From the NCBI RefSeq assembly GCF_013114835.1, contig NZ_JAAVLW010000001.1:248001-312000 (forward strand): 64,000 nucleotides of DNA, written 5' to 3'. Source of the DNA: Bradyrhizobium archetypum (GTDB taxonomy: Bacteria; Pseudomonadota; Alphaproteobacteria; Rhizobiales; Xanthobacteraceae). How positions within the stretch are numbered: position 1 is the first letter of the stretch; each line of letters opens with the position of its first letter. Shown one piece after another: positions 1-64,000 of this stretch. The notes below the pieces were generated by a model. It saw only the letters and a program-made list of their open reading frames with translations, was not told where the DNA came from and did not search any database. Both the position numbers and the translations under genes were made by a program.

Positions 1-697
1 AGGAGACGATGCTCTGGCGCGACACGATGTCTTCGCGAACCGCTGTATAGATGTGGATGAGCGCAAACGTCACGATCATCCATAGGCCGAGATGATGCCA
101 GGTGTGGACGTCCTGGCTGTTCGGCCAAATCGAAAACACCCAGCCGAACAGCTTGTACTGCCAGCTGTCGTTGCCGGTGCCCTGTGCGTAGAGTGCAAAG
201 CCGGTGATGATCATGAACGCGATCGCCAGCGTAAACATGAAGAACATCGCAAGCTGGGCCAGCGGATTGTGCGCGACGTATTTCTTTGGCTCGGCCGCAA
301 CGAAAGCGTACCAGCGAATCTCGTGCCACACCTCGCGCCAATAGCTCTTGCGCCAGAGCGGCACGTAGAAAATCTGCTTAGCGTGGGGGTTGCCCATGAA
401 CGCCCAGTAAATGCGCAAGAGGAAGCCGAGCGTGAGCACGTAGCCTGCGAAGAAATGCGCAAAACGGATATAGCCGAACAGGAAATTGTCGCTTGCCTCT
501 CCTGGCATGGTCGGTATCGCGCTGCCAATGAAATATCCGCTGAGACCCAACACCAGGATTGCCGCGGCGTTGATCCAATGCCACAGCCGCACCGGCGCCT
601 CGTAGACATAGACGACGCCGCGCTCGGCCCTGCGGCCGGAGCGTACCGCAACGGCCGCGACAGCGGCGGTTAGCGCTTGCGGAGATTTGTCCAACAA
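1..697 (-). CDS. hupC: Ni/Fe-hydrogenase b-type cytochrome subunit HupC (3' end off window)
   Basis: Membrane dihaem cytochrome b that anchors HupSL and passes electrons from H2 to quinone. The minus-strand frame reads through a VYEAPVRLWHWINA stretch, a hydrophobic segment, a FLLRIYWAFMGNPHAKQIF region, and HTWHHLGLWMIVTFALIHIY near the left edge, all typical of HupC/HyaC and rich in candidate haem-ligand His. There is no ATG; tandem TTG codons at 697 and 694 follow a GGAGGAG ribosome site that sits over the hupL stop, so TTG is the likely start. It is 11 bases downstream of hupL and surely co-transcribed. The protein continues beyond base 1, so the C-terminus is not seen. Confidence 0.9.
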   Translation of the reverse strand, partial: MLDKSPQALTAAVAAVAVRSGRRAERGVVYVYEAPVRLWHWINAAAILVLGLSGYFIGSAIPTMPGEASDNFLFGYIRFAHFFAGYVLTLGFLLRIYWAFMGNPHAKQIFYVPLWRKSYWREVWHEIRWYAFVAAEPKKYVAHNPLAQLAMFFMFTLAIAFMIITGFALYAQGTGNDSWQYKLFGWVFSIWPNSQDVHTWHHLGLWMIVTFALIHIYTAVREDIVSRQSIVS

Positions 698-708
698 TGC
701 CTCCTCCG

Positions 709-2499
709 CTAGCGGACCTTGACCATTGCCATTTCCTGGCCACCCGGCCCCATCACATGGGTGGAGCAGGCCAGGCATGGATCAAAGGAATGGATCGTGC
801 GCAGGATTTCCAGCGGCTTCTCCGGATCAGCGATCGGCGTATCCATCAGCGAGGCCTCAAACGCACCGATATTTCGCTTTGGATCACGCGGCGAGCCGTT
901 CCATGTCGTCGGCACAACGCACTGGTAGTTGTCGATCTTGGTCTCCTTGATCTTGATCCAGTGCCCGAGCGCACCACGCGGCGCCTCGGTAAAACCGTAT
1001 CCCTTGGCTTCCTTCGGCCAGCTCTCCGGCTTCCATTTATCGATGTTGGCGGTAGCGGTGTCACCCGCTTTGATATTCGCCATAAGCTTGTCCTGGAAAT
1101 GGCGCATCTGGCGCGCGGCCCATTGGCATTCGAGCGCACGCGTCGCAGTGCGGCCGAGCGTCGAGAAGAGTGCAGCGAAGGGAAGATCGAGTGTCTTCAG
1201 CAGCTTCTCGGTCGGTTCCTTGAACTCCGCTTTGCCTTGGGCGTGACCTATGATGTATCGCGCCAGCGGTCCCACCTCGACGGCGTTGCCGCGCCAACGA
1301 GGCGCCTTGATCCACGAATATTTGTCGCCTTCGTCGAGCTCCTTGATGTCGGTCCTGGTGCCCTTGAAATTGGGCCCGAGCTGGAAGTTCGGCTCGGTGA
1401 CACCATCCCAGGGATGCAGACCCCTCGTTTCATCAGGATATTTGTACCAGGAATGGGCGACGAACTCCTGGATCTGCTCGGGATCGCCGTGATCGATCGG
1501 CAGGACTTCGCTGAAATTGCCATTGAGGATCACGCCGCGCGGCTGCTTGAGGTTTTTCGCGGAATAATCATTGGCTTTCTCGGGAATGTCGCCATAGGAC
1601 ATTACGCTCTTACCCGAGAGACCGCCGCCAAAGAGCCAATCCTTGTAGAAGGAGCCAATCACGGTAACGTCGGGCAGATAAACCTGCTCGACGAATTCGA
1701 TCGAGCGGCCAATGATCGAGGATACCAGGTTCAGCCGCTCCATGTTGATGGCGCCCACCGCACCGGTACCATCAACATTGACGGCACAGGCCACGCCACC
1801 GACCAGCCAGTTCGGATGCGGGTTCTTGCCGCCATAGATGGCGTGGATCTTGACGACGTCCTTTTGGAAGTCGAGCGCTTCTAGGTAATGCGCCAAGGCC
1901 ATCAGGTTCGCTTCCGGCGGAAGCTTATAGGCCGGATGCCCCCAATAGGCATTCTTAAAAGGGCCGAGCTGGCCCGATTCAACGAACTTGGTGAGCCTGA
2001 TCTGCAGATGCTTGAAATAGCCTGGCGATGATAGAGGCCAGGAGGAGACCGATTGCGCCAACGCAGAGGTCGCCTTGGGATCGGCCTTAAGGGCAGAAAT
2101 CACGTCGACCCAATCCAACGCGTGCAGGTGATAGAAGTGCACAAGATGATCATGCACCTGCAGGCAGAGCTGCATGATATTGCGGATCGAATTAGCATTC
2201 TCGGGAATGATGATGCCCAGCGCGTTCTCAACCGACCGCACCGAGGTGAGCGCATGCGTGCCAGTGCAGACGCCGCAAATCCGCTCGGTGAACGCCCAGG
2301 CATCGCGAGGATCGCGTCCACGCAGGATCGTCTCGATGCCGCGCCACATAGTTCCGGATGAGACCGCGTTGCGGATCACATTGTCGGAATCGAGATTGAC
2401 CTCGACGCGGAGGTGGCCTTCGACCCGGGTCAGCGGATCGACGACAATGCGTTTGCCGGAATTGTCGAGCTTGAACCCATTGGATGTCTGGGCGCCCAT
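709..2499 (-). CDS. hupL: Uptake [NiFe]-hydrogenase large subunit HupL
   Basis: Catalytic subunit of the periplasm-facing H2 uptake hydrogenase. The 596-aa product, the length I recall for B. japonicum HupL, shows the N-terminal L1 motif [10 protein letters not shown] (Cys75 and Cys78) and the C-terminal L2 motif DPCLACSTH (Cys575, Cys578, His581), which together bind the NiFe(CN)2CO site. A 15-residue tail after His581 is the peptide normally removed by the HupD endopeptidase after nickel insertion. The ATG at 2499 is preceded by AGGGAAGAG; the frame is open further upstream into hupS, but that part is a shadow. It lies 23 bases after hupS in the same operon. Confidence 0.97.
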
Positions 2500-2522
2500 C
2501 GTTGTCTCTTCCCTGAATTCGA

Positions 2523-3614
2523 TTATTTTTCCTGAGCTACGCTGCCTGGATTCCGGGTCAGCCGCTTCGCGGCCGTGACCGCCGCGTGCGCGGCAACGGC
2601 TAGGCCGACCGCGCCGGCAGCGGCCATGCCGATCTGATCGGCGTTGGCCTCGATGCCGAATTGCCTGATGGTCGTCAGTCGATCGTAAAATGAGCCCTTG
2701 TCCCAGAAGCCGTCTTCGGAGCAGCCGAAACAGCCGTGGCCGGATTGGATCGGGAAGGAAACGCCGCCGTTCCACCGAACGGCCGAGCAGGCGTTGTAGG
2801 TGGTCGGCCCTTTGCAGCCCATCTTGTAGAGGCAATAGCCCTTGCGCGCGGACTCGTCGTCCCACCCCTCGACAAACTGGCCGGCGTCGAAATGGGGACG
2901 CCTATAGCACTTGTCGTGGATGCGCTGGGAATAGAACATCTTTGGACGCCCTTGGCGGTCGAGCTCGGGAAGCTTTCCGAACGTGGTGATGAAGGTCACC
3001 AAGGCGGTCATGACCTCTGCGATGGGCGGGCAGCCGGGCACCTTGATGATCGGTTTGTTCGTGATCACTTTATCGATCGGCGTCGCCCAAGTGGGATTAG
3101 GCTTGGCCGCTTGCACGCAACCCCAGGCCGCACAAGTCCCCCAAGCGATGATCGCCATGGAATCTTCCGCCATCGCCCTGAGCTTTTCGACGAACGGCTT
3201 GCCGCCATCAATGCAGAACATGCCACCTTCGTTCAGCGGCGCATTGCCTTCAACGGCAAGCACATATTCGCCCTTGTACTTGGCGCGGATCTCCTCGATG
3301 ATGGCTTCGGCCTGGTGTCCTGCCGCCGCCATGATCAGGGCGTCATAATCCAGCGAGATCATCGACAGCACCACGTCTTTGACCAGCGGATGGGCCGAGC
3401 GGATAAAGCTTTCCGAACAGCACGTGCATTCGAGCCCGTGCATCCAGATCACGGGCACACGCGGCTTTGTCTCCAGCGCGTTGGCAATTTGGCTTGCCGC
3501 GAGCGGACCGAGCCCGAGGCTCGTTGCCGTCAAACTGCAGAATTTGTGGAAACTACGACGCGTGATACCCTGACGTCTGATCACGCCGTAAAACGTTTCC
3601 GCTCCCCCGCCCAT
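2523..3614 (-). CDS. hupS: Uptake [NiFe]-hydrogenase small subunit HupS with Tat signal
   Basis: Electron-transfer subunit carrying Fe-S clusters that relay electrons from HupL to HupC. The 363-aa protein opens with a twin-arginine signal, TRRSFHKF at residues 18-25, so the folded HupSL pair is exported by Tat. The motif [11 protein letters not shown] begins the mature proximal cluster domain; further Cys clusters occur around [10 protein letters not shown]. The C-terminus has a hydrophobic anchor ([16 protein letters not shown]). The ATG at 3614 is first in the transcript, about 37 bases below the predicted start site of a -24/-12 promoter. The regulatory genes (hoxA, hupUV) are not in view. 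Confidence 0.97.
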
Positions 3615-3661
3615 AAATTCTTCCCCGAGATCTACAATCGACGACTTGCCGACGCTCGGGT

Positions 3662-3677
3662 AGCAAGAAGCAGGCCA
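3662..3677 (-). promoter_or_regulatory. Sigma-54 (-24/-12) promoter of hupSLC
   Basis: Read on the minus strand the site is TGGCCTGCTTCTTGCT: GG and GC are exactly 10 bases apart, and it differs from the TGGCAYR-N4-TTGCW consensus at one base. It would start transcription near 3651, leaving a short leader to the hupS ATG at 3614. RpoN-dependent hupS promoters activated by HoxA or NifA with IHF are known in rhizobia. I found no clean TGT-N10-ACA NifA site upstream, so HoxA-type activation is the more likely inference. Confidence 0.75.
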
Positions 3678-4068
3678 CTACCACACATGAAACACTTGAG
3701 AGATACAAGCCGTTTCCAGAAGAAACGCTCAAATTAGTCACGTAAGGGCGATGAGAGCCGGGGAAACGGAACGCATTCAATCAGAAAGCGGCAAGTAAGC
3801 TGTCGGCTATAGCTCCGTGACTTTGCGATCAGTCCGCCGTACACATCACGCAGGGCCTAACGAACACGATATTCTGGTCGAAGCGTATGCATGACCAAGT
3901 CGCTGTTAGACGCTATCTAATAGCCAAACATCACCTCGATGGGGCATCGCCACGTCTTTACTCGTCGAGCTCACCTTCCGCGCTTCCCGACGCGCTTTTC
4001 TGGGTCGTCGCGCGCCGCAATTCAGCGCCTCCCCTTCTTCAGCCTTTCACCAAACTGGTCCCTCAGCA
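3678..4068. other. Intergenic region between hupS promoter and GNAT gene
   Basis: I see no convincing gene. The stretch should hold the upstream activator and IHF sites of the hupS promoter and the 3' end of the GNAT transcript. Short open frames here have no recognisable product and no good ribosome site. Confidence 0.5.
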
Positions 4069-4599
4069 CTAGACTGGATTATCCAGGCTCACAATGTCCT
4101 CGATCACGTCAGGTGGTTCATCCCGGCCTGTGAGCCGCTTATCGTAGAAGATCACTGCATATCCGTGCAACATCCCTTCCTTGCGGCGAACGTAGCCAAC
4201 CGTCTCATAAAGTCTTTGAGCCCCTACTTGGATCTTTGTCGTGTCGAGAATTATCCGCTTAAATCCTAGAGAGCCGGCTCGCGATTCCAATTTACTAAGA
4301 ATCCTCCTCCCAAGCCCTCGTCGTTGAAAGGCGGGATCGACCCGCATCCGCTTCAGCTCTGCGACATCACCGTCAACAGGTTTCAATCCTCCCATGGCAA
4401 CGAGTCGGGAACCAATATGCGCAACCACGAAGTCTCCGCCTGACGCGATGTATACTTCTCCAATGTTGCGTAAATCATCCTCCCACGCTCCTTCCGGGCC
4501 ACGCACACCAACACTCTCCGATGCGCTTCTATGCATATGCCATACATTATCAGTATCCCCCGACTCAAACCGACGAAAGATCACCTCGTCTTGAGACAT
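4069..4599 (-). CDS. GNAT-family N-acetyltransferase
   Basis: Predicted acetyl-CoA-dependent N-acetyltransferase of 176 aa with one GNAT fold. The core shows LVAMGGLKPVDGDVAELKRM (beta4) followed by VDPAFQRRGLGRRIL, the acetyl-CoA pyrophosphate-binding loop of the Q/RxxGxG/A type, then a beta5 strand RIILDTT. The substrate cannot be read from the sequence. It lies 56 bases downstream of the PrnB-like gene on the same strand and could be the last gene of that transcript, in which case it may acetylate the amine product of the two upstream enzymes. That role is inference; stand-alone GNATs of this sort are common. Confidence 0.8.
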   Translation of the reverse strand: MSQDEVIFRRFESGDTDNVWHMHRSASESVGVRGPEGAWEDDLRNIGEVYIASGGDFVVAHIGSRLVAMGGLKPVDGDVAELKRMRVDPAFQRRGLGRRILSKLESRAGSLGFKRIILDTTKIQVGAQRLYETVGYVRRKEGMLHGYAVIFYDKRLTGRDEPPDVIEDIVSLDNPV

Positions 4600-4655
4600 C
4601 GAACATCACCTTTCGACCGGTGTCGGACGCCGCACATCTGGCGCATACCGTCAGC

Positions 4656-5843
4656 TTACGGACGCGCCGCCGTTAACAGCCGCTGTGAAAGAACAGCCTC
4701 AACACTTTCCGACGCCTCAACTCCGACAATTGGACGACCCGGTTCAATCGTATATTTTAAAGCAGTAATACGGTGCATCCGGGTAAACTGATCCAGCGCA
4801 TAAACACAAGACGCGCGCAGCTTTCCGATTTCAGGGCCGTGGCGTTCCATGACGGGCGAAATGGTTGCAGACCTAGGAAAGTCCGCTCTCCCTTCTAGCC
4901 AAGTTGGCGTGAGCTCCGCGCTTTTGCCCGGTGACAACCAGCGGAACACCTCGTGAATGCATACCTGCGGATAGTATTCGGACAGCCGATATACATCCCT
5001 ATAAAATTGCGGTTTCTGTTGGAAGAGTTCTTCACCGGCTAGTAGCACCGAGACCGCCACGATGCGGGCAGAGAACCGGCCGCTCGGGCCAAGCCTGTTC
5101 TTGTAAGGATTTTTTCCGTAGAACACACGAAATTGGCCGAATAGGTCAGGCGACATATGCTCATAAAAGCGCGTCAGAACACAATTTGCTGACTCAAGGC
5201 GCTCCAAGCACACCGCAAGACATTGACGAGCGTCCGCGCCAGCACCGTCACGCAACTCAAGTAGAGCATCGATTGCTAGCTGTAGCTCGCTCTCGATGAG
5301 TTGGTGACCCAAGCAAAAATCTCGCTCTTCGACCCCAGCCGCGCCGAGGCAATATACGCGTGGATCGCTCTGTACCGGGTTCGCAAGAATCATATCTTCA
5401 TACGAGAGGACCTCAATGCTAGGCTGCCGATGACGACTTAAGCGAGCAAGACGGCTCAGTTCCTCTCCCACCGTCAACTCGGCTTCCACCGGATGAAGAC
5501 CGGCAAACGCTGACATCTGATAAGCACAGTTGACGAGATAGTGGATGTCGGTCTTAGCGATCGCGAAGTCGGGCTGCGGCAGATTCAGCAGCTGTACGTC
5601 ATAGTCAGTCGACGCAATCATCGCATTAATGCTTCGTCCAAGAGCCTTGACCCCTTCATCTGGCCGTTTACTACCTTTGATCTCGGCAATGCAGTGCGGC
5701 AGCTGATCGGCTACAAAATTGCTGACAAGCCCAAGCGGGCGTTTTCGCTGCCCGCGATCAATGCTGTCGGTCAGATGAGAAAATATCTGCTGCGCTCGAT
5801 AGGACGGCGGCTCCGGCGTGGAAAAGAATAAGCTAGCGACCAT
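4656..5843 (-). CDS. PrnB/IDO-like putative haem-dependent oxygenase (DUF1864-like)
   Basis: A 395-aa protein that resembles, from memory of the sequence, PrnB, the pyrrolnitrin enzyme that rearranges 7-chlorotryptophan and belongs to the IDO/TDO haem dioxygenase superfamily. Shared landmarks in order are a helix LESANCVLTRFYEHMSPDLF (217-236), RVFYGKNP, LGPSGRFSAR (251-260, the position of the distal-pocket glycine-rich loop), a YRDVY...YPQV...FRWLS block (281-303), and a C-terminal helix TRMHRITALKY in which His357 falls where PrnB has its proximal haem ligand. The ATG at 5843 is 18 bases after the radical SAM gene, so the two are almost certainly an operon. Fold assignment is moderate; substrate unknown; tryptophan or a derivative is a guess. 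Confidence 0.6.
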   Translation of the reverse strand: MVASLFFSTPEPPSYRAQQIFSHLTDSIDRGQRKRPLGLVSNFVADQLPHCIAEIKGSKRPDEGVKALGRSINAMIASTDYDVQLLNLPQPDFAIAKTDIHYLVNCAYQMSAFAGLHPVEAELTVGEELSRLARLSRHRQPSIEVLSYEDMILANPVQSDPRVYCLGAAGVEERDFCLGHQLIESELQLAIDALLELRDGAGADARQCLAVCLERLESANCVLTRFYEHMSPDLFGQFRVFYGKNPYKNRLGPSGRFSARIVAVSVLLAGEELFQQKPQFYRDVYRLSEYYPQVCIHEVFRWLSPGKSAELTPTWLEGRADFPRSATISPVMERHGPEIGKLRASCVYALDQFTRMHRITALKYTIEPGRPIVGVEASESVEAVLSQRLLTAARP

Positions 5844-5861
5844 TGACGAGCGCGCCCGATT

Positions 5862-7337
5862 TCATCGAAAGACAGCTTGCATTTCTGCACTTGACCCGTA
5901 TCTTGCGGCCGGCGAGTAGTCGTGTTTTTCGAGCAGATCGGTTCGCTTGTCTGTTATCCTGCTATCGTTGTACGCGACCCGCTCAAGCACATTGTCGGAG
6001 AAAAATTGCAGCGATACAGCGCCCGCGTTGATATTGCCGGCGGCAGTTAATGACAGCACGCCATCGTTCGAGATGCAGACGAGACCCGCCTCTCTTAAGA
6101 TTTCAAGCTCACGGCAAAAGTATTTTTCAACCGATACTCCAAATTCCCGCTCGAAGCGGGAGAGCAACACTCCGCTGCTTCGCAAGGCAAACATTAACGT
6201 TCTGCGCATGAGGTCGTCCTGCGACAGTACAACCCCCTTCCACACTGGCTTCTCGCCTGCCTCAACCCTAGAAAGGTAGCGATCTAAATCTGCCTCGTTG
6301 TAGAACTGGCACTGGCTCATGTAACCAAATCCGCCAACCCCAAACGGGACAAGATTATTGTCATTCCAGGAATCGTACTTACGGCGCTGTTGAACGGAGT
6401 GTGGCTGCGACCTCTTAGTCCAATAGAAAATCGGCCCGTGGCGATAGCCGAGTTTCGTGAGGATATGTTCTGCCATAAAGTGCATTATGATGCGCTCTTT
6501 AGCCCCGGCGAATTGATATCGCCCTCTAGCCAAATGGCGGGCTACGGGGTCAGTCGATTTAAACATCAATGGGAATACATTGAACTTCTCTATGCCCATG
6601 TCCAATAGGCCGATAATCGAGTCGTACCAGCTCCGGAGCGTTTGCTGCGGCAGCCCATACATGAGGTCAAGCGACAGATTCTCAACGCCCATCTCATTCA
6701 GCAGTTTTACGATTTGTATCACCTCCTCCACACCGTGCCCGCGGTTCAGTATGCGCAAAATACTTCGATCTAGACTTTGAACGCCAAGCACGAAGCGGTT
6801 TACCCCACCTCTAAGCAGAGTGGATATGCGATCCGCAGCGTCCGCATGCCTCACAAGAGAGGGATGCAATTCGAAACTTACTTCGGCCCTCGATAAATCA
6901 AAGCGCTGATTAGTCATATCAAATAGTGTTTTGAGTTGATGGTTGGTCAAAAACGAGGGAGTGCCACCTCCAAAGAAAGCAGTCTCGACATCTCTGCCAG
7001 CAAGCGCCGCATCTGACCAACTCATCTCCTTATTCAAAGCCGCCAAATAACGTTCCACTCGCTCGGAAGATGGATTGATTTCCTTGGCGAAGTGGCAAAA
7101 GGTGCAATACTGATTACAGAAGGGGATGTGGAAATAGAGGTCAATTGACGACGCGACCTTATTCAACAACCTTTCGGCATCCAGGTCCCCCATTGCCTTG
7201 AGAGGCGGATAGGTGCCGACGAGATAATCGTTGTGCGTATCAAGGTGCAAGTTTCGCGATCTCAACATGTCTAGGTTAATCTCGTACGAACGGTCGATCG
7301 CGAATTCCAGGGCCTCCGAATAGCTTGGCGCGTTCAT
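5862..7337 (-). CDS. HemN-like radical SAM protein
   Basis: A 491-aa radical SAM enzyme. Residues 67-84 hold YFHIPFCNQYCTFCHF, the Cx3Cx2C cluster site (Cys74, Cys78, Cys81) in the HemN/HemW style, followed by FFGGGTPSFL, the SAM-binding glycine motif, and GVQSLD and LDLMYGLPQQ of the barrel. A C-terminal winged-helix-like part follows. It is not true HemN: an N-terminal extension replaces the PRYTSYP entry, and a HemN with that entry lies at 36.7 kb. Relatives include HemW haem chaperones, class C methyltransferases and anaerobic haem-cleaving enzymes. It is first in an apparent operon with a putative haem oxygenase. No strong promoter motif was recognised upstream. Confidence 0.85.
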   Translation of the reverse strand: MNAPSYSEALEFAIDRSYEINLDMLRSRNLHLDTHNDYLVGTYPPLKAMGDLDAERLLNKVASSIDLYFHIPFCNQYCTFCHFAKEINPSSERVERYLAALNKEMSWSDAALAGRDVETAFFGGGTPSFLTNHQLKTLFDMTNQRFDLSRAEVSFELHPSLVRHADAADRISTLLRGGVNRFVLGVQSLDRSILRILNRGHGVEEVIQIVKLLNEMGVENLSLDLMYGLPQQTLRSWYDSIIGLLDMGIEKFNVFPLMFKSTDPVARHLARGRYQFAGAKERIIMHFMAEHILTKLGYRHGPIFYWTKRSQPHSVQQRRKYDSWNDNNLVPFGVGGFGYMSQCQFYNEADLDRYLSRVEAGEKPVWKGVVLSQDDLMRRTLMFALRSSGVLLSRFEREFGVSVEKYFCRELEILREAGLVCISNDGVLSLTAAGNINAGAVSLQFFSDNVLERVAYNDSRITDKRTDLLEKHDYSPAARYGSSAEMQAVFR

Positions 7338-8072
7338 GCTTGGGGTTCCTTAGTTTTCGTGTTTAGGCAAGCCGCGATGGCAGCTGCGGCCACGTCCCAT
7401 AAATCTCTTCTTTGGCCCGTTACTGAAGCAGCACATCTCGATCAGCGACCTGCATTCGCCTTCCACTCGACCCAGATCAGATCGCACGTCGCGATGCGCA
7501 CGGCGAGACACGCGGGATGACTACAGATTGTCGAGGACAGGCAGGTGTCGCGGCCAACGCGAATATTCTTCGTGCGTTGCGAAACCTGACGGCACTCAGT
7601 GCGGCGCCTCTGTCGTTGATTTGGGTTAATCGAGTAAGTTTCATCTAGCTCCTGCGCCAACGACTGGAAGAGCGGCATAGTCGTGCGGATCCTTTACCAT
7701 CTCCCAGCAATCGACGTGCCACCAAGCACGTTTGTGCGGGCCTTGCTTGAAGAGTGAAAGCATGTGCTTCGCGCCGCGGCGACGGAATACTTCCCGCCTC
7801 GGCGTCGGTTTTCGAACATACGCGTCTTCAACCGGACACGCTGAATACGACACCACCATCGTAGCATCCATCGATTTCGCAGCCGTTTCGATGCGCGTGT
7901 CGATCCCGCCCTGAACCGGTTAGGGCCAGAATTGCTTGAAGTGGGCATGACAGCGATAAAGAAGCCCGTAATACGGCGGTGCCAGGGTTTTGGGCCGTTG
8001 CCGGCTCTGGCGGCATTTTCCAACTTTCCGGAGCTCCGCGGGCAGTTGGCGAATGGCCTTGGGAATAGCATT

Positions 8073-8545
8073 ACCCCCTGACTTCAGGGGTGTGAGATCA
8101 AATGCAAGATCTCTAAGCGGGCCTTATACTCGCCACAGTAAAGAAGCCCGATCCCTCTCGGCGGCCGAGCGGGAAGCCAGCCTCGGAGGAGCGACGCTGC
8201 TACACATCGCACCAGCTTCCGTCGGCAGAGGGATGGTGCCGACGGTTCATTTGCGGCGAGGCGTTCGCCGTTAGCTTTGGCCACGGGAAGGCCGATATCC
8301 GTTCCAAACGAAATCTAGCTCGCTTCCTTTTCTCGAAACAAGATCGAAGGAATTCAGCCCAACGTTCGCGTCAACAATATCGACAACGGCCTCAGTGTTT
8401 CCCTTCACGTAATCTTATGACGGTCCTCAAAGACCATGCTTCGCCGATAAACCCCACGGAAACGGATATTCGGCAATACTTCACCTACTGACTGATCCTG
8501 ATCCACGACGGAAATGACGTCGAGTATGTGTGCCACTCTGCGCCG
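8073..8545. repeat. Dispersed repeat, copy 1 (pairs with 33591-34046)
   Basis: This stretch and 33591-34046 are the same element in the same orientation, clearly alignable over about 460 bases despite scattered substitutions and small indels. Shared blocks include GTGTGAGATCAAATGCAAGAT (offset by a small insertion in copy 2), GGAGGAGCGACGCTGCTACA, and CCACGGGAAGGCCGATATCC. Both contain a perfect 9-bp stem, here at 8219-8245 (CCGTCGGCA...TGCCGACGG), and end in a receiver-domain remnant on the minus strand. Copy 1 lacks the nod box that abuts copy 2. Confidence 0.85.
8405..8521 (-). pseudogene. Response-regulator receiver N-terminal remnant (copy 1)
   Basis: The minus frame reads VISVVDQDQSVGEVLP, the beta1-alpha1 start of a FixJ/NodW-type receiver domain, with the second acidic residue changed to Gln. 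The frame then diverges (FRGVYRRSMVFEDRHK) and stops at 8405, so only about 15-20 residues of the domain remain. The homologous spot in copy 2 reads IFVVDDDQSMGEALTDSL. This is a fragment, not a working regulator. Confidence 0.6.
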
Positions 8546-9550
8546 CACTGCCAACGACTTCGCCTGCATCTTCGCGATGATTTTGACTGCGATAACGTTC
8601 GATCCTGTTGACCACCTTGCAGACGCATTCGAGACCTGCATTCGGCTGCTCCGACAGATCGCGCAGTGAAAGCGCAGTTGAGGTGGACTCAACTATACCG
8701 AGGGAGCGGCCGAAAACCTACACGAGGATCTGTCCTTGGTTAGTGAGCACCGATGCAACCTGGGGGCGCTTGTCCACGCCGGGGCCAGCGGGGATGCAAC
8801 TTGCGCTGCCCGTCTAATGCCGGCTCCACTGGAGATCCGCCCGATTGATGCTCTGAGTAACACCTGAACACGTTCTCAGAGCCAGGCGTTAGTCCGCAAT
8901 TGTTTTGAGGCTAAGTCAGCAGCTTACACGTTAAGGAGGCCTCCGCACAGTGGTTGCTATTATGCGCACGGCCAATGACGCTCACGTCTCTACGAGAATG
9001 CCCTGCGAGCACGCCGGAACATATGAAGCAAGAACGTCGGAAGCATGAGAAGTGGCGGGCCATCAGGACATCTCAGCTTCCCGAATTCTTCCTTGCGCCT
9101 TTTCATACACACTGTGACGATATCATTCGCTAAGTCGGAAACATCGCTTTGAAAGCATACAACCTGACGCTACGTGCGATTCAGGTGTCACTTGAAGGTC
9201 TTCGCACGAGTTTGTGAGAACTTTCGGCTTACGGATCTGCTCTTCGCTCGTTTTTTGTGCAGGAATCGTCCGTCGCCTTTCGTGCTTCAAGTCTGAGCCG
9301 CTTGCGCCTCAGTTTCGCCACGCGGTGGAGATTTGCGAAGCGCTCGGGATCAGCGTCATGACCCGGAGCTGTTCCACAAGTTGCCGGAATGCTTTGACGT
9401 TAATAGCAGGTGACTGCAAACGGCTTCACCCGGAGGCGTGAGCGCGCCTAGGGAAAATCATGCGCTTTGATGCCGATCCGGAAGTCAACTCTTGCGTTTT
9501 GTGCATCGCCAACGCATATACGCACCACGGTAGCGCGATGCGCTATCGCA

Positions 9551-9615
9551 GCCCTCCTTGGGCGTTTCCTCCCTGGACTTGGGCCGCTTGTTCATTACAA
9601 GCGGCCTCTTTTTCT
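9551..9615 (+). ncRNA. sRNA-like module with intrinsic terminator, copy A
   Basis: A CCTTGGGCGTTTCCTCCCTG stretch precedes a perfect 10-bp stem (GGCCGCTTGT 9582-9591 with ACAAGCGGCC 9597-9606) and a T-rich tail (TCTTTTTC). The same arrangement, with GGGCGTTTCCTCCCTG identical, occurs at 58020-58085. A single-stranded CCUCC before the terminator is what anti-Shine-Dalgarno small RNAs of alphaproteobacteria carry. The 5' end and promoter are not identified. Confidence 0.5.
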
Positions 9616-9934
9616 CAGTCGCCCCTATGGCGACACCCCGGCAATTCTTTCGGAAATTGGCTTGCGCAGGTTGGTTAGACGACCGCCACACTCGCAACGA
9701 GTTGCTACACTTTGGCGCGAGCGCCCATAGCCGTCGCATTAACGAGAAGGGCCGAGCGCGATCATGAGAAAGTGGTCTGACGCGCGAGGCAACGCGCCTT
9801 CGTGTTGCAGGTCGGCGCCGGGGGTGTTGAGATACGCATTTTGCTCCGGCCGTGATATCAGTCCTTCGCGGTAAAGCCTCCGCGGGCGAATGTTAAAGAT
9901 GTTTCTCGCATTGATAAGCATCGGAGATATAGGG

Positions 9935-10513
9935 ATGGAAGGGGAAGCCTTTCTTTGGTTGGTCCGGCATGCGGTAGTCGTCAATACTATCGAAGGAACG
10001 ATCTCGCCTTCGGGCGCTCCGGCCGATCTCAGCGATCGGGCGCATTTGGACGCCGTGCGAAGGCGCTTGCCGCGGGACGCCGCAAGCTATGCGAGTCCGT
10101 CTCAACGGACTGTCGATACCGCGCGCGCATTCGAGCTTGATCCGATTCTCGTGCCTGAGTTTCGGGAGCAGGACTTCGGGGATTGGACCGGCCGACGTCA
10201 CGACGATCTCGCCGCTCTCGGAGAAGAAGGGTACGCCGAGTTCTGGAAGGATCCCGCTCGTTCAAGCCCACCCGGCGGCGAGAGCTTCGAAGATCAAATT
10301 GCGAGGGTTCGGGATGGATTTCGTAAAATAGCTGCTGGTCCAGCAACGCTCGTCGTGCATTCCGGCACTATTCGCGCCGCGCTCTGCGTAGCTCTCGATA
10401 TCACACCGCGAGCAGCGTTGCGCTTCGTAATCGATCCGCTGTCGATCACCCGAATTGATCGGCTACGGCACGATTGGCGGATTGTGTCGGTCAATCAGAA
10501 TGTCGCGTTATGA
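9935..10513 (+). CDS. Histidine phosphatase, probable alpha-ribazole phosphatase (CobC/CobZ role)
   Basis: Phosphoglycerate-mutase-fold phosphatase, predicted to remove the phosphate from alpha-ribazole-5'-phosphate or adenosylcobalamin-5'-phosphate at the end of the nucleotide-loop pathway. LVRHA near the start gives the catalytic RHG-type His; ASPSQRTVDTA, EQDFGDWTG (as in other CobC phosphatases), PPGGESF and LVVHSGTIRAAL complete the family pattern. I chose ATG 9935 because GGAGATATAGGG precedes it; an in-frame ATG at 9890 is possible. It converges on cobT with a 6-base overlap. In E. coli naming this is cobC; rhizobial cobC is a different gene at 28872. Confidence 0.8.
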   Translation: MEGEAFLWLVRHAVVVNTIEGTISPSGAPADLSDRAHLDAVRRRLPRDAASYASPSQRTVDTARAFELDPILVPEFREQDFGDWTGRRHDDLAALGEEGYAEFWKDPARSSPPGGESFEDQIARVRDGFRKIAAGPATLVVHSGTIRAALCVALDITPRAALRFVIDPLSITRIDRLRHDWRIVSVNQNVAL

Positions 10514-11563
10514 GCGATTCGGAATGCTGGCTTGCGCGAAGGTCGCCATGCCGTTGTGCAGAGCGCATGCAAGCCGCAGGATCGGCAATGCAAGCGCGGC
10601 GCCCGACCCCTCCCCTAACCTGAGGTCCAGATTGAATAACGGCTGCACATTCAGCGCCTCAAGAACTAGGCGGTGCCCCTGCTCGGCCGATTGATGCGAC
10701 GATAAGAGAAAGGGCCGACACGACGGATTAAGATGCACCGCCGTCAACGCCGCGACGGACACGATGAAACCGTCGATCAGGATCGGGAGGCGACGCTGTG
10801 CGGCGGCGATGATCGCGCCCGTAATAGCAGCAGTTTCAAGACCGCCGACCGCGCACAGGATCCGCTCGGCAGAAGTTCCTGGTCTTGTAAGGTCATGACG
10901 AGCCAGCGCTGCATCAATCAGGTGCGCCTTGCGCGCACGGCTGTCTGCATCGATCCCGGTGCCATTGCCGGTCACCTGCTCGGCGCGGATGCCAAGCAGG
11001 GCGGCGGCGACTGCCGCAGAAGTCGTGGTGTTGCCGATCCCCATGTCACCAAGGATCAGAAGATCCGGCTCTGCTGAGGCCGCCCGCGCGATAGCGCGCT
11101 TGCCGCAGCCGAAGGCGAAGGCGACCTCGCCCAACTCAAGCGCCGCTTCCTTGCTGAAATCCCGGCTGCCCTGGCGCGGCTTGTCTGTCACGACTCCCGG
11201 GACGGGCTGTTCGGCGAGCGTTCCGGCATCGACGATTTCCAGACTTAAGCCCAGTTCGCGCGCGAGAACCGAAATTGCTGCACCGCCTGACGCGAAATTC
11301 GACATCATCGCGATCGTAACTTCCTGAGGATAGGCCGATACGCCCTGCGCGACGATGCCGTGATCCCCTGCAAAGACGATGATCGGCGCGCGCTCGGCTC
11401 GAGGCCGGTCGGTTTGTTGCAGACCGGCCAGCTCGATCGCGAGGTGCTCGAGGCGACCCAGCGCACCGGTCGGCTTGGTGAGCTCGGCCTGACGGGCCAG
11501 GGCGGCATCGCGATGGAAGATCGAAACGCCCGGGCACTCCTGGTAGACCCACTCGGGTAGCAT
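10508..11563 (-). CDS. cobT: Nicotinate-nucleotide--dimethylbenzimidazole phosphoribosyltransferase
   Basis: Transfers phosphoribose from nicotinate mononucleotide to 5,6-dimethylbenzimidazole, giving alpha-ribazole phosphate. The 351-aa protein shows TKPTGALGRLEHLA near the N-terminus, VFAGDHGIVAQGVSAYP, LLILGDMGIGNTTTSAA, and the C-terminal LRLGEGSGAALALPIL, all CobT hallmarks. ATG 11563 fits the usual length; an extended frame upstream is noise. It ends the cbiM-cobF-cobT transcript below the 13.1-kb riboswitch, and its substrate is supplied by BluB at 32286. Not to be confused with the cobaltochelatase subunit also called CobT. Confidence 0.95.
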   Translation of the reverse strand: MLPEWVYQECPGVSIFHRDAALARQAELTKPTGALGRLEHLAIELAGLQQTDRPRAERAPIIVFAGDHGIVAQGVSAYPQEVTIAMMSNFASGGAAISVLARELGLSLEIVDAGTLAEQPVPGVVTDKPRQGSRDFSKEAALELGEVAFAFGCGKRAIARAASAEPDLLILGDMGIGNTTTSAAVAAALLGIRAEQVTGNGTGIDADSRARKAHLIDAALARHDLTRPGTSAERILCAVGGLETAAITGAIIAAAQRRLPILIDGFIVSVAALTAVHLNPSCRPFLLSSHQSAEQGHRLVLEALNVQPLFNLDLRLGEGSGAALALPILRLACALHNGMATFAQASIPNRS

Positions 11564-11615
11564 GTCGTCCTGCCCTTGGTGATTGTTCAAAATGCCAGCA
11601 GCCTTCGTACGAGTG

Positions 11616-12365
11616 CTACGACACGCGCTTGAGGATGTAGCTATCCATGATCCAGCCGTGCCTGGCGCGTGCTTCCTGTCGGGTGGCAACGATGCCTGGC
11701 CCCACTTCTGCGAGCGCACCTGACATGGTGATTTGCCGGGGCATCCCGAGATAGGCGCCCCACCAGATATGTAGTCCGTTCGGATCGAGCCACTGGAACG
11801 CGGCACCCCCATCGAGCATGACGACCACGGTGTCGGTGCCGGACGGCCAACCGCCTTCGCGCAGCCGCCGTCCGGTGGTGACGAGAAAAGGCTCCCCAAT
11901 GTCGTTCAGCGGCAGTGAATGTGCGGCGCAAAGCGCCTGGATCGACGTGATGCCCGGGACGACCTCGATCATCGGCAACGGATCAAGCTTTCGTGCGATC
12001 CGCAAGCTCGAATCGTATAGCGAAGGATCGCCCCAAATCAGCAGGGCAACGCGCCCGCAATCACCGAGATGCGCCGCAATCGCTCGGGACCAGCTCACTG
12101 CGACGGCGTCGTGCCATTCGTCCACTCCCTTGCGGTAGCCCTCCTGCGCCGTGTCGCGAATGGGCAGGTCGAACTCGGCAACGCGCGTACGGCTGTTCGT
12201 CAAGGCTTGCGCGCAAATCAGCCGGCGCAGGTCGGCGAGATCGGACTTTACCGGGCCCTTGCGCGGAATCAGCACCAGGTCAGCCGCATTGATTGCGCGG
12301 ATCGCAGCAAGCGTGAGCTGCTCGGGATCGCCGCAGCCAATGCCTATCAGGGAGAGTGTCAGCAT
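11616..12365 (-). CDS. cobF: Precorrin-6A synthase (deacetylating) CobF
   Basis: SAM-dependent C1 methyltransferase that releases acetate from precorrin-5, a step specific to the aerobic pathway. The 249-aa protein starts LTLSLIGIGCGDPEQLTLAA, the tetrapyrrole methylase glycine loop, and includes ALLIWGDPSLYDSS and EVVPGITSIQALCAAHSLPL, with a CobF-type C-terminus WIMDSYILKR. It lies 49 bases after the CbiM-like gene and 52 before cobT. Its presence, with cobG and cobN, marks the aerobic cobalt-late route. Confidence 0.95.
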   Translation of the reverse strand: MLTLSLIGIGCGDPEQLTLAAIRAINAADLVLIPRKGPVKSDLADLRRLICAQALTNSRTRVAEFDLPIRDTAQEGYRKGVDEWHDAVAVSWSRAIAAHLGDCGRVALLIWGDPSLYDSSLRIARKLDPLPMIEVVPGITSIQALCAAHSLPLNDIGEPFLVTTGRRLREGGWPSGTDTVVVMLDGGAAFQWLDPNGLHIWWGAYLGMPRQITMSGALAEVGPGIVATRQEARARHGWIMDSYILKRVS

Positions 12366-12414
12366 CGCGTTATGAGTCGGGGCGGCCGCGACTTGCGACC
12401 GCCCTTAGGCCATC

Positions 12415-13092
12415 TCAGGCGGCGTTGTGAAGCCGATAAGTAACAAGACCATCGGCCGTCACAGCTCTCAGTGATTTCGCCAGTGCCAGCACGGCTAGAT
12501 CGGCCAGCGGCTCAATTACTATGACGAGCGCGTAGGAAGCGGCGAAAGACGCGATGGAGGCGAGGTTCTCGGCCGCAAAGCCCGCACCATACAGCGCCCA
12601 GAAGGCGACCCACGCCACGATTCCGGATTGATAGGCGGTCGAAAGCGCAAGTGCCTGCCGATACTGCAGGTCAACATAGGCGGTGTTGCGAGGAATGATC
12701 CGCCCGGCCAGCGCCTGGATCGCAAACAAAGGCACCAGCAGCGTAGTCACGTTCATACCATATTGCGGCAGGTCGGTCGGCACGAAGAACAGCCCCTGCA
12801 GCAGAAGACCAAGCGCCAGGCCGAACGCGGCTGGCGCTGCGCCGAACAGGAGAAACAGCGTCGAGCCGAGAATGAAATGCACCTCCGAGACCCCCATCCG
12901 GAAATGCGGCAGGAGTTCGAAGAACGAGAAAACCAGGACCGTTGTTGCGATGGTGCGCACCGCGAATGAAACAACCCCCTGCTCGCGCACGGTTTCGACC
13001 GTGAGCTTGAGAGCGCAGCCGCCGGCAACGGCACCCGTCGCGTAACTCAGCATGAGCTTGGCGCCCGTAACGGTACCTGGTTCGATATGCAT
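12415..13092 (-). CDS. CbiM-family energy-coupling-factor cobalt transporter component
   Basis: Integral membrane protein of 225 aa with several hydrophobic segments (for example FHFRMGVSEVHFILGSTLFL-like helices through LGLLLQGLFFVP). It begins MHIEPG; in CbiM/NikM proteins the N-terminal amine and His2 help bind Co2+ or Ni2+, and that His is present. HFRMGVSEVHF is also family-like. No cbiN, cbiQ or cbiO accompany it here, so either those are elsewhere or this is a solitary type. A cobalamin riboswitch directly upstream (13140-13330) argues for cobalt rather than nickel. A ribosome site AGAAGGGA stands 10 bases before ATG 13092. Confidence 0.85.
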   Translation of the reverse strand: MHIEPGTVTGAKLMLSYATGAVAGGCALKLTVETVREQGVVSFAVRTIATTVLVFSFFELLPHFRMGVSEVHFILGSTLFLLFGAAPAAFGLALGLLLQGLFFVPTDLPQYGMNVTTLLVPLFAIQALAGRIIPRNTAYVDLQYRQALALSTAYQSGIVAWVAFWALYGAGFAAENLASIASFAASYALVIVIEPLADLAVLALAKSLRAVTADGLVTYRLHNAA

Positions 13093-13139
13093 GACTTACG
13101 TCCCTTCTGCCGTCACACCCGACGGCGCTGGTGTTAAGA

Positions 13140-13330
13140 ATTGCAGGGCCGGTCTCCTCGCTCGCGGTTCGAAACGGGTCCTGGCTTCCCAAGCTTGACG
13201 GCCCAGTGGCGGATCGGAGCCCCTCACCGCTTACAGGCGCGGGCGCGGCCGGAGCTTTGGGCGCCGCATTCACGTCCGCCCTTGCCCGTTCCCGATTATG
13301 CTCCGGCGCTTTGCTCCGCTTCGAGCACCA
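13140..13330 (-). promoter_or_regulatory. Cobalamin riboswitch upstream of cbiM-like-cobF-cobT
   Basis: On the minus strand in order: GGGAACGGGCA, GCCGCGCCCGCGCCTGTAAGC, a CCACTGGG core, TTGGGAAGCC, and GCGAGCGAGGAGACCGGCCC, the conserved B12-aptamer blocks. No T-run terminator follows; instead a perfect hairpin (GCCGTC...GACGGC) abuts the AGAAGGGA ribosome site of the CbiM-like gene, so control is probably at translation initiation. Boundaries are approximate. Confidence 0.88.
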
Positions 13331-13395
13331 TGCCTGCTCTGTGTGCTCCTTCCGAGGAGACGTCAAGGGGCTGGCGAGATCGGGCGACGGCATCA

Positions 13396-14124
13396 TCATA
13401 AAGTCTCTCCCGCCAGCGCGCCGAAAAGAATGACCGCCGCCGTCGTTGCGGCGGTCGCTTGCGCGAGCTGCTCTGCGAGCTGTGCAATCGTGGTGCGGAC
13501 AATCCGCTCCTCGGCGCGGCCCAGAGACTCCGCAAATAGCGCCGGCGTGTCGGGAGCCATGCCGTGCTCTATCAGCTTTGCCGCGAGCGCCGGGAATGTG
13601 CGCTTGCCCATATAGACCGCGGTCGTCGATTCCGGATCGGCCAGTGCCGCCCAATTGAGATTCGCGGGCAACCGCCCGGTGACATCTGCGCCGGTCACGA
13701 ACTGGACGCGGCGCGAGGTGCGCCGGCGGGTGAGTGGAATGCTGGCGCGCGCTGCCGCAACGTAGGCTGAGGTGACGCCTGGAATGATCTCGTAGTCGAT
13801 GCGCGCCGCGCGCAGCGCCTCGATCTCTTCTTCAAGCCGGCCGAAGATGCCGGCGTCTCCCGATTTCAAACGTACAACGCGGGCGTTTGCGGCGGCGCAG
13901 TCGATGAGCAGCCGGTTGAGGTGCTCCTGTTTGGCTGAGGGCCGGCCCACACGCTTGCCAACCGCTACCAGATTGGCCCCGGCTCGGGCGTAATCGAGGA
14001 TCGCGCCCGAGGCAAGGTCGTCATACAGCACGACATCAGCAGCGCGCAGACGCGCAGCCGCCTTGAGCGTCAGGAGCTCGGGATCGCCTGGGCCGGCCGA
14101 GACAAAGGAAACAAAGCCGCTCAC
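13396..14124 (-). CDS. cobA: Uroporphyrinogen-III C-methyltransferase
   Basis: Methylates uroporphyrinogen III at C2 and C7 with SAM to make precorrin-2, the entry to the corrin branch. The 242-aa protein has VSAGPGDPELLTLKA, VVLYDDLAS, VRLKSGDAGIFGRLEEE and IIPGVTSAYVAAARASIPLT, the standard SUMT signature set, without the CysG oxidase/ferrochelatase domain. The start is GTG 14124, overlapping the cobB stop as GTGA. It closes the cobL-E-M-B-A run just before the second riboswitch. Confidence 0.95.
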   Translation of the reverse strand: MSGFVSFVSAGPGDPELLTLKAAARLRAADVVLYDDLASGAILDYARAGANLVAVGKRVGRPSAKQEHLNRLLIDCAAANARVVRLKSGDAGIFGRLEEEIEALRAARIDYEIIPGVTSAYVAAARASIPLTRRRTSRRVQFVTGADVTGRLPANLNWAALADPESTTAVYMGKRTFPALAAKLIEHGMAPDTPALFAESLGRAEERIVRTTIAQLAEQLAQATAATTAAVILFGALAGETL

Positions 14125-15434
14125 CTGTCCTCCGCAATGAGGTGGAAGAACGTGCCGGTGGCGTAGCCGCGTCGCGAGCCCGTCTCCGCAACGACCGCGC
14201 CAGTCGCGTCGCGCACGATAGCCAGAGGTGTATCGGGCTGCGAGACAATCGTGGAGTAATGGAATTCATGGCCGCGCAGGAGCGCTCTGGCCTGATATCC
14301 GGGCATCGGCAGAGCGAGTTCCGCAAGTCGATAGCCCAGATGCATGCGACGTTGGGCAAAACTCGTCTCCAGGCCGAGCAGTCCGGTCATCTCGTGGCGT
14401 GTGCCGCCACCCTCGGTCAAGGCGGTGCCCAGCACCATGTAACCGCCGCATTCGCCATGCACCGGCCGTGTCTCAGCAAAGGATTTTAGCGCACGGCGGA
14501 ATTGGCGATTTGCCGCGAGTTGGCCGGCGTGCAATTCCGGATAGCCGCCGGGCAGCCAGCAGACGTCGGCACTGTCATCAGGACCCTCGTCGGCGAGCGG
14601 CGAGAAGGTCGCGATCTCGGCACCGGCGGCACGCCAGGCCTCCAGCATGTGCGGATAGACGAACGAGAATGCGCCGTCGCGCGCCAGAGCGATGCGCTGG
14701 CCGGGTGGCTTGACGCTCGGGCCGTGTGCGGCGCATGGCGCCGTCGAGGCGCATGCCGCCGATTGCAACACTGCATCGAGATCGACATGCTCGGCGACGA
14801 AGCGGGCGGCTTCCGCGATCAGGCCGTCGACCTCGCCCTGCTCCTCAGCCTGCACCAGGCCAAGATGCCGCTTCGGCAAGCTGATCGCGGCGTGGCGGGG
14901 CAACGCCCCGAACACGGCAATGCCGGCGCCTGCCATGGCACGGCGCACCAGGTCCTCGTGCCGGGTGCTGGCGACGCGGTTGAGAACGACGCCGGCAAGA
15001 CGCACGCCTGCGCGGAAATCGCGCAGTCCCGCAGCCACCGCCGCGGCGGTTTGCGCCTGTCCGGAGGGATCGATCACAAGCAGGACCGGCCAGCCCATCA
15101 TCTCGGCGATATCGGAGGTAGCGCCGGTCCCCGAGAGGCCCCGTGTGGCAACGCCGTCGAATAAGCCCATCGAACCTTCGGCCAGAACGAGATCCGCATT
15201 CGCACCGCGCGAAGCGAGCGCCTCGATCGCTTCGCGGTGCATGGCCCAGCTGTCGATGTTGACGGAGGTGCGCCCCGCGGCGGCCGCATGAAAGGCGGTA
15301 TCGATATAATCGGGCCCGCTCTTGAAGCACTGGACCTTCAGCCCGCGATCGCGATAGGCGCGCGCCAACGCCAGCGTCAGCGTCGTCTTGCCGACACCGG
15401 ATGCAGGCGCGGAGATGACGAGGCTCGCCGTCAT
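14121..15434 (-). CDS. cobB: Cobyrinate/hydrogenobyrinate a,c-diamide synthase
   Basis: ATP- and glutamine-dependent amidation of the a and c side chains, preparing hydrogenobyrinate for cobalt insertion by CobN. The N-terminal P-loop reads SAPASGVGKTTLTLALARAY; the C-terminal class I glutamine amidotransferase domain has GECGGYMVLGTAL with the catalytic Cys and a late HEFHYS. About 437 aa. ATG 15434 overlaps the cobM stop as TGATG, and a GTG three bases upstream (15437) is also possible. Confidence 0.95.
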   Translation of the reverse strand: MTASLVISAPASGVGKTTLTLALARAYRDRGLKVQCFKSGPDYIDTAFHAAAAGRTSVNIDSWAMHREAIEALASRGANADLVLAEGSMGLFDGVATRGLSGTGATSDIAEMMGWPVLLVIDPSGQAQTAAAVAAGLRDFRAGVRLAGVVLNRVASTRHEDLVRRAMAGAGIAVFGALPRHAAISLPKRHLGLVQAEEQGEVDGLIAEAARFVAEHVDLDAVLQSAACASTAPCAAHGPSVKPPGQRIALARDGAFSFVYPHMLEAWRAAGAEIATFSPLADEGPDDSADVCWLPGGYPELHAGQLAANRQFRRALKSFAETRPVHGECGGYMVLGTALTEGGGTRHEMTGLLGLETSFAQRRMHLGYRLAELALPMPGYQARALLRGHEFHYSTIVSQPDTPLAIVRDATGAVVAETGSRRGYATGTFFHLIAEDR

Positions 15435-16216
15435 CACGAGCCTTCCGGAAAGCGCGGCGTCGGCCCGAGCGGCCGATAGCGGCGGTCATAGTCGACGGCA
15501 TACAGGCGGCTCTCTCCGAAATCTTCCGAACCCAGTGTGCGGCCAACCAGAATAACGGCCGTGCGCTCGAGCTCGGTGCTTACAGCAGAATCCAGCGTAC
15601 CGAGCGTAGCGCGAATGATGCGCTGATCCGGCCAGCTTGCGCGCCAGACTATTGCGACCGGGCAGTCTCCTCCGTAGTGCGGCGTCAGCTCATCAATTAC
15701 CCTAGAAAGCAGATGGATCGAGAGATGGATGGCGAGCACCGCACCGGTCGCGGCGAAGGTGGCGAGCTTCTCGCCTTTCGGCATCACGCTCGCCCTGCCC
15801 GGCATCCGCGTCAGGACGACCGATTGCACAAGACCTGGCAGCGTGAGCTCAGCCTCGATCGCGGCCGCGGCGGCGGAAAAGGCCGGCACGCCGGGCGTGA
15901 TTGAATAGGAGATTTGAAGCGCGCGCAGGCGGCGCAATTGCTCGCCCATCGCCGACCAGATCGAGAGATCCCCGGAATGTAGCCGTGCGACGTCCTTGCC
16001 CTTATGATGCGCGGCGACGATCTCCGACATGATGTCGTCGAGCGACAGCGGCGCGGTGTTCACGATCCGTGCATCCTTTGGGCAATGGGCAAGAACGCCC
16101 TGGGGTACGAGAGAGCCGGCATAGAGGCAGACCGGACAGGCGGCAATCAGATCGCGACCGCGCAAGGTGAGCAGATCAGCTGCTCCCGGTCCGGCGCCGA
16201 TGAAGTGCACCGTCAT
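15434..16216 (-). CDS. cobM: Precorrin-4 C11-methyltransferase
   Basis: SAM-dependent methylation at C11, giving precorrin-5. The 260-aa protein opens [19 protein letters not shown] and contains [35 protein letters not shown] and [14 protein letters not shown], matching CobM/CbiF. The ATG overlaps the cobE stop as ATGA, so the genes are translationally coupled. Confidence 0.96.
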
Positions 16217-16581
16217 TCGGCGTCTCCTTCCGCGATCGCTGCGGTCGCCGTCCGATCCTGCGAGAGGGCCCGCGTCGAAACAAGGCGCGCACCACGGCCG
16301 GCGACCGCAAGCGCCGCGGCTTCGGCGACGGAGCCCGTACCGAACTTCGCCTTGATGGATTCTGACTGTGTGGGCGTGGCAATGCCGGCCAGGACATCGG
16401 CCGAAACAGGCCGGATCGGCACGTTGAGTTCGCGCGCCAGCAATTTGAGCGCGGCGGTTTCGGCCTTGTCGCTGACCGTTGCAACTGCCGCGAGATCTTC
16501 AGGACCGCCCGCGGCGGCGAGAGCTTCGCGCAGCGCAGCCAGTGTGACCTCCCGCTTGAACCCCAGACCTGCGACTTTCAC
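16213..16581 (-). CDS. cobE: Cobalamin biosynthesis protein CobE
   Basis: Small protein related to the C-terminal domain of CbiG; its exact role in the aerobic pathway is not settled. It reads [20 protein letters not shown], then [19 protein letters not shown] and [18 protein letters not shown], as in CobE/CbiG-C. I prefer GTG 16581, which overlaps the cobL stop as GTGA and has GGAG at a good distance, over ATG 16596, which lacks a ribosome site. Confidence 0.88.
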
Positions 16582-17759
16582 TTGACTGCACTCCATTGCA
16601 CGACCGGCCGCACCGCTTCCCAGGAGCGGTAGCGGCCGAGGTGACCCGCATGCGCAATCTCGATTCGCATCAACTCGCCACCGTGGCGTTGATGAAGGTC
16701 CGAGAGTAGCGCCTCGGTCTCCAGCGTGACGGCATGCGCAACTAACCTCACTCTCGGCTCAATGCGCGACCACACCGCATCGAACATCCTGGCGTCGAGC
16801 CCTCCGCCGATGAAAACGGCTTGCGGTGTCCCAAGGCCCGAGAGGATATCTGGCGCTATTCCCTCAACGATGGCGATCCGATGCGTCAGACCGAAGGTTG
16901 CCGCGTTGCCGCGGATATTCGCTACGCGATCAGCCCGCGCTTCGACGGCGATCGCCGTGCCACCACAGAGAGCCCATTCTACCGAGATCGAACCTGAACC
17001 GGCGCCAATGTCCCATAATCTGTCGCCGCATCTCGGCGCCAGCGCCGAAAGCGCGAGCGCGCGCATCGGCCGCTTGGTGAACTGGCCGTCATGCACGAAG
17101 AGCGCGTCCGAAAGGCCGGAGCTACGCGGAACGCCGTGCGGTCCATTGGTTTCCAGCGCAACTGTCACCGGACCCGCGCCGCTATCGGCGGCGTAGCTGT
17201 CGGCCCGATATTGCGCCACGGATTCGCGGGCACCGCCGAGCGCGGTGAGCGTCCACAGCCGTGAATCGCCCCAGCCGCGCGCCGTCAACCATTTGGCCAG
17301 ATCTCCGGGCGCCTTGTCGTCGCGCACGAGACAGATAATGCGCGCTCCACGTGTCAGATGCGGCACCAGGCGTTCGAATGGCGCCGCGTGGAGTCCAAGA
17401 CAGACGACAGATTCGAGCCGCCATCCGAGCCGCGCCGCAGCAAGTGAGAATGTCGAGGGCGCAGGATGCGCAATCCATTCGCTCTTGCTGAGCCGTTCCG
17501 CGAGACTGGCTCCTACGCCGTACCAGGATGGATCGCCCGAGGCGAGCACCACCGTCGGACGGCCGCGGCAGGTCAGGACGCAATCTGTCTCGAACGGCAC
17601 CGACCAGGGACGGCCGCGGTCGGCAATCCCTGCCAGCGCGAGATGCCGTTCGCCGCCAAACACCGTCTCGGCTTCCGCAAGCGCCTTTCGGCTTGCATCC
17701 GAGAGGCCGGCAAGGCCATCTTCGCCAATGCCGATAATCGTCAGCCAGGGATCATGCAT
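16578..17759 (-). CDS. cobL: Precorrin-6Y C5,15-methyltransferase (decarboxylating)
   Basis: Bifunctional enzyme of 393 aa that methylates C5 and C15 and decarboxylates the C12 acetate. The N-terminal CbiE-like half has LTIIGIGEDGLAGL, VVLASGDPSWYGVG and PAPSTFSLAAARLGW; the C-terminal CbiT-like half has LWDIGAGSGSISVEWAL, a class I methyltransferase SAM site, and AVFIGGGLDARM. ATG 17759 is back-to-back with the plus-strand cobK start, sharing two bases, so its ribosome site lies inside cobK. Transcription must arrive from cobJ across antisense cobK or from a promoter inside cobK. Confidence 0.95.
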   Translation of the reverse strand: MHDPWLTIIGIGEDGLAGLSDASRKALAEAETVFGGERHLALAGIADRGRPWSVPFETDCVLTCRGRPTVVLASGDPSWYGVGASLAERLSKSEWIAHPAPSTFSLAAARLGWRLESVVCLGLHAAPFERLVPHLTRGARIICLVRDDKAPGDLAKWLTARGWGDSRLWTLTALGGARESVAQYRADSYAADSGAGPVTVALETNGPHGVPRSSGLSDALFVHDGQFTKRPMRALALSALAPRCGDRLWDIGAGSGSISVEWALCGGTAIAVEARADRVANIRGNAATFGLTHRIAIVEGIAPDILSGLGTPQAVFIGGGLDARMFDAVWSRIEPRVRLVAHAVTLETEALLSDLHQRHGGELMRIEIAHAGHLGRYRSWEAVRPVVQWSAVK

Positions 17760-18507
17760 GATGCGCGCCCTCATTCTGGGCGGAACAAGCGATGCCAATC
17801 TGCTCGCGGACGCTGTGGCGCGCGCGGGGTGTAATGCGATCTATTCCTATGGAGGTCGCACCCGCGCCCCGGCGAACCAGCCGCTGCCGACCCGCATCGG
17901 GGGGTTCGGCGGCGTGAATGGCCTTGCCGAGTTCATTCGACGCGAGGGAATAACGCACCTTGTCGATGCAACCCATCCCTTCGCGGCCGAGATGAGCCGC
18001 AATGCGGTTGCAGCGTGCGAGACGACCGGAACACCGCTGATCGCGCTCGAGCGCGCACCCTGGGCAAAAGAGGCCGGGGACACTTGGATCGAGGCCGCGG
18101 ATATCACCTCGGCTGCCGCAGTGTTGCCGAACAATCGCGCGCGGGTATTTCTTGCGATCGGACGGCAGCACATCACAGCTTTCAGCGCCAGGCCGCAGCA
18201 CGCCTACACTTTGCGGTTTGTCGATCCTCCCGATCGACCACTGCCATTTCCGGATGTCGATGTCATTGTGTCGCGCGGACCATTCACCCTCGCCGGCGAA
18301 TTGGAGATGATGCGCGCGCGCGGCATCGAATGGGTTGTTGCCCGCAATGCCGGTGGAGCGGGCGCGCGTGCCAAGATCGACGCTGCGCGCGAGCTCGGCC
18401 TTCCCGTCGTGATGCTCAAGCGGCCCGAATTGCCTGACAGGCCGCGGGTCGAAAGCGTGACGGAGGTCATGCATTGGCTCCGTCATCGGGCATGCCTCGG
18501 TGCATAG
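17758..18507 (+). CDS. cobK: Precorrin-6A reductase
   Basis: NADPH-dependent reduction of precorrin-6A to 6B. The 249-aa protein has LILGGTSDANLLADAV, LVDATHPFAAEMS, FLAIGRQHI and the C-terminal LGLPVVMLKRPE, typical of CobK/CbiJ. It is the only plus-strand gene in the 10.5-26.4 kb run. It starts at tandem ATGs (17758 and 17761), the first overlapping the cobL start codon, and its end overlaps the convergent cobJ end by 25 bases. Its promoter would have to lie inside cobL. Confidence 0.94.
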   Translation: MMRALILGGTSDANLLADAVARAGCNAIYSYGGRTRAPANQPLPTRIGGFGGVNGLAEFIRREGITHLVDATHPFAAEMSRNAVAACETTGTPLIALERAPWAKEAGDTWIEAADITSAAAVLPNNRARVFLAIGRQHITAFSARPQHAYTLRFVDPPDRPLPFPDVDVIVSRGPFTLAGELEMMRARGIEWVVARNAGGAGARAKIDAARELGLPVVMLKRPELPDRPRVESVTEVMHWLRHRACLGA

Positions 18508-19217
18508 ACCCAGCGGCCGACGCGGCGCGTTGCTGAATTGCCTACGATGACAAGGGTTCGCATGTCGGCCATCTCGGGCCGTGCCTCGCGCAGCATCACC
18601 GTTTCAATTCGCTCCGCGGCCGTGCTGACCGCATGGGCAAAGATCACGAGGCGTTCGCCCCAACCTGCCTCCTTCAGAACCGAGAGCGCGCGTCCAAAAC
18701 CATCGGGCCGGCTCACTGAGCGCGGATTGTACATCGCGATCGCAAAGTCAGCTTCGGCAGCAAGCCGCAAGCGCTTCTCGATCATCGGCCACGGCTTCAG
18801 ATTATCGGAGAGATTGATCGCGCAAAAATCGTGGCCGAGCGGCGCGCCGGCGCGCGCGGCCGCTGCCAGCATTGCAGTTACGCCGGGCAGAACGCGGATT
18901 GCAAGCCCCTGCCATTGCGGCGAGACTTCAAGGGCTTCGAATACAGCCGCTGCCATGGCGAAAACACCCGGGTCGCCGGACGAAACCATGACAACGCGGC
19001 GTCCCTTCGATGCCAGCTGCAAGGCATCGTTTGCGCGCTGCAACTCCATGCGATTGTCTGATGGATGTAGCGTCAGTCCTTCACGCGGTTGCACCCGCGC
19101 GACATAGGGCGCATAGCCCACGACGTCGGTCGCGGCGGCGAGCGCGGCGGAGACTTCCGGCGTGACTAGCGCCTGGTCGCCCGGCCCAAGTCCCGCGATG
19201 GTCAATATGCCCGTCAT
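18483..19217 (-). CDS. cobJ: Precorrin-3B C17-methyltransferase
   Basis: Methylates C17 with ring contraction, giving precorrin-4. The 244-aa protein has LTIAGLGPGDQALVTPEV, VVMVSSGDPGVFAMAAA, VLPGVTAMLAAAARAGAPL, HDFCAINLSDNLKPW and AMYNPRSVSR, the CobJ/CbiH set. ATG 19217 overlaps the cobI stop as ATGA; the longer upstream frame is a shadow. The 3' end runs 25 bases into cobK on the other strand. Confidence 0.96.
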   Translation of the reverse strand: MTGILTIAGLGPGDQALVTPEVSAALAAATDVVGYAPYVARVQPREGLTLHPSDNRMELQRANDALQLASKGRRVVMVSSGDPGVFAMAAAVFEALEVSPQWQGLAIRVLPGVTAMLAAAARAGAPLGHDFCAINLSDNLKPWPMIEKRLRLAAEADFAIAMYNPRSVSRPDGFGRALSVLKEAGWGERLVIFAHAVSTAAERIETVMLREARPEMADMRTLVIVGNSATRRVGRWVYAPRHAR

Positions 19218-19945
19218 TCGGCCGCCTCCATCCGGCGTCCCTGCCCATGCACGAGTACGATCGCGAAATAGGGACACTCGGTCTCGTCCAGGTCCCTCAG
19301 CCGCACGACGCGCTCACCCGGCATGGTGCCGCGTTCGATCAGCCATGCCTCGCCAAGGCGGCCGGCGGCGGCAAGCGCGCGGCGCACCTTCTTCAGATTG
19401 CGCCCGGTCTTCATGATGACGAGCGCATCGGAATTGCGCGCGCGTTGCTCGAGCTCGTGTTCCGATAGCGTACCCATCAGCACCGTCATCACATCTTCGC
19501 CGAGGGCGATCGGCAGGCCGACCGAATTCCAGCAGCCAGCCATGCCGGGAATGCCGGCGATCACCTCGATTTCGACGCGGGCCTGCAGACGTGCACGCAG
19601 GTGCATGAAGGAGCCGTAGAAGTAGGGATCGCCCTCGCAGAGAATGACGACGTCGAATGCGCGGGCAAGCCGCGCAAGACGCTCCGCCCACTCGTCGTAG
19701 AAGCCTGCAAGGAGGCGAACATATTCCGGACGGTCGAAGGCGATCTCCGTCGTGACCGGATACTCCATCGGATATTCGCAGACGTCCTTTGCCAGTAGTC
19801 CCTCGACGATGCGGCGCGCCTGGCCGGGCCGTCCCTTCTTCCGGAAATAGGCAACGTGCTTGGCCGCACGGACCTCACGATCGGCGCGCACGCTCATGAG
19901 GTCCGGATTTCCTGGCCCGAGGCCGCAACAGATGATGCGCCCCAT
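19214..19945 (-). CDS. cobI: Precorrin-2 C20-methyltransferase
   Basis: SAM-dependent methylation at C20 to precorrin-3A. The 243-aa protein has IICCGLGPGNPDLMSVRA, VVILCEGDPYFYGSFMHL and VIAGIPGMAGCWNSVGLPI, characteristic of CobI/CbiL, plus VIMKTGRNLKKVR. Two bases separate it from the cobH stop. It belongs to the DUF1636-cobW-N-G-H-I-J transcript. Confidence 0.96.
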   Translation of the reverse strand: MGRIICCGLGPGNPDLMSVRADREVRAAKHVAYFRKKGRPGQARRIVEGLLAKDVCEYPMEYPVTTEIAFDRPEYVRLLAGFYDEWAERLARLARAFDVVILCEGDPYFYGSFMHLRARLQARVEIEVIAGIPGMAGCWNSVGLPIALGEDVMTVLMGTLSEHELEQRARNSDALVIMKTGRNLKKVRRALAAAGRLGEAWLIERGTMPGERVVRLRDLDETECPYFAIVLVHGQGRRMEAAE

Positions 19946-19947
19946 GG

Positions 19948-20577
19948 CTATTCGCTCCGGCTCGCCAGCGCGTTCACGGCGGCGACCGTGATCGCCGAGC
20001 CGCCAAGGCGTCCCTCGACCGTCAGCGCCGGCGCAGGCTGGTCAGCCATTAGCGCAACCTTGGCTTCAGCCGCGCCGACAAAGCCGACCGGACAACCAAT
20101 GATCGCCGCAGGTCTTGGACAGTTGCGATCCTCCAGCATGTTGAGCAGGTGAAATAGCGCGGTCGGCGCATTGCCAATAGCGACGATCGCGCCGTCCAGA
20201 TGCGGCCTCCACAATTCCAGCGCTGCGGCTGAGCGGGTATTGCACATGGATTGCGCGAGGGAGGGAACCGCGGGATCGTCAAGCGTACAGATGATGGCGT
20301 TGCCGGCCGGCAGGCGCGCACGCGTAATTCCCTCCGACACCATGCGTGCGTCGCAGAGGATAGGCGCGGCGTTCTGAAGCGCAGTCCGCGCGATGCGCGC
20401 CATGCCGGGCGTGAAGCGGATGCAGGATTCGAGACTGACCATGCCAGCGGCATGGATCATGCGAACGACGACCGGCTCCTCGTCGGCCGAAAAGCGCTCA
20501 AGGTCCGCCTCGGCACGGATGGTGGCGAAGGATTGACGGTAGATCGCCGCACCATCGGTTTCATAGACGTGCGGCAT
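19948..20577 (-). CDS. cobH: Precorrin-8X methylmutase
   Basis: Moves the C11 methyl to C12, converting precorrin-8X to hydrogenobyrinic acid. The 209-aa protein shows VRMIHAAGMVSLES with the catalytic His, CDARMVSEGITRARLPAGN, and GNAPTALFHLLNMLE followed by IIGCPVGFVGAAEAK, as in CobH/CbiC. ATG 20577 overlaps the cobG stop as TGATG. Confidence 0.97.
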   Translation of the reverse strand: MPHVYETDGAAIYRQSFATIRAEADLERFSADEEPVVVRMIHAAGMVSLESCIRFTPGMARIARTALQNAAPILCDARMVSEGITRARLPAGNAIICTLDDPAVPSLAQSMCNTRSAAALELWRPHLDGAIVAIGNAPTALFHLLNMLEDRNCPRPAAIIGCPVGFVGAAEAKVALMADQPAPALTVEGRLGGSAITVAAVNALASRSE

Positions 20578-21740
20578 CAGCGCGCTCCCGTTAGAACGGA
20601 AGGATCCGCGATCATTCGGCCCGCGCTTACTCCACGCTGGCTAGGCGTATCCCGCGTTGAGCCGCTGCGGATGACATCAAATCCCTCGCGGGTCGCAACA
20701 AGGGTGAGCGCGGCAGCCGCCGAATGGGCACAGCCTTTGGCACAGCCAGAGACGTGAAGCCTCTCGTCCGCGGCAATATGCGGCGCAAGCGCGGCTGCAA
20801 GCGCACGAGTATCGGAATGCGCCTCACAGCAGGCGGGCGCACCGCTGCAGGCGACGACGCGCAGAATGGGATCGTCCGCTTGGGTGACAAGGCCCTCGCA
20901 GTGGGGCATTTCGCGCAATTCTTCCGCCACAATCATGCGCCAGGGCGTCATCCGTAATCCTTGCGAGCATCCGGCAAGATGGCTGAGCGCGGCATGTGTC
21001 AGCTGTCCGAAAGCCGCAGCGACCATCGCGCCTTGCGGATAAAGTCCGGGACGCGGCTCCGCGGTCATGCAAGCCGGCTTGAGGTTGCCACGAAGCGCGT
21101 CGGGCAGTTTTGCGCCAGCCCCGACATGCGCTCTCATTCGCCCTCTGCCCTCCCTGGCTCCGCCCGAATCGACGAACCACTCGGCAAGCGCGAGCGCAAC
21201 GCTTACCGCTTCTGTCCGCGAGACGGGGCGACCATGCTCCGCACCGTCGGCACGCACGATCAGCTCTCCCGCGATGCTGCGCTCGATGCGGATGTCGGCG
21301 GAGGCGCCGGCCAGCACGGGCTCTGTGCTGCAATCAACGGCGAAGCCGAATTTTGTTGGCAGGCCGGGCGGTCCCATCACAAGCCCGTGTTCAAGTTCTG
21401 CTGCGAGAAAACAGGTATCGTCACTTTCGCTCCAGAAGGGCGTGACAAGGATGTTGCGCCGCGCTTCCGAGTCCGGATCGGGATCGAGCAAGTGCAGCCG
21501 TGATAGTTCCTCGATCAACGGCCGATGACCTTGATCACTGACACCCCTGATTTGCAGGTTGGCCCGGCTGGTCAGATCGATCAGGCCGTTGCCGTAGCAC
21601 TCGGCCAGCACCGCAATTCCCGCTGCCTGCTTCGCATCGAGCCGGCCACCGTGCGGCCGGATGCGAACCACGAGCCCATCCCCCGACCGCATCGGCCGTA
21701 AGGCGCTGGGGCACCAGCCCTTGATCGCAACAGCGCTCAT
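20577..21740 (-). CDS. cobG: Precorrin-3B synthase (monooxygenase)
   Basis: Oxygen-dependent hydroxylase and lactonising enzyme of the aerobic pathway, related to nitrite/sulfite reductases. The 387-aa protein contains LIDLTSRANLQIRGVSD and the cluster-binding pairs CSGAPACCEA and VSGCAKGCAHS, consistent with the 4Fe-4S centre. ATG 21740 overlaps the cobN stop as ATGA. Its need for O2 sits oddly with a microoxic nodule; free-living synthesis is the simple reading. Confidence 0.95.
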   Translation of the reverse strand: MSAVAIKGWCPSALRPMRSGDGLVVRIRPHGGRLDAKQAAGIAVLAECYGNGLIDLTSRANLQIRGVSDQGHRPLIEELSRLHLLDPDPDSEARRNILVTPFWSESDDTCFLAAELEHGLVMGPPGLPTKFGFAVDCSTEPVLAGASADIRIERSIAGELIVRADGAEHGRPVSRTEAVSVALALAEWFVDSGGAREGRGRMRAHVGAGAKLPDALRGNLKPACMTAEPRPGLYPQGAMVAAAFGQLTHAALSHLAGCSQGLRMTPWRMIVAEELREMPHCEGLVTQADDPILRVVACSGAPACCEAHSDTRALAAALAPHIAADERLHVSGCAKGCAHSAAAALTLVATREGFDVIRSGSTRDTPSQRGVSAGRMIADPSVLTGAR

Positions 21741-24700
21741 GAAGCCTCCCGCAGCGCGGCCGCAATCGAATTGCGCCGTGTCCTCCAGAGCGAAGCGTGA
21801 TGCAAACGGGTGAAGCAAGTCTCGATCGCCGCGAGCGCCGCCGGATTCTCGCGCGCCATGAAAGTGCGCACGTTGTCGCTGCCAAGCGTTGCGTCGTAGT
21901 AGAGATCGAAGAGATGCGTGGGCACCGCATCGGCAAGATGTGCAAAGCTGGCCATATGCTCTAGCGTGGCAGCGATTTCCGCCGCGCCCCGAAAGCCGTG
22001 GCGCATCATGCCGGCGATCCATTTTGGATTCGCCGCACGCGCACGCACGACGCGCGAAATTTCCTCGGTCAACGAGTGAGCACGCGGCTGATCGGGATGT
22101 GTCGCGTCGAGGTGGTAGAGCGATGGTGTGGCCGCGCCCAGGGACGCCGCCGCGGCCGCAAGGCCCGCCTCATGCACGGCATAGTCTGCGGCGAGCAGCA
22201 GATCCGTTTCCGGCAGGTCCTGCACATGGACGAAGGCATTAGCGGCGACGAGCCGTGCCTCGACACCTGTGCGATCAGGCCGCATCGTGCCGTCGGACGC
22301 GAATGCCCAAGATGAAGCCGACAGCCAGGCTTCACCGGCCGCGTTGCGCGTCCCCGCCGTGAAGACATCCGGCATCGATGCCATACCGACACCGTACTGC
22401 CCCGGACGGGGTCCAAACACACGCGCCGCGCGATGACGATAGGGATTTTCGTCGCCCTCCTCATCGCGTTCCGAAAGCGCTTGGGTCGCTGCCTCGAACA
22501 ATTGCGCAAGAGATGAAAAGACGTCGCGAAACAGTCCCGACACGCGAAGCGTCACGTCGATGCGCGGCCGACCAAGAGCCGCTGGTGCGATGATCTCATA
22601 ACCCGACACCCGGCCCGATCCGTGGTCCCAGCACGGCGCGATGCCTGCCAGGTGCAGGGCCATCGCGAAATCCTCGCCTGCGGTGCGCATGGTGGATGAT
22701 CCCCAGAGATTAACCAGCAGCCCCCTCGGCCAGTCGCCGTGATCCTGCAGGTGACGGCGCAGCAATTCCTCGGCGAGCTTGATCCCCTGCACATGCGCGG
22801 ACGGTGTCGGCACTGCGCGGGGATCGACGGCGAACAGATTGCGTCCGGTCGGAAGCACATCGCGCCGCCCGCGATAGGGCGAGCCTGCCGGCCCCGGAGC
22901 AACGCGCCTACCAGAGAGAGCGTCAAGCAGCGCGCCCTTCTCCGCCTCGCCGCAAGCCCCGCGGCCGAACACATGCAGGCCATCGCCGAACTGGCTTTCC
23001 TTGAGGTCGCAGACAAAGCGATCGATCCGGGGAATTGCCTCAGCCGCCGCAGCCGAGGCGCCAAGCCCGAGATCCTCTTCCAGTCCCGCGGCACGCGCTT
23101 CATCGCGAATCGACGCGATTAGGCGCTGGCGGCGCGCCGGATCGAGACCATCGGCCGTCGAATATTCATCGAGCAGTTGCTCGAGCCGGCGCAGGCCTTG
23201 AGGCAACGCCGCCCGAGCCAATGGTGGCGGCAAATGCCCAATCGTGACGGCGCCGATGCGCCGCTTGGCCTGCGCGGCCTCGCCGGGATCGTTGACGATG
23301 AAGGGATAGATCACGGGCATGTCGCCGATCAGCGCTTCAGGCCAACAGGCAGCGGACAGCGCCACGGACTTGCCGGGCAGCCATTCCAGCGTTCCGTGAG
23401 CGCCCATATGGACGACCGCGTCGACCTTTTGCTGCCTGAGCCAAAGATAGAATGCGACATAGGCGTGGCGAGGCGTGCGGGAAAGATCATGATACTCGGC
23501 GTCACGATTGGTAACATCACTGCGTTCAGGCTGAACGGCGATAATCGCCTTGCCACACTGGATCGCTGCGAAATGAAATTCGCCACCACGACAGGCGGGA
23601 TCGTTCTCCGGCGCGCCCCAGGCGCGCGCAAGGTCATCCTGTAATGGGCGTGAAAGCCTCGCCAGTTCCGTGCGGTAATCCGCAACGCTAAAGATCAATT
23701 CCTCCCGCTGGAGAGTTTCACCGAACGCTCCCGCAGCTTTCACATCGTAACCAGCAGCTTCGAGATCGGAGAGCAGCGTTTCGACCGAAGCGAGCGCGTC
23801 GAGCCCAACCGCATGCGCGAGCTGGTGCGGACGGCCCGGATAGTTCGAGAGCACAATCGCCAGCCGCTTCACGCCTGCCGGCTTGTCCGCGAGCCTGTGC
23901 CAGGCTACCACCCGATCCACGACCGAACCGACACGTTCGTCGTCAGGCCTGTGCGCCAGATGCGCAAATTGCAGATCGGGATCGCGCTCACCCGCCGACT
24001 TGAAGCTGACCACGCCCGCAAATAGCCGGCCGTCAATCTCCGGCAACGCTACATGCATCGCCAGATCGCCCGGTGAGAGACCGCGAAGCGACTCTGCCCA
24101 ATCCTCGCGCCGGGCCGTCGACAACGCAACCTGGAACACCGGACAGGAGGCGGCATCGAAAGGCGTCGTGCCGTCGTCGGCGGCCGCAGAGAAGGCGGTT
24201 GCATTGACGATCACTGCAGGCGGGGATTGCTCGAACTGCCCCTTCAGCCAATCCGTTACACCGGCGGCCTTTAGCGATGTGACGAAGACGCCATAGGCAT
24301 CAAAACCCTTTTGCCGCAGTGCTGTGATCAGTGCGTCGACCGGGGCGGTATCTGCCGAGGTGAGATAGGAACGATAGAATGTGATCAGCGCGCGCGGGTG
24401 GCAGGAATTTCGCAGCACCGCGATTGCGCCCCGATCTGGATCGTAAAAACCGATCTCGGAGATTTCGATCTCGCCGACTACAGGCCCCGCATAAAGTCCC
24501 GAGGCCAATGCAAGCTGGGCGATTGCCGCCTGCGCCGCCATTGCTCCGCCCTTGTCGCATAATGCCTTCAGCCGTCCGAGCGTCAAGGCAGGCAATGTTG
24601 AGAGCGCATCCAGCCGCGGGTCGTCGCGACCATCACCTGGCAGCACCGCGAGCGCGATGTCGCGGTCCTTGGCCAATTGATGCAGGGCAGCCAGTCCATA

Positions 24701-24982
24701 TGGCCAGTAGGACTCGCCACCGATCAGGCGCACCAGTACGCCGCGCGCATGCGATAGCGTCCGCTCGATATAGGTATCGACCGAAAGCGGATGACGCAGT
24801 TCCGCAAGGTTCGCGAGCCTCAGCGACGGCAGGCAAGTACGCCCACGCTGCCAGCCGGACGCGAACGCGGCGAGATCGCTATCCGAGAACGAGAGCACGA
24901 CAAGGTCGGCCGGGTCCTGGCCGAGATCCCTAGGGATCGCGGTCTCCTCAAGACCGCGGCTCTCGCGAAATACGACGTGCAT
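21737..24982 (-). CDS. cobN: Aerobic cobaltochelatase subunit CobN
   Basis: Large, hydrogenobyrinate a,c-diamide-binding subunit of the ATP-dependent cobalt chelatase; CobS and CobT chelatase partners are not in this window. The 1081-aa protein has family landmarks VVHMGAHGTLEWLPGKSVAL, PFIVNDPGEAAQAKRRIGAV, LLVNLWGSSTMRTAGEDFAM, and a C-terminal ARAANPKWIAGMMRHGFRGA. It is at the short end of the CobN range (about 1080-1280). ATG 24982 overlaps the cobW stop by one base (TGATG). Confidence 0.96.
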   Translation of the reverse strand: MHVVFRESRGLEETAIPRDLGQDPADLVVLSFSDSDLAAFASGWQRGRTCLPSLRLANLAELRHPLSVDTYIERTLSHARGVLVRLIGGESYWPYGLAALHQLAKDRDIALAVLPGDGRDDPRLDALSTLPALTLGRLKALCDKGGAMAAQAAIAQLALASGLYAGPVVGEIEISEIGFYDPDRGAIAVLRNSCHPRALITFYRSYLTSADTAPVDALITALRQKGFDAYGVFVTSLKAAGVTDWLKGQFEQSPPAVIVNATAFSAAADDGTTPFDAASCPVFQVALSTARREDWAESLRGLSPGDLAMHVALPEIDGRLFAGVVSFKSAGERDPDLQFAHLAHRPDDERVGSVVDRVVAWHRLADKPAGVKRLAIVLSNYPGRPHQLAHAVGLDALASVETLLSDLEAAGYDVKAAGAFGETLQREELIFSVADYRTELARLSRPLQDDLARAWGAPENDPACRGGEFHFAAIQCGKAIIAVQPERSDVTNRDAEYHDLSRTPRHAYVAFYLWLRQQKVDAVVHMGAHGTLEWLPGKSVALSAACWPEALIGDMPVIYPFIVNDPGEAAQAKRRIGAVTIGHLPPPLARAALPQGLRRLEQLLDEYSTADGLDPARRQRLIASIRDEARAAGLEEDLGLGASAAAAEAIPRIDRFVCDLKESQFGDGLHVFGRGACGEAEKGALLDALSGRRVAPGPAGSPYRGRRDVLPTGRNLFAVDPRAVPTPSAHVQGIKLAEELLRRHLQDHGDWPRGLLVNLWGSSTMRTAGEDFAMALHLAGIAPCWDHGSGRVSGYEIIAPAALGRPRIDVTLRVSGLFRDVFSSLAQLFEAATQALSERDEEGDENPYRHRAARVFGPRPGQYGVGMASMPDVFTAGTRNAAGEAWLSASSWAFASDGTMRPDRTGVEARLVAANAFVHVQDLPETDLLLAADYAVHEAGLAAAAASLGAATPSLYHLDATHPDQPRAHSLTEEISRVVRARAANPKWIAGMMRHGFRGAAEIAATLEHMASFAHLADAVPTHLFDLYYDATLGSDNVRTFMARENPAALAAIETCFTRLHHASLWRTRRNSIAAALREAS

Positions 24983-26016
24983 CAAAGACCAAGTCCCACC
25001 CTGATGGCAGCCTCGTCGATATTGTCGTGTTCACCAATCAGAACCAGCTTCGATCGCCTGGGCCGCGTGCCCCAAGCCATATCGAACTGATACCGCACCC
25101 GCTCGCCAACTGATTGCAGCAACAATCGCATCGGCTTGCCCGCGACCGCGATATATCCCTTAGCGCGCAGCACATTCTGCTCACGCGCAAGTCGCTGGAT
25201 CGATGCGACCAGCGCTTCGATATCGGCAACTTCCGGGAGTTCGACGACAACGGAGGCAAAATCGTTGTGTTCGTGCTCGTCCTCGCCGTCGTGGTGCGAC
25301 GGGCGCGCGGCGAGATCGTCTTCCGCTGCCGCTTCGAGACCAAGGATGATACGCGCATCGACTGCGCCGTCGACGACCGCCAGCATCGGCACGCGACGCG
25401 GCATTTCGGCGCCAATCGCCGCCTTGGCCGCTTCAAGTCCTTGAACGCCGGCAAGATCCGCCTTGGTGAGCAGCACGATATCCGCGCACGCGATCTGATC
25501 CTCGAACACTTCCGACAGCGGCGTCTCGTGATCGAGGTTTTCATCGGCCGCACGCTGCGCTTCCACCGCAACGGGGTCTGGCGCAAATCGGCCGGCCGCC
25601 ACAGCCTCGGCATCCGCCAGCGCGATCACGCCGTCGACGGTGATCCGCGAGCGGATCTCCGGCCAATCGAACGCCTTGAGCAGCGGCTTTGGCAAGGCCA
25701 ATCCCGATGTCTCGATCAGGATATGGTCGGGCTTCACGCGGCGCGAGAGCAGCTGCTCCATGGCGGGAATGAAGTCATCGGCCACCGTGCAGCAAATGCA
25801 GCCATTGGCGAGCTCGACGATGTTCTCGGCGGGACAATTGACATCCGCGCAGGATTTCAGGATCTCTCCGTCCACGCCTTCACTGCCGAACTCGTTGACG
25901 AGCACCGCAAGCTTCTTGCCATTCGCGTTGGCGATCAGGTGCTGGATCAGCGTCGTCTTGCCCGAACCGAGAAAGCCGGTGACGACCGTGACCGGAACCT
26001 TGGCGAGCGTGTTCAT
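24982..26016 (-). CDS. cobW: CobW-family GTPase metallochaperone
   Basis: G3E GTPase thought to deliver cobalt to the chelatase. The 344-aa protein has the P-loop TGFLGSGKTTLIQHL, the metal-thiol motif NGCICCTVADDF, the GTPase LIETSGLALP, and VLLTKADL for guanine recognition. A His/Glu-rich loop, HHDGEDEHEHNDF, lies between the GTPase and the CobW C-terminal domain and probably binds metal. ATG 26016 overlaps the preceding gene stop as ATGA. The adjacent cobN supports a cobalt rather than zinc role. Confidence 0.96.
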   Translation of the reverse strand: MNTLAKVPVTVVTGFLGSGKTTLIQHLIANANGKKLAVLVNEFGSEGVDGEILKSCADVNCPAENIVELANGCICCTVADDFIPAMEQLLSRRVKPDHILIETSGLALPKPLLKAFDWPEIRSRITVDGVIALADAEAVAAGRFAPDPVAVEAQRAADENLDHETPLSEVFEDQIACADIVLLTKADLAGVQGLEAAKAAIGAEMPRRVPMLAVVDGAVDARIILGLEAAAEDDLAARPSHHDGEDEHEHNDFASVVVELPEVADIEALVASIQRLAREQNVLRAKGYIAVAGKPMRLLLQSVGERVRYQFDMAWGTRPRRSKLVLIGEHDNIDEAAIRVGLGL

Positions 26017-26387
26017 TCTGCGGGCTCCGGCAGGATGGTGATGGGTGGAATACGGGCAAGCGATTGTTTGCGGAAGATCTCCGGCCGGCTGCGCCACGGC
26101 ACGATGCCGTCGGGCGCCGCCGCATAGGCCGCAGCTCCAGCAACTACGTCCGGCGCGTTTGCATCGGATAGGCGTCCGTAGACATAGGACCAGCGTCGCG
26201 GCGCGCTGAGAGCAATCGAGCAGCCCTGGCTGCAGGCGGACAGGCACTCGACCGGAACGACGCTGACGCCTTCGGGCACGCCAGCCTGAAGGATGGCGCT
26301 ATGCAGACGGGCGCCCGGCGCGGTCTCGCCTTCCCTCAAGGATTGGCCGGCACGGCAGGTGATGCAGACATGAAGCGTGACGGTCAT
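26013..26387 (-). CDS. DUF1636 small Cys-rich (2Fe-2S ferredoxin-like) protein
   Basis: A 124-aa protein of the DUF1636 family often found beside cobW. The pattern HVCITCRAG...VECLSACSQGCSIAL places four or five Cys as in thioredoxin-like 2Fe-2S ferredoxins, so a redox or metal-handling role is plausible; no activity is established that I know. It is the first gene below the 26.5-kb cobalamin riboswitch. ATG 26387 follows GAGGAGGGCG, and that ribosome site can pair with an upstream CGCCTCC, a likely translational switch. Confidence 0.82.
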   Translation of the reverse strand: MTVTLHVCITCRAGQSLREGETAPGARLHSAILQAGVPEGVSVVPVECLSACSQGCSIALSAPRRWSYVYGRLSDANAPDVVAGAAAYAAAPDGIVPWRSRPEIFRKQSLARIPPITILPEPAE

Positions 26388-26489
26388 CGCCCTCCTCGAC
26401 GTTTTGGCGGAGGCGATGAGGCGCACGAACCATAGACATAAGGGTTCGTTGCCGTCGCGGAGCACCCCGTCCGCCGGTCTCAAGTCTCT

Positions 26490-26690
26490 GCGCTGGCAGG
26501 TCTCCCGGCTTGCGGAGCAGGTTTTCCCTTCGATCTCCGCCTTCCCAACCCTGACGGGTCAGTGGCTCTTGAAGATCTCTCCGGTCACGGTCGCGGGGGC
26601 GGCTGCGTTTCAGGCTCAAGCTTTCAAGGCCAGAGTCCTATCGCATTCCCTCTTCGCCTGTCGTAGGACAGGAACCAACGCCACCCCACC
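26490..26690 (-). promoter_or_regulatory. Cobalamin riboswitch of the DUF1636-cobW-cobN-cobG-H-I-J operon
   Basis: Minus-strand blocks in order: GAAGAGGGAATGCG (26642-26655), GCCGCCCCCGCGAC (26590-26603), GAGCCACTG (26560-26568), GGGAAGG (26540-26546), and AGCCGGGAGACCTGCC (26495-26510), a textbook B12 aptamer. No T-tract follows. CGCCTCC near 26420 can pair with GGAGG of the first gene's ribosome site, so B12 probably blocks translation. The plus-strand cobO leader overlaps it in antisense. Confidence 0.95.
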
Positions 26691-26733
26691 ATTTGCCCAA
26701 GCGTGCAACTTGTCAAGCCAAAGGAGCGTGCCG

Positions 26734-27387
26734 ATGACTTCCGAACCTGATGCCGCTGAGGATGAAACCGTGACCTCCGAGGCCTCGCTGGACGCCCGTC
26801 ATGCGGACAAAATGGCGAAGAAAAAAGCAGCGCGCGACCGGATGATGGCCGCCAAGAGCAGCGAGAAGGGACTCATCATCGTCCATACCGGCGCGGGCAA
26901 GGGGAAATCCTCCTCGGCTTTTGGCATGATCATGCGGTGCGTCGCGCATGGCTTTTGCTGCGCCGTCGTGCAGTTCATCAAGGGTGCGTGGGAAACTGGC
27001 GAGCGCCGCCTGCTGACCGGACATTTTGGTGAATTATGCCAATTCCACGCGATGGGTGAAGGCTTCACCTGGGAAACACAGGACCGCGCCCGGGACATCG
27101 TCGCGGCGCGCGCTGCATGGGAAAAGGCCAAGCAGCTGATCGCCGATGAAGCCTTGCGCATGGTCGTTCTCGACGAGATCAACATTGCGCTTCGCTACGA
27201 CTATCTGGAGATCGGAGAAGTGGTCGAGTTCCTGAGCAATTCAAAGCCGCCGATGACGCATGTCGTCCTCACGGGGCGCAATGCCAGGCAGGAATTGATC
27301 GATGCCGCCGACCTCGTCACAGAGATGACGCTCGTGAAGCATCCCTTCCGATCCGGCATCAAGGCGCAGCCCGGCGTCGAGTACTGA
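26734..27387 (+). CDS. cobO: Cob(I)yrinic acid a,c-diamide adenosyltransferase
   Basis: CobA/CobO-type (BtuR) ATP:corrinoid adenosyltransferase that attaches the upper 5'-deoxyadenosyl ligand. The 217-aa protein has [20 protein letters not shown] (P-loop), [13 protein letters not shown], and [18 protein letters not shown] 26734 is preceded by AAAGGAG. It is transcribed away from the riboswitch and followed 25 bases later by cobQ. Confidence 0.96.
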
Positions 27388-27412
27388 CGAATCAACCGCG
27401 GAATCCAATTCG

Positions 27413-28861
27413 ATGGCGCTCGCATTGATGATCCAAGGTGCGGGATCGGACGTGGGCAAGTCGCTCATCGTTGCCGGCCTTGCGCGCGCCGCGACTCGGC
27501 GCGGCTATCGGGTGCTGCCCTTCAAGCCGCAGAACATGTCGAACAATGCGGCCGTGACAATCGACGGTGGCGAGATCGGACGCGCGCAGGCATTGCAGGC
27601 GCAGGCCGCAGGTGTCGAGCCGCACACCGACATGAATCCCGTCCTGCTCAAGCCGGAGACAGATGTTGGCGCCCAGATCATCGTGCAGGGACGGCGCGTG
27701 GCGACGCTGCGAGCCCGCGCGTACGCTGCGATGAAGTCATCGCTGATGGAGCCGGTCCTCGAAAGTTTCGGACGCCTGAAGGATCGTGCCGATCTTGTTC
27801 TGGTCGAGGGCGCCGGCAGCCCAGCCGAAGTTAATCTGAGGAGCGCCGATATCGCCAATATGGGTTTTGCCCGCAAGGCCGACGTGCCAGTCGTGCTGGT
27901 CGGCGACATCGATCGCGGCGGTGTGATAGCGCAGCTCGTCGGCATTAAGACCGTGCTAGATGCAGACGATGCGGCCATGATCCGCGGCTTCGTCATCAAC
28001 AAGTTCCGCGGCGATCCGACGCTGTTTGACAACGGCTACCGGCTGATAGAAGCACGCACATCCTGGCGGGGATTTGGGGTTCTCCCCTATTTCGCCCGCG
28101 CTAGCGAGCTTCCGGCTGAAGATGCGCTGGGGCTTGCTGACGCCCGCAAGGTAGGCAAGTGCAAGATTGCCTTTCTCGCGCTGTCGCGGATCGCGAACTT
28201 TGACGACCTCGATCCGCTGAAGCTCGAGCCTGATGTCGACCTTGTGATGGTCCGGCCTGGAGAGGCAATCCCGGGCGACGCAAAACTCGTGATCCTTCCC
28301 GGCTCGAAGTCGACACGCGGCGACCTCACCTTCCTGCGCGCGCAAGGTTGGGACATCGATCTTCTCGCGCATCATCGTCGCGGCGGCCATGTGCTCGGCG
28401 TCTGCGGCGGTTACCAGATGCTCGGACGCAGTGTGGCGGATCCGACAGGAATCGAGGGACCGGCGGGAGAAACGCCCGGCCTCGGACTTCTCGACGTGAC
28501 GACGGTGATGACGTCAAAAAAGACTCTCACGCGCGTTGCGGCGGTCCATGCCGCGACGGACCGGCCGATCGAGGCTTACGAGATTCACATCGGGCATACC
28601 GACGGGCCGGACCGTGCACGGCCATTTGCTTTGGTTGGCAGCGCGCCGGAAGGCGCAGTTTCCAGCGACGGACGCGTGTACGGTAGCTACCTGCACGGCC
28701 TGTTTGCTTCAGACAATTTCCGCAGCGCATTTCTCGCGCAACTGGACATTCCGGCCGCAGACCAGCAGTACCGCGCCAGGGTGGAGAGCGCGCTCGATGC
28801 GCTTGCCGATCACATCGACAACCATCTCGATGTAAATGGGCTGCTTGCGCTCGCGCGCTGA
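27413..28861 (+). CDS. cobQ: Cobyric acid synthase
   Basis: Glutamine- and ATP-dependent amidation of the b, d, e and g side chains of adenosylcobyrinate diamide. The 482-aa protein begins [18 protein letters not shown] (P-loop-like), has [13 protein letters not shown] and the glutamine amidotransferase loop [12 protein letters not shown] with the catalytic Cys, and a late GSYLHGLF with the partner His. It forms a short plus-strand operon with cobO and converges on cobC, 10 bases apart. Confidence 0.97.
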
Positions 28862-28871
28862 GTATTATTGA

Positions 28872-29837
28872 TCAACGCGAGAGCGCGGCAGCAAGCCGCG
28901 ACCATTCCGCCCCGTTACCCGGCAAGCCCAGCCTGAGCCATCCCGGCTTTTGCTCAAAAGCACGCGACCATATCTGGCCGCGCGCGAGCTTCTCCTGCGC
29001 AGCCTGCGCGTCCCCGGTCTCATAGAGCCGGAACAGCGGTGTGCCGCCGACCTGTTGCCAGCCCTGCGATCGCACCTCGGCATCCAGCCGGAGGCAATCG
29101 CGCGCCAGACGCGTCGCGGTTGCCTTTGCCCACTCGCGATCGAGCAAGGCGCGCCGTCCGATCGCAATCGCTCCGCCCGAAATCGGCCACGGACCCACCA
29201 TCCCCGCCAGCGCCGCGACGTCAGCCTCGCTGCCGAGCACGAAACCGAGCCGCAGTCCGGCAAGCCCGTAAAACTTTCCGAACGAGCGCAGGACCAACAG
29301 CCCTGACCGTCCCGCCTCCGATGCCAACGACAGGCCGGAGACGGCATCGACGAAGCTCTCGTCAACCAAGAGCCGACCGACCTTCGGCAAGAGCGCCACC
29401 AATTCGGTCGGATTATGGCGCCGACCATCTGGATTGTTGGGATTGACGACCACGGCAAGATCCGCTCCCGCCAGTCCTTCGAGTTCGGAAACTTCGGCCA
29501 CGTCCCAGGCTGCGGCTGAAAGAACCGCCGCGTACTCGTTGTAGGTCGGCGCAAGAATTCGCGCGCGGCCGTGCGATGAAAGATTCGGCAACAATTGGAT
29601 GGCCGCTTGTGCGCCAGTAAGCGCCACGAGTGGCGCCCGGGTAGCGTAGGCCTCTCGGGCAGCTTGGTGGAGGGACGCGATATCTGATCGCGAAGGCAGC
29701 GCGCTCCAGTACCTAAGCTCCACCTCACCCACCGGATAGGGCTGCCGATTGATCCCGGTTGAGAGGTCGATCCAGTCCTGCGCACGCCCGCCGAAGCGCT
29801 GAACGGCGAGATCGAGATTTCCACCATGCTCGAGCAT
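28872..29837 (-). CDS. cobC: L-threonine-O-3-phosphate decarboxylase-like CobC
   Basis: PLP-dependent aminotransferase-fold enzyme supplying the aminopropanol arm. The protein of about 321 aa has EHGGNLDLAVQRFGG, WIDLSTGINRQPYP, APTYNEYAAVL, VVVNPNNPDGR and LRSFGKFYGLAGLRLGF, where the Lys in SFGKFYGLAG binds PLP. ATG 29837 is 11 bases after the cobD stop; a GTG at 29852 overlapping that stop (GTGA) is an equal candidate, adding five residues. Confidence 0.93.
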   Translation of the reverse strand: MLEHGGNLDLAVQRFGGRAQDWIDLSTGINRQPYPVGEVELRYWSALPSRSDIASLHQAAREAYATRAPLVALTGAQAAIQLLPNLSSHGRARILAPTYNEYAAVLSAAAWDVAEVSELEGLAGADLAVVVNPNNPDGRRHNPTELVALLPKVGRLLVDESFVDAVSGLSLASEAGRSGLLVLRSFGKFYGLAGLRLGFVLGSEADVAALAGMVGPWPISGGAIAIGRRALLDREWAKATATRLARDCLRLDAEVRSQGWQQVGGTPLFRLYETGDAQAAQEKLARGQIWSRAFEQKPGWLRLGLPGNGAEWSRLAAALSR

Positions 29838-29848
29838 TGCCCTCTCCG

Positions 29849-30790
29849 TCACGCGAAGGCCAGAATCGCAAGCGCACCGGCCAAAAGAACCATGGCGCGG
29901 ACGTAGAGCTTCAACCCTTGCCGGATGTCCGCAGCGAACGGATCGCGCGCTCCCTCGTTGAGCCAAGGTTCGTTGGCGGTGTCACCGTGATAGGTGCGTG
30001 GCCCGCTGAGCCGCACGCCGAGCGCGCCGGCCATGGCTGCTTCCGGCCAGCCGGCATTGATCGAGCGGTGGCGGCGCGCATCCCTCGCCATGCAAGACAA
30101 CGCATTCGAAGGCCGCGTCGCCAGCACTACAAACAAAACGCCTGTGAGGCGCGCCGGTACGAAATTGGCGAGATCGTCGATGCGCGCGGCGGCCCAACCG
30201 AAGGATTCGTGACGCGCCGTGCGATGGCCGATCATGGAGTCGAGCGTATTGATTGCCTTGTAGCCGACAATGCCGGGCAGCCCGAACAACGCTCCCCAGA
30301 ACACGGGCGCCACAATGCCGTCGGAAGCATTCTCGGCCAGGCTCTCGATAGCTGCGCGCGCAATGCCCGCCTCATCAAGAGCTGCGGGATCGCGTCCTAC
30401 GATGTGCGCGACCGCAGCACGCGCGGCTGCGATATCACCGGATTGCAAGGGGTTCGCAACGGGGGCGACATGATCATAGAGCGAACGCAGCGCGACCAGG
30501 GGCCATGCGAGAATTCCCAAGAGGACGATGCGGCTCCATTCAAAGGCGAGCCCGGCCTGAACCGACCATCCAATTCCGGCCGAAACTCCAATCACGAAAA
30601 GCGCCACGGCTGCGCCAGCGATCCGCCTAACTGCAGGCGGATCGATGGGCCGGTTGAAGCTGATGTCGAGAATGTTGATGAGCCTCCCGAGCCAGGTGAC
30701 GGGATGACCAATGCGGACGAACAGCGCGTTGGGCCAGCCCAACAGGGCGTCCACCGTCATTGCCACCGCCATCGCTCCCGCAAAGACCAC
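29849..30790 (-). CDS. cobD: Adenosylcobinamide-phosphate synthase CobD/CbiB
   Basis: Integral membrane enzyme that joins (R)-1-amino-2-propanol phosphate to adenosylcobyric acid. The 313-aa protein is hydrophobic with family motifs ALLGWPNALFVRIGHPVTW, GIARAAIESLAENASDGIVA, FWGALFGLPGIVGYKAINTL, DSMIGHR and the C-terminal PRTYHGDT. It heads a cobD-cobC unit and is divergent from cobP across 129 bases holding no recognised riboswitch. Confidence 0.96.
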   Translation of the reverse strand: MVFAGAMAVAMTVDALLGWPNALFVRIGHPVTWLGRLINILDISFNRPIDPPAVRRIAGAAVALFVIGVSAGIGWSVQAGLAFEWSRIVLLGILAWPLVALRSLYDHVAPVANPLQSGDIAAARAAVAHIVGRDPAALDEAGIARAAIESLAENASDGIVAPVFWGALFGLPGIVGYKAINTLDSMIGHRTARHESFGWAAARIDDLANFVPARLTGVLFVVLATRPSNALSCMARDARRHRSINAGWPEAAMAGALGVRLSGPRTYHGDTANEPWLNEGARDPFAADIRQGLKLYVRAMVLLAGALAILAFA

Positions 30791-30919
30791 GCATCATCTC
30801 CCGTCGTGCCTGGCCCTGATGCACAAGAATTCCGTATCAAGGCAAGCCCATATCGCGTGATTTCACCTTTGTCTTTGTCGAAGATTGATGATTAGTGCTG
30901 GCCTTAACTGGAGGACGTC

Positions 30920-31423
30920 ATGGCCATCATACTTATCACGGGCGGCGCCCGATCCGGCAAAAGCTTACGCGCAGAAGTCCGCACCCGCGCTTTTCCGGAA
31001 CAGCCCGTCTATATCGCCACGGCAGAGGCGCTCGATGAGGAAATGGGCGAGCGAATAGCGAAGCATCGCGCGCGGCGAGGAAAGGACTGGATCGAGCGCG
31101 AGGTTCCACTCGATCTCGTGCAGGCCTTGATCGAAACCGATGGCGGTGGCGCAAGGCTGGTCGATTGCCTCACGCTGTGGCTATCGAACCTGCTCCACGC
31201 GGAACGCAACTGGTCGCATGAGGCTTCGCTACTCGCTGACGCGCTTGCCCGCCAGCGCAGCCCGGTCATCATCGTCACGAACGAGGTCGGGTTCGGTATC
31301 GTGCCGGACAATGCGCTGGCGCGCGCGTTTCGGGACGCGGCGGGTATCCTGAACCAGACGATTGCATCCGTTGCGGATGAGGTCGAATTCGTCGTGGCAG
31401 GATTGCCGATGAAGCTGAAGTAA
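30920..31423 (+). CDS. cobP: Bifunctional adenosylcobinamide kinase/guanylyltransferase
   Basis: Phosphorylates adenosylcobinamide and transfers GMP, making AdoCbi-GDP. The 167-aa protein starts IILITGGARSGKSLRAE (P-loop) and has YIATAEALDEEM, IAKHRARRGKDW and VTNEVGFGIVPDN, all CobP/CobU signatures. The start ATG follows GGAGG. It leads the plus-strand set cobP, cobS/cobV, bluB. Confidence 0.96.
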   Translation: MAIILITGGARSGKSLRAEVRTRAFPEQPVYIATAEALDEEMGERIAKHRARRGKDWIEREVPLDLVQALIETDGGGARLVDCLTLWLSNLLHAERNWSHEASLLADALARQRSPVIIVTNEVGFGIVPDNALARAFRDAAGILNQTIASVADEVEFVVAGLPMKLK

Positions 31424-31497
31424 TGCCGCGCTTGACGGAATTGCGACGCGTCGTGGAGTGAGCGCGAGCGAGTTGACGGTTCGAGGGCTGAAGACAC

Positions 31498-32286
31498 ATG
31501 TATCATTCAGAGCTTCTCAGGGGCATCGTCGCTGACCTGAGAATCGCCATTTCGCTCTCCACGATTCTGCCTCTTGGGCCGGCGACGCCGGTCGGCGATG
31601 GCGACGTTGCCCGCGCGAGCTGGGCGTTGCCAGTGGCAGGATTGCTGGTTGGCTTTGCCGGTGCGGCGGTCTACTGGATCGCATGTGAGGTGGGCTTGAC
31701 GCCAAGCCCTGCAGCCATGCTGGCGCTGGCGGCCACGGTTCTCGTCACCGGCGCGATGCACGAGGACGGCCTTGCCGATACCGCCGACGGGCTCGGCGGC
31801 GGCCGGACGCGCGAGCGCAAGCTCGAGATCATGCGCGACAGCCGAATCGGTACATACGGTGCGTGCGCGCTCATCGCATCGCTCATCTTGCGATGGAGCG
31901 CGCTCGAAACGATCGCCGAGCCAAAGTCAATTGCGGCGGCGCTTTCAGTTGCACATGCGGCGGCGCGCGCCGGCATGCCCGCCTTCATGTGGCTGATTCC
32001 GCCGGCGCGATCGGATGGGCTTTCGGCCCGAGCCGGACGGCCGCCGGGGCGAAGCGCCGCCATTGCATTTGCTCTCGGGGCTCTTTGCCTTGTTTTCGGT
32101 GCCGGGCCAAGCAAGGCGATGATCGGAGTGATTTTGCTCTCACTTGCCGGGTTGGTGCTGGCGTGGCTTGCCACAAGGCAGGTCGGCGGACAGACAGGTG
32201 ATATATTGGGTGCGTTCGAACAGATTGGCGAGATCGTGGTTTTGCTGATGACAGCCTCCCTCCTCCACACGGAACCAGGACCCTGA
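31498..32286 (+). CDS. cobS: Adenosylcobinamide-GDP ribazoletransferase (cobalamin synthase)
   Basis: Membrane enzyme that condenses AdoCbi-GDP with alpha-ribazole (phosphate), also called CobV in rhizobial naming. The 262-aa protein has a periplasm-proximal DLRIAISLSTILPLG start, GAMHEDGLADTADGLGGG with the essential acidic cluster, and MRDSRIGTYGACAL, with several hydrophobic helices. ATG at 31498; a 74-base gap after cobP; the stop overlaps the bluB start (TGATG). Confidence 0.95.
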   Translation: MYHSELLRGIVADLRIAISLSTILPLGPATPVGDGDVARASWALPVAGLLVGFAGAAVYWIACEVGLTPSPAAMLALAATVLVTGAMHEDGLADTADGLGGGRTRERKLEIMRDSRIGTYGACALIASLILRWSALETIAEPKSIAAALSVAHAAARAGMPAFMWLIPPARSDGLSARAGRPPGRSAAIAFALGALCLVFGAGPSKAMIGVILLSLAGLVLAWLATRQVGGQTGDILGAFEQIGEIVVLLMTASLLHTEPGP

Positions 32287-32918
32287 TGGTCGCTTTCGAT
32301 GAAGCCTTTCGCCGGCAACTGCGCGAGCTCTTCGTGTGGCGCCGCGACGTGCGGCGCTTTCGTCCCGATCCTCTGCCGAGCGGCGCCATGGAGCGGCTGA
32401 TTGAGATCGCCTGCCTTTCCCCGTCGGTCGGCTTGAGCCAGCCTTGGCGGTTTGTGATCGTCGAAGACAGCGCAAGGCGCAGTGCCGTGGTCGAGGATTT
32501 CAGGGCCTGCAACGCCGATGCGTTGCATTCTTATTCAGGCGAACGCGCGGCGCGGTACGCGAGCCTCAAGCTCGCCGGCCTCGAAGAGGCCCCGGGTCAT
32601 CTGGCCGTGTTTGCGGACAAAACGAACGATATGGGGCATCGCCTCGGGCGTGCAACCATGCCAGATACGGTCGAGTACTCCGTCGCCGCCGCCATCTGCT
32701 GCATGTGGCTCGCCGCACGTGCAGACGGCATGGGACTTGGCTGGGTATCGATCCTTAACCCGGCTCGCATCCACGAGGTTCTTGAAGTGCCGGAGTCCTG
32801 GAAGTTCATCGGCTATCTCTGCGTCGGCTATCCCCAGAAAGAGTTTGATCGACCCGAACTTGAGCGCGCCAACTGGGAATATCGGCGATCGGCGAAGGAA
32901 TTCACCACTCGACGCTAG
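32286..32918 (+). CDS. bluB: 5,6-dimethylbenzimidazole synthase BluB
   Basis: Flavin-destroying enzyme that turns FMNH2 and O2 into the lower ligand dimethylbenzimidazole. The 210-aa nitroreductase-fold protein shows LFVWRRDVRRFRPDPLP, ACLSPSVGLSQPWRFV, AVFADKTNDMGHRLGRATMP, GLGWVSILNP and FIGYLCVGYP, as in the S. meliloti BluB I recall. It gives the pathway oxygen-dependent completeness and feeds CobT at 10508. Confidence 0.96.
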   Translation: MVAFDEAFRRQLRELFVWRRDVRRFRPDPLPSGAMERLIEIACLSPSVGLSQPWRFVIVEDSARRSAVVEDFRACNADALHSYSGERAARYASLKLAGLEEAPGHLAVFADKTNDMGHRLGRATMPDTVEYSVAAAICCMWLAARADGMGLGWVSILNPARIHEVLEVPESWKFIGYLCVGYPQKEFDRPELERANWEYRRSAKEFTTRR

Positions 32919-33662
32919 CGCCCAGATTTCAAGTTTCCATCCGGAGCCTTCGTCGCGTGTCAACGTCGTGTAGGTCAACCAACCAGGATGCTGGTCGCGA
33001 TGCATCATGATGCTACCGACCTGGCGATTGGCCGAAGGGCAACCTTAGATTCCTCTCGGCTAGATATTGGCCCCACACTGGTTTGTTTGGCACTGCAGAC
33101 CCGGACCGCGATGTTTTTCCAGAGAGAGAGGGAGAATTTCCAGTTCCGGACGTCTGTGTTCGCTCGCAATACCCCGTGCGCAGCTAAGAAGCGAGAAACT
33201 CGTTCGGGTTGAGGCCGCGGATCGGCGCGATCGATGCGGCCCCTGTTGCTGACTGCCGTCGAAACCGGTTGGCCTCGCGCTTAAAGCTAGGCGCTAACCG
33301 ACATCGATCGCCCAGCAATGATGGGTAGAGCGCGTGAGAAGGCACCCACAGCCATCTACAGAGTACGCTCGTACGACGATCGATCAATGTGCTCGCAATT
33401 CGACGGGAAAGAATAATACCCGGTCGCCACTTCAGCTGTACGAGGCCACAACGTGGTAATGCCATGCCCGTCCTTCAAAACGCTTTTCTGCTGGCCCAGT
33501 ATCGTTGCGAAGTAATAGGCCGGTGACAGACATCAACTAATCCTATCGGCCGTTCTGATTTAGCGATGGATTGGTGCGAGGACGCGGCCAACCCCTGAAT
33601 TCATGGGTGTGAGTGAGATCAAATGCAAGATCTGCAAGCTGGCGCTCAACACTCGCCATAGT

Positions 33663-33695
33663 AAAAAATGCCCGGCCACCTTTCGGCGGCCGGGC
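33663..33695 (-). terminator. Rho-independent terminator on minus strand within repeat copy 2
   Basis: On the minus strand GCCCGGCC and GGCCGGGC form an 8-bp stem around a GCCGAAAGGT loop, then CATTTTTT. It would end a transcript started at the nod box about 400 bases upstream. Copy 1 has a decayed version around 8148-8180. Confidence 0.6.
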
Positions 33696-33950
33696 CGAAG
33701 TCAGTCTGGGAGGAGCGACGCTGCTACACATCGCACCAGCTTCCGTCGGCAGAGGGAGGGTGCCGACGGTTCATTTACGGCGAGGGCATTCGCCGTTAAC
33801 TTTAGCCACGGGAAGGCCGATATCCGTTCCAAACGAAATCTGGTTTCGCTTCCTTCTGCTCTCTTCAGGGAATTCGGCCCAACGCTCGCGGGAAGATCAA
33901 CAACGGCGTCAGTTCTTCCCTTCACGTAATCTTAGGACGGTCACCAAAGA

Positions 33951-34040
33951 TCATGCTTCTGAGATGAACCCCGTGGAAAAGAGGCTGTCCGTCAATGCTT
34001 CACCCATCGATTGATCGTCATCCACGACGAAAATCCGCCG
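33951..34040 (-). pseudogene. Response-regulator receiver N-terminal remnant (copy 2)
   Basis: The minus frame reads RRIFVVDDDQSMGEALTDSL, then FSTGFISEA and a stop: a well-preserved beta1-alpha1-beta2 start of a FixJ/NodW-type receiver with its acidic triad, cut after about 29 codons. No ATG is in frame nearby; an ATG at about 34060 is one frame off. It lies directly downstream of the nod box. Confidence 0.65.
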
Positions 34041-34094
34041 AGTGTGCGCGCCATCTGCACCAGCCTATGCGCTTTTTCTATGCAGCATTCCGTA

Positions 34095-34143
34095 AAATTG
34101 GTGAAATCGATTGTTTTGATGGGATACATCTATACTGTTGATA
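34095..34143 (-). promoter_or_regulatory. nod box (NodD-binding promoter element)
   Basis: On the minus strand ATCAACAGTATAGAT is a perfect ATC-N9-GAT half (34128-34142), followed at normal spacing by AAACAATCGATTTCACCAAT (34097-34116), almost the consensus nod-box core AAACAATCGATTTTACCAAT. It should fire leftward when NodD and flavonoids are present. No intact nod gene follows; the first 400 bases hold a receiver remnant, conserved hairpins and a terminator. Confidence 0.82.
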
Positions 34144-34688
34144 CATAAAGACATGCGTTCAGCGGCCTTAATCTAAGTCGCGTCGTTCGTGCCGGACGCT
34201 CTGATGACCCGGCGTAAGCTCTGGCCGCATAGCAATCTATTCTATCAAGACCTCGCGGTGGCCGACTTCTTTACGCGGCCTCGGCGCTTTTCCCACCTGC
34301 AAGATCCGCTGCGAGGCTTGCGCTACTTTTTCGGATCAGCCAGGGCACGCCGCGGAAACCTCACAATTGCGCGTTTAGGGCTTCAATCTCGGAAGACCGC
34401 TGAGGGAGCGCGTTGGCCAACGGCTGGTGCGGCGAAGGTAATCAGCGAGGCTTGCACGGACACGGCTCGCAACGGCGAGGCACCCGGCTCATCATGGCGC
34501 AGATTGTTTGATGGCGGACAAAGTCTCACTCAGCAATGTGGTAATTGCGACACTATTCTCAATCCAAGAATATCGCGCGGCCGTGCCCCGGGCCGACAAG
34601 CCGCACATCATCGGCAGCCTTCGAGCGGCACGTCATTTGCAAAGATGATGTTGGGCGTGGACACGGACGGTCACCCGTGCCGATGCCC

Positions 34689-34753
34689 GCAACCTTCAGG
34701 TTGCAGCCCGACGCACCTCTTGGTCCTCTCTTGCAAAGTGCGTCGGGCTTTTT
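34689..34753 (+). terminator. Double hairpin with intrinsic terminator
   Basis: GCAACCT-TC-AGGTTGC (34689-34704) is followed by GCCCGACGCAC (34706-34716) pairing perfectly with GTGCGTCGGGC (34738-34748) and TTTTT. It would end a plus-strand transcript, possibly a small RNA because no gene is convincing upstream. Confidence 0.55.
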
Positions 34754-35080
34754 CGGTCATCATGCAGACATGTCCTTGCAAGTTTCCACACATCTGCCTG
34801 TCCTCCGGTGATGCAAATTGGAACTCCGATGAACTATACGCGCACATTTTAGGAGACGCCGAACGAATCCATGTCGGCGCCAACACCGGATGCATGGCGA
34901 TGCTCTCGGAGACCAGCGGCATTGCGGTCGCCGAGATTTGGTCCACTTCCTTCGCCAGACGCAGCGGTAACGCTCAGGGTGAGCAGGAGGCAGCGCTTGC
35001 GCCAGAGCGTCGCGGCGCTGAAAAGTGCAGTTCCCTAGATTGATCACCTTCAATAGGTCTTTCGGTAGCGTCCAATCCGA

Positions 35081-35656
35081 TTAGAAGTGCACGGTGCTCC
35101 GTATGTGGATTTTCGTATCCGGGATGCGACAATGCACCAGACAACCGGTTGGGGAGCCATCGAAAAACATTCCCAAATTGATAATTTCCCGTCGATTTAG
35201 AACGCTACCAACCACAACCTTGACGATCAAGCCCATTGGCTTTGAATCGCTGATCTCGCCGATCATGCTGTTACTGGCCGCTTTCCCAGTGAAGCTGATG
35301 GAAGCCACTCGATCCAGCTCGCGACTGCGCGCTGCAATGCATGTTAAGCAATTGTGATGCTCACCCGGGATTTCAATCTCAAATGAGAATTCCTCGATAG
35401 CCGTATTGCCGTCGTTCCGCACCCGAATGATTACGCGGGTCAGCGACCGAAGCGTGCCTCCGTCGAATCCAACTCCTAGCTCTCTGCTCTTAAATTCGTT
35501 TCGCAATTCGCGCGTTAGATCCAGCGTCTCTTCTATTTCAAACTTTAGCTTTCTCCGCCTCGCTACAAGAGAATGCGCAATCAAGAACCGCACGGGAGCG
35601 CCGATCGCGGCCCGCACGATAGCCGAAAACGGCTGTTTTATTCTGAGATCCGGCAT
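35081..35656 (-). CDS. Hypothetical protein, 191 aa
   Basis: I do not recognise the family. ATG 35656 has a strong GGAGG nine bases upstream, and the composition is protein-like throughout. The N-terminal 40 residues are basic and moderately hydrophobic (VRAAIGAPVRFLIAHSLVA, a possible short membrane or amphipathic segment), then EETLDLTRELRNEF; the middle, SLTRVIIRVRNDGNTAIEEF, resembles an immunoglobulin-like beta-sandwich opening of the kind found in proteins with 'interaction of charged/added strand' repeats. A CLTC pair occurs near residue 112. Lower GC than its neighbours suggests acquisition. Function unknown. Confidence 0.6.
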   Translation of the reverse strand: MPDLRIKQPFSAIVRAAIGAPVRFLIAHSLVARRRKLKFEIEETLDLTRELRNEFKSRELGVGFDGGTLRSLTRVIIRVRNDGNTAIEEFSFEIEIPGEHHNCLTCIAARSRELDRVASISFTGKAASNSMIGEISDSKPMGLIVKVVVGSVLNRREIINLGMFFDGSPTGCLVHCRIPDTKIHIRSTVHF

Positions 35657-36086
35657 TTTTCGCCTCCAGCACCGGGCTCCTGATCGCAGGGCCATGTCGG
35701 CGGTGCTACCTTGATGCGAGCGCGAACCGATTCTGTCGGAGTTAGCTCCTGCGAGCGTTTCGGGGCGCTTGCCTTGTCTGTCGTGAATGGTGCGAACCTA
35801 AGATCGCGCCTGTTCAGCGGAATGCTCGAGCATCTAGCGCGCTCGTTCATTTGTTTTTCCAGCAACGCCAAGCCCAACCACCTCTCTCTCAAGCGTGGCC
35901 TTTGGCGAAATCATCCCGCCGTGATCGGACGCCAGCACTGACTGCAGCAGGCCGAGCGCGGCACTCCTGCCGTCCACCAGCGCCGCGACAGGATCGCAGA
36001 CCGCATGGAGGCTGTTGACGTCGTGGGTAACCATAAAGACGATGAAGCTCAGCGTCCGCTGCAGCCTCACCATATCGAGCTTCGCA
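35657..36086 (-). pseudogene. C-terminal fragment of an MlaF-type ABC transporter ATPase in decayed DNA
   Basis: Between about 36060 and 35900 the minus frame reads SFIVFMVTHDVNSLHAVCDP and VAALVDGRSAALG..LQSVLASDH, matching the switch His (VTHD) and C-terminus of MlaF/Mkl-like ATPases. Walker A, the signature motif and Walker B are absent. The rest of the stretch to 35657 shows nothing I can name. Confidence 0.6.
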
Positions 36087-36215
36087 TTAGCAATCCGGCG
36101 GCTGTGGTGTTGCCGGCACAGTGACGGCCACGCGGTGGCCCGCGGATTGAAGTCCCCGGGCAACTACGGCGCCGATGCCCCGGACGCTGCCCGTATCCAA
36201 TGCAATGCGTGCCAT
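36087..36215 (-). pseudogene. phbB: N-terminal fragment of acetoacetyl-CoA reductase (phbB)
   Basis: The minus frame starts MARIALDTGSVRGIGAVVAR and continues GLQSAGHRVAVT, clearly the Rossmann start of PhbB (usual form MARIALVTGGTRGIG), then falls into noise and stops at 36087. Only about 35 residues remain; the conserved Gly after TG is replaced. A FixK-type box lies 73 bases upstream, the ordinary position for a FixK-driven gene, so the promoter outlived the gene. Confidence 0.7.
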
Positions 36216-36281
36216 GCCAATCTCTCTCCTCGTCTTCGTGACCTGCATCTTTGCCAAATAACGCAAGAAAGGCCGGCGGGT

Positions 36282-36295
36282 TTGATGTGGGTCAA
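36282..36295. promoter_or_regulatory. FixK-type box (TTGATGTGGGTCAA)
   Basis: Matches TTG(A/C)-N6-(T/G)CAA. Centre is 73 bases before the phbB fragment ATG on the minus strand and about 440 before hemN on the plus strand, so the truncated phbB was its likely target. Confidence 0.6.
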
Positions 36296-36663
36296 CAATT
36301 GGGATCGCGCTGCCATGTTGAATTCGTCCGGCGGCTACGGGCATTCGCGTCTCAAGTAAACCGTGCTCGGCGCTGTCACGCGAGCAATGCTTCAGTCCAT
36401 GACCGTGCCGACGCTGATGTCCCACTCACCTTCTACTAATGGTTGCTTCCGATATCAGAGAGAGAGAGGGAGAGATAAGGAGATCTCACATACATCCATC
36501 ATGGATGCCGTTAATATCATGCTGCGCTGTCACATCAGCAGCCTGCGGTGACGAATGAGGACGGCACGCTTAGCGATGCTAGCGAATTGACTTTGCAGGT
36601 CGGGTGCAGTGGAAGCTCCGCGGCAAGCGGGGCCCGAAGCCGCCCCGCTAATTCGGAATCCAG

Positions 36664-36677
36664 TTGATCCAGCGCAA
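36664..36677. promoter_or_regulatory. FixK-type box for hemN (TTGATCCAGCGCAA)
   Basis: Matches the FixK2 consensus TTG(A/C)-N6-(T/G)CAA. The centre lies 60 bases before ATG 36731 of hemN, which places a start at -41.5 spacing near 36712 with a short leader. Microoxic induction of hemN by FixK2 is known in B. japonicum. Confidence 0.65.
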
Positions 36678-36730
36678 AGTCCAGTCGGCGCCAAAGCTGT
36701 TATGTGGCTAGGAATGGCGGGAACTCGAAT

Positions 36731-38082
36731 ATGCGATCGGATTTGGCTGACATCTACGGGCAAGACAAGCTCCCCCGGTACACCAGCTATCCAACAGCCC
36801 CGGACTTCTCTTCTGCAATTGGCGAGAAGGTGTATCGACATTGGCTCAGATCGGTTTCGGTCCACCGACCCGTCTCGCTCTATTTTCACATACCTTTCTG
36901 TCGCTCAATGTGCTGGTACTGCGGATGCCATACATCGGTGGCACGCACGACGAGCCGATCGCCGCGTTCGTCGCAGCTTTGCGTCGGGAGGCGCAACTAG
37001 TCGCGGACGCGATAGAGAAAAGCCTGCCGGTCGCGCATCTGCACTTCGGCGGGGGCACTCCGACCATCATGGCTCCGCAACTGCTCGTCGATCTCGCTGA
37101 CGCCCTGCGCTATATCTTTTTCGTAACTCCGGATGCCGAGATTGCCGTTGAGGTCGATCCGCGAACTCTGACCAATGACCTGACGCAGGCTTTTAAATAC
37201 TGCGGGGTCACCCGCGCGAGCCTCGGAGTTCAGAGCTTCGACCCAAGAGTGCAACGCACTATAAATCGATTGCAAAGCTTCGAGCAGACGGCAGCTGCAG
37301 TCGAAAGGCTTCGCCGGGCAGGTGTGCGGGGGATCAACTTCGACCTTCTCTATGGTCTCCCCTTTCAGACGGTAAGCTCTTGTCTAGACAGCATTGCCAA
37401 GTGCGTCGAATTGCGCCCCGACCGGCTTTCGGTTTTCGGCTACGCGCACGTCCCCTCATTCAAGAAGCATCAGCGCAAGATCGCGGAGGAGAGCTTACCT
37501 GACAGCGTCGCGCGACACGTGCAGTCCGAGACCATCGCAGAGGCCCTTCAGGACGCGGGGTATGTGCGCATCGGATTGGATCATTTCGCGCTCCCAGACG
37601 ATGCGCTCGCGACGGCGCAGCGCGATGGCCGATTGCGGCGCAATTTCCAGGGCTACACCGATGACGGCGCTGACACACTCATCGGCCTCGGGGCGAGCGC
37701 GATCGGTCGGATGCCACACGGCTTTGTCCAAAACGTGGTGGCCATCCGCGACTACCTGAACCGCATCGCGGAGGGCCGGCTAGCCACGGTGAAGGGTTAT
37801 GCTTTCACCGAGGATGATCTTTTCCGCGCTGACATCATCGAGCGGATCATGTGCGATTTGACCGTTGACCTGGAGCAGATATCCCGCATCCATCGTCGGG
37901 ATCCACGGACAGCAGTCGTCGATCGCGCGCGCATCGACCGGCTTTTAGCAGACGGAGTCGCGACAATGTCTCAAGGTCGGCTAACCGTCAGCGAAGGATC
38001 GGAATTCCTGGTGCGTAGCGTCGCCTCAGCGTTTGATGCCCACCTCTTGCGGTCAACAGGCGTGCACAGTCGCGCGGTTTAA
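36731..38082 (+). pseudogene. hemN: Oxygen-independent coproporphyrinogen III oxidase HemN, one-base frameshift
   Basis: Radical SAM enzyme of haem synthesis for low-oxygen growth. The first part reads KLPRYTSYPTAPDF and VSLYFHIPFCRSMCWYCGCH (Cx3Cx2CxC), then the frame is lost; the next frame continues DEPIAAFVAALRREAQLVAD, LHFGGGTPTIM, LGVQSFDPRVQ and INFDLLYGLP to a normal C-terminus at 38082. Loss of one base near 36944-36951 (CGCACGACGAG where CGCACGGACGAG would restore RTDEP) explains it. Everything else is intact, so either a very recent inactivation or a sequence error. ATG 36704 is an alternative start. Confidence 0.85.
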
Positions 38083-38115
38083 AGACCGTGAGGCCCTTAG
38101 ACCATTTGTAGCTTG

Positions 38116-38565
38116 TCAGCAGCAGCTCGGACCACGAACGAGATCCATCGCACCTGGCTTTGGCTTCGTCCGGAGCGCATCGATCGTGTAGCTGTTGGCG
38201 CAGTATTCATGAAGGTGCTGCGCCGTTGTTTCCGCCTCTATCTCGCGGTTGCATCGGGTCTTTTCGGCGCACAGTGCACATACCAGCGTCATGTCGCGCA
38301 GCACGCCCGGCTCCTTGCGCGCAATGGCCGTCTCGTCGATGCCAAGCACCTTGAGTAGTCCCGACAGCTCATCAGCGCGGCGCCGCCCACGGTAAGTGAG
38401 GGTTTCGAGCTCGGTCGGTGAGACGCGAAGGTCGCGCGCGATGCAATCGAGCTCGGCGGCTCCAAGAGCGCGGAGGTCGGCGGTATCACGGAGCCGGCCG
38501 AGCCACTCCGAAAACCTGCCCATGAGCCTACCTCCGATCGATTCCGTTCTTATAGCCGATGCCAT
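38116..38565 (-). CDS. DUF6455-family Cys-containing protein
   Basis: A 149-aa protein that I place in DUF6455. The first half, RLRDTADLRALGAAELDCIA..., is helical and DUF1127-like; the second half has LVCALCAEKTRCNREIEA and YCANSYTIDAL, three to four Cys that could bind a metal or Fe-S centre. ATG 38565 follows GGGAGG. A FixK-type box is centred 66 bases upstream, so it should be induced at low oxygen along with the adjacent fixGHIS. Role unknown. Confidence 0.72.
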   Translation of the reverse strand: MASAIRTESIGGRLMGRFSEWLGRLRDTADLRALGAAELDCIARDLRVSPTELETLTYRGRRRADELSGLLKVLGIDETAIARKEPGVLRDMTLVCALCAEKTRCNREIEAETTAQHLHEYCANSYTIDALRTKPKPGAMDLVRGPSCC

Positions 38566-38624
38566 AGTACCCTCCCGGTACGGTTTGAGCACGTCAAGTA
38601 TGCGGGGCGAGATAGCCGACCGTA

Positions 38625-38638
38625 TTGCGTGAGATCAA
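38625..38638. promoter_or_regulatory. FixK-type box (TTGCGTGAGATCAA) for DUF6455 gene
   Basis: Fits TTG(A/C)-N6-(T/G)CAA with its centre 66 bases before the DUF6455 ATG, the same spacing as at fixN. It lies between the fixS stop and that gene, so it makes the DUF6455 gene a separate low-oxygen unit. Confidence 0.6.
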
Positions 38639-38673
38639 AATTGGCGCATCCCGGGACGCGCAACGACGAGGCG

Positions 38674-38862
38674 TTACGGTTGCGCTTCCGACCTCAGCTC
38701 GACGCGGCGCGGAGCCGGCGTTTGGTCGTCGTCAGAAATCGCGCGCCAGGCGGCTCCCTCGAGATCGTCATATTGGCCGTTCTTGAGCGACCACAGAAAT
38801 CCGAGGAGCCCGAACAGGCCGAGCAAGAGCGCCAGCGGCACCAGGAACACGATCACCTCCAT
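38674..38862 (-). CDS. fixS: cbb3 oxidase maturation protein FixS
   Basis: Small membrane protein (62 aa) required for cbb3 oxidase assembly. One hydrophobic helix (VIVFLVPLALLLGLFGLLGF) is followed by LWSLKNGQYDDLEGAAWRAI, the conserved FixS/CcoS tail. ATG 38862 overlaps the fixI stop (TGATG); a GTG one codon earlier is possible. Confidence 0.95.
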   Translation of the reverse strand: MEVIVFLVPLALLLGLFGLLGFLWSLKNGQYDDLEGAAWRAISDDDQTPAPRRVELRSEAQP

Positions 38863-41054
38863 CACAGATTCTCCTGCGGGACAGGTCGCGCTCGCAGCGC
38901 ATTCAGCATCACCAGGATCGAGGAGCCCGACATCGCGGCAGCCGCGATCAAAGGCGTCACGAAGCCCAGAATGGCGATCGGCACTGCGAGGAAATTGTAG
39001 CCGACCGCGAGATAGAGGTTCTGCCGCATCAGGCGCAACGCTTTCCGCGAATGGTCTACCGCGGCAATCACCGGCGCAAGGCGGTTGCCGAGGAAGACGA
39101 AATCGGCTGTCGCCTGGCTCAAATGCGCCGCCGAGATCGGCGACATCGAGACATGCGCCGCCGCCAGCGACGGCGCATCGTTGAGCCCATCGCCGACCAT
39201 CATGACTTTAAAACCCTGCCGCTTCAGCTCCTCGATCCGGGCGATCTTGTCGGCGGGCGTGACGCCGGCGCGCCATTCGGGGATTTGAAGCATCTCAGCC
39301 GCGGCGCGCACGGCCGGCTCGCGGTCACCAGAAACAATCTCTACCGCCACGCCACGCTTCTGCAGCGCCGCGATGACCGCGCGCGCGTCCGGCCGCAGGC
39401 TCTGGCAGACCGCGAACACATAACGTTTTTCGCCACGCGCGAACGCAACGACGGAAGCCTCGGGATCGCGGCTTAGGATTTCGTTCGCGAGATCATCGGC
39501 CTTGCAGAAAGTCGGACTTCCAAGCCTCACCTCTTCACCTTTAAGAATGCCGCGAACGCCCTGCCCCGGCTGTTCCGTGATCCCGGGCAGCGGCGATTTC
39601 GCGCCGGCCGCGCGCGCCAGCGCAGCGGCGACGGGGTGATGGCTCGCCAGCGCAAGCCGGCCTGCGAGGTCGAACACATCGGCGGGCACGGCCGCCGCGT
39701 TCACCACATCGAGCTCAGGTAACGTCAGCGTTCCCGTCTTGTCGAAGATGATACGGTCGACCTCAGCGACGCGCTCGATGGCATCACCCGAATTGAGCAG
39801 CACGCCAGCGCGAAACATCGCGCCCGACGCCACTGTCTGTACCGTCGGGATCGCAAGCCCCAGCGCACAGGGACAAGTGATGATCAGAACGGCGATCGCG
39901 GTGATAATGGCGTTATGGACGCTGGCGCCGGCGATCAACCAGCCGATCATGGTCAGGAAAGCGGTCGCATGGACCACCGGTGCGTAGAGGCGCGAGGCAC
40001 GGTCGGCGAGCTGCACATAGCGCGAGCGCACCTGCACGGCATGGTCAAGCAGCCGCTGGATTTCCGCAAGCAGGGTGCCTTCGGAAGCGGCCGAGACACG
40101 GATGCGCAAGGAGCCGGAGATGTTGAGCGAGCCGGCATAGACCTCGCTGCCCGGCTCGACCGCCGCGTGCAGCGTTTCACCCGTGATCAAACTCTGGTCG
40201 ATCTCCGACCTGCCGTCGACGACCGTGCCATCTATCGCCGAACGCTCGCCCGGCCGCAGCAGCACAATGTCGCCGGCCATGACCGCCGCGGCCGGCACCA
40301 CGGATATCTCGTCTGGACCGACAAATTTGGTCGCCGTCTCGGCCTTCAGCGCGGCGAGATTGCCGGCCACCGCGCGGGTTCTCCGCCGCATGTTCTGGTC
40401 GAGATAGCGCCCGATCAGGAGGAAGGTGAGCAGCATGATCGCCGCGTCGAAATAGGCGTGCTCGGCATGGCCGATTGTCTCGACGATCGAGGTCGCAAGC
40501 GCCAGGATCACGCCGATGCTGATCGGCACATCCATGTTGACGTTGCCAGTGCGCAGCGCGTTGAACGCCGAGCGAAAGAAAGGCTGGCCGGCATAGGCCG
40601 CCGCGGGCAGCGCGATCAGCGCCGAGATCCAGTGGAAGAACTCTCGCTGCTCCGGCAGCATATCGCTGACATTGCCGGACCACACCGGGATCGACAGCAT
40701 CATGACGTTCATGGTCGCGAATGCCGCAACACCCAGGCAGCGCAGCAGGAAGCGGGAGTTCTCGGCCTCTACTGCTTCGGCGGTGACAGCCTCGAACGGA
40801 TGGGCCTTGTAGCCGAGCTCGGCCAGGCGATCAATGAAGCGCGCCGGATCGAGCGCGCCCTCCTTCCACTCCAGCGCGACACGGCGGTCGGTCAGGTTTA
40901 CGCGCGCCAGCGTCACGTCCGGGATGGCTGAAAGGCCACGCTCGATCTTCGAGATGCAGCCGGCGCAGCTGACGCCTTCGACCGCAAGATCAATATGCGC
41001 AAGTCCGGAGCCGAGATGCTTGACATAGTGCGAAAAGTCCCGCGTCGCCTGCAT
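38862..41054 (-). CDS. fixI: Copper-transporting P1B-type ATPase FixI
   Basis: Exports copper for assembly of the CuB site of the cbb3 oxidase. The 730-aa protein has an N-terminal metal-binding site VEGVSCAGCISKIERGL, the transmembrane CPCALGLAIPT, the phosphorylation loop FDKTGTLTLPEL, and MMVGDGLNDAPSLAAA. HPVAAALARA supplies the nucleotide-domain HP motif. Third gene of fixGHIS, 11 bases after fixH. Confidence 0.97.
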   Translation of the reverse strand: MQATRDFSHYVKHLGSGLAHIDLAVEGVSCAGCISKIERGLSAIPDVTLARVNLTDRRVALEWKEGALDPARFIDRLAELGYKAHPFEAVTAEAVEAENSRFLLRCLGVAAFATMNVMMLSIPVWSGNVSDMLPEQREFFHWISALIALPAAAYAGQPFFRSAFNALRTGNVNMDVPISIGVILALATSIVETIGHAEHAYFDAAIMLLTFLLIGRYLDQNMRRRTRAVAGNLAALKAETATKFVGPDEISVVPAAAVMAGDIVLLRPGERSAIDGTVVDGRSEIDQSLITGETLHAAVEPGSEVYAGSLNISGSLRIRVSAASEGTLLAEIQRLLDHAVQVRSRYVQLADRASRLYAPVVHATAFLTMIGWLIAGASVHNAIITAIAVLIITCPCALGLAIPTVQTVASGAMFRAGVLLNSGDAIERVAEVDRIIFDKTGTLTLPELDVVNAAAVPADVFDLAGRLALASHHPVAAALARAAGAKSPLPGITEQPGQGVRGILKGEEVRLGSPTFCKADDLANEILSRDPEASVVAFARGEKRYVFAVCQSLRPDARAVIAALQKRGVAVEIVSGDREPAVRAAAEMLQIPEWRAGVTPADKIARIEELKRQGFKVMMVGDGLNDAPSLAAAHVSMSPISAAHLSQATADFVFLGNRLAPVIAAVDHSRKALRLMRQNLYLAVGYNFLAVPIAILGFVTPLIAAAAMSGSSILVMLNALRARPVPQENL

Positions 41055-41065
41055 GAAGAGTTCCC

Positions 41066-41566
41066 TTAGTTCAGTACCACGCGGTTCCTAGACATGAACA
41101 GACGCCGGCCGTCGGCTTCGCTTTCCAGCACCAGATTCCATTGTCCCGGCCCGACCGCGCCGCCGCTGCCCCGATAAACGCCGCCCGTCACCTCCGACAG
41201 CGCGATCACCCGGTCCGCCCGCCGGTCGGTCGGCCGCTCCAGGCGACCGGTGAACTTCAGTCCGGTCAGCGCCTTTCCGCTCCTGTCGCGTGCCTTGACT
41301 TCCAGCGCGGTGTCGCCGTCCGCACTGCGCGCAAGATGCGCGTCCACCTTCCAGCTGCGCACATCCTGCTCGCGTGCGGCGGCGATCTCCTTCTCATAGG
41401 CAAGGCTCGCCGTATAGGCGCTTTCGACCTCAGTGCCGGGCAGCGTCATGGAAGCAAGCGTTATTATGGTGAGGTTGACGCAGATGACGACGCCAAAGAA
41501 CGCAAGCAGCATGAAGAGCACCTTGCGGCCGGTGAGCGGCTTTGGCGATGCACTGGCTCTGTTCAC
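41066..41566 (-). CDS. fixH: FixH, cbb3 oxidase assembly protein
   Basis: Membrane-anchored protein of 166 aa with an N-terminal helix (VLFMLLAFFGVVICVNLTII) and a periplasmic YtkA-like beta domain ending GQWNLVLESEADGRRLF. Acts with FixI in copper delivery and oxidase assembly. The start appears to be GTG 41566, as no ATG lies nearby. It sits between fixG and fixI with short gaps. Confidence 0.93.
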   Translation of the reverse strand: MNRASASPKPLTGRKVLFMLLAFFGVVICVNLTIITLASMTLPGTEVESAYTASLAYEKEIAAAREQDVRSWKVDAHLARSADGDTALEVKARDRSGKALTGLKFTGRLERPTDRRADRVIALSEVTGGVYRGSGGAVGPGQWNLVLESEADGRRLFMSRNRVVLN

Positions 41567-41583
41567 GACAGCTCCACTTGTTC

Positions 41584-43047
41584 TTATGGCAAGACGAAAT
41601 TGTCGATCGCGGAAGCGACCTCGCCTAGACCGATATCGGTGATCCGGAATTTGATCGGGATCGATCTTTCGGAGTTCTTCTCAGATGGGGCGGTCACCAG
41701 CACGCGCAATTCCGTGGTGCTGTCGCGTCCTAGCACGACCATCGGCCTATCAGGTGTAATCGAATCGTCGCCCACGACGTGCAGCACAGCATACGGCGGA
41801 CCATCGATGTCGATCGTCACCACGCGGTCAAAACCGCGCTTGTTGAGGAACCGGACCGTGTAGGCGTTGCGGATCGAGCCGTCGCTGAGCTTCACCGCAA
41901 CCGGGTTGCGATCGTGCAGCACGTTGATGTCGAGCAGCGAACGGGTGAGCAGCGCATACAGCATGATCCCACCGACGAGTGCGATCAGCGCGGTGTAGAT
42001 GATCGTGCGTGGCCGCACGATACCGTAGATCGGCGGCTTTCCGGCCATTCGGCGCTGGATGTTAATGTCATTGTCGTAGCCGATCAGCCGAGTCGGCCGA
42101 CCGATCTTCTTCATCACGTTGTCGCATGCGTCGATGCACAGGCCGCACTGGATGCAATCGATCTGCGGGCCATTGCGGATATCGATGCCGGTCGGGCAGG
42201 CCGCCACGCATTGATAGCAATTGACGCAGTCGCCGGCAGGCAGGCCGAGCGCCCGCAGCTCGTTCGCCTTCTTTACCGACCTGCGCTTTTCGCCGCGGTC
42301 GTAGCGATAGGTGACGTTCAGCGCCCACTCGTCGGTCAGCGCCGCCTGGATACGTGGCCAGGGGCACATGTAGACGCAGACCTGCTCGCGCATGAAGCCA
42401 GCGAGCAGATAGGTCGTCGCGGTGAGGATTGCGATCCAGATATAGGCGATCGCCGGCGCCTGGAAGGTGACGAGCTCCTTCACCAGCGTCGGCGCGTCGG
42501 TGAAATAGAGCACCCAGGCGCCGCCCGTCCACCAGGCGATCAAGAGCCAGTTCGAATGCTTAAGCATGATTTCGGAGATGCGCTCGAGTTTTAGGGGATC
42601 GGCGGAAGCCGCCTTCCTCATGCGCTCGCGCCGGTCGCCCTCGATCAGGCGCTCTACCGCATAGAACAGGTCGGTCCAGACCGTTTGCGGGCAGAGATAG
42701 CCGCACCAGATGCGGCCGCCGACCGAATTCATCAGGAATAGTGTGAGCGCGGCGATGATGAGGAGGCCGGTGAAGTAATAGACCTCCTGCGGCCACAGCT
42801 CGATAAAAAAGAAATAGAAGCGACTGTTCGGCAGATCGATCAGCACCGCCTGATCTGGGGCGCCAAGGCCGCGATTCCAGCGCACGAAAGGCAACAAGTA
42901 GTAGACGCCCAGGCAGAACGCCATCAGGCCCCATTTAATCCGACGGAAAGTCCCGAAAACACTCTGCGGGTAGACCTTCTTGCGGGCCGCGTAAAGCGAC
43001 CCAACATCTTCGACTTGGTCGGGGTTTATTTGGACGATCTTGTTCAT
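41584..43047 (-). CDS. fixG: FixG/CcoG polyferredoxin, cbb3 oxidase assembly
   Basis: Membrane protein of 487 aa with two 4Fe-4S clusters, implicated in copper reduction for cbb3 assembly. Landmarks: FRRIKWGLMAFCLGVYYLLP, WCGYLCPQTVWTDLF, CVNCYQCVAACPTGID, CIQCGLCIDACDNVM, then a C-terminal periplasmic Ig-like domain. ATG 43047 has AGGAG about 10 bases upstream; an extended frame to 43104 is not needed. Starts the fixGHIS run. Confidence 0.96.
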   Translation of the reverse strand: MNKIVQINPDQVEDVGSLYAARKKVYPQSVFGTFRRIKWGLMAFCLGVYYLLPFVRWNRGLGAPDQAVLIDLPNSRFYFFFIELWPQEVYYFTGLLIIAALTLFLMNSVGGRIWCGYLCPQTVWTDLFYAVERLIEGDRRERMRKAASADPLKLERISEIMLKHSNWLLIAWWTGGAWVLYFTDAPTLVKELVTFQAPAIAYIWIAILTATTYLLAGFMREQVCVYMCPWPRIQAALTDEWALNVTYRYDRGEKRRSVKKANELRALGLPAGDCVNCYQCVAACPTGIDIRNGPQIDCIQCGLCIDACDNVMKKIGRPTRLIGYDNDINIQRRMAGKPPIYGIVRPRTIIYTALIALVGGIMLYALLTRSLLDINVLHDRNPVAVKLSDGSIRNAYTVRFLNKRGFDRVVTIDIDGPPYAVLHVVGDDSITPDRPMVVLGRDSTTELRVLVTAPSEKNSERSIPIKFRITDIGLGEVASAIDNFVLP

Positions 43048-43083
43048 GGGCCCGCGCTCTCCTAGTCTCCTCCTCTCTGCCGG

Positions 43084-43097
43084 GTTGATCCAGCGCA
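43084..43097. promoter_or_regulatory. FixK-type box upstream of fixG (TTGATCCAGCGCAA)
   Basis: Identical in all 14 bases to the hemN box, and shared flanks extend the match (GTTGATCCAGCGCAAA). The centre is only 43 bases before the fixG ATG, against 60-66 at the other sites, which would leave almost no leader if FixK acts at -41.5. The site is real as sequence; its use by fixG is uncertain. Confidence 0.5.
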
Positions 43098-43124
43098 AAC
43101 CCAACGCCGCTTCCCTTTGCTCCG

Positions 43125-43994
43125 CTACTTGCCGCCGCCGAGCGTGTGGACGTAGACCGCCAGCGCCTTGATGGTGGACGGATCAAGCCGGCCCACCCAC
43201 GCCGGCATCACGCCGGCCCGACCATTCGTGATGGTCTCAATCAGGGTCGCCTCCTCCGATCCGTAGAGCCAGATCTTGTCAGTGAGATTTGGCGCGCCGA
43301 GCTCCTGGTTGCCCTTGCCCGCCTCACCATGGCAGCTCGTGCAATTCTCGAAAAAAATGTTTGCGCCGGCGGCGACATCGTAACCCTGGCGCGTCGACAA
43401 GCCCGAGAGCGAGCGCACATAGTTGGCGACCGTGCCAATCTCGTCCCGCTTCAAGATGCCATCCTTGCCGAAGGCGAGCATTGCGCCCTCATGGGTTTTG
43501 GTGTGACCCGAGCGCGCGCCGAACTGGATGGTCTGCACGATCTGGTCGAGCGAGCCGCCCCACAACCAGTCGTCGTCGTTCAGGTTGGGATAGCCTTTTG
43601 CGCCGGCGCCGCCCGAGCCGTGGCAAGGCGCGCAATTGTCGCCGAACGCGGCCTTGCCGCGAGCGCGCGCCAGCGCCAACAGCGCCGGATCCTTTTCGAT
43701 ATCGGCGAGCGAAGCCGCACCCAGCGCAATCATCTTGTCGCCGCGGATCTTTTCCAGATTGGCAAGCTCGACGGCGACCGCGGCGCGCGTCGAATAGTTG
43801 AGCACGCCCCTGGTATAGCTCCACAGAAGCGGCCAGGCCGGGTACACAACCCAATAGCCGATCGCCCACAGTATGGTGGCGTAGAAGGTGATCAGCCACC
43901 AGCGCGGCAGCGGTGTATTGAGTTCCTTGATGCCGTCCCACTGGTGACCGGTGGTGGTCTTGCCGGAAACCTTGTCGAGTTCGCTTTCCGCCAT
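43125..43994 (-). CDS. fixP: cbb3 cytochrome oxidase dihaem subunit FixP
   Basis: Membrane-anchored dihaem cytochrome c (289 aa) feeding electrons to the oxidase. An N-terminal helix (WLITFYATILWAIGYWVVY) precedes two haem-binding sites, DNCAPCHGSGGAGAKGYP and ENCTSCHGEAGKGNQELG. Last gene of fixNOQP, six bases after fixQ. It ends 77 bases before fixG. Confidence 0.97.
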   Translation of the reverse strand: MAESELDKVSGKTTTGHQWDGIKELNTPLPRWWLITFYATILWAIGYWVVYPAWPLLWSYTRGVLNYSTRAAVAVELANLEKIRGDKMIALGAASLADIEKDPALLALARARGKAAFGDNCAPCHGSGGAGAKGYPNLNDDDWLWGGSLDQIVQTIQFGARSGHTKTHEGAMLAFGKDGILKRDEIGTVANYVRSLSGLSTRQGYDVAAGANIFFENCTSCHGEAGKGNQELGAPNLTDKIWLYGSEEATLIETITNGRAGVMPAWVGRLDPSTIKALAVYVHTLGGGK

Positions 43995-44000
43995 GACCTC

Positions 44001-44165
44001 TCAGTCCTCCCGCAACGGCATCCGAGATGCCCGGTCGAAAACCGCCTGGTTGCACGGCCAAAGCGCGTAGATCACGATCGCAATGAACAGGCCGACGAAG
44101 ATCGGCGTCCACACGCTGGTGACGAGGTCCGACGCGATGTTGTGCACGGTCAAGATTGCTTTCAT
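44001..44165 (-). CDS. fixQ: cbb3 oxidase small subunit FixQ
   Basis: A 54-aa single-span protein needed for stability of the cbb3 complex. It reads TSVWTPIFVGLFIAIVIYAL in one helix followed by WPCNQAVFDRASRMPL, the FixQ/CcoQ pattern. ATG 44165 is 11 bases downstream of the fixO stop and the gene is followed at once by fixP. Confidence 0.95.
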   Translation of the reverse strand: MKAILTVHNIASDLVTSVWTPIFVGLFIAIVIYALWPCNQAVFDRASRMPLRED

Positions 44166-44176
44166 CGTCCTGCCTC

Positions 44177-44911
44177 TCAGCGAAGATTGGCCTTTTCGTT
44201 GTAGAGCTTGAAGTCGACCAGCGTGCCGAGCATTTGCAGATATGCGACCAGCGCATCCATCTCGGTCGGCGCACCGGCCTTGCTGTCGAAATTGCGGATC
44301 ACAGCTTTTGGATAGCGCTTCGCGAACGCATCGGTGCCGACATTGTCCGGATCGGCCTGCGCCTTCAGGTCGGTGACCGCGTTCCTGATTTGCTCGTCCG
44401 AATACGGCACGCCAACGACGCGGCTGGCCTTGAGGTTATCGGCGACAACAGCGGTGTCGACCTCGGTCTGGGCGAGGAACGGATAGCCCGGCATCACCGA
44501 CTGCGGCACAATGGCGCGCGGATTGGTTAGGTGAGTGACGTGCCACTCATCGGAATACTTTGCGCCGACCCGCGCGAGATCCGGCCCAGTGCGCTTCGAA
44601 CCCCACTGGAATGGATGGTCGTACATGCTCTCGGCAGCCAGCGAGAAGTGGCCATAGCGCTCAACCTCATCGCGGAGCGGCCGGACCATCTGCGAGTGGC
44701 AGAGATAGCAGCCCTCGCGGACATAGATATTGCGGCCAGCTAGTTCGAGCGGTGTGTAGGGCCTGACGCCATCGACCACCTCGATCGTGCTTTTCAGGTA
44801 GAACAGCGGCGTGATCTCGACCAGGCCGCCGATCGCAATCACAACCAGAATGCCCGCGATCAGGATGACCGAGTTCTTCTCGAAGATTTGATGGCGGGTC
44901 CAGAAGGACAT
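44177..44911 (-). CDS. fixO: cbb3 cytochrome oxidase monohaem subunit FixO
   Basis: Membrane-anchored monohaem cytochrome c of 244 aa. It begins [20 protein letters not shown] and has the haem site [20 protein letters not shown] with downstream Met ligands around [13 protein letters not shown] 44911 gives the usual length; the upstream extension overlaps fixN and is a shadow. Confidence 0.97.
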
Positions 44912-44922
44912 CCGATCGCTCC

Positions 44923-46572
44923 TTATTCCGCCGCCTGCAACGCGAGCTCTGTGCCGACATCCGCCTCGCTTGCCCGCACCGTCATCCATAGATTATAGGC
45001 CATGATCAGCGCGCCAATCAGGAACAGCGCGCCGCCGGCGGCACGGATAACGTAGAACGGGTGCATCGCTTCAACCGTCTCGAGGAAAGAATATTCGAGA
45101 AAGCCGAGCGAGGTGTAGGCGCGCCACATCAGGCCCTGCAGAATTCCGGAGACCCACATCGCGGAGATGTAGAGCACGATGCCGATGCTGGCGGTCCAGA
45201 AGTGCCAGTTGACCAACTTCAAGCTGTAGAGACCCTTGCGATCCCATAGCCAGGGAATCAGGCAGTACAGCGCGCCAAAGGAAACGAAGCCGACCCAGCC
45301 CAGCGCGCCGGAATGCACATGGCCGATGGTCCAGTCGGTATAGTGGCTGAGCGAGTTCACGACCTTAATCGACATCATCGGCCCTTCGAAGGTCGACATG
45401 CCGTAGAAGGCGACCGACACCACCAGCATGCGCAGCACGGGATCCGTACGGAGCTTGTCCCAGGCGCCGGACAGCGTCATCAGGCCGTTGATCATGCCGC
45501 CCCAGGACGGCATCCACAGCATGATCGAGAAGGTCATGCCGAGCGTCTGCGCCCAATCCGGCAGCGCCGTGTAGTGCAGATGGTGCGGGCCGGCCCAGAT
45601 GTAGAGAAAGATCAGGGCCCAGAAGTGAATGATCGACAGTCGATAGGAATAGACCGGCCGCTCGGCGCGTTTTGGGATGAAGTAGTACATGATGGCGAGG
45701 AAGCCGGCCGTCAGGAAGAAGCCGACTGCGTTATGCCCGTACCACCACTGGAACATCGCATCCTGCACGCCGCCCCAGGCGATGTAGGACTTCGAGCCGA
45801 ACACCGAGACCGGCAGCGCCGGGTTATTGCCGAGATGTAGCACGGCGATGGTGACGATGAAGGCGAGATAAAACCAGTTGGCGACGAAGATGTGCGGTTC
45901 CTTGCGCTTCACCAGCGTCATCACGAACACGACGAGATAGACGACCCAGACGATCGTCAGCCACAGATCGGCGTACCATTCGGGCTCGGCATATTCCTTG
46001 GATTGCGTTACGCCAAGTAGATAGCCGGTGCCCGCGATCAAAATGAAGAAATTGTAGCCGAGCACGACGAACCATGGCGCGAGATCGCCCACGAGCCGCG
46101 TCCGGCAGGTCCGCTGCACCACATAGAACGAGGTCGCGATCAGCACGTTGCCGCCGAAGGCGAAGATCACCGCCGAGGTGTGCAGCGGCCGGAGCCGGCC
46201 GAAGCTGGTCCACGGTAGATCGAGGTTCAGCGCCGGCCAGGCCAGCTGGGATGCGATCAAGAGCCCGACGGCGAAGCCGGCGATGCCCCAGAACATCGCC
46301 ATGAAGGAAGCACACTTGATCGGACCGACATTATAGTTCGGCTTCCCGTTGATCTCCTCCGGCGGCAGCGACGCGGGGCGGTCGAGATACCGATTCATGA
46401 TGGCGAAGGAGGCGACGCCGCTTGCCACTGCAGCGAGCGAAGCATGAAACGCGAACGGCGCGTCCAGCGCCTTGGCGGCTGCGAACGCGCAGACGAAGGC
46501 TGCCATCGAGAAGAATAGCATCAGCCCGGCTTCGCCGTGGGTCATCCATTTCGTGCATTGAGATTGCTGCAT
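44923..46572 (-). CDS. fixN: cbb3 cytochrome oxidase catalytic subunit FixN
   Basis: Haem-copper oxidase subunit I of the high-affinity cbb3 enzyme that supports respiration in nodules. Multiple transmembrane helices; conserved stretches include [20 protein letters not shown] (low-spin haem His), [20 protein letters not shown] (CuB His-Tyr region), [14 protein letters not shown] and [17 protein letters not shown] (haem b3). From ATG 46572 it is 549 aa, the length I recall for B. japonicum FixN. An ATG at 46590 is too near the predicted transcription start. Confidence 0.97.
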
Positions 46573-46629
46573 GTGTGATTCTCTTTGCATGGATGCTGCC
46601 CCGTCAGCCCGGGTCTCGCTGTGTTGTCC

Positions 46630-46643
46630 TTGATTGAGATCAA
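46630..46643. promoter_or_regulatory. FixK box for fixNOQP (TTGATTGAGATCAA)
   Basis: Near-perfect anaerobox, TTGAT-N4-ATCAA, with its centre 64 bases before fixN ATG 46572. At -41.5 the start would be near 46595. FixK2-driven fixNOQP is established in B. japonicum. Confidence 0.85.
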
Positions 46644-46707
46644 CCCGATCAGCTACCCCTGCGACCGGCGAGCGTTTTGCACCAGCTCCAGCAGCTGCCT
46701 GAAGGAA

Positions 46708-46848
46708 TCAGAATGGACGACGCTTGCGCGCTCCCGGTGTTGCCTGATGCGACCTTGGTGATTGGACACTGGCCCAAGCAAGAGCAGCGGCGAAAATCAT
46801 GAAGACCGAGATGACGGCTGCGGAAACCAAGAGCGCATCGGCGGGCAT
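46708..46848 (-). CDS. Small FixK-linked single-span membrane protein, 46 aa
   Basis: Too short for usual gene finders. ATG 46848 follows GGAGG at an ideal distance and encodes MPADALLVSAAVISVFMIFA, one hydrophobic helix, then WASVQSPRSH and a basic tail ending ARKRRPF. A perfect FixK box is centred 61 bases upstream. I recall a small open frame of this kind ahead of fixN in B. japonicum. The role is unknown; its helix and position suggest association with the cbb3 oxidase or its assembly. Confidence 0.7.
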   Translation of the reverse strand: MPADALLVSAAVISVFMIFAAALAWASVQSPRSHQATPGARKRRPF

Positions 46849-46902
46849 GACGACCTCCATTGAAGCTGATGCGAATATATCGCCGTTTCAACAGAGACGT
46901 CT

Positions 46903-46916
46903 TTGACCTTGATCAA
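46903..46916. promoter_or_regulatory. FixK box (TTGACCTTGATCAA) for the 46-aa membrane protein
   Basis: TTGA-N6-TCAA with both halves intact. It lies 61 bases from the small-protein ATG on the minus strand and just below the fixK1 stop, so it gives the small gene its own promoter. Confidence 0.75.
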
Positions 46917-46947
46917 ACCAGGACAAAAGAACCCTACGCGACGCGCT

Positions 46948-47667
46948 TCAACTTACGCCCGCAGACAACGCTTCGGCGCGCGGGGCATCCAACAGGACGA
47001 CGCCACTCGCAAAGATTTGGATCACACCATCGCGTTCGAGCTTCGAGAAGGTACGGCTCACCGTCTCGATGGTGAGTCCCAGATGATCCGCGATGTCCAG
47101 CCTTTTCATCGGCAGCGGCAGAATTTCTCCGCCACGTCCAATTCCACTCAGTCGGTCGCGCCAGCCGATCAGGAAGCTCGCTATCTTCTCTTCGGCGGAG
47201 CGCCGTCCGAGCAAGACCATATGTTCCTGTGCCCGGGCCAGCTCGTGGCCCGCCAATTCGACCATGCGGCGCAGCAACTGCGGCCGTTTCTCGGCGAATG
47301 TCGCAAATGACTCCTTGGGGAACTGACACAGCGTGACACGGCCGACCGCGTCAGCGGAGAATTCGTGGTGCGGCAAGCCGGGGAGCCCGAGGAAATCGCC
47401 TGGCAATGCAAAACCGACGATCTGCCGCCGACTGTCCGGCAACAGCTTGTAGAGGCGCAGGGTACCCGCATGCACGCTGAAGAACGACGTTGCTAGGTTT
47501 GCCTGTGCGAACACGGTGGCGCCTGATTCGAAGCGAACATGCCGCGACAGCTGCGCCAATTCGCGCAATTCGGTCTTGTCGAGCGCTGCGCAGATGGCAA
47601 AGTCCCTCGCCGTGCAATCGTGACACGATCGACAATGCATTCCTTCCCCCAAAACCGAAATCTTCAC
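46948..47667 (-). CDS. fixK1: Crp/Fnr-type regulator FixK1 with FNR-like cysteines
   Basis: Transcription factor of 239 aa. The N-terminus reads MHCRSCHDCTARDFAIC, with Cys12, Cys15, Cys18 and Cys26 spaced like the 4Fe-4S site of FNR, and another Cys occurs in VTLCQFPKES; the HTH is DIADHLGLTIETVSRTFSKL. This contrasts with FixK2, which lacks the cluster motif, and matches B. japonicum FixK1. Start is GTG 47667 or ATG 47640. A FixK box upstream suggests control by FixK2. Confidence 0.88.
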   Translation of the reverse strand: MKISVLGEGMHCRSCHDCTARDFAICAALDKTELRELAQLSRHVRFESGATVFAQANLATSFFSVHAGTLRLYKLLPDSRRQIVGFALPGDFLGLPGLPHHEFSADAVGRVTLCQFPKESFATFAEKRPQLLRRMVELAGHELARAQEHMVLLGRRSAEEKIASFLIGWRDRLSGIGRGGEILPLPMKRLDIADHLGLTIETVSRTFSKLERDGVIQIFASGVVLLDAPRAEALSAGVS

Positions 47668-47756
47668 ACGTCCCTCCGATTGCCGCCTGCAGGCGCCTCA
47701 TGGGCGCGTTTCCCTGCGGGTCGATGCAGTGTAGCGTCCAAAGTGATGAGATGTTG

Positions 47757-47770
47757 TTGATGCAGATCAA
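47757..47770. promoter_or_regulatory. FixK box for fixK1 (TTGATGCAGATCAA)
   Basis: Perfect TTGAT-N4-ATCAA. It would place a start near 47722, 55 bases above GTG 47667. FixK2 control of fixK1 is known in B. japonicum. Confidence 0.8.
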
Positions 47771-48845
47771 TCGCCGGAGATGCCCTGAGGCTGCGTCGTT
47801 CCGCGCACCGCGGAGGTCCCTAAGGGCGCGAGCTCGAGCTTATCAATGAGATCCACGGCACCTCCCTTATCGCGCTCCAGATCGAGGCGCCCCGCTATCG
47901 CGGGTCTCGGGCCTGCTGCACCATCCCTTGAACGGACGGTCAGCCTGCTCGTGCCGCTGGTCAGCATCATTATCAAGGCCTGACCAAGCCCGCAGCTAGC
48001 CAGCTCCCACTAAAGATCCCACTTAAGCTGCCTGTTGAACAGAGCAAGATCGCCACGAAGAAACCCTGCCTGAAGCCGATTGTTGATCCTCCCTCACATC
48101 ACAGTTTTCGCAACATCCGGCTGAAGCTGGGCAACAGCCGGGTCACCCCGAAGGCGGTGAGGCACGGGCCATGTGATCGTTGGCAAACGCGCTCGGCCAA
48201 CTCGTTCGCCGTCAAGGAGGCGGCTGCTGTTGCACTATGATTCCTCACTCCGCCGGCCCCCACGAAGTCCGATTCATTCGAGGATGAGCGTTCGCTCCCG
48301 GCGAATATGCCTCGATCGACGGTCTGATCGGGTCGCCGCCCTGCCGGGTCCGCGAGGAGCAAGGAAGGCGGAAGTGCCGTTCCACCTCACCAATCCGAAT
48401 TGCGGAACTTGTGTTGGTTTGGACTGTCCGGATCAATCCAATCTCGGATTTCGTGTTGGAGTCACCAGCCAGTGCGCGACTATCCTTTCGAGGCCATGCT
48501 ACCGGTGGTTCCAGTCACCCTGGTGTTGTACTGGATGATCGACAGCGCAGCACCTCTTGGGAGAAACGACCGATCAAGCATGCCTGGCGAGCACCCGATT
48601 CGTGCTCACCGGAGTGCGCTAACGTTTGGCTGCGTTGCTCGGAATCGACTGAACTCCTGGCCCCCGGAGAGGGAAGGCCGCTATAGACCCGTACGAACCA
48701 ATGCTCCAGCAGACGTCGCAGTTCAAGACGACAATCCGGATGGCCCACATTCGCCCGGGATAGTTCGGAGGATGGCGCGCCGATCCGAACGCTGCTCAAC
48801 TCATTGACCTCGAGCGACTGCCGGTCATACGCGGCACTGCTGCGA
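47771..48845. other. Intergenic, decayed
   Basis: No recognisable gene, RNA or repeat. Short frames on both strands (for example minus 47767-47976 and 48099-48362) show no domain and no good ribosome site. Confidence 0.5.
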
Positions 48846-49286
48846 TCAGACTCGGTCAGCGTCCGCCGCGGCGCAATCCTGCAGCGCCCGCATCACGTCC
48901 TTCCGCGAAATAATGCCGGCAAGCCGCTGCTCGTTGTCGAGCACTGGCATGCTGCGGAGTCGGTGGTTGACCATCAGCTCCAGCACGCGGGTCAGCCTAG
49001 TTTCGGGAGCGACATAAATGAATTCCGCTGTCATCAGATCAAGAGCGGCCCGCTGCATCAGGTCGCGGTAGCGCGGGATGATGCGCGCCGGCGTGAAAAC
49101 GAAGCAGGACAGGTAGTCAAACTTCGATATGACGCCGACCACCTGCGATTCGTCCATGACCGGATAGGCGTTGAAATCTTGCTTCTCGAAGAGATCGCCG
49201 AGTTCACACATCGTCATATCGCGCGCAACCGTCCTAGGCTCGCGCGTCATGTATTTGGCAACCGTCTGCTCGAGAAACTTGTACAA
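48846..49286 (-). CDS. CBS-domain pair protein under FixK control
   Basis: A 146-aa protein with two CBS domains, a module that binds adenyl nucleotides and often gates an attached or partner enzyme: first VAKYMTREPRTVARDMTMCE...YPVMDESQVVGVISKFDYL, then ALDLMTAEFIYVAPETRLTR...MPVLDNEQRLAGIISRKDVM. There is no other domain. The start seems to be TTG 49286 behind GCGAGGA; no ATG precedes the first CBS motif. A FixK box centred 63 bases upstream makes it a low-oxygen gene; its partner is unknown. Confidence 0.85.
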   Translation of the reverse strand: MYKFLEQTVAKYMTREPRTVARDMTMCELGDLFEKQDFNAYPVMDESQVVGVISKFDYLSCFVFTPARIIPRYRDLMQRAALDLMTAEFIYVAPETRLTRVLELMVNHRLRSMPVLDNEQRLAGIISRKDVMRALQDCAAADADRV

Positions 49287-49342
49287 GGCGAAATCCTCGC
49301 TGTCGACGGCGCCACTTCAAGCACGCGGGGCGGCCGCGCACA

Positions 49343-49356
49343 TTGAGCGAGGTCAA
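49343..49356. promoter_or_regulatory. FixK box (TTGAGCGAGGTCAA) for the CBS gene
   Basis: TTGA-N6-TCAA located between the divergent CBS and fixL genes; the 63-base distance to the CBS start fits the spacing of the other targets. It is about 124 bases from fixL. Confidence 0.7.
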
Positions 49357-49472
49357 ACGGATGAAATCAGCGCGATCGAACACATTTTCCCGCCCTTGAG
49401 TGGGGCCGGGCATTCGGCCCATAATCGGGAAAATCTCAACCGAATCCACGCTCCGGAATTGGAAAAGAGCAA

Positions 49473-51008
49473 TTGAGCGGCATAGGGCCCTTCCCGTGTG
49501 ACGTCGGCAGCCACGATCAGCGCTTTCGGCTGGGTGCCGACGGCGCTGGCGTAGGCGGCTGGGATATCGATCTGTCGACCAGGGAGTTGTTCTGGTCGAA
49601 TACCGCGCGAAAACTGTTCGGCGTTTCCAATGCCGCTGCGGTCAATTACGATCTGTTCCTTTCGCTGCTCGAGCCTGAGGACCGCGAGCGAACCGAGCAG
49701 GCGATCTCCCGTTCCCTCGAGACCGGTGCCTCGTTTGACCTCTCCTACCGGTTAAGACCCGAGGACGGCGGCAGCCACTGGGTCCGCGCCCGCGGCAGCG
49801 TCATCAGGGACAAGGATGGCATTCCGTCCCACCTTTCCGGCGTCGTGCTCGACCTCGACGAGGAGAAGCGGCTCGAGGAGGACCTGCGCACGCGCGAACG
49901 GCACCTGCAATTGATACTGGAGACCATCCCGGACGCGATGATCGTCATCAACAGCCGCGGCATCATGCAGTTCTTCTCGAGCGCGGCGGAACGCCAGTTC
50001 GGCTACCTCCAGAGCGAGGCAATCGGGCAGAATGTCAGCATCCTGATGCCCGAGCCCGACCGTTCACGCCATGACGGCTATATGGGGCGATACGTCGCCA
50101 CCGGCGAACGGCACATCATCGGCATCGGCCGCATCGTCACCGGTCAGCGAAAGGACGGTACCACCTTCCCGATGCACCTGTCGATCGGCGAGATGCAATC
50201 CGGCGGCATGCCCTATTTTACCGGCTTCGTCCGTGACCTCACCGAGCATCAGCAGACCCAGGCGCGGCTGCAGGAATTGCAGTCGGAGCTCGTCCACATG
50301 TCACGGCTGAGCGCGATGGGCGAGATGGGTTCTGCATTGGCACATGAGCTTAACCAGCCGCTTGCTGCCATCAGCAACTACGTGAAGGGCTCGCGCCGGC
50401 TGCTTGCCACGAGCCCCGATCCGAACCGCGCAAGAATCGAGAACGCAATGGATCGCGCGGCGGAACAGGCGATCCGCGCCGGGCAGATCATCCGGCGGCT
50501 GCGCGATTTCGTCGCCCGCGGCGAATCCGAAAAGCGCGTCGAGAGCCTTTCGAAGATGATTGAAGAAGCCGGCGCGCTTGGCCTGGCCGGTGCGCGCGAA
50601 CAGGAAGTGCGGATCCGCTTCAGCCTGGACCCGCAGCATGACTATGTCCTAGTCGACCGCGTTCAGATCCAGCAGGTGCTGGTCAACCTGTTTCGTAACG
50701 CGTTGGAAGCCATGGCCCAGTCCGCACGGCGCGAGCTCATCGTCTCTAACCGGCCGATCGACGACGATATGACAGAAGTCTCGGTGTTCGACACCGGTCA
50801 CGGATTCCCCGAAAATGTGGAGAAGCACCTGTTCCAGACCTTCTTTACGACCAAAGAAACCGGCATGGGGGTCGGGCTGTCGATCAGCCGCTCCATCATC
50901 GAGGCCCATGGCGGCAGGATGTGGGCCGAATCCAATCACGCATTCGGCGCGACGTTTCGCTTCACCCTGCCGGCTGCACCCAACGAGAGTTTGACAGATG
51001 GCAACTAG
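49473..51008 (+). CDS. fixL: Oxygen-sensing histidine kinase FixL
   Basis: Soluble-type sensor kinase of 511 aa: an N-terminal PAS (about 22-130), a haem PAS (about 145-258) with [12 protein letters not shown] in which His214 is the proximal haem ligand and Arg220 the distal-pocket Arg, a linker helix, the phospho-acceptor [10 protein letters not shown] (His291), and an ATPase domain with [19 protein letters not shown] and [18 protein letters not shown]. Oxygen on haem turns it off. Start is TTG 49473 behind GGAAAAGAG. It overlaps fixJ by 11 bases. Confidence 0.97.
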
Positions 51009-51615
51009 AGGAAATGTCTACGTCATCGACGATGATGAGGCGATGCGTGACTCGCTGCACTTCTTGCTCGATTCCGCGGATTTTGAGGTCAGTCTGTTCG
51101 AGACGGCGCAGAAATTCCTCGATCACCTTTCCAGCATCGAATTCGGCTGTGTGGTCTCGGATGTCCGCATGCCCGGCATCGATGGCGTCGAGTTGCTAAA
51201 GCGCCTGAAGGTGAGCCGCGCCTCCTTGGCCGTCATCATCATGACCGGCCATGGCGACGTCCCCCTCGCCGTCGAGGCGATGAAACTCGGTGCGGTCGAT
51301 TTCCTGGAGAAGCCGTTCGAGGATGACCGCCTGGTTGCCATGATCGACGCCGCGCTCCGGCAGGCTGAAGCCGGCGCCCGCGACGAGGCAATGACGCAGG
51401 ACATCGCCGCGCGGGTCGCCTCGCTGAGCCCGCGCGAGCGGCAGGTGATGGAGGGATTGGTGGCTGGCCTGTCCAATAAGATGATCGCACGCGACTACAA
51501 TATCAGCCCGCGCACCATCGAGGTCTACCGAGCCAACGTGATGACCAAGATGCAGGCTTCGAATCTTTCGGAACTCATCCGCCTCGCCATGCGAGCCGAG
51601 GCGCTTAAAGATTGA
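50998..51615 (+). CDS. fixJ: Response regulator FixJ
   Basis: Two-domain activator of 205 aa: receiver with [14 protein letters not shown] and [12 protein letters not shown] (phospho-Asp55), then a LuxR/FixJ-type HTH with [20 protein letters not shown] and [19 protein letters not shown]. Phosphorylated by FixL, it should activate fixK2 about 500 bases downstream. ATG overlaps the fixL end. Confidence 0.97.
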
Positions 51616-51700
51616 GCTGGATCAAGTCGGCCCCGCAGGAAGCCCTTATGGATGCTCTGATCGACCGCATGGCTGATCAGAAAGCCGCATAAAACCTGTG

Positions 51701-52096
51701 ATGCCCTCACTTAACAGAACGCCCCTTGTCTACGTCGTCGATGATGACACCGACGTGCTCGGATCGCTGCGCTTTCTCTTGGAAGCCGACGGTTTTTGTG
51801 TACGCACTTTCCGCAGCGGCGAGGCGCTCCTGAACGCCATGACTATGAGCGGCGCCGACTGCTTCGTGATCGACTACAAGATGCCGGGCATGAGCGGCAT
51901 CGACCTTGCCAGTCTCTTGCGCCGGCGCGATATCGATACGCCGATCATCCTGATCACCGGTCACCCCGACGCGTCCATTCCGGCTAAAGCAGCAATTGCC
52001 GGTATTCGCCATGTGCTGGTCAAGCCGCATGTCGAGGACAGCCTTTCCTCCCATATCTGGGACGCGATCAACACGGAGCGGCCCTCTGCGTCCTGA
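51701..52096 (+). CDS. Single-domain response regulator between fixJ and fixK2
   Basis: Receiver only (131 aa): LVYVVDDDTDVLGSLRFLLE, FVIDYKMPGMSGIDLA (Asp58), ILITGHP and LVKPHVEDSLSSHI. No output domain follows. ATG 51701 directly follows an in-frame GTG at 51698. In B. japonicum a gene of this type sits at the same place; it could compete with FixJ for phosphoryl groups from FixL or serve another kinase. Confidence 0.92.
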   Translation: MPSLNRTPLVYVVDDDTDVLGSLRFLLEADGFCVRTFRSGEALLNAMTMSGADCFVIDYKMPGMSGIDLASLLRRRDIDTPIILITGHPDASIPAKAAIAGIRHVLVKPHVEDSLSSHIWDAINTERPSAS

Positions 52097-52121
52097 AAAC
52101 CGGCACAGCTCCGGGATTCTA

Positions 52122-52144
52122 CTTAAGGCATTGCCCTTAAGGCA
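52122..52144. promoter_or_regulatory. Direct repeat upstream of fixK2, candidate FixJ site
   Basis: CTTAAGGCA occurs at 52122-52130 and 52136-52144, 14 bases apart, 70-90 bases before ATG 52213. Its position suits an activator site of the fixK2 promoter. I cannot confirm a match to the FixJ consensus. Confidence 0.4.
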
Positions 52145-52212
52145 TGGAACGAAATTTCCCAGCCGTTTCGTTCCACTTACCAATTCGCCATCCGCTGCAC
52201 AGGAGATGGCTC

Positions 52213-52902
52213 ATGCTCACCCGATCGATCGCCCCGTCCCTCAACGTCAACCGAGCCGCTCCCGGCGCCTTTGGGCCTGTCGAACCGCTTTTCGGCCTCA
52301 CAGGCCATGCTGGCCTGATCGCCACGGAGTTCACCTACAGCAAGGACGAGGAAATCTACGGTGAGGACGAGGCGGCGGAGTATGTTTACCAGGTCGTTCG
52401 CGGCGCGGTGCGCACCTACAAGCTGCTGTCCGACGGACGTCGTCAGATCGGCGCGTTCCATTTGCCTGGCGACGTGTTCGGGCTGGAGTCCGGCACCAAG
52501 CACCGCCTGGCCGCCGAAGCCATCATCGACAGCACCGTGCGCCTGGTGAAGCGCCGCAGCCTCGAACAGGCGGCCGGCACCGACGTCCGGGTCGCCCACA
52601 AGCTCTGGACCATAACGGCTGATGACCTCAAGCGCGCCGAGGAGCACATCCTGCTGCTTGGTCGCAAAAGCGCGATCGAACGAGTCGCCAACTTCCTCCT
52701 GGAGATGGACCGCCGCCTTACGGTGGCCGGCACGATGGCGCTCCCGATGTGCCGCCGCGACATCGGCGATTATCTCGGGCTTACGCTGGAAACGGTGTCA
52801 CGTACCCTGTCGCAATTGAACGACGAAGGCGTGCTGGGCTTTTCTGGCGCCCGCCAGATCGTGCTGCGCAACCGCCAGCGCCTGCGCAACATGGATATCT
52901 GA
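52213..52902 (+). CDS. fixK2: Crp/Fnr-type regulator FixK2
   Basis: Central activator of the microoxic regulon (229 aa). Effector fold with VYQVVRGAVRTYKLLSDGRR and FHLPGDVFGLESG, and the HTH RRDIGDYLGLTLETVSRTLS. The N-terminus lacks FNR cluster cysteines. Cys180 (ALPMCRRD) lies beside the HTH where B. japonicum FixK2 has its redox-sensitive Cys183. ATG 52213 follows AGGAG; the longer frame from 52144 has no ribosome site. Confidence 0.95.
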   Translation: MLTRSIAPSLNVNRAAPGAFGPVEPLFGLTGHAGLIATEFTYSKDEEIYGEDEAAEYVYQVVRGAVRTYKLLSDGRRQIGAFHLPGDVFGLESGTKHRLAAEAIIDSTVRLVKRRSLEQAAGTDVRVAHKLWTITADDLKRAEEHILLLGRKSAIERVANFLLEMDRRLTVAGTMALPMCRRDIGDYLGLTLETVSRTLSQLNDEGVLGFSGARQIVLRNRQRLRNMDI

Positions 52903-53325
52903 TCGGCCTCATATGGCGACGCCAAGTCGAGTGAATTCAGGTTGGTCGATGTGAATAAGCAGTCAATCCAGCCTGAAGCGTTCCGCGATTGGACGTTGCA
53001 TCCGACCGGCTCGAGGTAACGGGAGCGCGGCCGACGGGAGATCGAAATTACGCCACCGCCGCCTCGCCTCCGCCCGCTTGGTCCGCGAGCAGGGGCTTGA
53101 TGTTGCACCGCCTGCCCAGACCTGGCCACTTACCTTGCGAGGTAACCGCTAATGCCTGTCCGAAAATATAATGACTTGCTCGGTCCTGATGAAAAGGCGT
53201 GATTGCGGGACGACCGGGATTGCGGGTTCATGGAGTGGGAGAAGCTAGAGGCGCTTTGGAACGCGCGCGATGATAAGAAAGCCTTCGTATGGCGGCCGGG
53301 AATAAATCAGCCCAGGTCTCTATGA
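52903..53325. other. Intergenic fixK2-cspA
   Basis: Nothing recognisable. A 32-codon plus frame at about 53230 (MEWEKLEALWNARDD...) is protein-like but lacks a ribosome site. Confidence 0.4.
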
Positions 53326-53529
53326 TCAACCGATCACGACCTTTTCGGCTCGACTACGTCCGCTCCTGCGGTCTACACCAATTTCATAGCTGACGCGGTC
53401 TCCTTGCTTGGGCGTTACACCGGGCAACAAGCTGCTCGCGTGGAAGAATAGGTCTTCACCGCCGGTATCAGGCGCTATAAAGCCGAAACCCTTATCGTCC
53501 TTAAACATCTTCACCTTGCCTTGGGGCAT
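53326..53529 (-). CDS. cspA: Cold-shock-domain protein
   Basis: Single S1-like cold-shock domain of 67 aa that binds single-stranded RNA or DNA. Contains [17 protein letters not shown] (RNP1-like KGFGFI) and DLFFHASSL (RNP2-like). Such genes are multicopy in rhizobia, so symbol-level identity is loose. ATG 53529 follows a GGAGAG-type site. Confidence 0.95.
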
Positions 53530-53819
53530 GTTCTTCTCTCCGAATCACCTAATTAACGGCGTATCAGATCATTAAACTCGACAGACCTGCTCGCCTCAAG
53601 TGATTTGCGGAATTAGGATTAGCTTTAGTGCGCCAGCTCCGCCGCGTTGAGCCGTGATAGCAGCAATGCAGCCGCTTTCTGACGAGGCCTTTCGACAATG
53701 GCACCTGCCGATAGACGCAGCGATGTTCCAGCGCGAACAGATCACCCTGTATCAGGCGAACGACGGTTCGCTCGCGAGACGAGGGAGCAAAAACCGTTCT
53801 CCGACCTGATCTCACGCGA

Positions 53820-54056
53820 CTAGGCGAGAGCATGCCAATGGTCCGGATGCGCATCGCCCGTTCGCAAACCGACCGACACTTCGCCGGTTCCGGTTCCCGA
53901 AATCTGCAACAATCGACTCAATAACCCCATTGAGACGGACGAGAGATTTCGTCCCGGCGCCTCGTCCACCTCGATCGTTTGGGCGTTGCTTCCGACGAAC
54001 TCTAGGATCGTTTTTTCGCCGTTCCGCCACATCGCCCTGACAAGCGAGAAATTCAC
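53820..54056 (-). CDS. Hypothetical protein, 78 aa
   Basis: Start GTG 54056 has a very strong AAGGAGGAG site about 10 bases upstream. Sequence: MWRNGEKTILEFVGSNAQTI then EVDEAPGRNL and GLLSRLLQISGTGTGEVSVG, soluble and acidic. No family recognised. A second frame over the same bases (53812-54090) lacks such a site. Follows metE by unlinked spacing. Confidence 0.45.
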   Translation of the reverse strand: MNFSLVRAMWRNGEKTILEFVGSNAQTIEVDEAPGRNLSSVSMGLLSRLLQISGTGTGEVSVGLRTGDAHPDHWHALA

Positions 54057-54159
54057 GCAACAGGGCTCCTCCTTTCCAAAGCGGGTGCATTTGATTCAGA
54101 AACGCATCGGGGCTCCCTGTGAAAAAAAAAGAGGTCGGAGATCGGCGACTGCCTCGGGA

Positions 54160-56487
54160 TCAGGACGCCATCCGCAATTCACGGGCAGCCGCGACCATAT
54201 TGATGAGCGCGGGACGCACCTCCTCCCATCGGCGCGTTTTCAGGCCGCAATCGGGATTGATCCAGAGCTGAGCATCGGAAAGTCGCTGCCGCGCCAGCGC
54301 AATGAGGTTTTTCATCTCGGCTGCGTCCGGCACGCGCGGCGAATGGATGTCGTAAACGCCGGGCCCGATCTCGTTTGGATATTTGTAGCTCTTGAAGGCA
54401 TCAAGCAGTTGCATTTTTGATCGCGACGTCTCGATCGAGATGACGTCGGCATCCATTGCCGCGATCGCATCGATGATGTCGTTGAACTCGGAATAACACA
54501 TATGGGTGTGGATCTGGGTCTCGTCGGCCACGCCAGACGAGCAGATGCGGAAGCTGTCTACTGCCCAGCCGAGGTAGGTCTTCCATTGTGACTTGCGCAG
54601 CGGCAATCCTTCTCGGAGCGCAGCCTCGTCAATCTGGATCATCATCGCGCCGGACCTCTCCAGATCGACCACCTCGTCACGTATCGCGAGCGCGATCTGA
54701 TGGCATGCTTCGCTCCGTGGAATATCATCACGGACGAACGACCAGTTCAGGATCGTCACCGGTCCTGTCAGCATCGCCTTCAGTGGCTTCTTGGTGAGCG
54801 ATTGCGCGAAGCGCCACCACTCCATCGCCATGGGTTTCGGCCGGGAGACATCGCCAAACAGGATGGGCGGCCGAACATAACGCGAGCCGTAGGACTGAAC
54901 CCAACCATGTTTGGTGAATGCGAGGCCGGACAGCCGCTCACCGAAATACTGCACCATGTCATTGCGCTCGAACTCGCCATGCACGAGAACGTCGAGACCA
55001 ATGTCTTCCTGCCAGCGCACCGCGCGCGCCGTCTCCTCCTTGAGAAACTGCTCGTATTGTGCGTCGCTCATCGTTCCCCGCGCATGGGCTGCGCGGGCGT
55101 TGCGAACCTCCACCGTCTGTGGGAACGATCCGATCGTCGTCGTGGGAAATGTCGGCAATCCGAACCGCGCGCGCTGAACTTCGGCGCGCCGGGCGAAAGG
55201 ACTGTGGCGACGCCGCATGCTGTCATCGATTGCAGCCATTCGCTTGGCGACGTTCGCATTGTGAACGTTGGGTGACGTTTCGCGCGCGACGGCAGCGCCT
55301 TCCGAGGCCTCAAGTACATCCGCCGCTTCCTTCCATCCTTTAGCCAGCACGCGCCCCAGCGTTGCGAGTTCTCCGATCTTCTGGACGGAGAAAGCAAGCC
55401 AGCTTTTCACATCGGGATCAAGATCCGTCTCGAGTTCGAGGTCGATCGGGACATGAAGCAGCGAGCATGAGGGTGCAATCTGCACGCGGTCCTTGCCGAG
55501 CTTTGCGATGGCAAGTTCGAGCCGATCGAGCACCGCTGGAAGGTTCGAACGCCAGACATTGCGGCCATCGACGATGCCGAGGGAGATGACAAGATCCCTT
55601 CGAGCGTCGGCGACAATCGCGCTCAACTGCTCCGGGGCGCGGACCAGGTCGATGTGAAGGCCCGCGACCGGCAACGTCAAAGCGGTTTCCAGGTTGTCGC
55701 CGATCGTTCCAAAATAGGTAGCGAGCATGATCTTGAGGTCGGGAACCTTCTCGGCCAGATGAGTGTAGGTCCGGCGCAGCCCGTCGCGTGTGGCATCATC
55801 GAGGTCCAGGACCAAACATGGCTCGTCCAGTTGCACCCACTCGGCACCCCTTAACGTGAGTTCGCGGAGAACATCTACATAGACCGGCAGCAGCCTATCG
55901 AGGAGCAATAGCGGATCGAATGCAGGATCGGCGCTCTTGCCGAGCTTGAGAAAGGTGACTGGACCAACCAGCACCGGGCGCGTCTGATAACCCTGGCTTT
56001 TCGCTTCTTCATACTCCTCGATCGGCTTGCGAGAGGAAAGCGTGAAGGTTTGGTCCTTGTGAAATTCCGGCACCATGTAGTGATAATTGGTATCGAACCA
56101 TTTGGTCATCTGCTGCGCTGCCGCGCCGTGCTCGGCCTGACCGCAATTCGCCTCATGGTCATCGCGCTGTGCGCCCCGTGCCATCGCAAAGTAGGTCTTG
56201 AGCGAAACAGGGCCTGCACTCCAACCGTAAATTTCCGGAATGGCACCGACCATCACGCTGGTATCGAGCACATGGTCATAAAGCGAGAAGTCGTTTGAAG
56301 GAATAACGGTTACACCGAGCGATTTCTGCCGCGACCAGTTAGCGGCGCGAAGCGCAGCCGCAGTCTCAAGAAGCTGCGTTTCGTCAGACTTTCCGGCCCA
56401 ATAGCTCTCGAGCGCTACTTTCAGTTCGCGGCGCGGACCGATGCGCGGCGTGCCGAGTGTGGCGACAGGAATCGAGAGAAGAGACAT
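54160..56487 (-). CDS. metE: Cobalamin-independent methionine synthase
   Basis: 5-methyltetrahydropteroyltriglutamate--homocysteine methyltransferase, 775 aa, two (beta/alpha)8 barrels. N-terminal TLGTPRIGPRRELKVALESY and ANWSRQKSLGVTVIPSNDFS; middle PTFPTTTIGSFPQT; C-terminal zinc/homocysteine site with HTHMCYSEFNDII and WINPDCGLKTRRW. ATG 56487. It is preceded by a cobalamin riboswitch and terminator, so it is made only when B12 is scarce. Confidence 0.98.
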   Translation of the reverse strand: MSLLSIPVATLGTPRIGPRRELKVALESYWAGKSDETQLLETAAALRAANWSRQKSLGVTVIPSNDFSLYDHVLDTSVMVGAIPEIYGWSAGPVSLKTYFAMARGAQRDDHEANCGQAEHGAAAQQMTKWFDTNYHYMVPEFHKDQTFTLSSRKPIEEYEEAKSQGYQTRPVLVGPVTFLKLGKSADPAFDPLLLLDRLLPVYVDVLRELTLRGAEWVQLDEPCLVLDLDDATRDGLRRTYTHLAEKVPDLKIMLATYFGTIGDNLETALTLPVAGLHIDLVRAPEQLSAIVADARRDLVISLGIVDGRNVWRSNLPAVLDRLELAIAKLGKDRVQIAPSCSLLHVPIDLELETDLDPDVKSWLAFSVQKIGELATLGRVLAKGWKEAADVLEASEGAAVARETSPNVHNANVAKRMAAIDDSMRRRHSPFARRAEVQRARFGLPTFPTTTIGSFPQTVEVRNARAAHARGTMSDAQYEQFLKEETARAVRWQEDIGLDVLVHGEFERNDMVQYFGERLSGLAFTKHGWVQSYGSRYVRPPILFGDVSRPKPMAMEWWRFAQSLTKKPLKAMLTGPVTILNWSFVRDDIPRSEACHQIALAIRDEVVDLERSGAMMIQIDEAALREGLPLRKSQWKTYLGWAVDSFRICSSGVADETQIHTHMCYSEFNDIIDAIAAMDADVISIETSRSKMQLLDAFKSYKYPNEIGPGVYDIHSPRVPDAAEMKNLIALARQRLSDAQLWINPDCGLKTRRWEEVRPALINMVAAARELRMAS

Positions 56488-56534
56488 AGCTTCAACCCCA
56501 TGTTGGGAGCAAAGGCCATGGCGGACGCGTGCAG

Positions 56535-56553
56535 AAAAAGCCGCCGAAGCGGC
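56535..56553 (-). terminator. Intrinsic terminator between B12 riboswitch and metE
   Basis: Minus strand: GCCGC-TTCG-GCGGC then TTTTTC, with a stable UUCG-type tetraloop, located about 50 bases before the metE ATG and below the aptamer. It is the likely OFF structure when cobalamin is bound. Confidence 0.8.
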
Positions 56554-56599
56554 AACTGCTTGGCGCACCACCGGGACACCCCGCCCGTGGACGAATATA

Positions 56600-56770
56600 T
56601 TGTCGGGGCCAGGTCTCCTGGCTCGCGGGTCGTCGCCCGCTGTCCGGCCTTCCCGAAGCCGCGTGGCTTCAGTGACTTCTGTTGGACAGTGGCTCGCCGC
56701 TTACAGTTGCGGGGGCAGCGCCGGCATCGCACCAGCTTCCCTCTTGGCTCCGGATTGATCCGGAGAACCT
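56600..56770 (-). promoter_or_regulatory. Cobalamin riboswitch controlling metE
   Basis: Minus-strand blocks: AAGAGGGAAGCTGGTGC (around 56730-56746), GCTGCCCCCGCAACTGTAAG, GAGCCACTG (56687-56695), GGGAAGG (56648-56654), and AGCCAGGAGACCTGGCC (56607-56623). The arrangement aptamer, terminator, metE means that sufficient B12 switches off the B12-independent enzyme. Confidence 0.95.
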
Positions 56771-58019
56771 CGACAACTCCGATTACCTGCAAGAGGACCG
56801 TTCCGTCAACCTCTCGATAATCACCTGTGCGGTTTCTCGGGAGCGATTGTCTGGAGAACGCAAGCATCTAGGCCTCGTCATCGTGCGGCCCGATCGTCCC
56901 ATAGAGTTGGGCGCGCGTCTGGATTCGATCGACAATCTTGTGGGTGCGGCGGTCGCGCGATCGCAGCCTACAGATCCTCCTGCCCCTTGTTCGCCACCCG
57001 CAGCGCAGACACCGGCCAGATCACCATTGAACAGTTACCCCGAATTCTGCCATCGCAAGGAAACGGCGTCTTGCCGAAGACGGTCATGTTGGCGAGCAGC
57101 GGCACGCCCGGCATCCGCTCGGCAAAGGCACGCACATTTCCGCGGTGTTGAGCACGACGGGAAACTCGGTAGGCGCCCGCCGCAACTCTGCACGCGCTTA
57201 TGTGCTGTATCGCGAGTCACACCCATATCTTGCCGAACTACTGTCGCATCGCCGTACGCTAGCGGTGACATAGCCAGTGCCCGAGGGTTGCCCACCTGCG
57301 CGCACCTCCATCCCCTGCATTCGTTCCGCGACCAACTAGGCCAAAAAACGCCCATCCAGGCATGACTGCCGAATCACCTTCCAGGCACTTGCTTGAAAGT
57401 TACGGGCAATCCCGATCTCGTGGCCTTCGAGCGGCATGTCATCCATTCTGTCGTCTGCGGACTTGAACCGTCCACCGTCGCACTCCGAAACGACCATTTT
57501 GCCCGCGCCATATCCGCGTGACGCTTCGCTATTTGCAGGCCATGGAGCAGACATCGGCAGTGCTTGCGGCTTGCCTGTCAGCCTCGGACCAGCTCGGTCC
57601 GGCCGATGCCGACGAGCCATCGATGCGCTACATTGACTTCCCATAGGCCTGTAGCTGCCCACGATTCTGAACTCGCAGTGCACGTCACGTACAGGCTTGT
57701 AATAGATCACCGAAACCCGTGATGAGTGTCGCCGAAACGACATCCCGCCTGAACAAAGAAGGGAACGGTGACCTCCCTAGGTATCCGGGCTTATCGCAGT
57801 AGACCGACCGATACGTTGAGCTGCGCGCTGCGTCCAGTTGATCATCTTTGCACAAAAGATGCGAGACATGCACAAAAATTACCGCCAAACCGCGCAAGAA
57901 CTCAAGTATTCGATCACTTCGCGCGACTAGAGACGAATAGAAAAGCGTCTCGTAACACTGATGCTCTCACAAGCTTGGAGTTCTCGGTGAGTGATCGATC
58001 TACTCATCTCGATGCTCCT

Positions 58020-58085
58020 TCAGCGGCCCCTTGGGGCGTTTCCTCCCTGACTTGGCCGCGCGTACCGTTCGCGCGGCCTTTTTTC
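58020..58085 (+). ncRNA. sRNA-like module with intrinsic terminator, copy B
   Basis: CCTTGGGGCGTTTCCTCCCTG then CTTGGCCGCGCG...CGCGCGGCC (58054-58062 with 58070-58078) and TTTTTT. Homologous to 9551-9615 in the linear part while the stem sequence has changed with compensating bases, a sign that the hairpin itself is kept. 5' end undefined. Confidence 0.55.
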
Positions 58086-58446
58086 TGCATCCGGCAAGAG
58101 ATCGATTTGCAGGATTTAATGGGCTTTGAACGCAAAAACGCATGGTGCGAGTAGGTTCTCGCGCAGATACAGGGTCATTAGCCTCGGCGAACAGTTGTTC
58201 GTAAATGACGGCGTACGGTCACCCATCCTAATTTCGACAATAGGACGCCTCCGCAAGACCGGCGATTGACGTCCTCGTAATGTAACAAGCCGCCTCCGCG
58301 TCTTCAGGCGCGAGCGGCTCTGCAAGAAAAGGTGCGGTCGGGTCTCTTCAGGCGGACTCCAGAGCGTCGCTCATGTATGTCGACCACGAAATCGGCCAGC
58401 AATCAAGGTGAGCCGCCAGATCGGTCGGCATACTTCCAGACGACCA

Positions 58447-58602
58447 TTAGTTTCGCCGCGCTTTGTCATCTGAGACCGTCGGTCTCATACGTCTGTCATA
58501 CCGTTCCGCTAGGTCCAGCAGCCTTTTTCTAGTGAAAGGGTCTGCCTTGTCCGCTAGATCGCGAATGATCCGGGCCCGGTCCTTTAAAAACTGCTCATCC
58601 AC
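58447..58602 (-). CDS. Small conserved-looking helical protein, 51 aa
   Basis: GTG 58602 opens VDEQFLKDRARIIRDLADKA, then DPFTRKRLLDLAERYDRRM and a short basic tail, all predicted helix with regular heptad-like spacing. From memory, short proteins of this pattern (DEQFLKDRAR...RDLADKADPF) recur in Bradyrhizobium genomes; function unknown. A modest AGGTG site precedes the start. Missed by normal length cut-offs. Confidence 0.6.
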   Translation of the reverse strand: MDEQFLKDRARIIRDLADKADPFTRKRLLDLAERYDRRMRPTVSDDKARRN

Positions 58603-59195
58603 GAAAACACCTATTCAGTGCAAGTCTACGTATATCTTAGCACACTCAGTCATTTGGACGGCTTTCATTCCCTGCACCTCGGATCTACGCATGACATTAA
58701 CGCTCCGGGGGTGAGACCGAGATGGTCCTCCGGCGTTCCGCCAGAAGCAAGGCATGGATCTGCCTGTCTGCGCGGCAACCGCATCCAAGTGATAATCCCC
58801 TAGGCCATGCTGACAGGCACTGTGTTGCCGAATCCCAGGCAACGTTGCCAACGCTATCTCCGACCAGGATACTTCGACGATGGTATGGGCAATGCGCGCC
58901 GGAATAGTGTCATACGCGGTGGCCCAGGCGACACGACGTCCCTCCACTGTCCACCGCTGCAGCATTGCGATCGCGACACGTTCAAGAAGCCCGCTCTTAA
59001 CTGTGACTCATTTTAGATCTCGATCGATCGCTTGCCTCTTATCCCTGCAGTCAGTGCTTCCTATGGAAGTCAAGAGAAAACTGTCAATGGTGGGAAGAAC
59101 GATCTTTCGTCTCCACAATTAGGACCTACGCACAAGCGTTAACTGTCGCGCATCCATCTCCGTCGCTAGTTCCCTGCGCCGCGTCCGGAGACTGC

Positions 59196-59396
59196 TCACG
59201 AAGGCTCCTGTTCCGACACGGACGGATCCAGCAAACCAAACGGGATCCAGGCCAGAAACGGCCAGAAGAAATAGAAGGATGCGACCGCTCGATACGGCGC
59301 GGTCAACCAAACTTCGTCGCGCGACAGGTCAGCCGCAGCACGCTTGTTCATCCTGTAAGCAGTAAAGTCGATGATTGTTGCCGACGTTTCTGTCAT
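59196..59396 (-). CDS. Small single-span membrane protein, 66 aa
   Basis: ATG 59396 follows GGAAG and encodes TSATIIDFTAYRMNKRAAAD, then VWLTAPYRAVASFYFFWPFL and AWIPFGLL, one strong hydrophobic helix in the second half. The IIDFTAYR start is shared by several small rhizobial proteins I recall. No neighbour suggests a role. Confidence 0.55.
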   Translation of the reverse strand: MTETSATIIDFTAYRMNKRAAADLSRDEVWLTAPYRAVASFYFFWPFLAWIPFGLLDPSVSEQEPS

Positions 59397-60436
59397 TTGA
59401 TACTTCCATGCTACTCTTTAACGCGTCACACCGAATTCCAATGACGAGTTTTTCAACTCCGCTAATGCGCTTTTGCCGCGGAGCCTGTCTCCCGCGGCGA
59501 CCCGGTGCCGCGTATTAAGCCGCTCACAAGCAGCGAAGCCATTTGTGGTCGGCCTCCCGCTGCGCCTTGAAGCCGTCGACGCATTTCATGGAACAAGGGC
59601 CGTTCGCCAGCAGTGGTAGCGCATCAGCCCGAACTTTCGCCGCATATCGCACAGCACCTCACTTGATCCTGTAGGGATTATGGGAGCAGTTGCGCATCGC
59701 CTCCTATCGGAGTTCGGCGCCCCTGCACTTTCATCGCCTCAGCACCACGCCCGCACGTGAAATGCCGATTCGGCGATGCAAAGTCTGCCGGCGGGTACGG
59801 GCACTGGGCGCAAGAGTTTGACCCTGATGTGCGCCTCCTTCGTGAAGCGACGGTTCAATCGGAGTGCTTCGCTGAGATTTCCAATTTGTAACGAATATAT
59901 TCGTCTTGATTAATGCAATGAGCCGGGCGTCGGCGGTGAGATCCTGCGATCGAACGACTTCCTTCGACGGATTTCAACTACCCGAGCTGAGGGGGCGTGT
60001 GGCAGCGCTCGCCCGATCTCGTGATCTGCCACCTCATCCTTTTGCGCTGTCAAAGGGCGGCAATCCGATATTTACGTCCTGCTGCTCGAAATGCATGGTC
60101 ACTGTGGGCTGGGTAAGATGTAGATTTTGCGGCTGCCTTGGCGAGCCGAGGTGTTCGCGTTCCTCAGAAGAACGTGCGGAGACGTTTTTGACCGCGGACC
60201 ATCAAAGAAGAACTTCTCAGCCGCACTTGCCTCATGGGAAGCGTCTTTGGGCTGCCGTACACCTGTGGGAGCGCTACCAGCAACACTAGCAGAATTCACG
60301 ACATCACAGGTGCGTTTGGCATCTGGTATATCAGCAACACTCTAAGCTTGCTGTAGATTGATATTCAGCTAGATAACGATCGGCCAAGCGCCGAAACGGT
60401 TAAAAGCTATAGTACCTACACGCACCAAGCGCATCC

Positions 60437-61699
60437 TCAAGCCAGCGCATCAGCAGAATCCCTGATGGCGGCATAGATTTGGTCAAGATCTGTCGCTGTG
60501 ACGCAGTAAGGCGGCATCACATAGATCGTGTTACCAAGCGGGCGCAGCAACAGATTTTGGTCTTTAAAGAAGGCCTGAAGCTTCGGTCCGGTGCTAGCGA
60601 GATAGCCGGCATCGCTCGTTTGCAGATCGAGTGCTGTGATGGTGCCCGCCCGACGGACGTTTGCAAAGCGTGGGTCGGCGCGGAATGGCTCAACGGCCCG
60701 CTCTTGCATGGCGGCAACCGACGCCACGAGCTGGCGAGATTCCTGACTTTGCCAGAGATCCAGGTTGGCCTTTGCGGCGGCGCAGGCAACCGGATTGGCG
60801 GTATATGAACTCGAATGAAAGAACGTACGTGTACGGTCCTTCGAATAATGAGCGTCAAAAATATCCGCGCGGCAGAGTGTTACCGCGAGCGGAAGCGCTC
60901 CTCCCGTGAGTCCCTTCGAATAGCAGGCAATATCGGGCGTCACATTGGCCTGCTCGCAGGCGAATAAGGTTCCGGTACGGCCCCAGCCCGTCATGACCTC
61001 ATCGGCTATGAACAGAACCTCGGATGCTTCGCAGATTCGCTTCATCTCTTTTAGCACCCAGGCTGGGTACATCAGCATACCGCCCGCACCCAATATCAGA
61101 GGCTCCACAATAAAAGCGGCCGGAATTTCGTTTCGACAAACGGACTCGAGCGCATCGAGCGTCACCTGCTCGCGACCTCTCGCGGGGAACGGGATTGAGG
61201 TAACCTCGAACAGAAGGGGCCCGTACGCCGCGTTGAACACGCTTCTAGCACCTACCGACATCGCCCCAACCGTGTCGCCGTGATAGGAATGTTGCATCAC
61301 GACAATGCGTATTCGCTGCTTGCCGATGTTATGCCAATAGCCGAGTGCCATTTTTAGAGCTACTTCCACACTGGCTGAGCCACTGTCGGAAAAGAAGACA
61401 TGGTCGAGGCCATGAGGCGCGAGTTTCAAAAGTAGCGCAGCGACCTCTTCAGCTGGATCATGGGTGTAGCCGGCGAAGATCATCTGGTTGAGCTTGCCTG
61501 CCTGCTTCTGAATCGCGCGCACGATATGTGGATGGCAATGACCATGGGTCACGACCCACCAAGATGAGATTGCATCTATGATACGGCGACCGTCCGCGGT
61601 GTGGAGATAAGCGCCGTCACCACGCACGATCTTGATCATCTCATCCTGAAGCGCGTGCTGCGTGAAAGGATGCCAGATCGGCGACTTCGTCTTGATCAT
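60437..61699 (-). CDS. bioA: Adenosylmethionine--8-amino-7-oxononanoate aminotransferase
   Basis: PLP enzyme of biotin synthesis (KAPA to DAPA), 420 aa. Has IWHPFTQHAL, ISSWWVVTHGHCHP, DHVFFSDSGSASVEVALKMA, VMQHSYHGDTVGAMSVGARS, LFIADEVMTGWGRTG and CYSKGLTGGALPLA with the PLP Lys. ATG 61699 overlaps the bioD stop as ATGA. Confidence 0.97.
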   Translation of the reverse strand: MIKTKSPIWHPFTQHALQDEMIKIVRGDGAYLHTADGRRIIDAISSWWVVTHGHCHPHIVRAIQKQAGKLNQMIFAGYTHDPAEEVAALLLKLAPHGLDHVFFSDSGSASVEVALKMALGYWHNIGKQRIRIVVMQHSYHGDTVGAMSVGARSVFNAAYGPLLFEVTSIPFPARGREQVTLDALESVCRNEIPAAFIVEPLILGAGGMLMYPAWVLKEMKRICEASEVLFIADEVMTGWGRTGTLFACEQANVTPDIACYSKGLTGGALPLAVTLCRADIFDAHYSKDRTRTFFHSSSYTANPVACAAAKANLDLWQSQESRQLVASVAAMQERAVEPFRADPRFANVRRAGTITALDLQTSDAGYLASTGPKLQAFFKDQNLLLRPLGNTIYVMPPYCVTATDLDQIYAAIRDSADALA

Positions 61700-62328
61700 G
61701 GTTTGAAGTCCCAAGGGACAAACGAGTCTTTGAAGACCGCCTGCAGCGCGTTTGCCGTGAGAGGAGAAAGCCAAGGCAATCGCCCCAACCAACGCACGCG
61801 TCCGATTTCGCAAATTGCCCTCTCAGGCTCAACATTTCGTTCGCCAATGAATGCAATTCCGAGAATGCGGATCTGGCGCCTTCGCAGAGCTTCTATCGAC
61901 AGCAGCGCGTGATTGATGGTGCCAAGTCGCGTGTTTGCGCAAAGCACGACGGGAAGCCGCCAGCGTTCGAAGACGTCGACAAAAAGTGTGCCGCCACTCA
62001 GCGGGACCATTAGCCCGCCGGCGCCCTCGATCACGAGCGGACGCTCCCCGCTGTCCGGCACATCGATCGCATCTGTGTCGATGCGAACTCCGTCGATTTC
62101 GGCTGAGTAATGGGGCGAAGCGGGCGTTCGAAGGCGGTAAAGCTCTGGCACGATGCGATCGGGTGAGAGACTGCCCAGCCGCGCCACGAGCTCGCTATCG
62201 GTCTCTCCTTCAAGGCCGGCCTGAATCGGTTTCCAATAGTTCGCGCCGAGGAGATTGGCGAGCCCTGCGGAAAAGACCGATTTCCCAATTCCGGTATCTG
62301 TGCCTGTCACAACGATCCGCTGAGTCAT
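61696..62328 (-). CDS. bioD: Dethiobiotin synthetase
   Basis: ATP-dependent closure of the ureido ring (DAPA to dethiobiotin), 210 aa. Shows VVTGTDTGIGKSVFSAGLAN (P-loop), WKPIQAGLEGETDSE, VIEGAGGLMVPLS and ANTRLGTINHALLSIEAL. Overlaps bioF and bioA by ATGA junctions. Confidence 0.97.
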   Translation of the reverse strand: MTQRIVVTGTDTGIGKSVFSAGLANLLGANYWKPIQAGLEGETDSELVARLGSLSPDRIVPELYRLRTPASPHYSAEIDGVRIDTDAIDVPDSGERPLVIEGAGGLMVPLSGGTLFVDVFERWRLPVVLCANTRLGTINHALLSIEALRRRQIRILGIAFIGERNVEPERAICEIGRVRWLGRLPWLSPLTANALQAVFKDSFVPWDFKP

Positions 62329-63479
62329 CGCGAACCGCCCAACGTCTCTTCGACCAACGCATCAATCATGTCCGATACATCATCTTCGCGAACTTTGAGC
62401 GTGATTGAAATTCTTAATCGTGCCGTTCCCGCCGGCACGGTTGGCGGCCGGATTCCACGTATGTCGAAGCCGCGCGCCTGCAGTGCAGAGGCGAGCCGCA
62501 TTGTATGGGCGTTGTCGCCAATGATGTAGGGCACGATCTGCGAGTCCGAAGGACTGCGCAGACCGCGCAAACGAATCTTCCGATGAGTGAAGGCGACCAG
62601 CTTGGCCAGACGCTGCTGACGCTCAGGCTCCTCCTGCAGAATTGAGAGTGCTTCCCGCACGGCGACAGCCATCAACGGTGGGGGAGCGGTGGCGAAGATA
62701 AACGGGCGACAACGATTGACCAAGAAGTCGCGCAGCACGCGTGTGCAAGTGACGAGCGCACCAGCAGCGCCCAGCGCCTTGCCGCAGGTATGAACGACTA
62801 GGAGATTTTCGCTCCCCTCGTAGGGCGCGGTGAGCCCCCGTCCCTGCCTGCCGTAGACGCCTGTGGCATGGGCCTCATCCACGATCAGGAAAGCGTCGTG
62901 CCGGTCCGCGATCGCGACCAGATCTTTAAGTGGTGCGAAATCGCCATCCATGCTGTAGAGACTTTCGGCCACGATCCAGACCCGGCCCGTTCCGCCCTTG
63001 ACCCGCCAGTCACGAATTTTGTCTTCGACCGATTGGGCGTCGTTATGATCGCTTATCCGAAACTCCGCCCGGCCAGCGCGCGCGCCTTCATGAATGCTCG
63101 CATGCACAAGAGAATCGAGAACGAGCAGATCGCCCCGCTGCGGCAGCGATGTCAGGACGGCAAAATTTGCAAAGTAGCCGCCGCTAAAGAAAAGCGCCGT
63201 CTTCGCTCCAAAGAACTGAGCTGCTTCTGCTTCCAGACTTTCGTGTTCCTCGCAATTGCCGCGTAAGAGCCGCGAGCCGCCGGCCCCAACTGGCGTGCCG
63301 GCTTCGAGCGCGGCCACGACGGCCATTTTCATACGTGGCGCGCTCGCCAGCGCAAGATAATCGTTCGAAGAAAAGTCGAGGCCAGCGCGCGGCTTGAGGC
63401 AGCGCAGCCGGTCGTCTTCTTTTAAGGCATGCAGGGCCGTGGCAAAATTTCTCATTTTGGCCGCATGGGTCGAGCTCAT
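62325..63479 (-). CDS. bioF: 8-amino-7-oxononanoate synthase
   Basis: PLP-dependent condensation of pimeloyl thioester with alanine, 384 aa. Has LDFSSNDYLALASAP, GAGGSRLLRGNCEEHESLEA, LVLDSLVHASIHEGAR, IVDEAHATGVYGRQGRG and VVHTCGKALGAAGALV with the PLP Lys. 82 bases below panD. Confidence 0.97.
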   Translation of the reverse strand: MSSTHAAKMRNFATALHALKEDDRLRCLKPRAGLDFSSNDYLALASAPRMKMAVVAALEAGTPVGAGGSRLLRGNCEEHESLEAEAAQFFGAKTALFFSGGYFANFAVLTSLPQRGDLLVLDSLVHASIHEGARAGRAEFRISDHNDAQSVEDKIRDWRVKGGTGRVWIVAESLYSMDGDFAPLKDLVAIADRHDAFLIVDEAHATGVYGRQGRGLTAPYEGSENLLVVHTCGKALGAAGALVTCTRVLRDFLVNRCRPFIFATAPPPLMAVAVREALSILQEEPERQQRLAKLVAFTHRKIRLRGLRSPSDSQIVPYIIGDNAHTMRLASALQARGFDIRGIRPPTVPAGTARLRISITLKVREDDVSDMIDALVEETLGGSR

Positions 63480-63561
63480 CCTTCACTCCCACGTCGCATT
63501 TACACGCAGAAATTCCATTTGGCAGCCAAGAACAAGGCTTCATCCATCGGCCTTCATGTTT

Positions 63562-63915
63562 TCAACCTGGTAAGATGCGATTTTCTTGATCAACCAGAAC
63601 AACGCGTGGTCTGAAGATTTTCGCTTCCGCCTCATCGAAGGAGGCATATGCAACGATGATGATTTTCTCTCCGGGCATCGCGATTCGAGCGGCCGCACCG
63701 TTGAGGCTTATCGTGCCAGAGCCCTTGGGCGCCTCGATCACATAGGTAGCAAAGCGCGCTCCGGTTTCGATATTATAGATTTCAACGCGTTCGTTGATCA
63801 AAAATCCCGCCGCATCCAGCAGCGTACGATCAATCGATATCGAGCCGTCATAGTGTAGATCGGCTTCGGTTACCGACGCGCGATGGATTTTACCCTTCAT
63901 CAAAGTAATCTGCAT
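63562..63915 (-). CDS. panD: Aspartate 1-decarboxylase proenzyme
   Basis: Pyruvoyl enzyme making beta-alanine for pantothenate, 117 aa. [20 protein letters not shown] carries the self-cleavage pair Gly24-Ser25, matching E. coli PanD ADLHYEGS; later [20 protein letters not shown]. Set in the bio operon, it joins two vitamin pathways. ATG 63915; ATG 63900 possible. Confidence 0.96.
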
Positions 63916-63969
63916 TGTTCACCTAGACTGAAATTTCCGCGCGGGGTGCTCGCCGCTGGTCTGCTTTAC

Positions 63970-64000
63970 TTAGGCAAGCCCGGACGTGATACCGAGCCGG
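63970..64000 (-). CDS. bioB: Probable 3' end of bioB (biotin synthase), truncated by window edge
   Basis: The last nine codons, RLGITSGLA then TAA, resemble the ending of BioB proteins (KLGI/L...), and bioB is the missing gene upstream of panD-bioF-bioD-bioA. Ten codons are too few to prove it; support is mainly synteny. Confidence 0.4.
   Translation of the reverse strand, partial: RLGITSGLA

Follow-up and report, generated by a model that had tools for sequence, protein, structure and literature searches.

Gene organization and conservation of the locus

Three genes lie in tandem on the minus strand of the window (the whole 64,000-nucleotide stretch analysed), behind a putative promoter region. 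The features, taken from upstream to downstream, are:

7823..7838, minus strand: NifA upstream-activator-like site 1, TGTCCGGTTGAAGACG, of the form TGT-N10-ACG
7803..7818, minus strand: NifA upstream-activator-like site 2, TGTTCGAAAACCGACG, 20 bp downstream of site 1
7706..7721, minus strand: candidate sigma54 (RpoN) -24/-12 element, TGGCACGTCGATTGCT, an exact match to TGGCACG-N4-TTGCW
7338..7705, minus strand: leader from the promoter to the first gene, holding a 55-codon frame (7477-7644) behind GGAG
5862..7337, minus strand: HemN-like radical SAM protein, 491 aa, with CxxxCxxC at 74/78/81 and a HemN_C domain
4656..5843, minus strand: indoleamine 2,3-dioxygenase (IDO)-like protein, 395 aa, a putative member of the haem-dependent aromatic oxygenases; candidate residues are distal His180, Arg239, the GPSG loop 252-255 and proximal His357
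4069..4599, minus strand: GNAT N-acetyltransferase, 176 aa, PF00583

The preliminary description of this DNA had reported reading frames for a HemN-type radical SAM protein, a 395-aa protein and a GNAT acetyltransferase, the first two 18 bases apart; their coordinates and strand were confirmed, as was the gap (5844-5861). The IDO-like and GNAT genes are separated by 56 nt.

Peptide patterns were scanned across 84,980 species genomes, a search whose sensitivity is limited to close relatives; it yielded 31 loci, exclusively in Bradyrhizobium, Mesorhizobium and Rhizobium. A full-length radical SAM gene was present at 22 of these (in one piece at 21, split at one), and at all 22 the IDO-like and GNAT genes accompanied it in unchanged order, so that the radical SAM/IDO-like pair singled out earlier does recur. 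The trio comprised the only reading frames of at least 70 codons common to all 21 loci compared, with no fourth gene of that size travelling along in all 21; four close relatives (L006, L007, L015, L033) were outside this comparison. All three genes are under purifying selection, dN/dS relative to the window copy being 0.07-0.15 for the radical SAM gene and 0.18-0.28 for the IDO-like gene. The annotation of R. tropici CIAT 899 joins the IDO-like and GNAT sequences into a single protein. The trio is thus more than a chance association. An open IDO-like gene also occurs without the radical SAM gene (L016, L079, L039) and, in the R. tropici group, beside a truncated one; around the distant relative L043, none of the seven flanking frames listed resembled a radical SAM gene by eye. 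A link between the trio and hydrogenase was considered and dropped because hup-region frames adjoin the trio at only six of the 21 loci compared (the window, L005, L008, L014, L016 and L032).

Distribution among rhizobia

The 395-aa family was found in 50 of the 265 genomes of the window's genus, Bradyrhizobium, and a strong NodA in 139; all 50 were among the 139 (Fisher 6.7e-17, the overlap being compared by eye). The tie to NodA may come from linkage to symbiosis islands and not from a role in the nodule. Three genera carry the trio, some of the copies being on symbiotic plasmids. A wider profile search across the phylum matched two of 398 genomes, both of the window's genus; 61 pattern matches in viral contigs included no relatives, and the second half of L043 matched nothing on plasmids. 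One whole-genome match (L004; 30%, E 4.7e-4) was rejected because the frame opposite to it has the appearance of a real gene. Nothing on the trio was found among the matches listed from open-licence PMC papers.

The radical SAM protein and the acetyltransferase

The first gene product matched Radical_SAM (PF04055, 2e-22; 80.6 bits against a cut-off of 29.5) and HemN_C (PF06969, 1.1e-9), and Cys74, Cys78 and Cys81 were invariant in all 14 aligned orthologues, in agreement with its description as a HemN-type radical SAM protein bearing these cysteines. Its similarity to HemN (coproporphyrinogen III dehydrogenase, 1OLT) spans the radical SAM and HemN_C domains over most of its length (E 2.6e-46), and that to NocN covers residues 65-238 (E 2.8e-21). 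Unlike HemN, it has Phe83 opposite the second Cys of the HemN 'CGC', which we take to be HemN's fourth Cys. It scored 200 bits against the HemN model TIGR00538, under the equivalog cut-off of 324.95, and was likewise under the NCBIfam cut-offs for HemW (162.3/205.4 bits), HutW (179.8/400) and STM4012 (192.6/380). At other places in the genome there are two HemN matches over the cut-off, of which one lies in split frames. Among the best 60 of 283 plasmid-borne relatives, identity dropped from 78% to about 30%, with a gap between; three of their plasmid neighbourhoods gave little functional clue.

Assignment of the third gene to the GNAT acetyltransferases was borne out by a PF00583 match of 2.3e-16 (60.5 bits, cut-off 20.7). 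Several GNAT orthologues end early, at residue 158-168, and the relatives of this protein are generic (best 40 of 85).

Probable relationship of the 395-aa protein to indoleamine 2,3-dioxygenases

The 395-aa window protein alone gave no Pfam match, PF01231 (IDO) not reaching its gathering score, and its single sequence returned one irrelevant match in the PDB (E 0.58). Of 24 orthologues, 16 gave weak PF01231 matches below the gathering cut-off, the best at E 0.032; PF01231 was the only Pfam family matched among the 24, with no PrnB family. A PF01231 scan of the organism's own genome gave no match, and control genomes were equally silent. Neither an orthologue-only profile (for the superfamily) nor the second half of L043 alone found a match in the PDB. 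With a widened family profile, composed of the orthologues and the two halves of L043, IDO1 and IDO2 came first among solved structures (E 0.0023), the best match consisting of two aligned, collinear segments with separate E-values of 0.76 and 44; IDO appeared among the PDB matches only once both L043 halves had joined the profile. The chains listed were IDO in 25 of 28 cases, and none was PrnB, tryptophan 2,3-dioxygenase (TDO) or MarE. Alignment with three bacterial IDOs in hhalign gave E 0.0041 at a probability of 8%, and profile alignment with an SO4414-type protein gave no useful match.

His357 and L251-G-P-S-G255, both highlighted in the preliminary description, are invariant in 24 of 24 orthologues, as is Arg239. 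His357 aligns with the His of IDO1 'SYHLQIVTKY', presumably the haem ligand His346, and with that of the three bacterial IDOs; its candidacy as proximal haem ligand is accordingly supported, short of proof. His180 aligns with a His of 6cxu, an IDO1 S167H mutant according to the structure title, and the position is also His in the three bacterial IDOs. In the profile alignment Arg239 falls on the Arg of IDO1 'LRIY', which we assume to be Arg231; a MAFFT alignment gaps that Arg stretch. The protein differs from IDO not only in scoring under the Pfam cut-off and in sharing an operon with a radical SAM gene and a GNAT gene, but also in its C-terminal loop, where a VGVEASE-type sequence stands in place of the GTGG that the three bacterial IDOs have. 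In the passages of PMC11904535 that concern these loops, hTDO has PASG and MarE DATG, a position at which, on our reading, the 395-aa protein has GPSG; MarE too departs from GTGGS in its second loop, having SLGGR (PMC11904535).

Two structural models were compared, one from orthologues only (mean pLDDT 51.5) and one with IDO rows in the alignment (mean pLDDT 68.7). With the orthologue-only model, for which pLDDT is low, IDO held Foldseek ranks 1-4 (rank 1: E 0.039, prob 0.99), and all 50 VIA-align matches listed were IDO or SO4414, with 6azu at Z 12.2 (rmsd 7.7, 257 aligned). VIA-align placed SO4414 first for the IDO-row model (Z 15.3, rmsd 9.9, 288 aligned), with TDO 2nw9 at Z 12.9 (rmsd 4.3, 203 aligned). 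In the comparisons with both models the rmsd is large, and helical models may reach Z values of this order by chance. TDO headed the corresponding Foldseek list, in which PrnB came 38th and 48th among the 50 matches listed; MarE was also below TDO and SO4414 in the fold lists of this model, missing entries in such lists carrying no weight as evidence. The superfamily matches listed share 11-18% identity. No Foldseek match of either model reached E 0.001, with unrelated helical proteins not far below the superfamily matches (E 0.12 and 0.30).

These low-confidence models thus favour IDO over an unrelated fold. The proposed membership of the PrnB/IDO-like haem oxygenases is supported, short of proof, at the level of the superfamily; the PrnB layout specifically is not, given the profile and fold lists above. 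The protein looks nearer to IDO than to PrnB, and a fold like that of indoleamine 2,3-dioxygenase is likely, not proved.

A putative sigma54-type promoter with NifA-like sites

The -24/-12 element matches the sigma54 consensus TGGCACG-N4-TTGCW as given in passages of PMC4999443 and PMC3538637. It is the only exact match in the 64-kb window; shuffled sequences averaged 0.05 matches, and 5 of 100 contained one. TGGCAY-N5-TTGC occurs upstream of the trio at 25 of 25 loci (the window and 24 others), the exact form at 24; shuffled upstream regions had the element in 22 of 5000 cases. Its distance to the gene ranges from 200 to 790 nt. Genome-wide, the exact pattern occurs 20 times and its reversed form 3 times; nine of the 20 sites fall within the initial 256 kb of contig 1, home of the trio. 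The conserved stretch could also be read as coding (WHVDC), a reading rejected because indels between lineages break the frame; the conservation is taken to be that of a promoter.

Sites of the form TGT-N10-ACR lie 94-124 nt further upstream. The textbook NifA activator site, as given in part of PMC4999443, is TGT-N10-ACA. All 25 loci have site 1, which ends in exact ACA at 2 of them, and 24 have site 2, which is missing in L011 and ends in exact ACA at 11; both occur at 24 of 25 loci, and an exact ACA end at 11 of 25, the window not among them. Site 1 is weak by itself, as a three-mismatch version occurs in 44 of 100 shuffles. The -24/-12 element and the tandem enhancer-like sites resemble the NifA-RpoN regulon of rhizobia, both in M. 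loti R7A and in an alphaproteobacterial reconstruction. The main text on R7A, as far as it was available, names no hemN, coproporphyrinogen or acetyltransferase (PMC3538637), and three passages on the reconstruction name hemN as an FnrN/FixK target (PMC4999443).

The start of the 55-codon leader frame is conserved in part and the frame is broken at several loci, so it is probably no conserved gene. At most of the 25 loci a short frame begins about 54-64 nt past the -12 end of the promoter, often opening with MKLxRLxQIN; it ends early in L011 (7 codons), L024 (11 codons) and L020/L038 (13 codons), and in L026 a matching ATG was not found. Seven loci (L013, L017-L021, L038) have the promoter 730-790 nt upstream; at five of these (L013, L017-L019, L021) the leader frame has 140-142 codons and resembles what is left of another gene.

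Discussion

The most economical reading, with a probability of roughly 0.55, is that the trio forms a NifA/RpoN-driven symbiotic operon in which a protein of IDO-like fold takes part in tailoring a small molecule of indole or other aromatic type; the small biosynthetic pathway suggested earlier is to that extent supported, short of proof. The three genes would be a single operon within the symbiotic gene complement, transcribed by sigma54 RNA polymerase with a NifA-type enhancer protein at the two upstream sites, and hence, to judge from sequence, in nitrogen-fixing, oxygen-poor cells. By alignment, the 395-aa protein is expected to carry haem on His357, and His180 and Arg239 may face an aromatic, amino-acid-like substrate. 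As the GTGG loop of IDO/TDO is replaced, oxygen insertion is probably unlike the cleavage of tryptophan to formylkynurenine. The radical SAM protein may alter an unactivated carbon, either in the same molecule or in a precursor to it, and a free amine may be acetylated by the GNAT; the product would be a small indole- or aromatic-derived molecule of nodules.

Other functions of the IDO-like protein deserve weighing. It might be an ordinary tryptophan 2,3-dioxygenase yielding N-formylkynurenine, with the GNAT capping or detoxifying an amine and the radical SAM protein as an accessory. The distal and proximal His are indeed kept as in bacterial IDOs, and the Arg aligns with that of IDO1, but the missing GTGG loop, the failure of the window protein to reach PF01231, and a conserved block with no further gene, hence no kynureninase or formamidase there, make this unlikely. 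It also seems rather unlikely that the radical SAM protein is a HemW- or HutW-like chaperone or modifier of haem serving the IDO-like protein: HemN, STM4012, HutW and HemW are its closest named families, yet it scores under the HemW and HutW cut-offs (162 vs 205.4; 180 vs 400), and open IDO-like genes survive without it. Higher dN/dS of the IDO-like gene in two pairs where one partner has no whole radical SAM gene (0.40 for L016/L009 and 0.43 for L028/L026, the other pairs listed giving 0.18-0.31) would fit such dependence, but in L079 and L039, also without that gene, dN/dS is not raised (0.20-0.31). We know of no dedicated haem loader needed by IDO, TDO or PrnB. Haem folds are open to re-use, and with a nodule-type promoter a non-biosynthetic haem-binding sensor or scavenger of O2/NO in the bacteroid is conceivable; we think it very improbable, because the invariance of Arg239 and the GPSG loop argues against it and a radical SAM enzyme and a GNAT would be odd partners.

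Two further readings concern the upstream region. The likeness to a promoter could be coincidental or a relic of a lost gene, the operon being constitutive cargo of the symbiosis island, as the long leaders at seven loci and the remnant-like frame at five might suggest. We give this little credence, since the element is kept at every locus despite a leader of variable sequence and length, and both the excess of exact over reversed genomic sites and their clustering near the trio speak against it. Least probable of all is modification of a ribosomally made peptide (RiPP) with its precursor in the leader: a short frame with a recurrent opening is present at most loci, but its early ends and the absent start in L026 led us to drop it.

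Under the preferred reading of a NifA/RpoN-driven tailoring operon, placement of the trio behind an apparent nitrogen-fixation switch means that nodules may make a small molecule not yet described. As a bolder and more doubtful extension, bacteroids of various rhizobia might co-express IDO-type oxidation, radical SAM chemistry and acetylation with nitrogenase, giving a new nodule molecule that possibly acts on tryptophan- or auxin-derived signalling of the plant. The NifA regulon is known mostly for nitrogenase and its supply lines. If our reading is true, it would also include a secondary-metabolite pathway, confined to NodA strains in the genus searched; an uncharacterised IDO-like lineage with an altered active-site loop would be added to the family; and one promoter, three genes and one metabolite would make a compact, testable set.

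Gene layout and distribution

The preliminary description read a HemN-type radical SAM gene with a partner 18 bases away, followed by a GNAT gene; coordinates and Pfam matches agree with it for the radical SAM and GNAT genes. The trio and its upstream element are:

7706-7721, minus strand: sigma54 element, consensus TGGCACG-N4-TTGCW
7337-5862, minus strand: first gene, HemN-like radical SAM protein (Pfam Radical_SAM and HemN_C)
5843-4656, minus strand: second gene, 395 codons, IDO-like (no Pfam match)
4599-4069, minus strand: third gene, GNAT (Pfam GNAT)

Spacers of 18 and 56 nt separate the first gene from the second and the second from the third. The nearest NCBIfam models to the radical SAM protein were HemN, STM4012, HutW and HemW, with scores under the cut-off of each. 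Two HemN matches over cut-off occur elsewhere in the genome, so ordinary haem synthesis is probably not reliant on the trio's radical SAM protein. One of these lies in split frames within the window (36764-38055, plus strand), as two overlapping stretches (profile 13-77 and 74-445) that look frameshifted.

When 84,980 species genomes were scanned with a peptide pattern, a search sensitive to close relatives only, 31 loci emerged, every one in Bradyrhizobium, Mesorhizobium or Rhizobium; the closest named relative was B. australiense (97%). Plasmid records yielded 18 matches, nine with query coverage of at least 80%—including R. gallicum and R. tropici plasmids (bean isolates) and B. elkanii USDA 76—and nine confined to residues 1-68 at 46% identity. 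Of the 31 genome loci, 21 have a whole radical SAM gene, one has it split (L007, where either a true frameshift or faulty assembly may be the cause), four have a truncated copy (L028-L031) and five have none (L014, L016, L032, L034, L035). The IDO-like gene is unbroken in 27 loci (380 or more aligned residues) and the GNAT gene in 28 (156 or more); stops within GNAT alignments fall at residue 158 or beyond and are therefore taken as shorter C termini. Wherever the radical SAM gene is whole or split (22 loci), both other genes adjoin it, which bears out the pairing that the preliminary description had marked for a genome-neighbourhood check.

No reading frame of at least 70 codons other than the trio was common to the 21 loci compared. 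Because hup-region frames lie downstream in only six of these, the window included, the hydrogenase neighbourhood is probably a local arrangement; in the window, genes for the small and large subunits of a NiFe hydrogenase (PF14720/PF01058, PF00374; 709-3614, minus strand) come after the trio in the same orientation. Cobalamin-biosynthesis-type genes (PF02277, PF00590, PF02572, GATase_3/CbiA; 10508-28861) lie upstream. The R. tropici CIAT 899 plasmid (L036) carries HxsA, HxsB and HxsC of the His-Xaa-Ser radical SAM system (20955-24060) about 7-10 kb from the trio remains. Among the open-licence papers listed in literature searches, we found none on the trio.

Relative to the window copy, dN/dS was 0.07-0.15 for the radical SAM gene, 0.18-0.28 for the IDO-like gene and 0.19-0.49 for the GNAT gene. 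IDO-like values of 0.40 (L016/L009) and 0.43 (L028/L026) came from pairs with one partner lacking a whole radical SAM gene, the remaining pairs listed giving 0.18-0.31. This contrast is no more than a hint that the genes work together, because L079 and L039 gave 0.20-0.31 although they too lack a whole copy, and L016 and L028 gave 0.22-0.23 against the window. In R. tropici CIAT 899, annotation merges the IDO-like and GNAT genes into a single gene (589 residues), and the radical SAM gene is truncated.

Association with nodulation and promoter elements

The 395-aa family profile was searched against 265 genomes of the window's genus, taken as Bradyrhizobium from the B. australiense match and from one genome of the set (G973) in which the gene has the coordinates of a B. 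elkanii USDA 76 plasmid. It matched 50, of which, counted by eye, 41 were open over most of their length and nine broken or fragmentary. NodA (PF02474) was found at E ≤0.001 in 163 genomes, by eye 24 weakly (E >1e-10) and 139 strongly. All 50 family-positive genomes were among the 139 (Fisher exact 6.7e-17, which overstates independence because the genomes are related). Within the genus searched, the family is thus restricted to NodA-bearing strains, an association that symbiosis-island linkage would also give.

Promoters were compared in the window and 24 loci with enough upstream DNA, near-duplicates among them being L006/L007/L015, L008/L033, L009/L010 and L020/L038. The sequence TGGCAY-N5-TTGC stands on the coding strand ahead of the radical SAM gene in all 25, at 200 to 790 nt, and matches the exact published consensus TGGCACG-N4-TTGCW in 24; such a site arose in 22 of 5000 dinucleotide-shuffled upstream regions. 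Genome-wide, the exact consensus occurs 20 times, versus three for the reversed pattern; nine of the 20 fall within the initial 256 kb of contig 1, the trio's being the last of these. Two TGT-N10-ACR sites 20 bp apart, a looser form of the NifA upstream site, lie 94-124 nt upstream of the sigma54 element in 24 of the 25 loci (L011 has one). The textbook ACA end is found at site 1 in 2/25 loci and at site 2 in 11/24, and at neither in the window. Of the loci that have lost the radical SAM gene, L014, L016 and L032 retain a sigma54-like site 340-400 nt ahead of the IDO-like gene; in L028 and L036 there is a poor one only, and in L034 and L039 none within 4.5 kb. The sigma54 element and the TGT-N10-ACR sites suggest regulation of the trio by NifA.

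A leader reading frame (MKLxRLxQIN...; 7477-7644, minus strand) begins about 62 nt past the promoter. It extends to 140-142 codons in L013, L017-L019 and L021, where it resembles what is left of the C-terminal part of a PLP enzyme or a MocR-type protein.

Probable relationship of the 395-aa protein to IDO

The 395-aa sequence alone gave no useful match in Pfam or in a single-sequence PDB search. Across orthologues, PF01231 (IDO) matched weakly in 16 of 24 (best E 0.032). A distant relative encoded by a split gene in a genome of the same class (L043; E 1.1e-10 with the family profile) provided a bridge: its second half matched the family (E 4.3e-6, hhalign) and PF01231 (E 2.2e-5; 23.9 bits, under the cut-off of 26). 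With both L043 halves added to the profile, the first PDB matches were IDO1 and IDO2 (6cxu, E 0.0023), and among the matches listed 25 of 28 were IDO and three T-cell receptor chains. The 6cxu match consists of two collinear segments with E-values of their own of 0.76 and 44. In this alignment His180 falls at the residue altered in IDO1 S167H, Arg239 at the Arg of 'LRIY', which we take to be IDO1 Arg231, and His357 at the His of 'SYHLQIVTKY', presumably the proximal His346. Comparison with three bacterial IDOs by hhalign gave E 0.0041 at a probability of only 8%, and by the same method an SO4414-type protein could not be matched in any meaningful way. L048 (251-2538) holds a relative of SO4414, itself a haem protein of solved structure, beside a putative class V aminotransferase gene (kynureninase-like).

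An AlphaFold model from orthologues only was poor (mean pLDDT 51.5). Foldseek placed IDO at ranks 1-4 (rank 1 E 0.039, prob 0.99), then an unrelated protein (E 0.12, prob 0.60); in VIA-align the 50 rows listed all belonged to IDO or SO4414, with a top Z of 12.2 (rmsd 7.7, 257 aligned). A second model, better at pLDDT 68.7 and not independent evidence since bacterial IDO rows entered its alignment, gave TDO first in Foldseek (E 0.069) and SO4414, IDO2 and TDO in VIA-align (Z 15.3, 14.1 and 12.9); Z of 12-15 can arise by chance with helical models. Against the proposed kinship, pLDDT was low and neither model had a Foldseek match at E 0.001 or better. Because one superfamily heads the lists of both models and agrees with the sequence result, an IDO-type haem fold is likely, though short of proof.

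Departure from IDO

On an R. leguminosarum plasmid (L081, 5869-9671) a HemN-like radical SAM gene, 27% identical, precedes genes for an FAD oxidoreductase and for tryptophan-tRNA ligase, possibly another tryptophan-related cluster with a HemN-like enzyme. In hTDO and MarE the first of two loops reads PASG and DATG, and in the second MarE has SLGGR instead of GTGGS (PMC11904535). The invariant GPSG of the 395-aa protein (residues 252-255) may be the counterpart of the first loop. Where the three aligned bacterial IDOs have the C-terminal GTGG loop, the 395-aa protein has a VGVEASE-type sequence. Haem binding, and the substrate, chemistry and product of the trio, are inferred; with this loop replaced, the 395-aa protein would be expected to carry out chemistry other than plain formylkynurenine formation.
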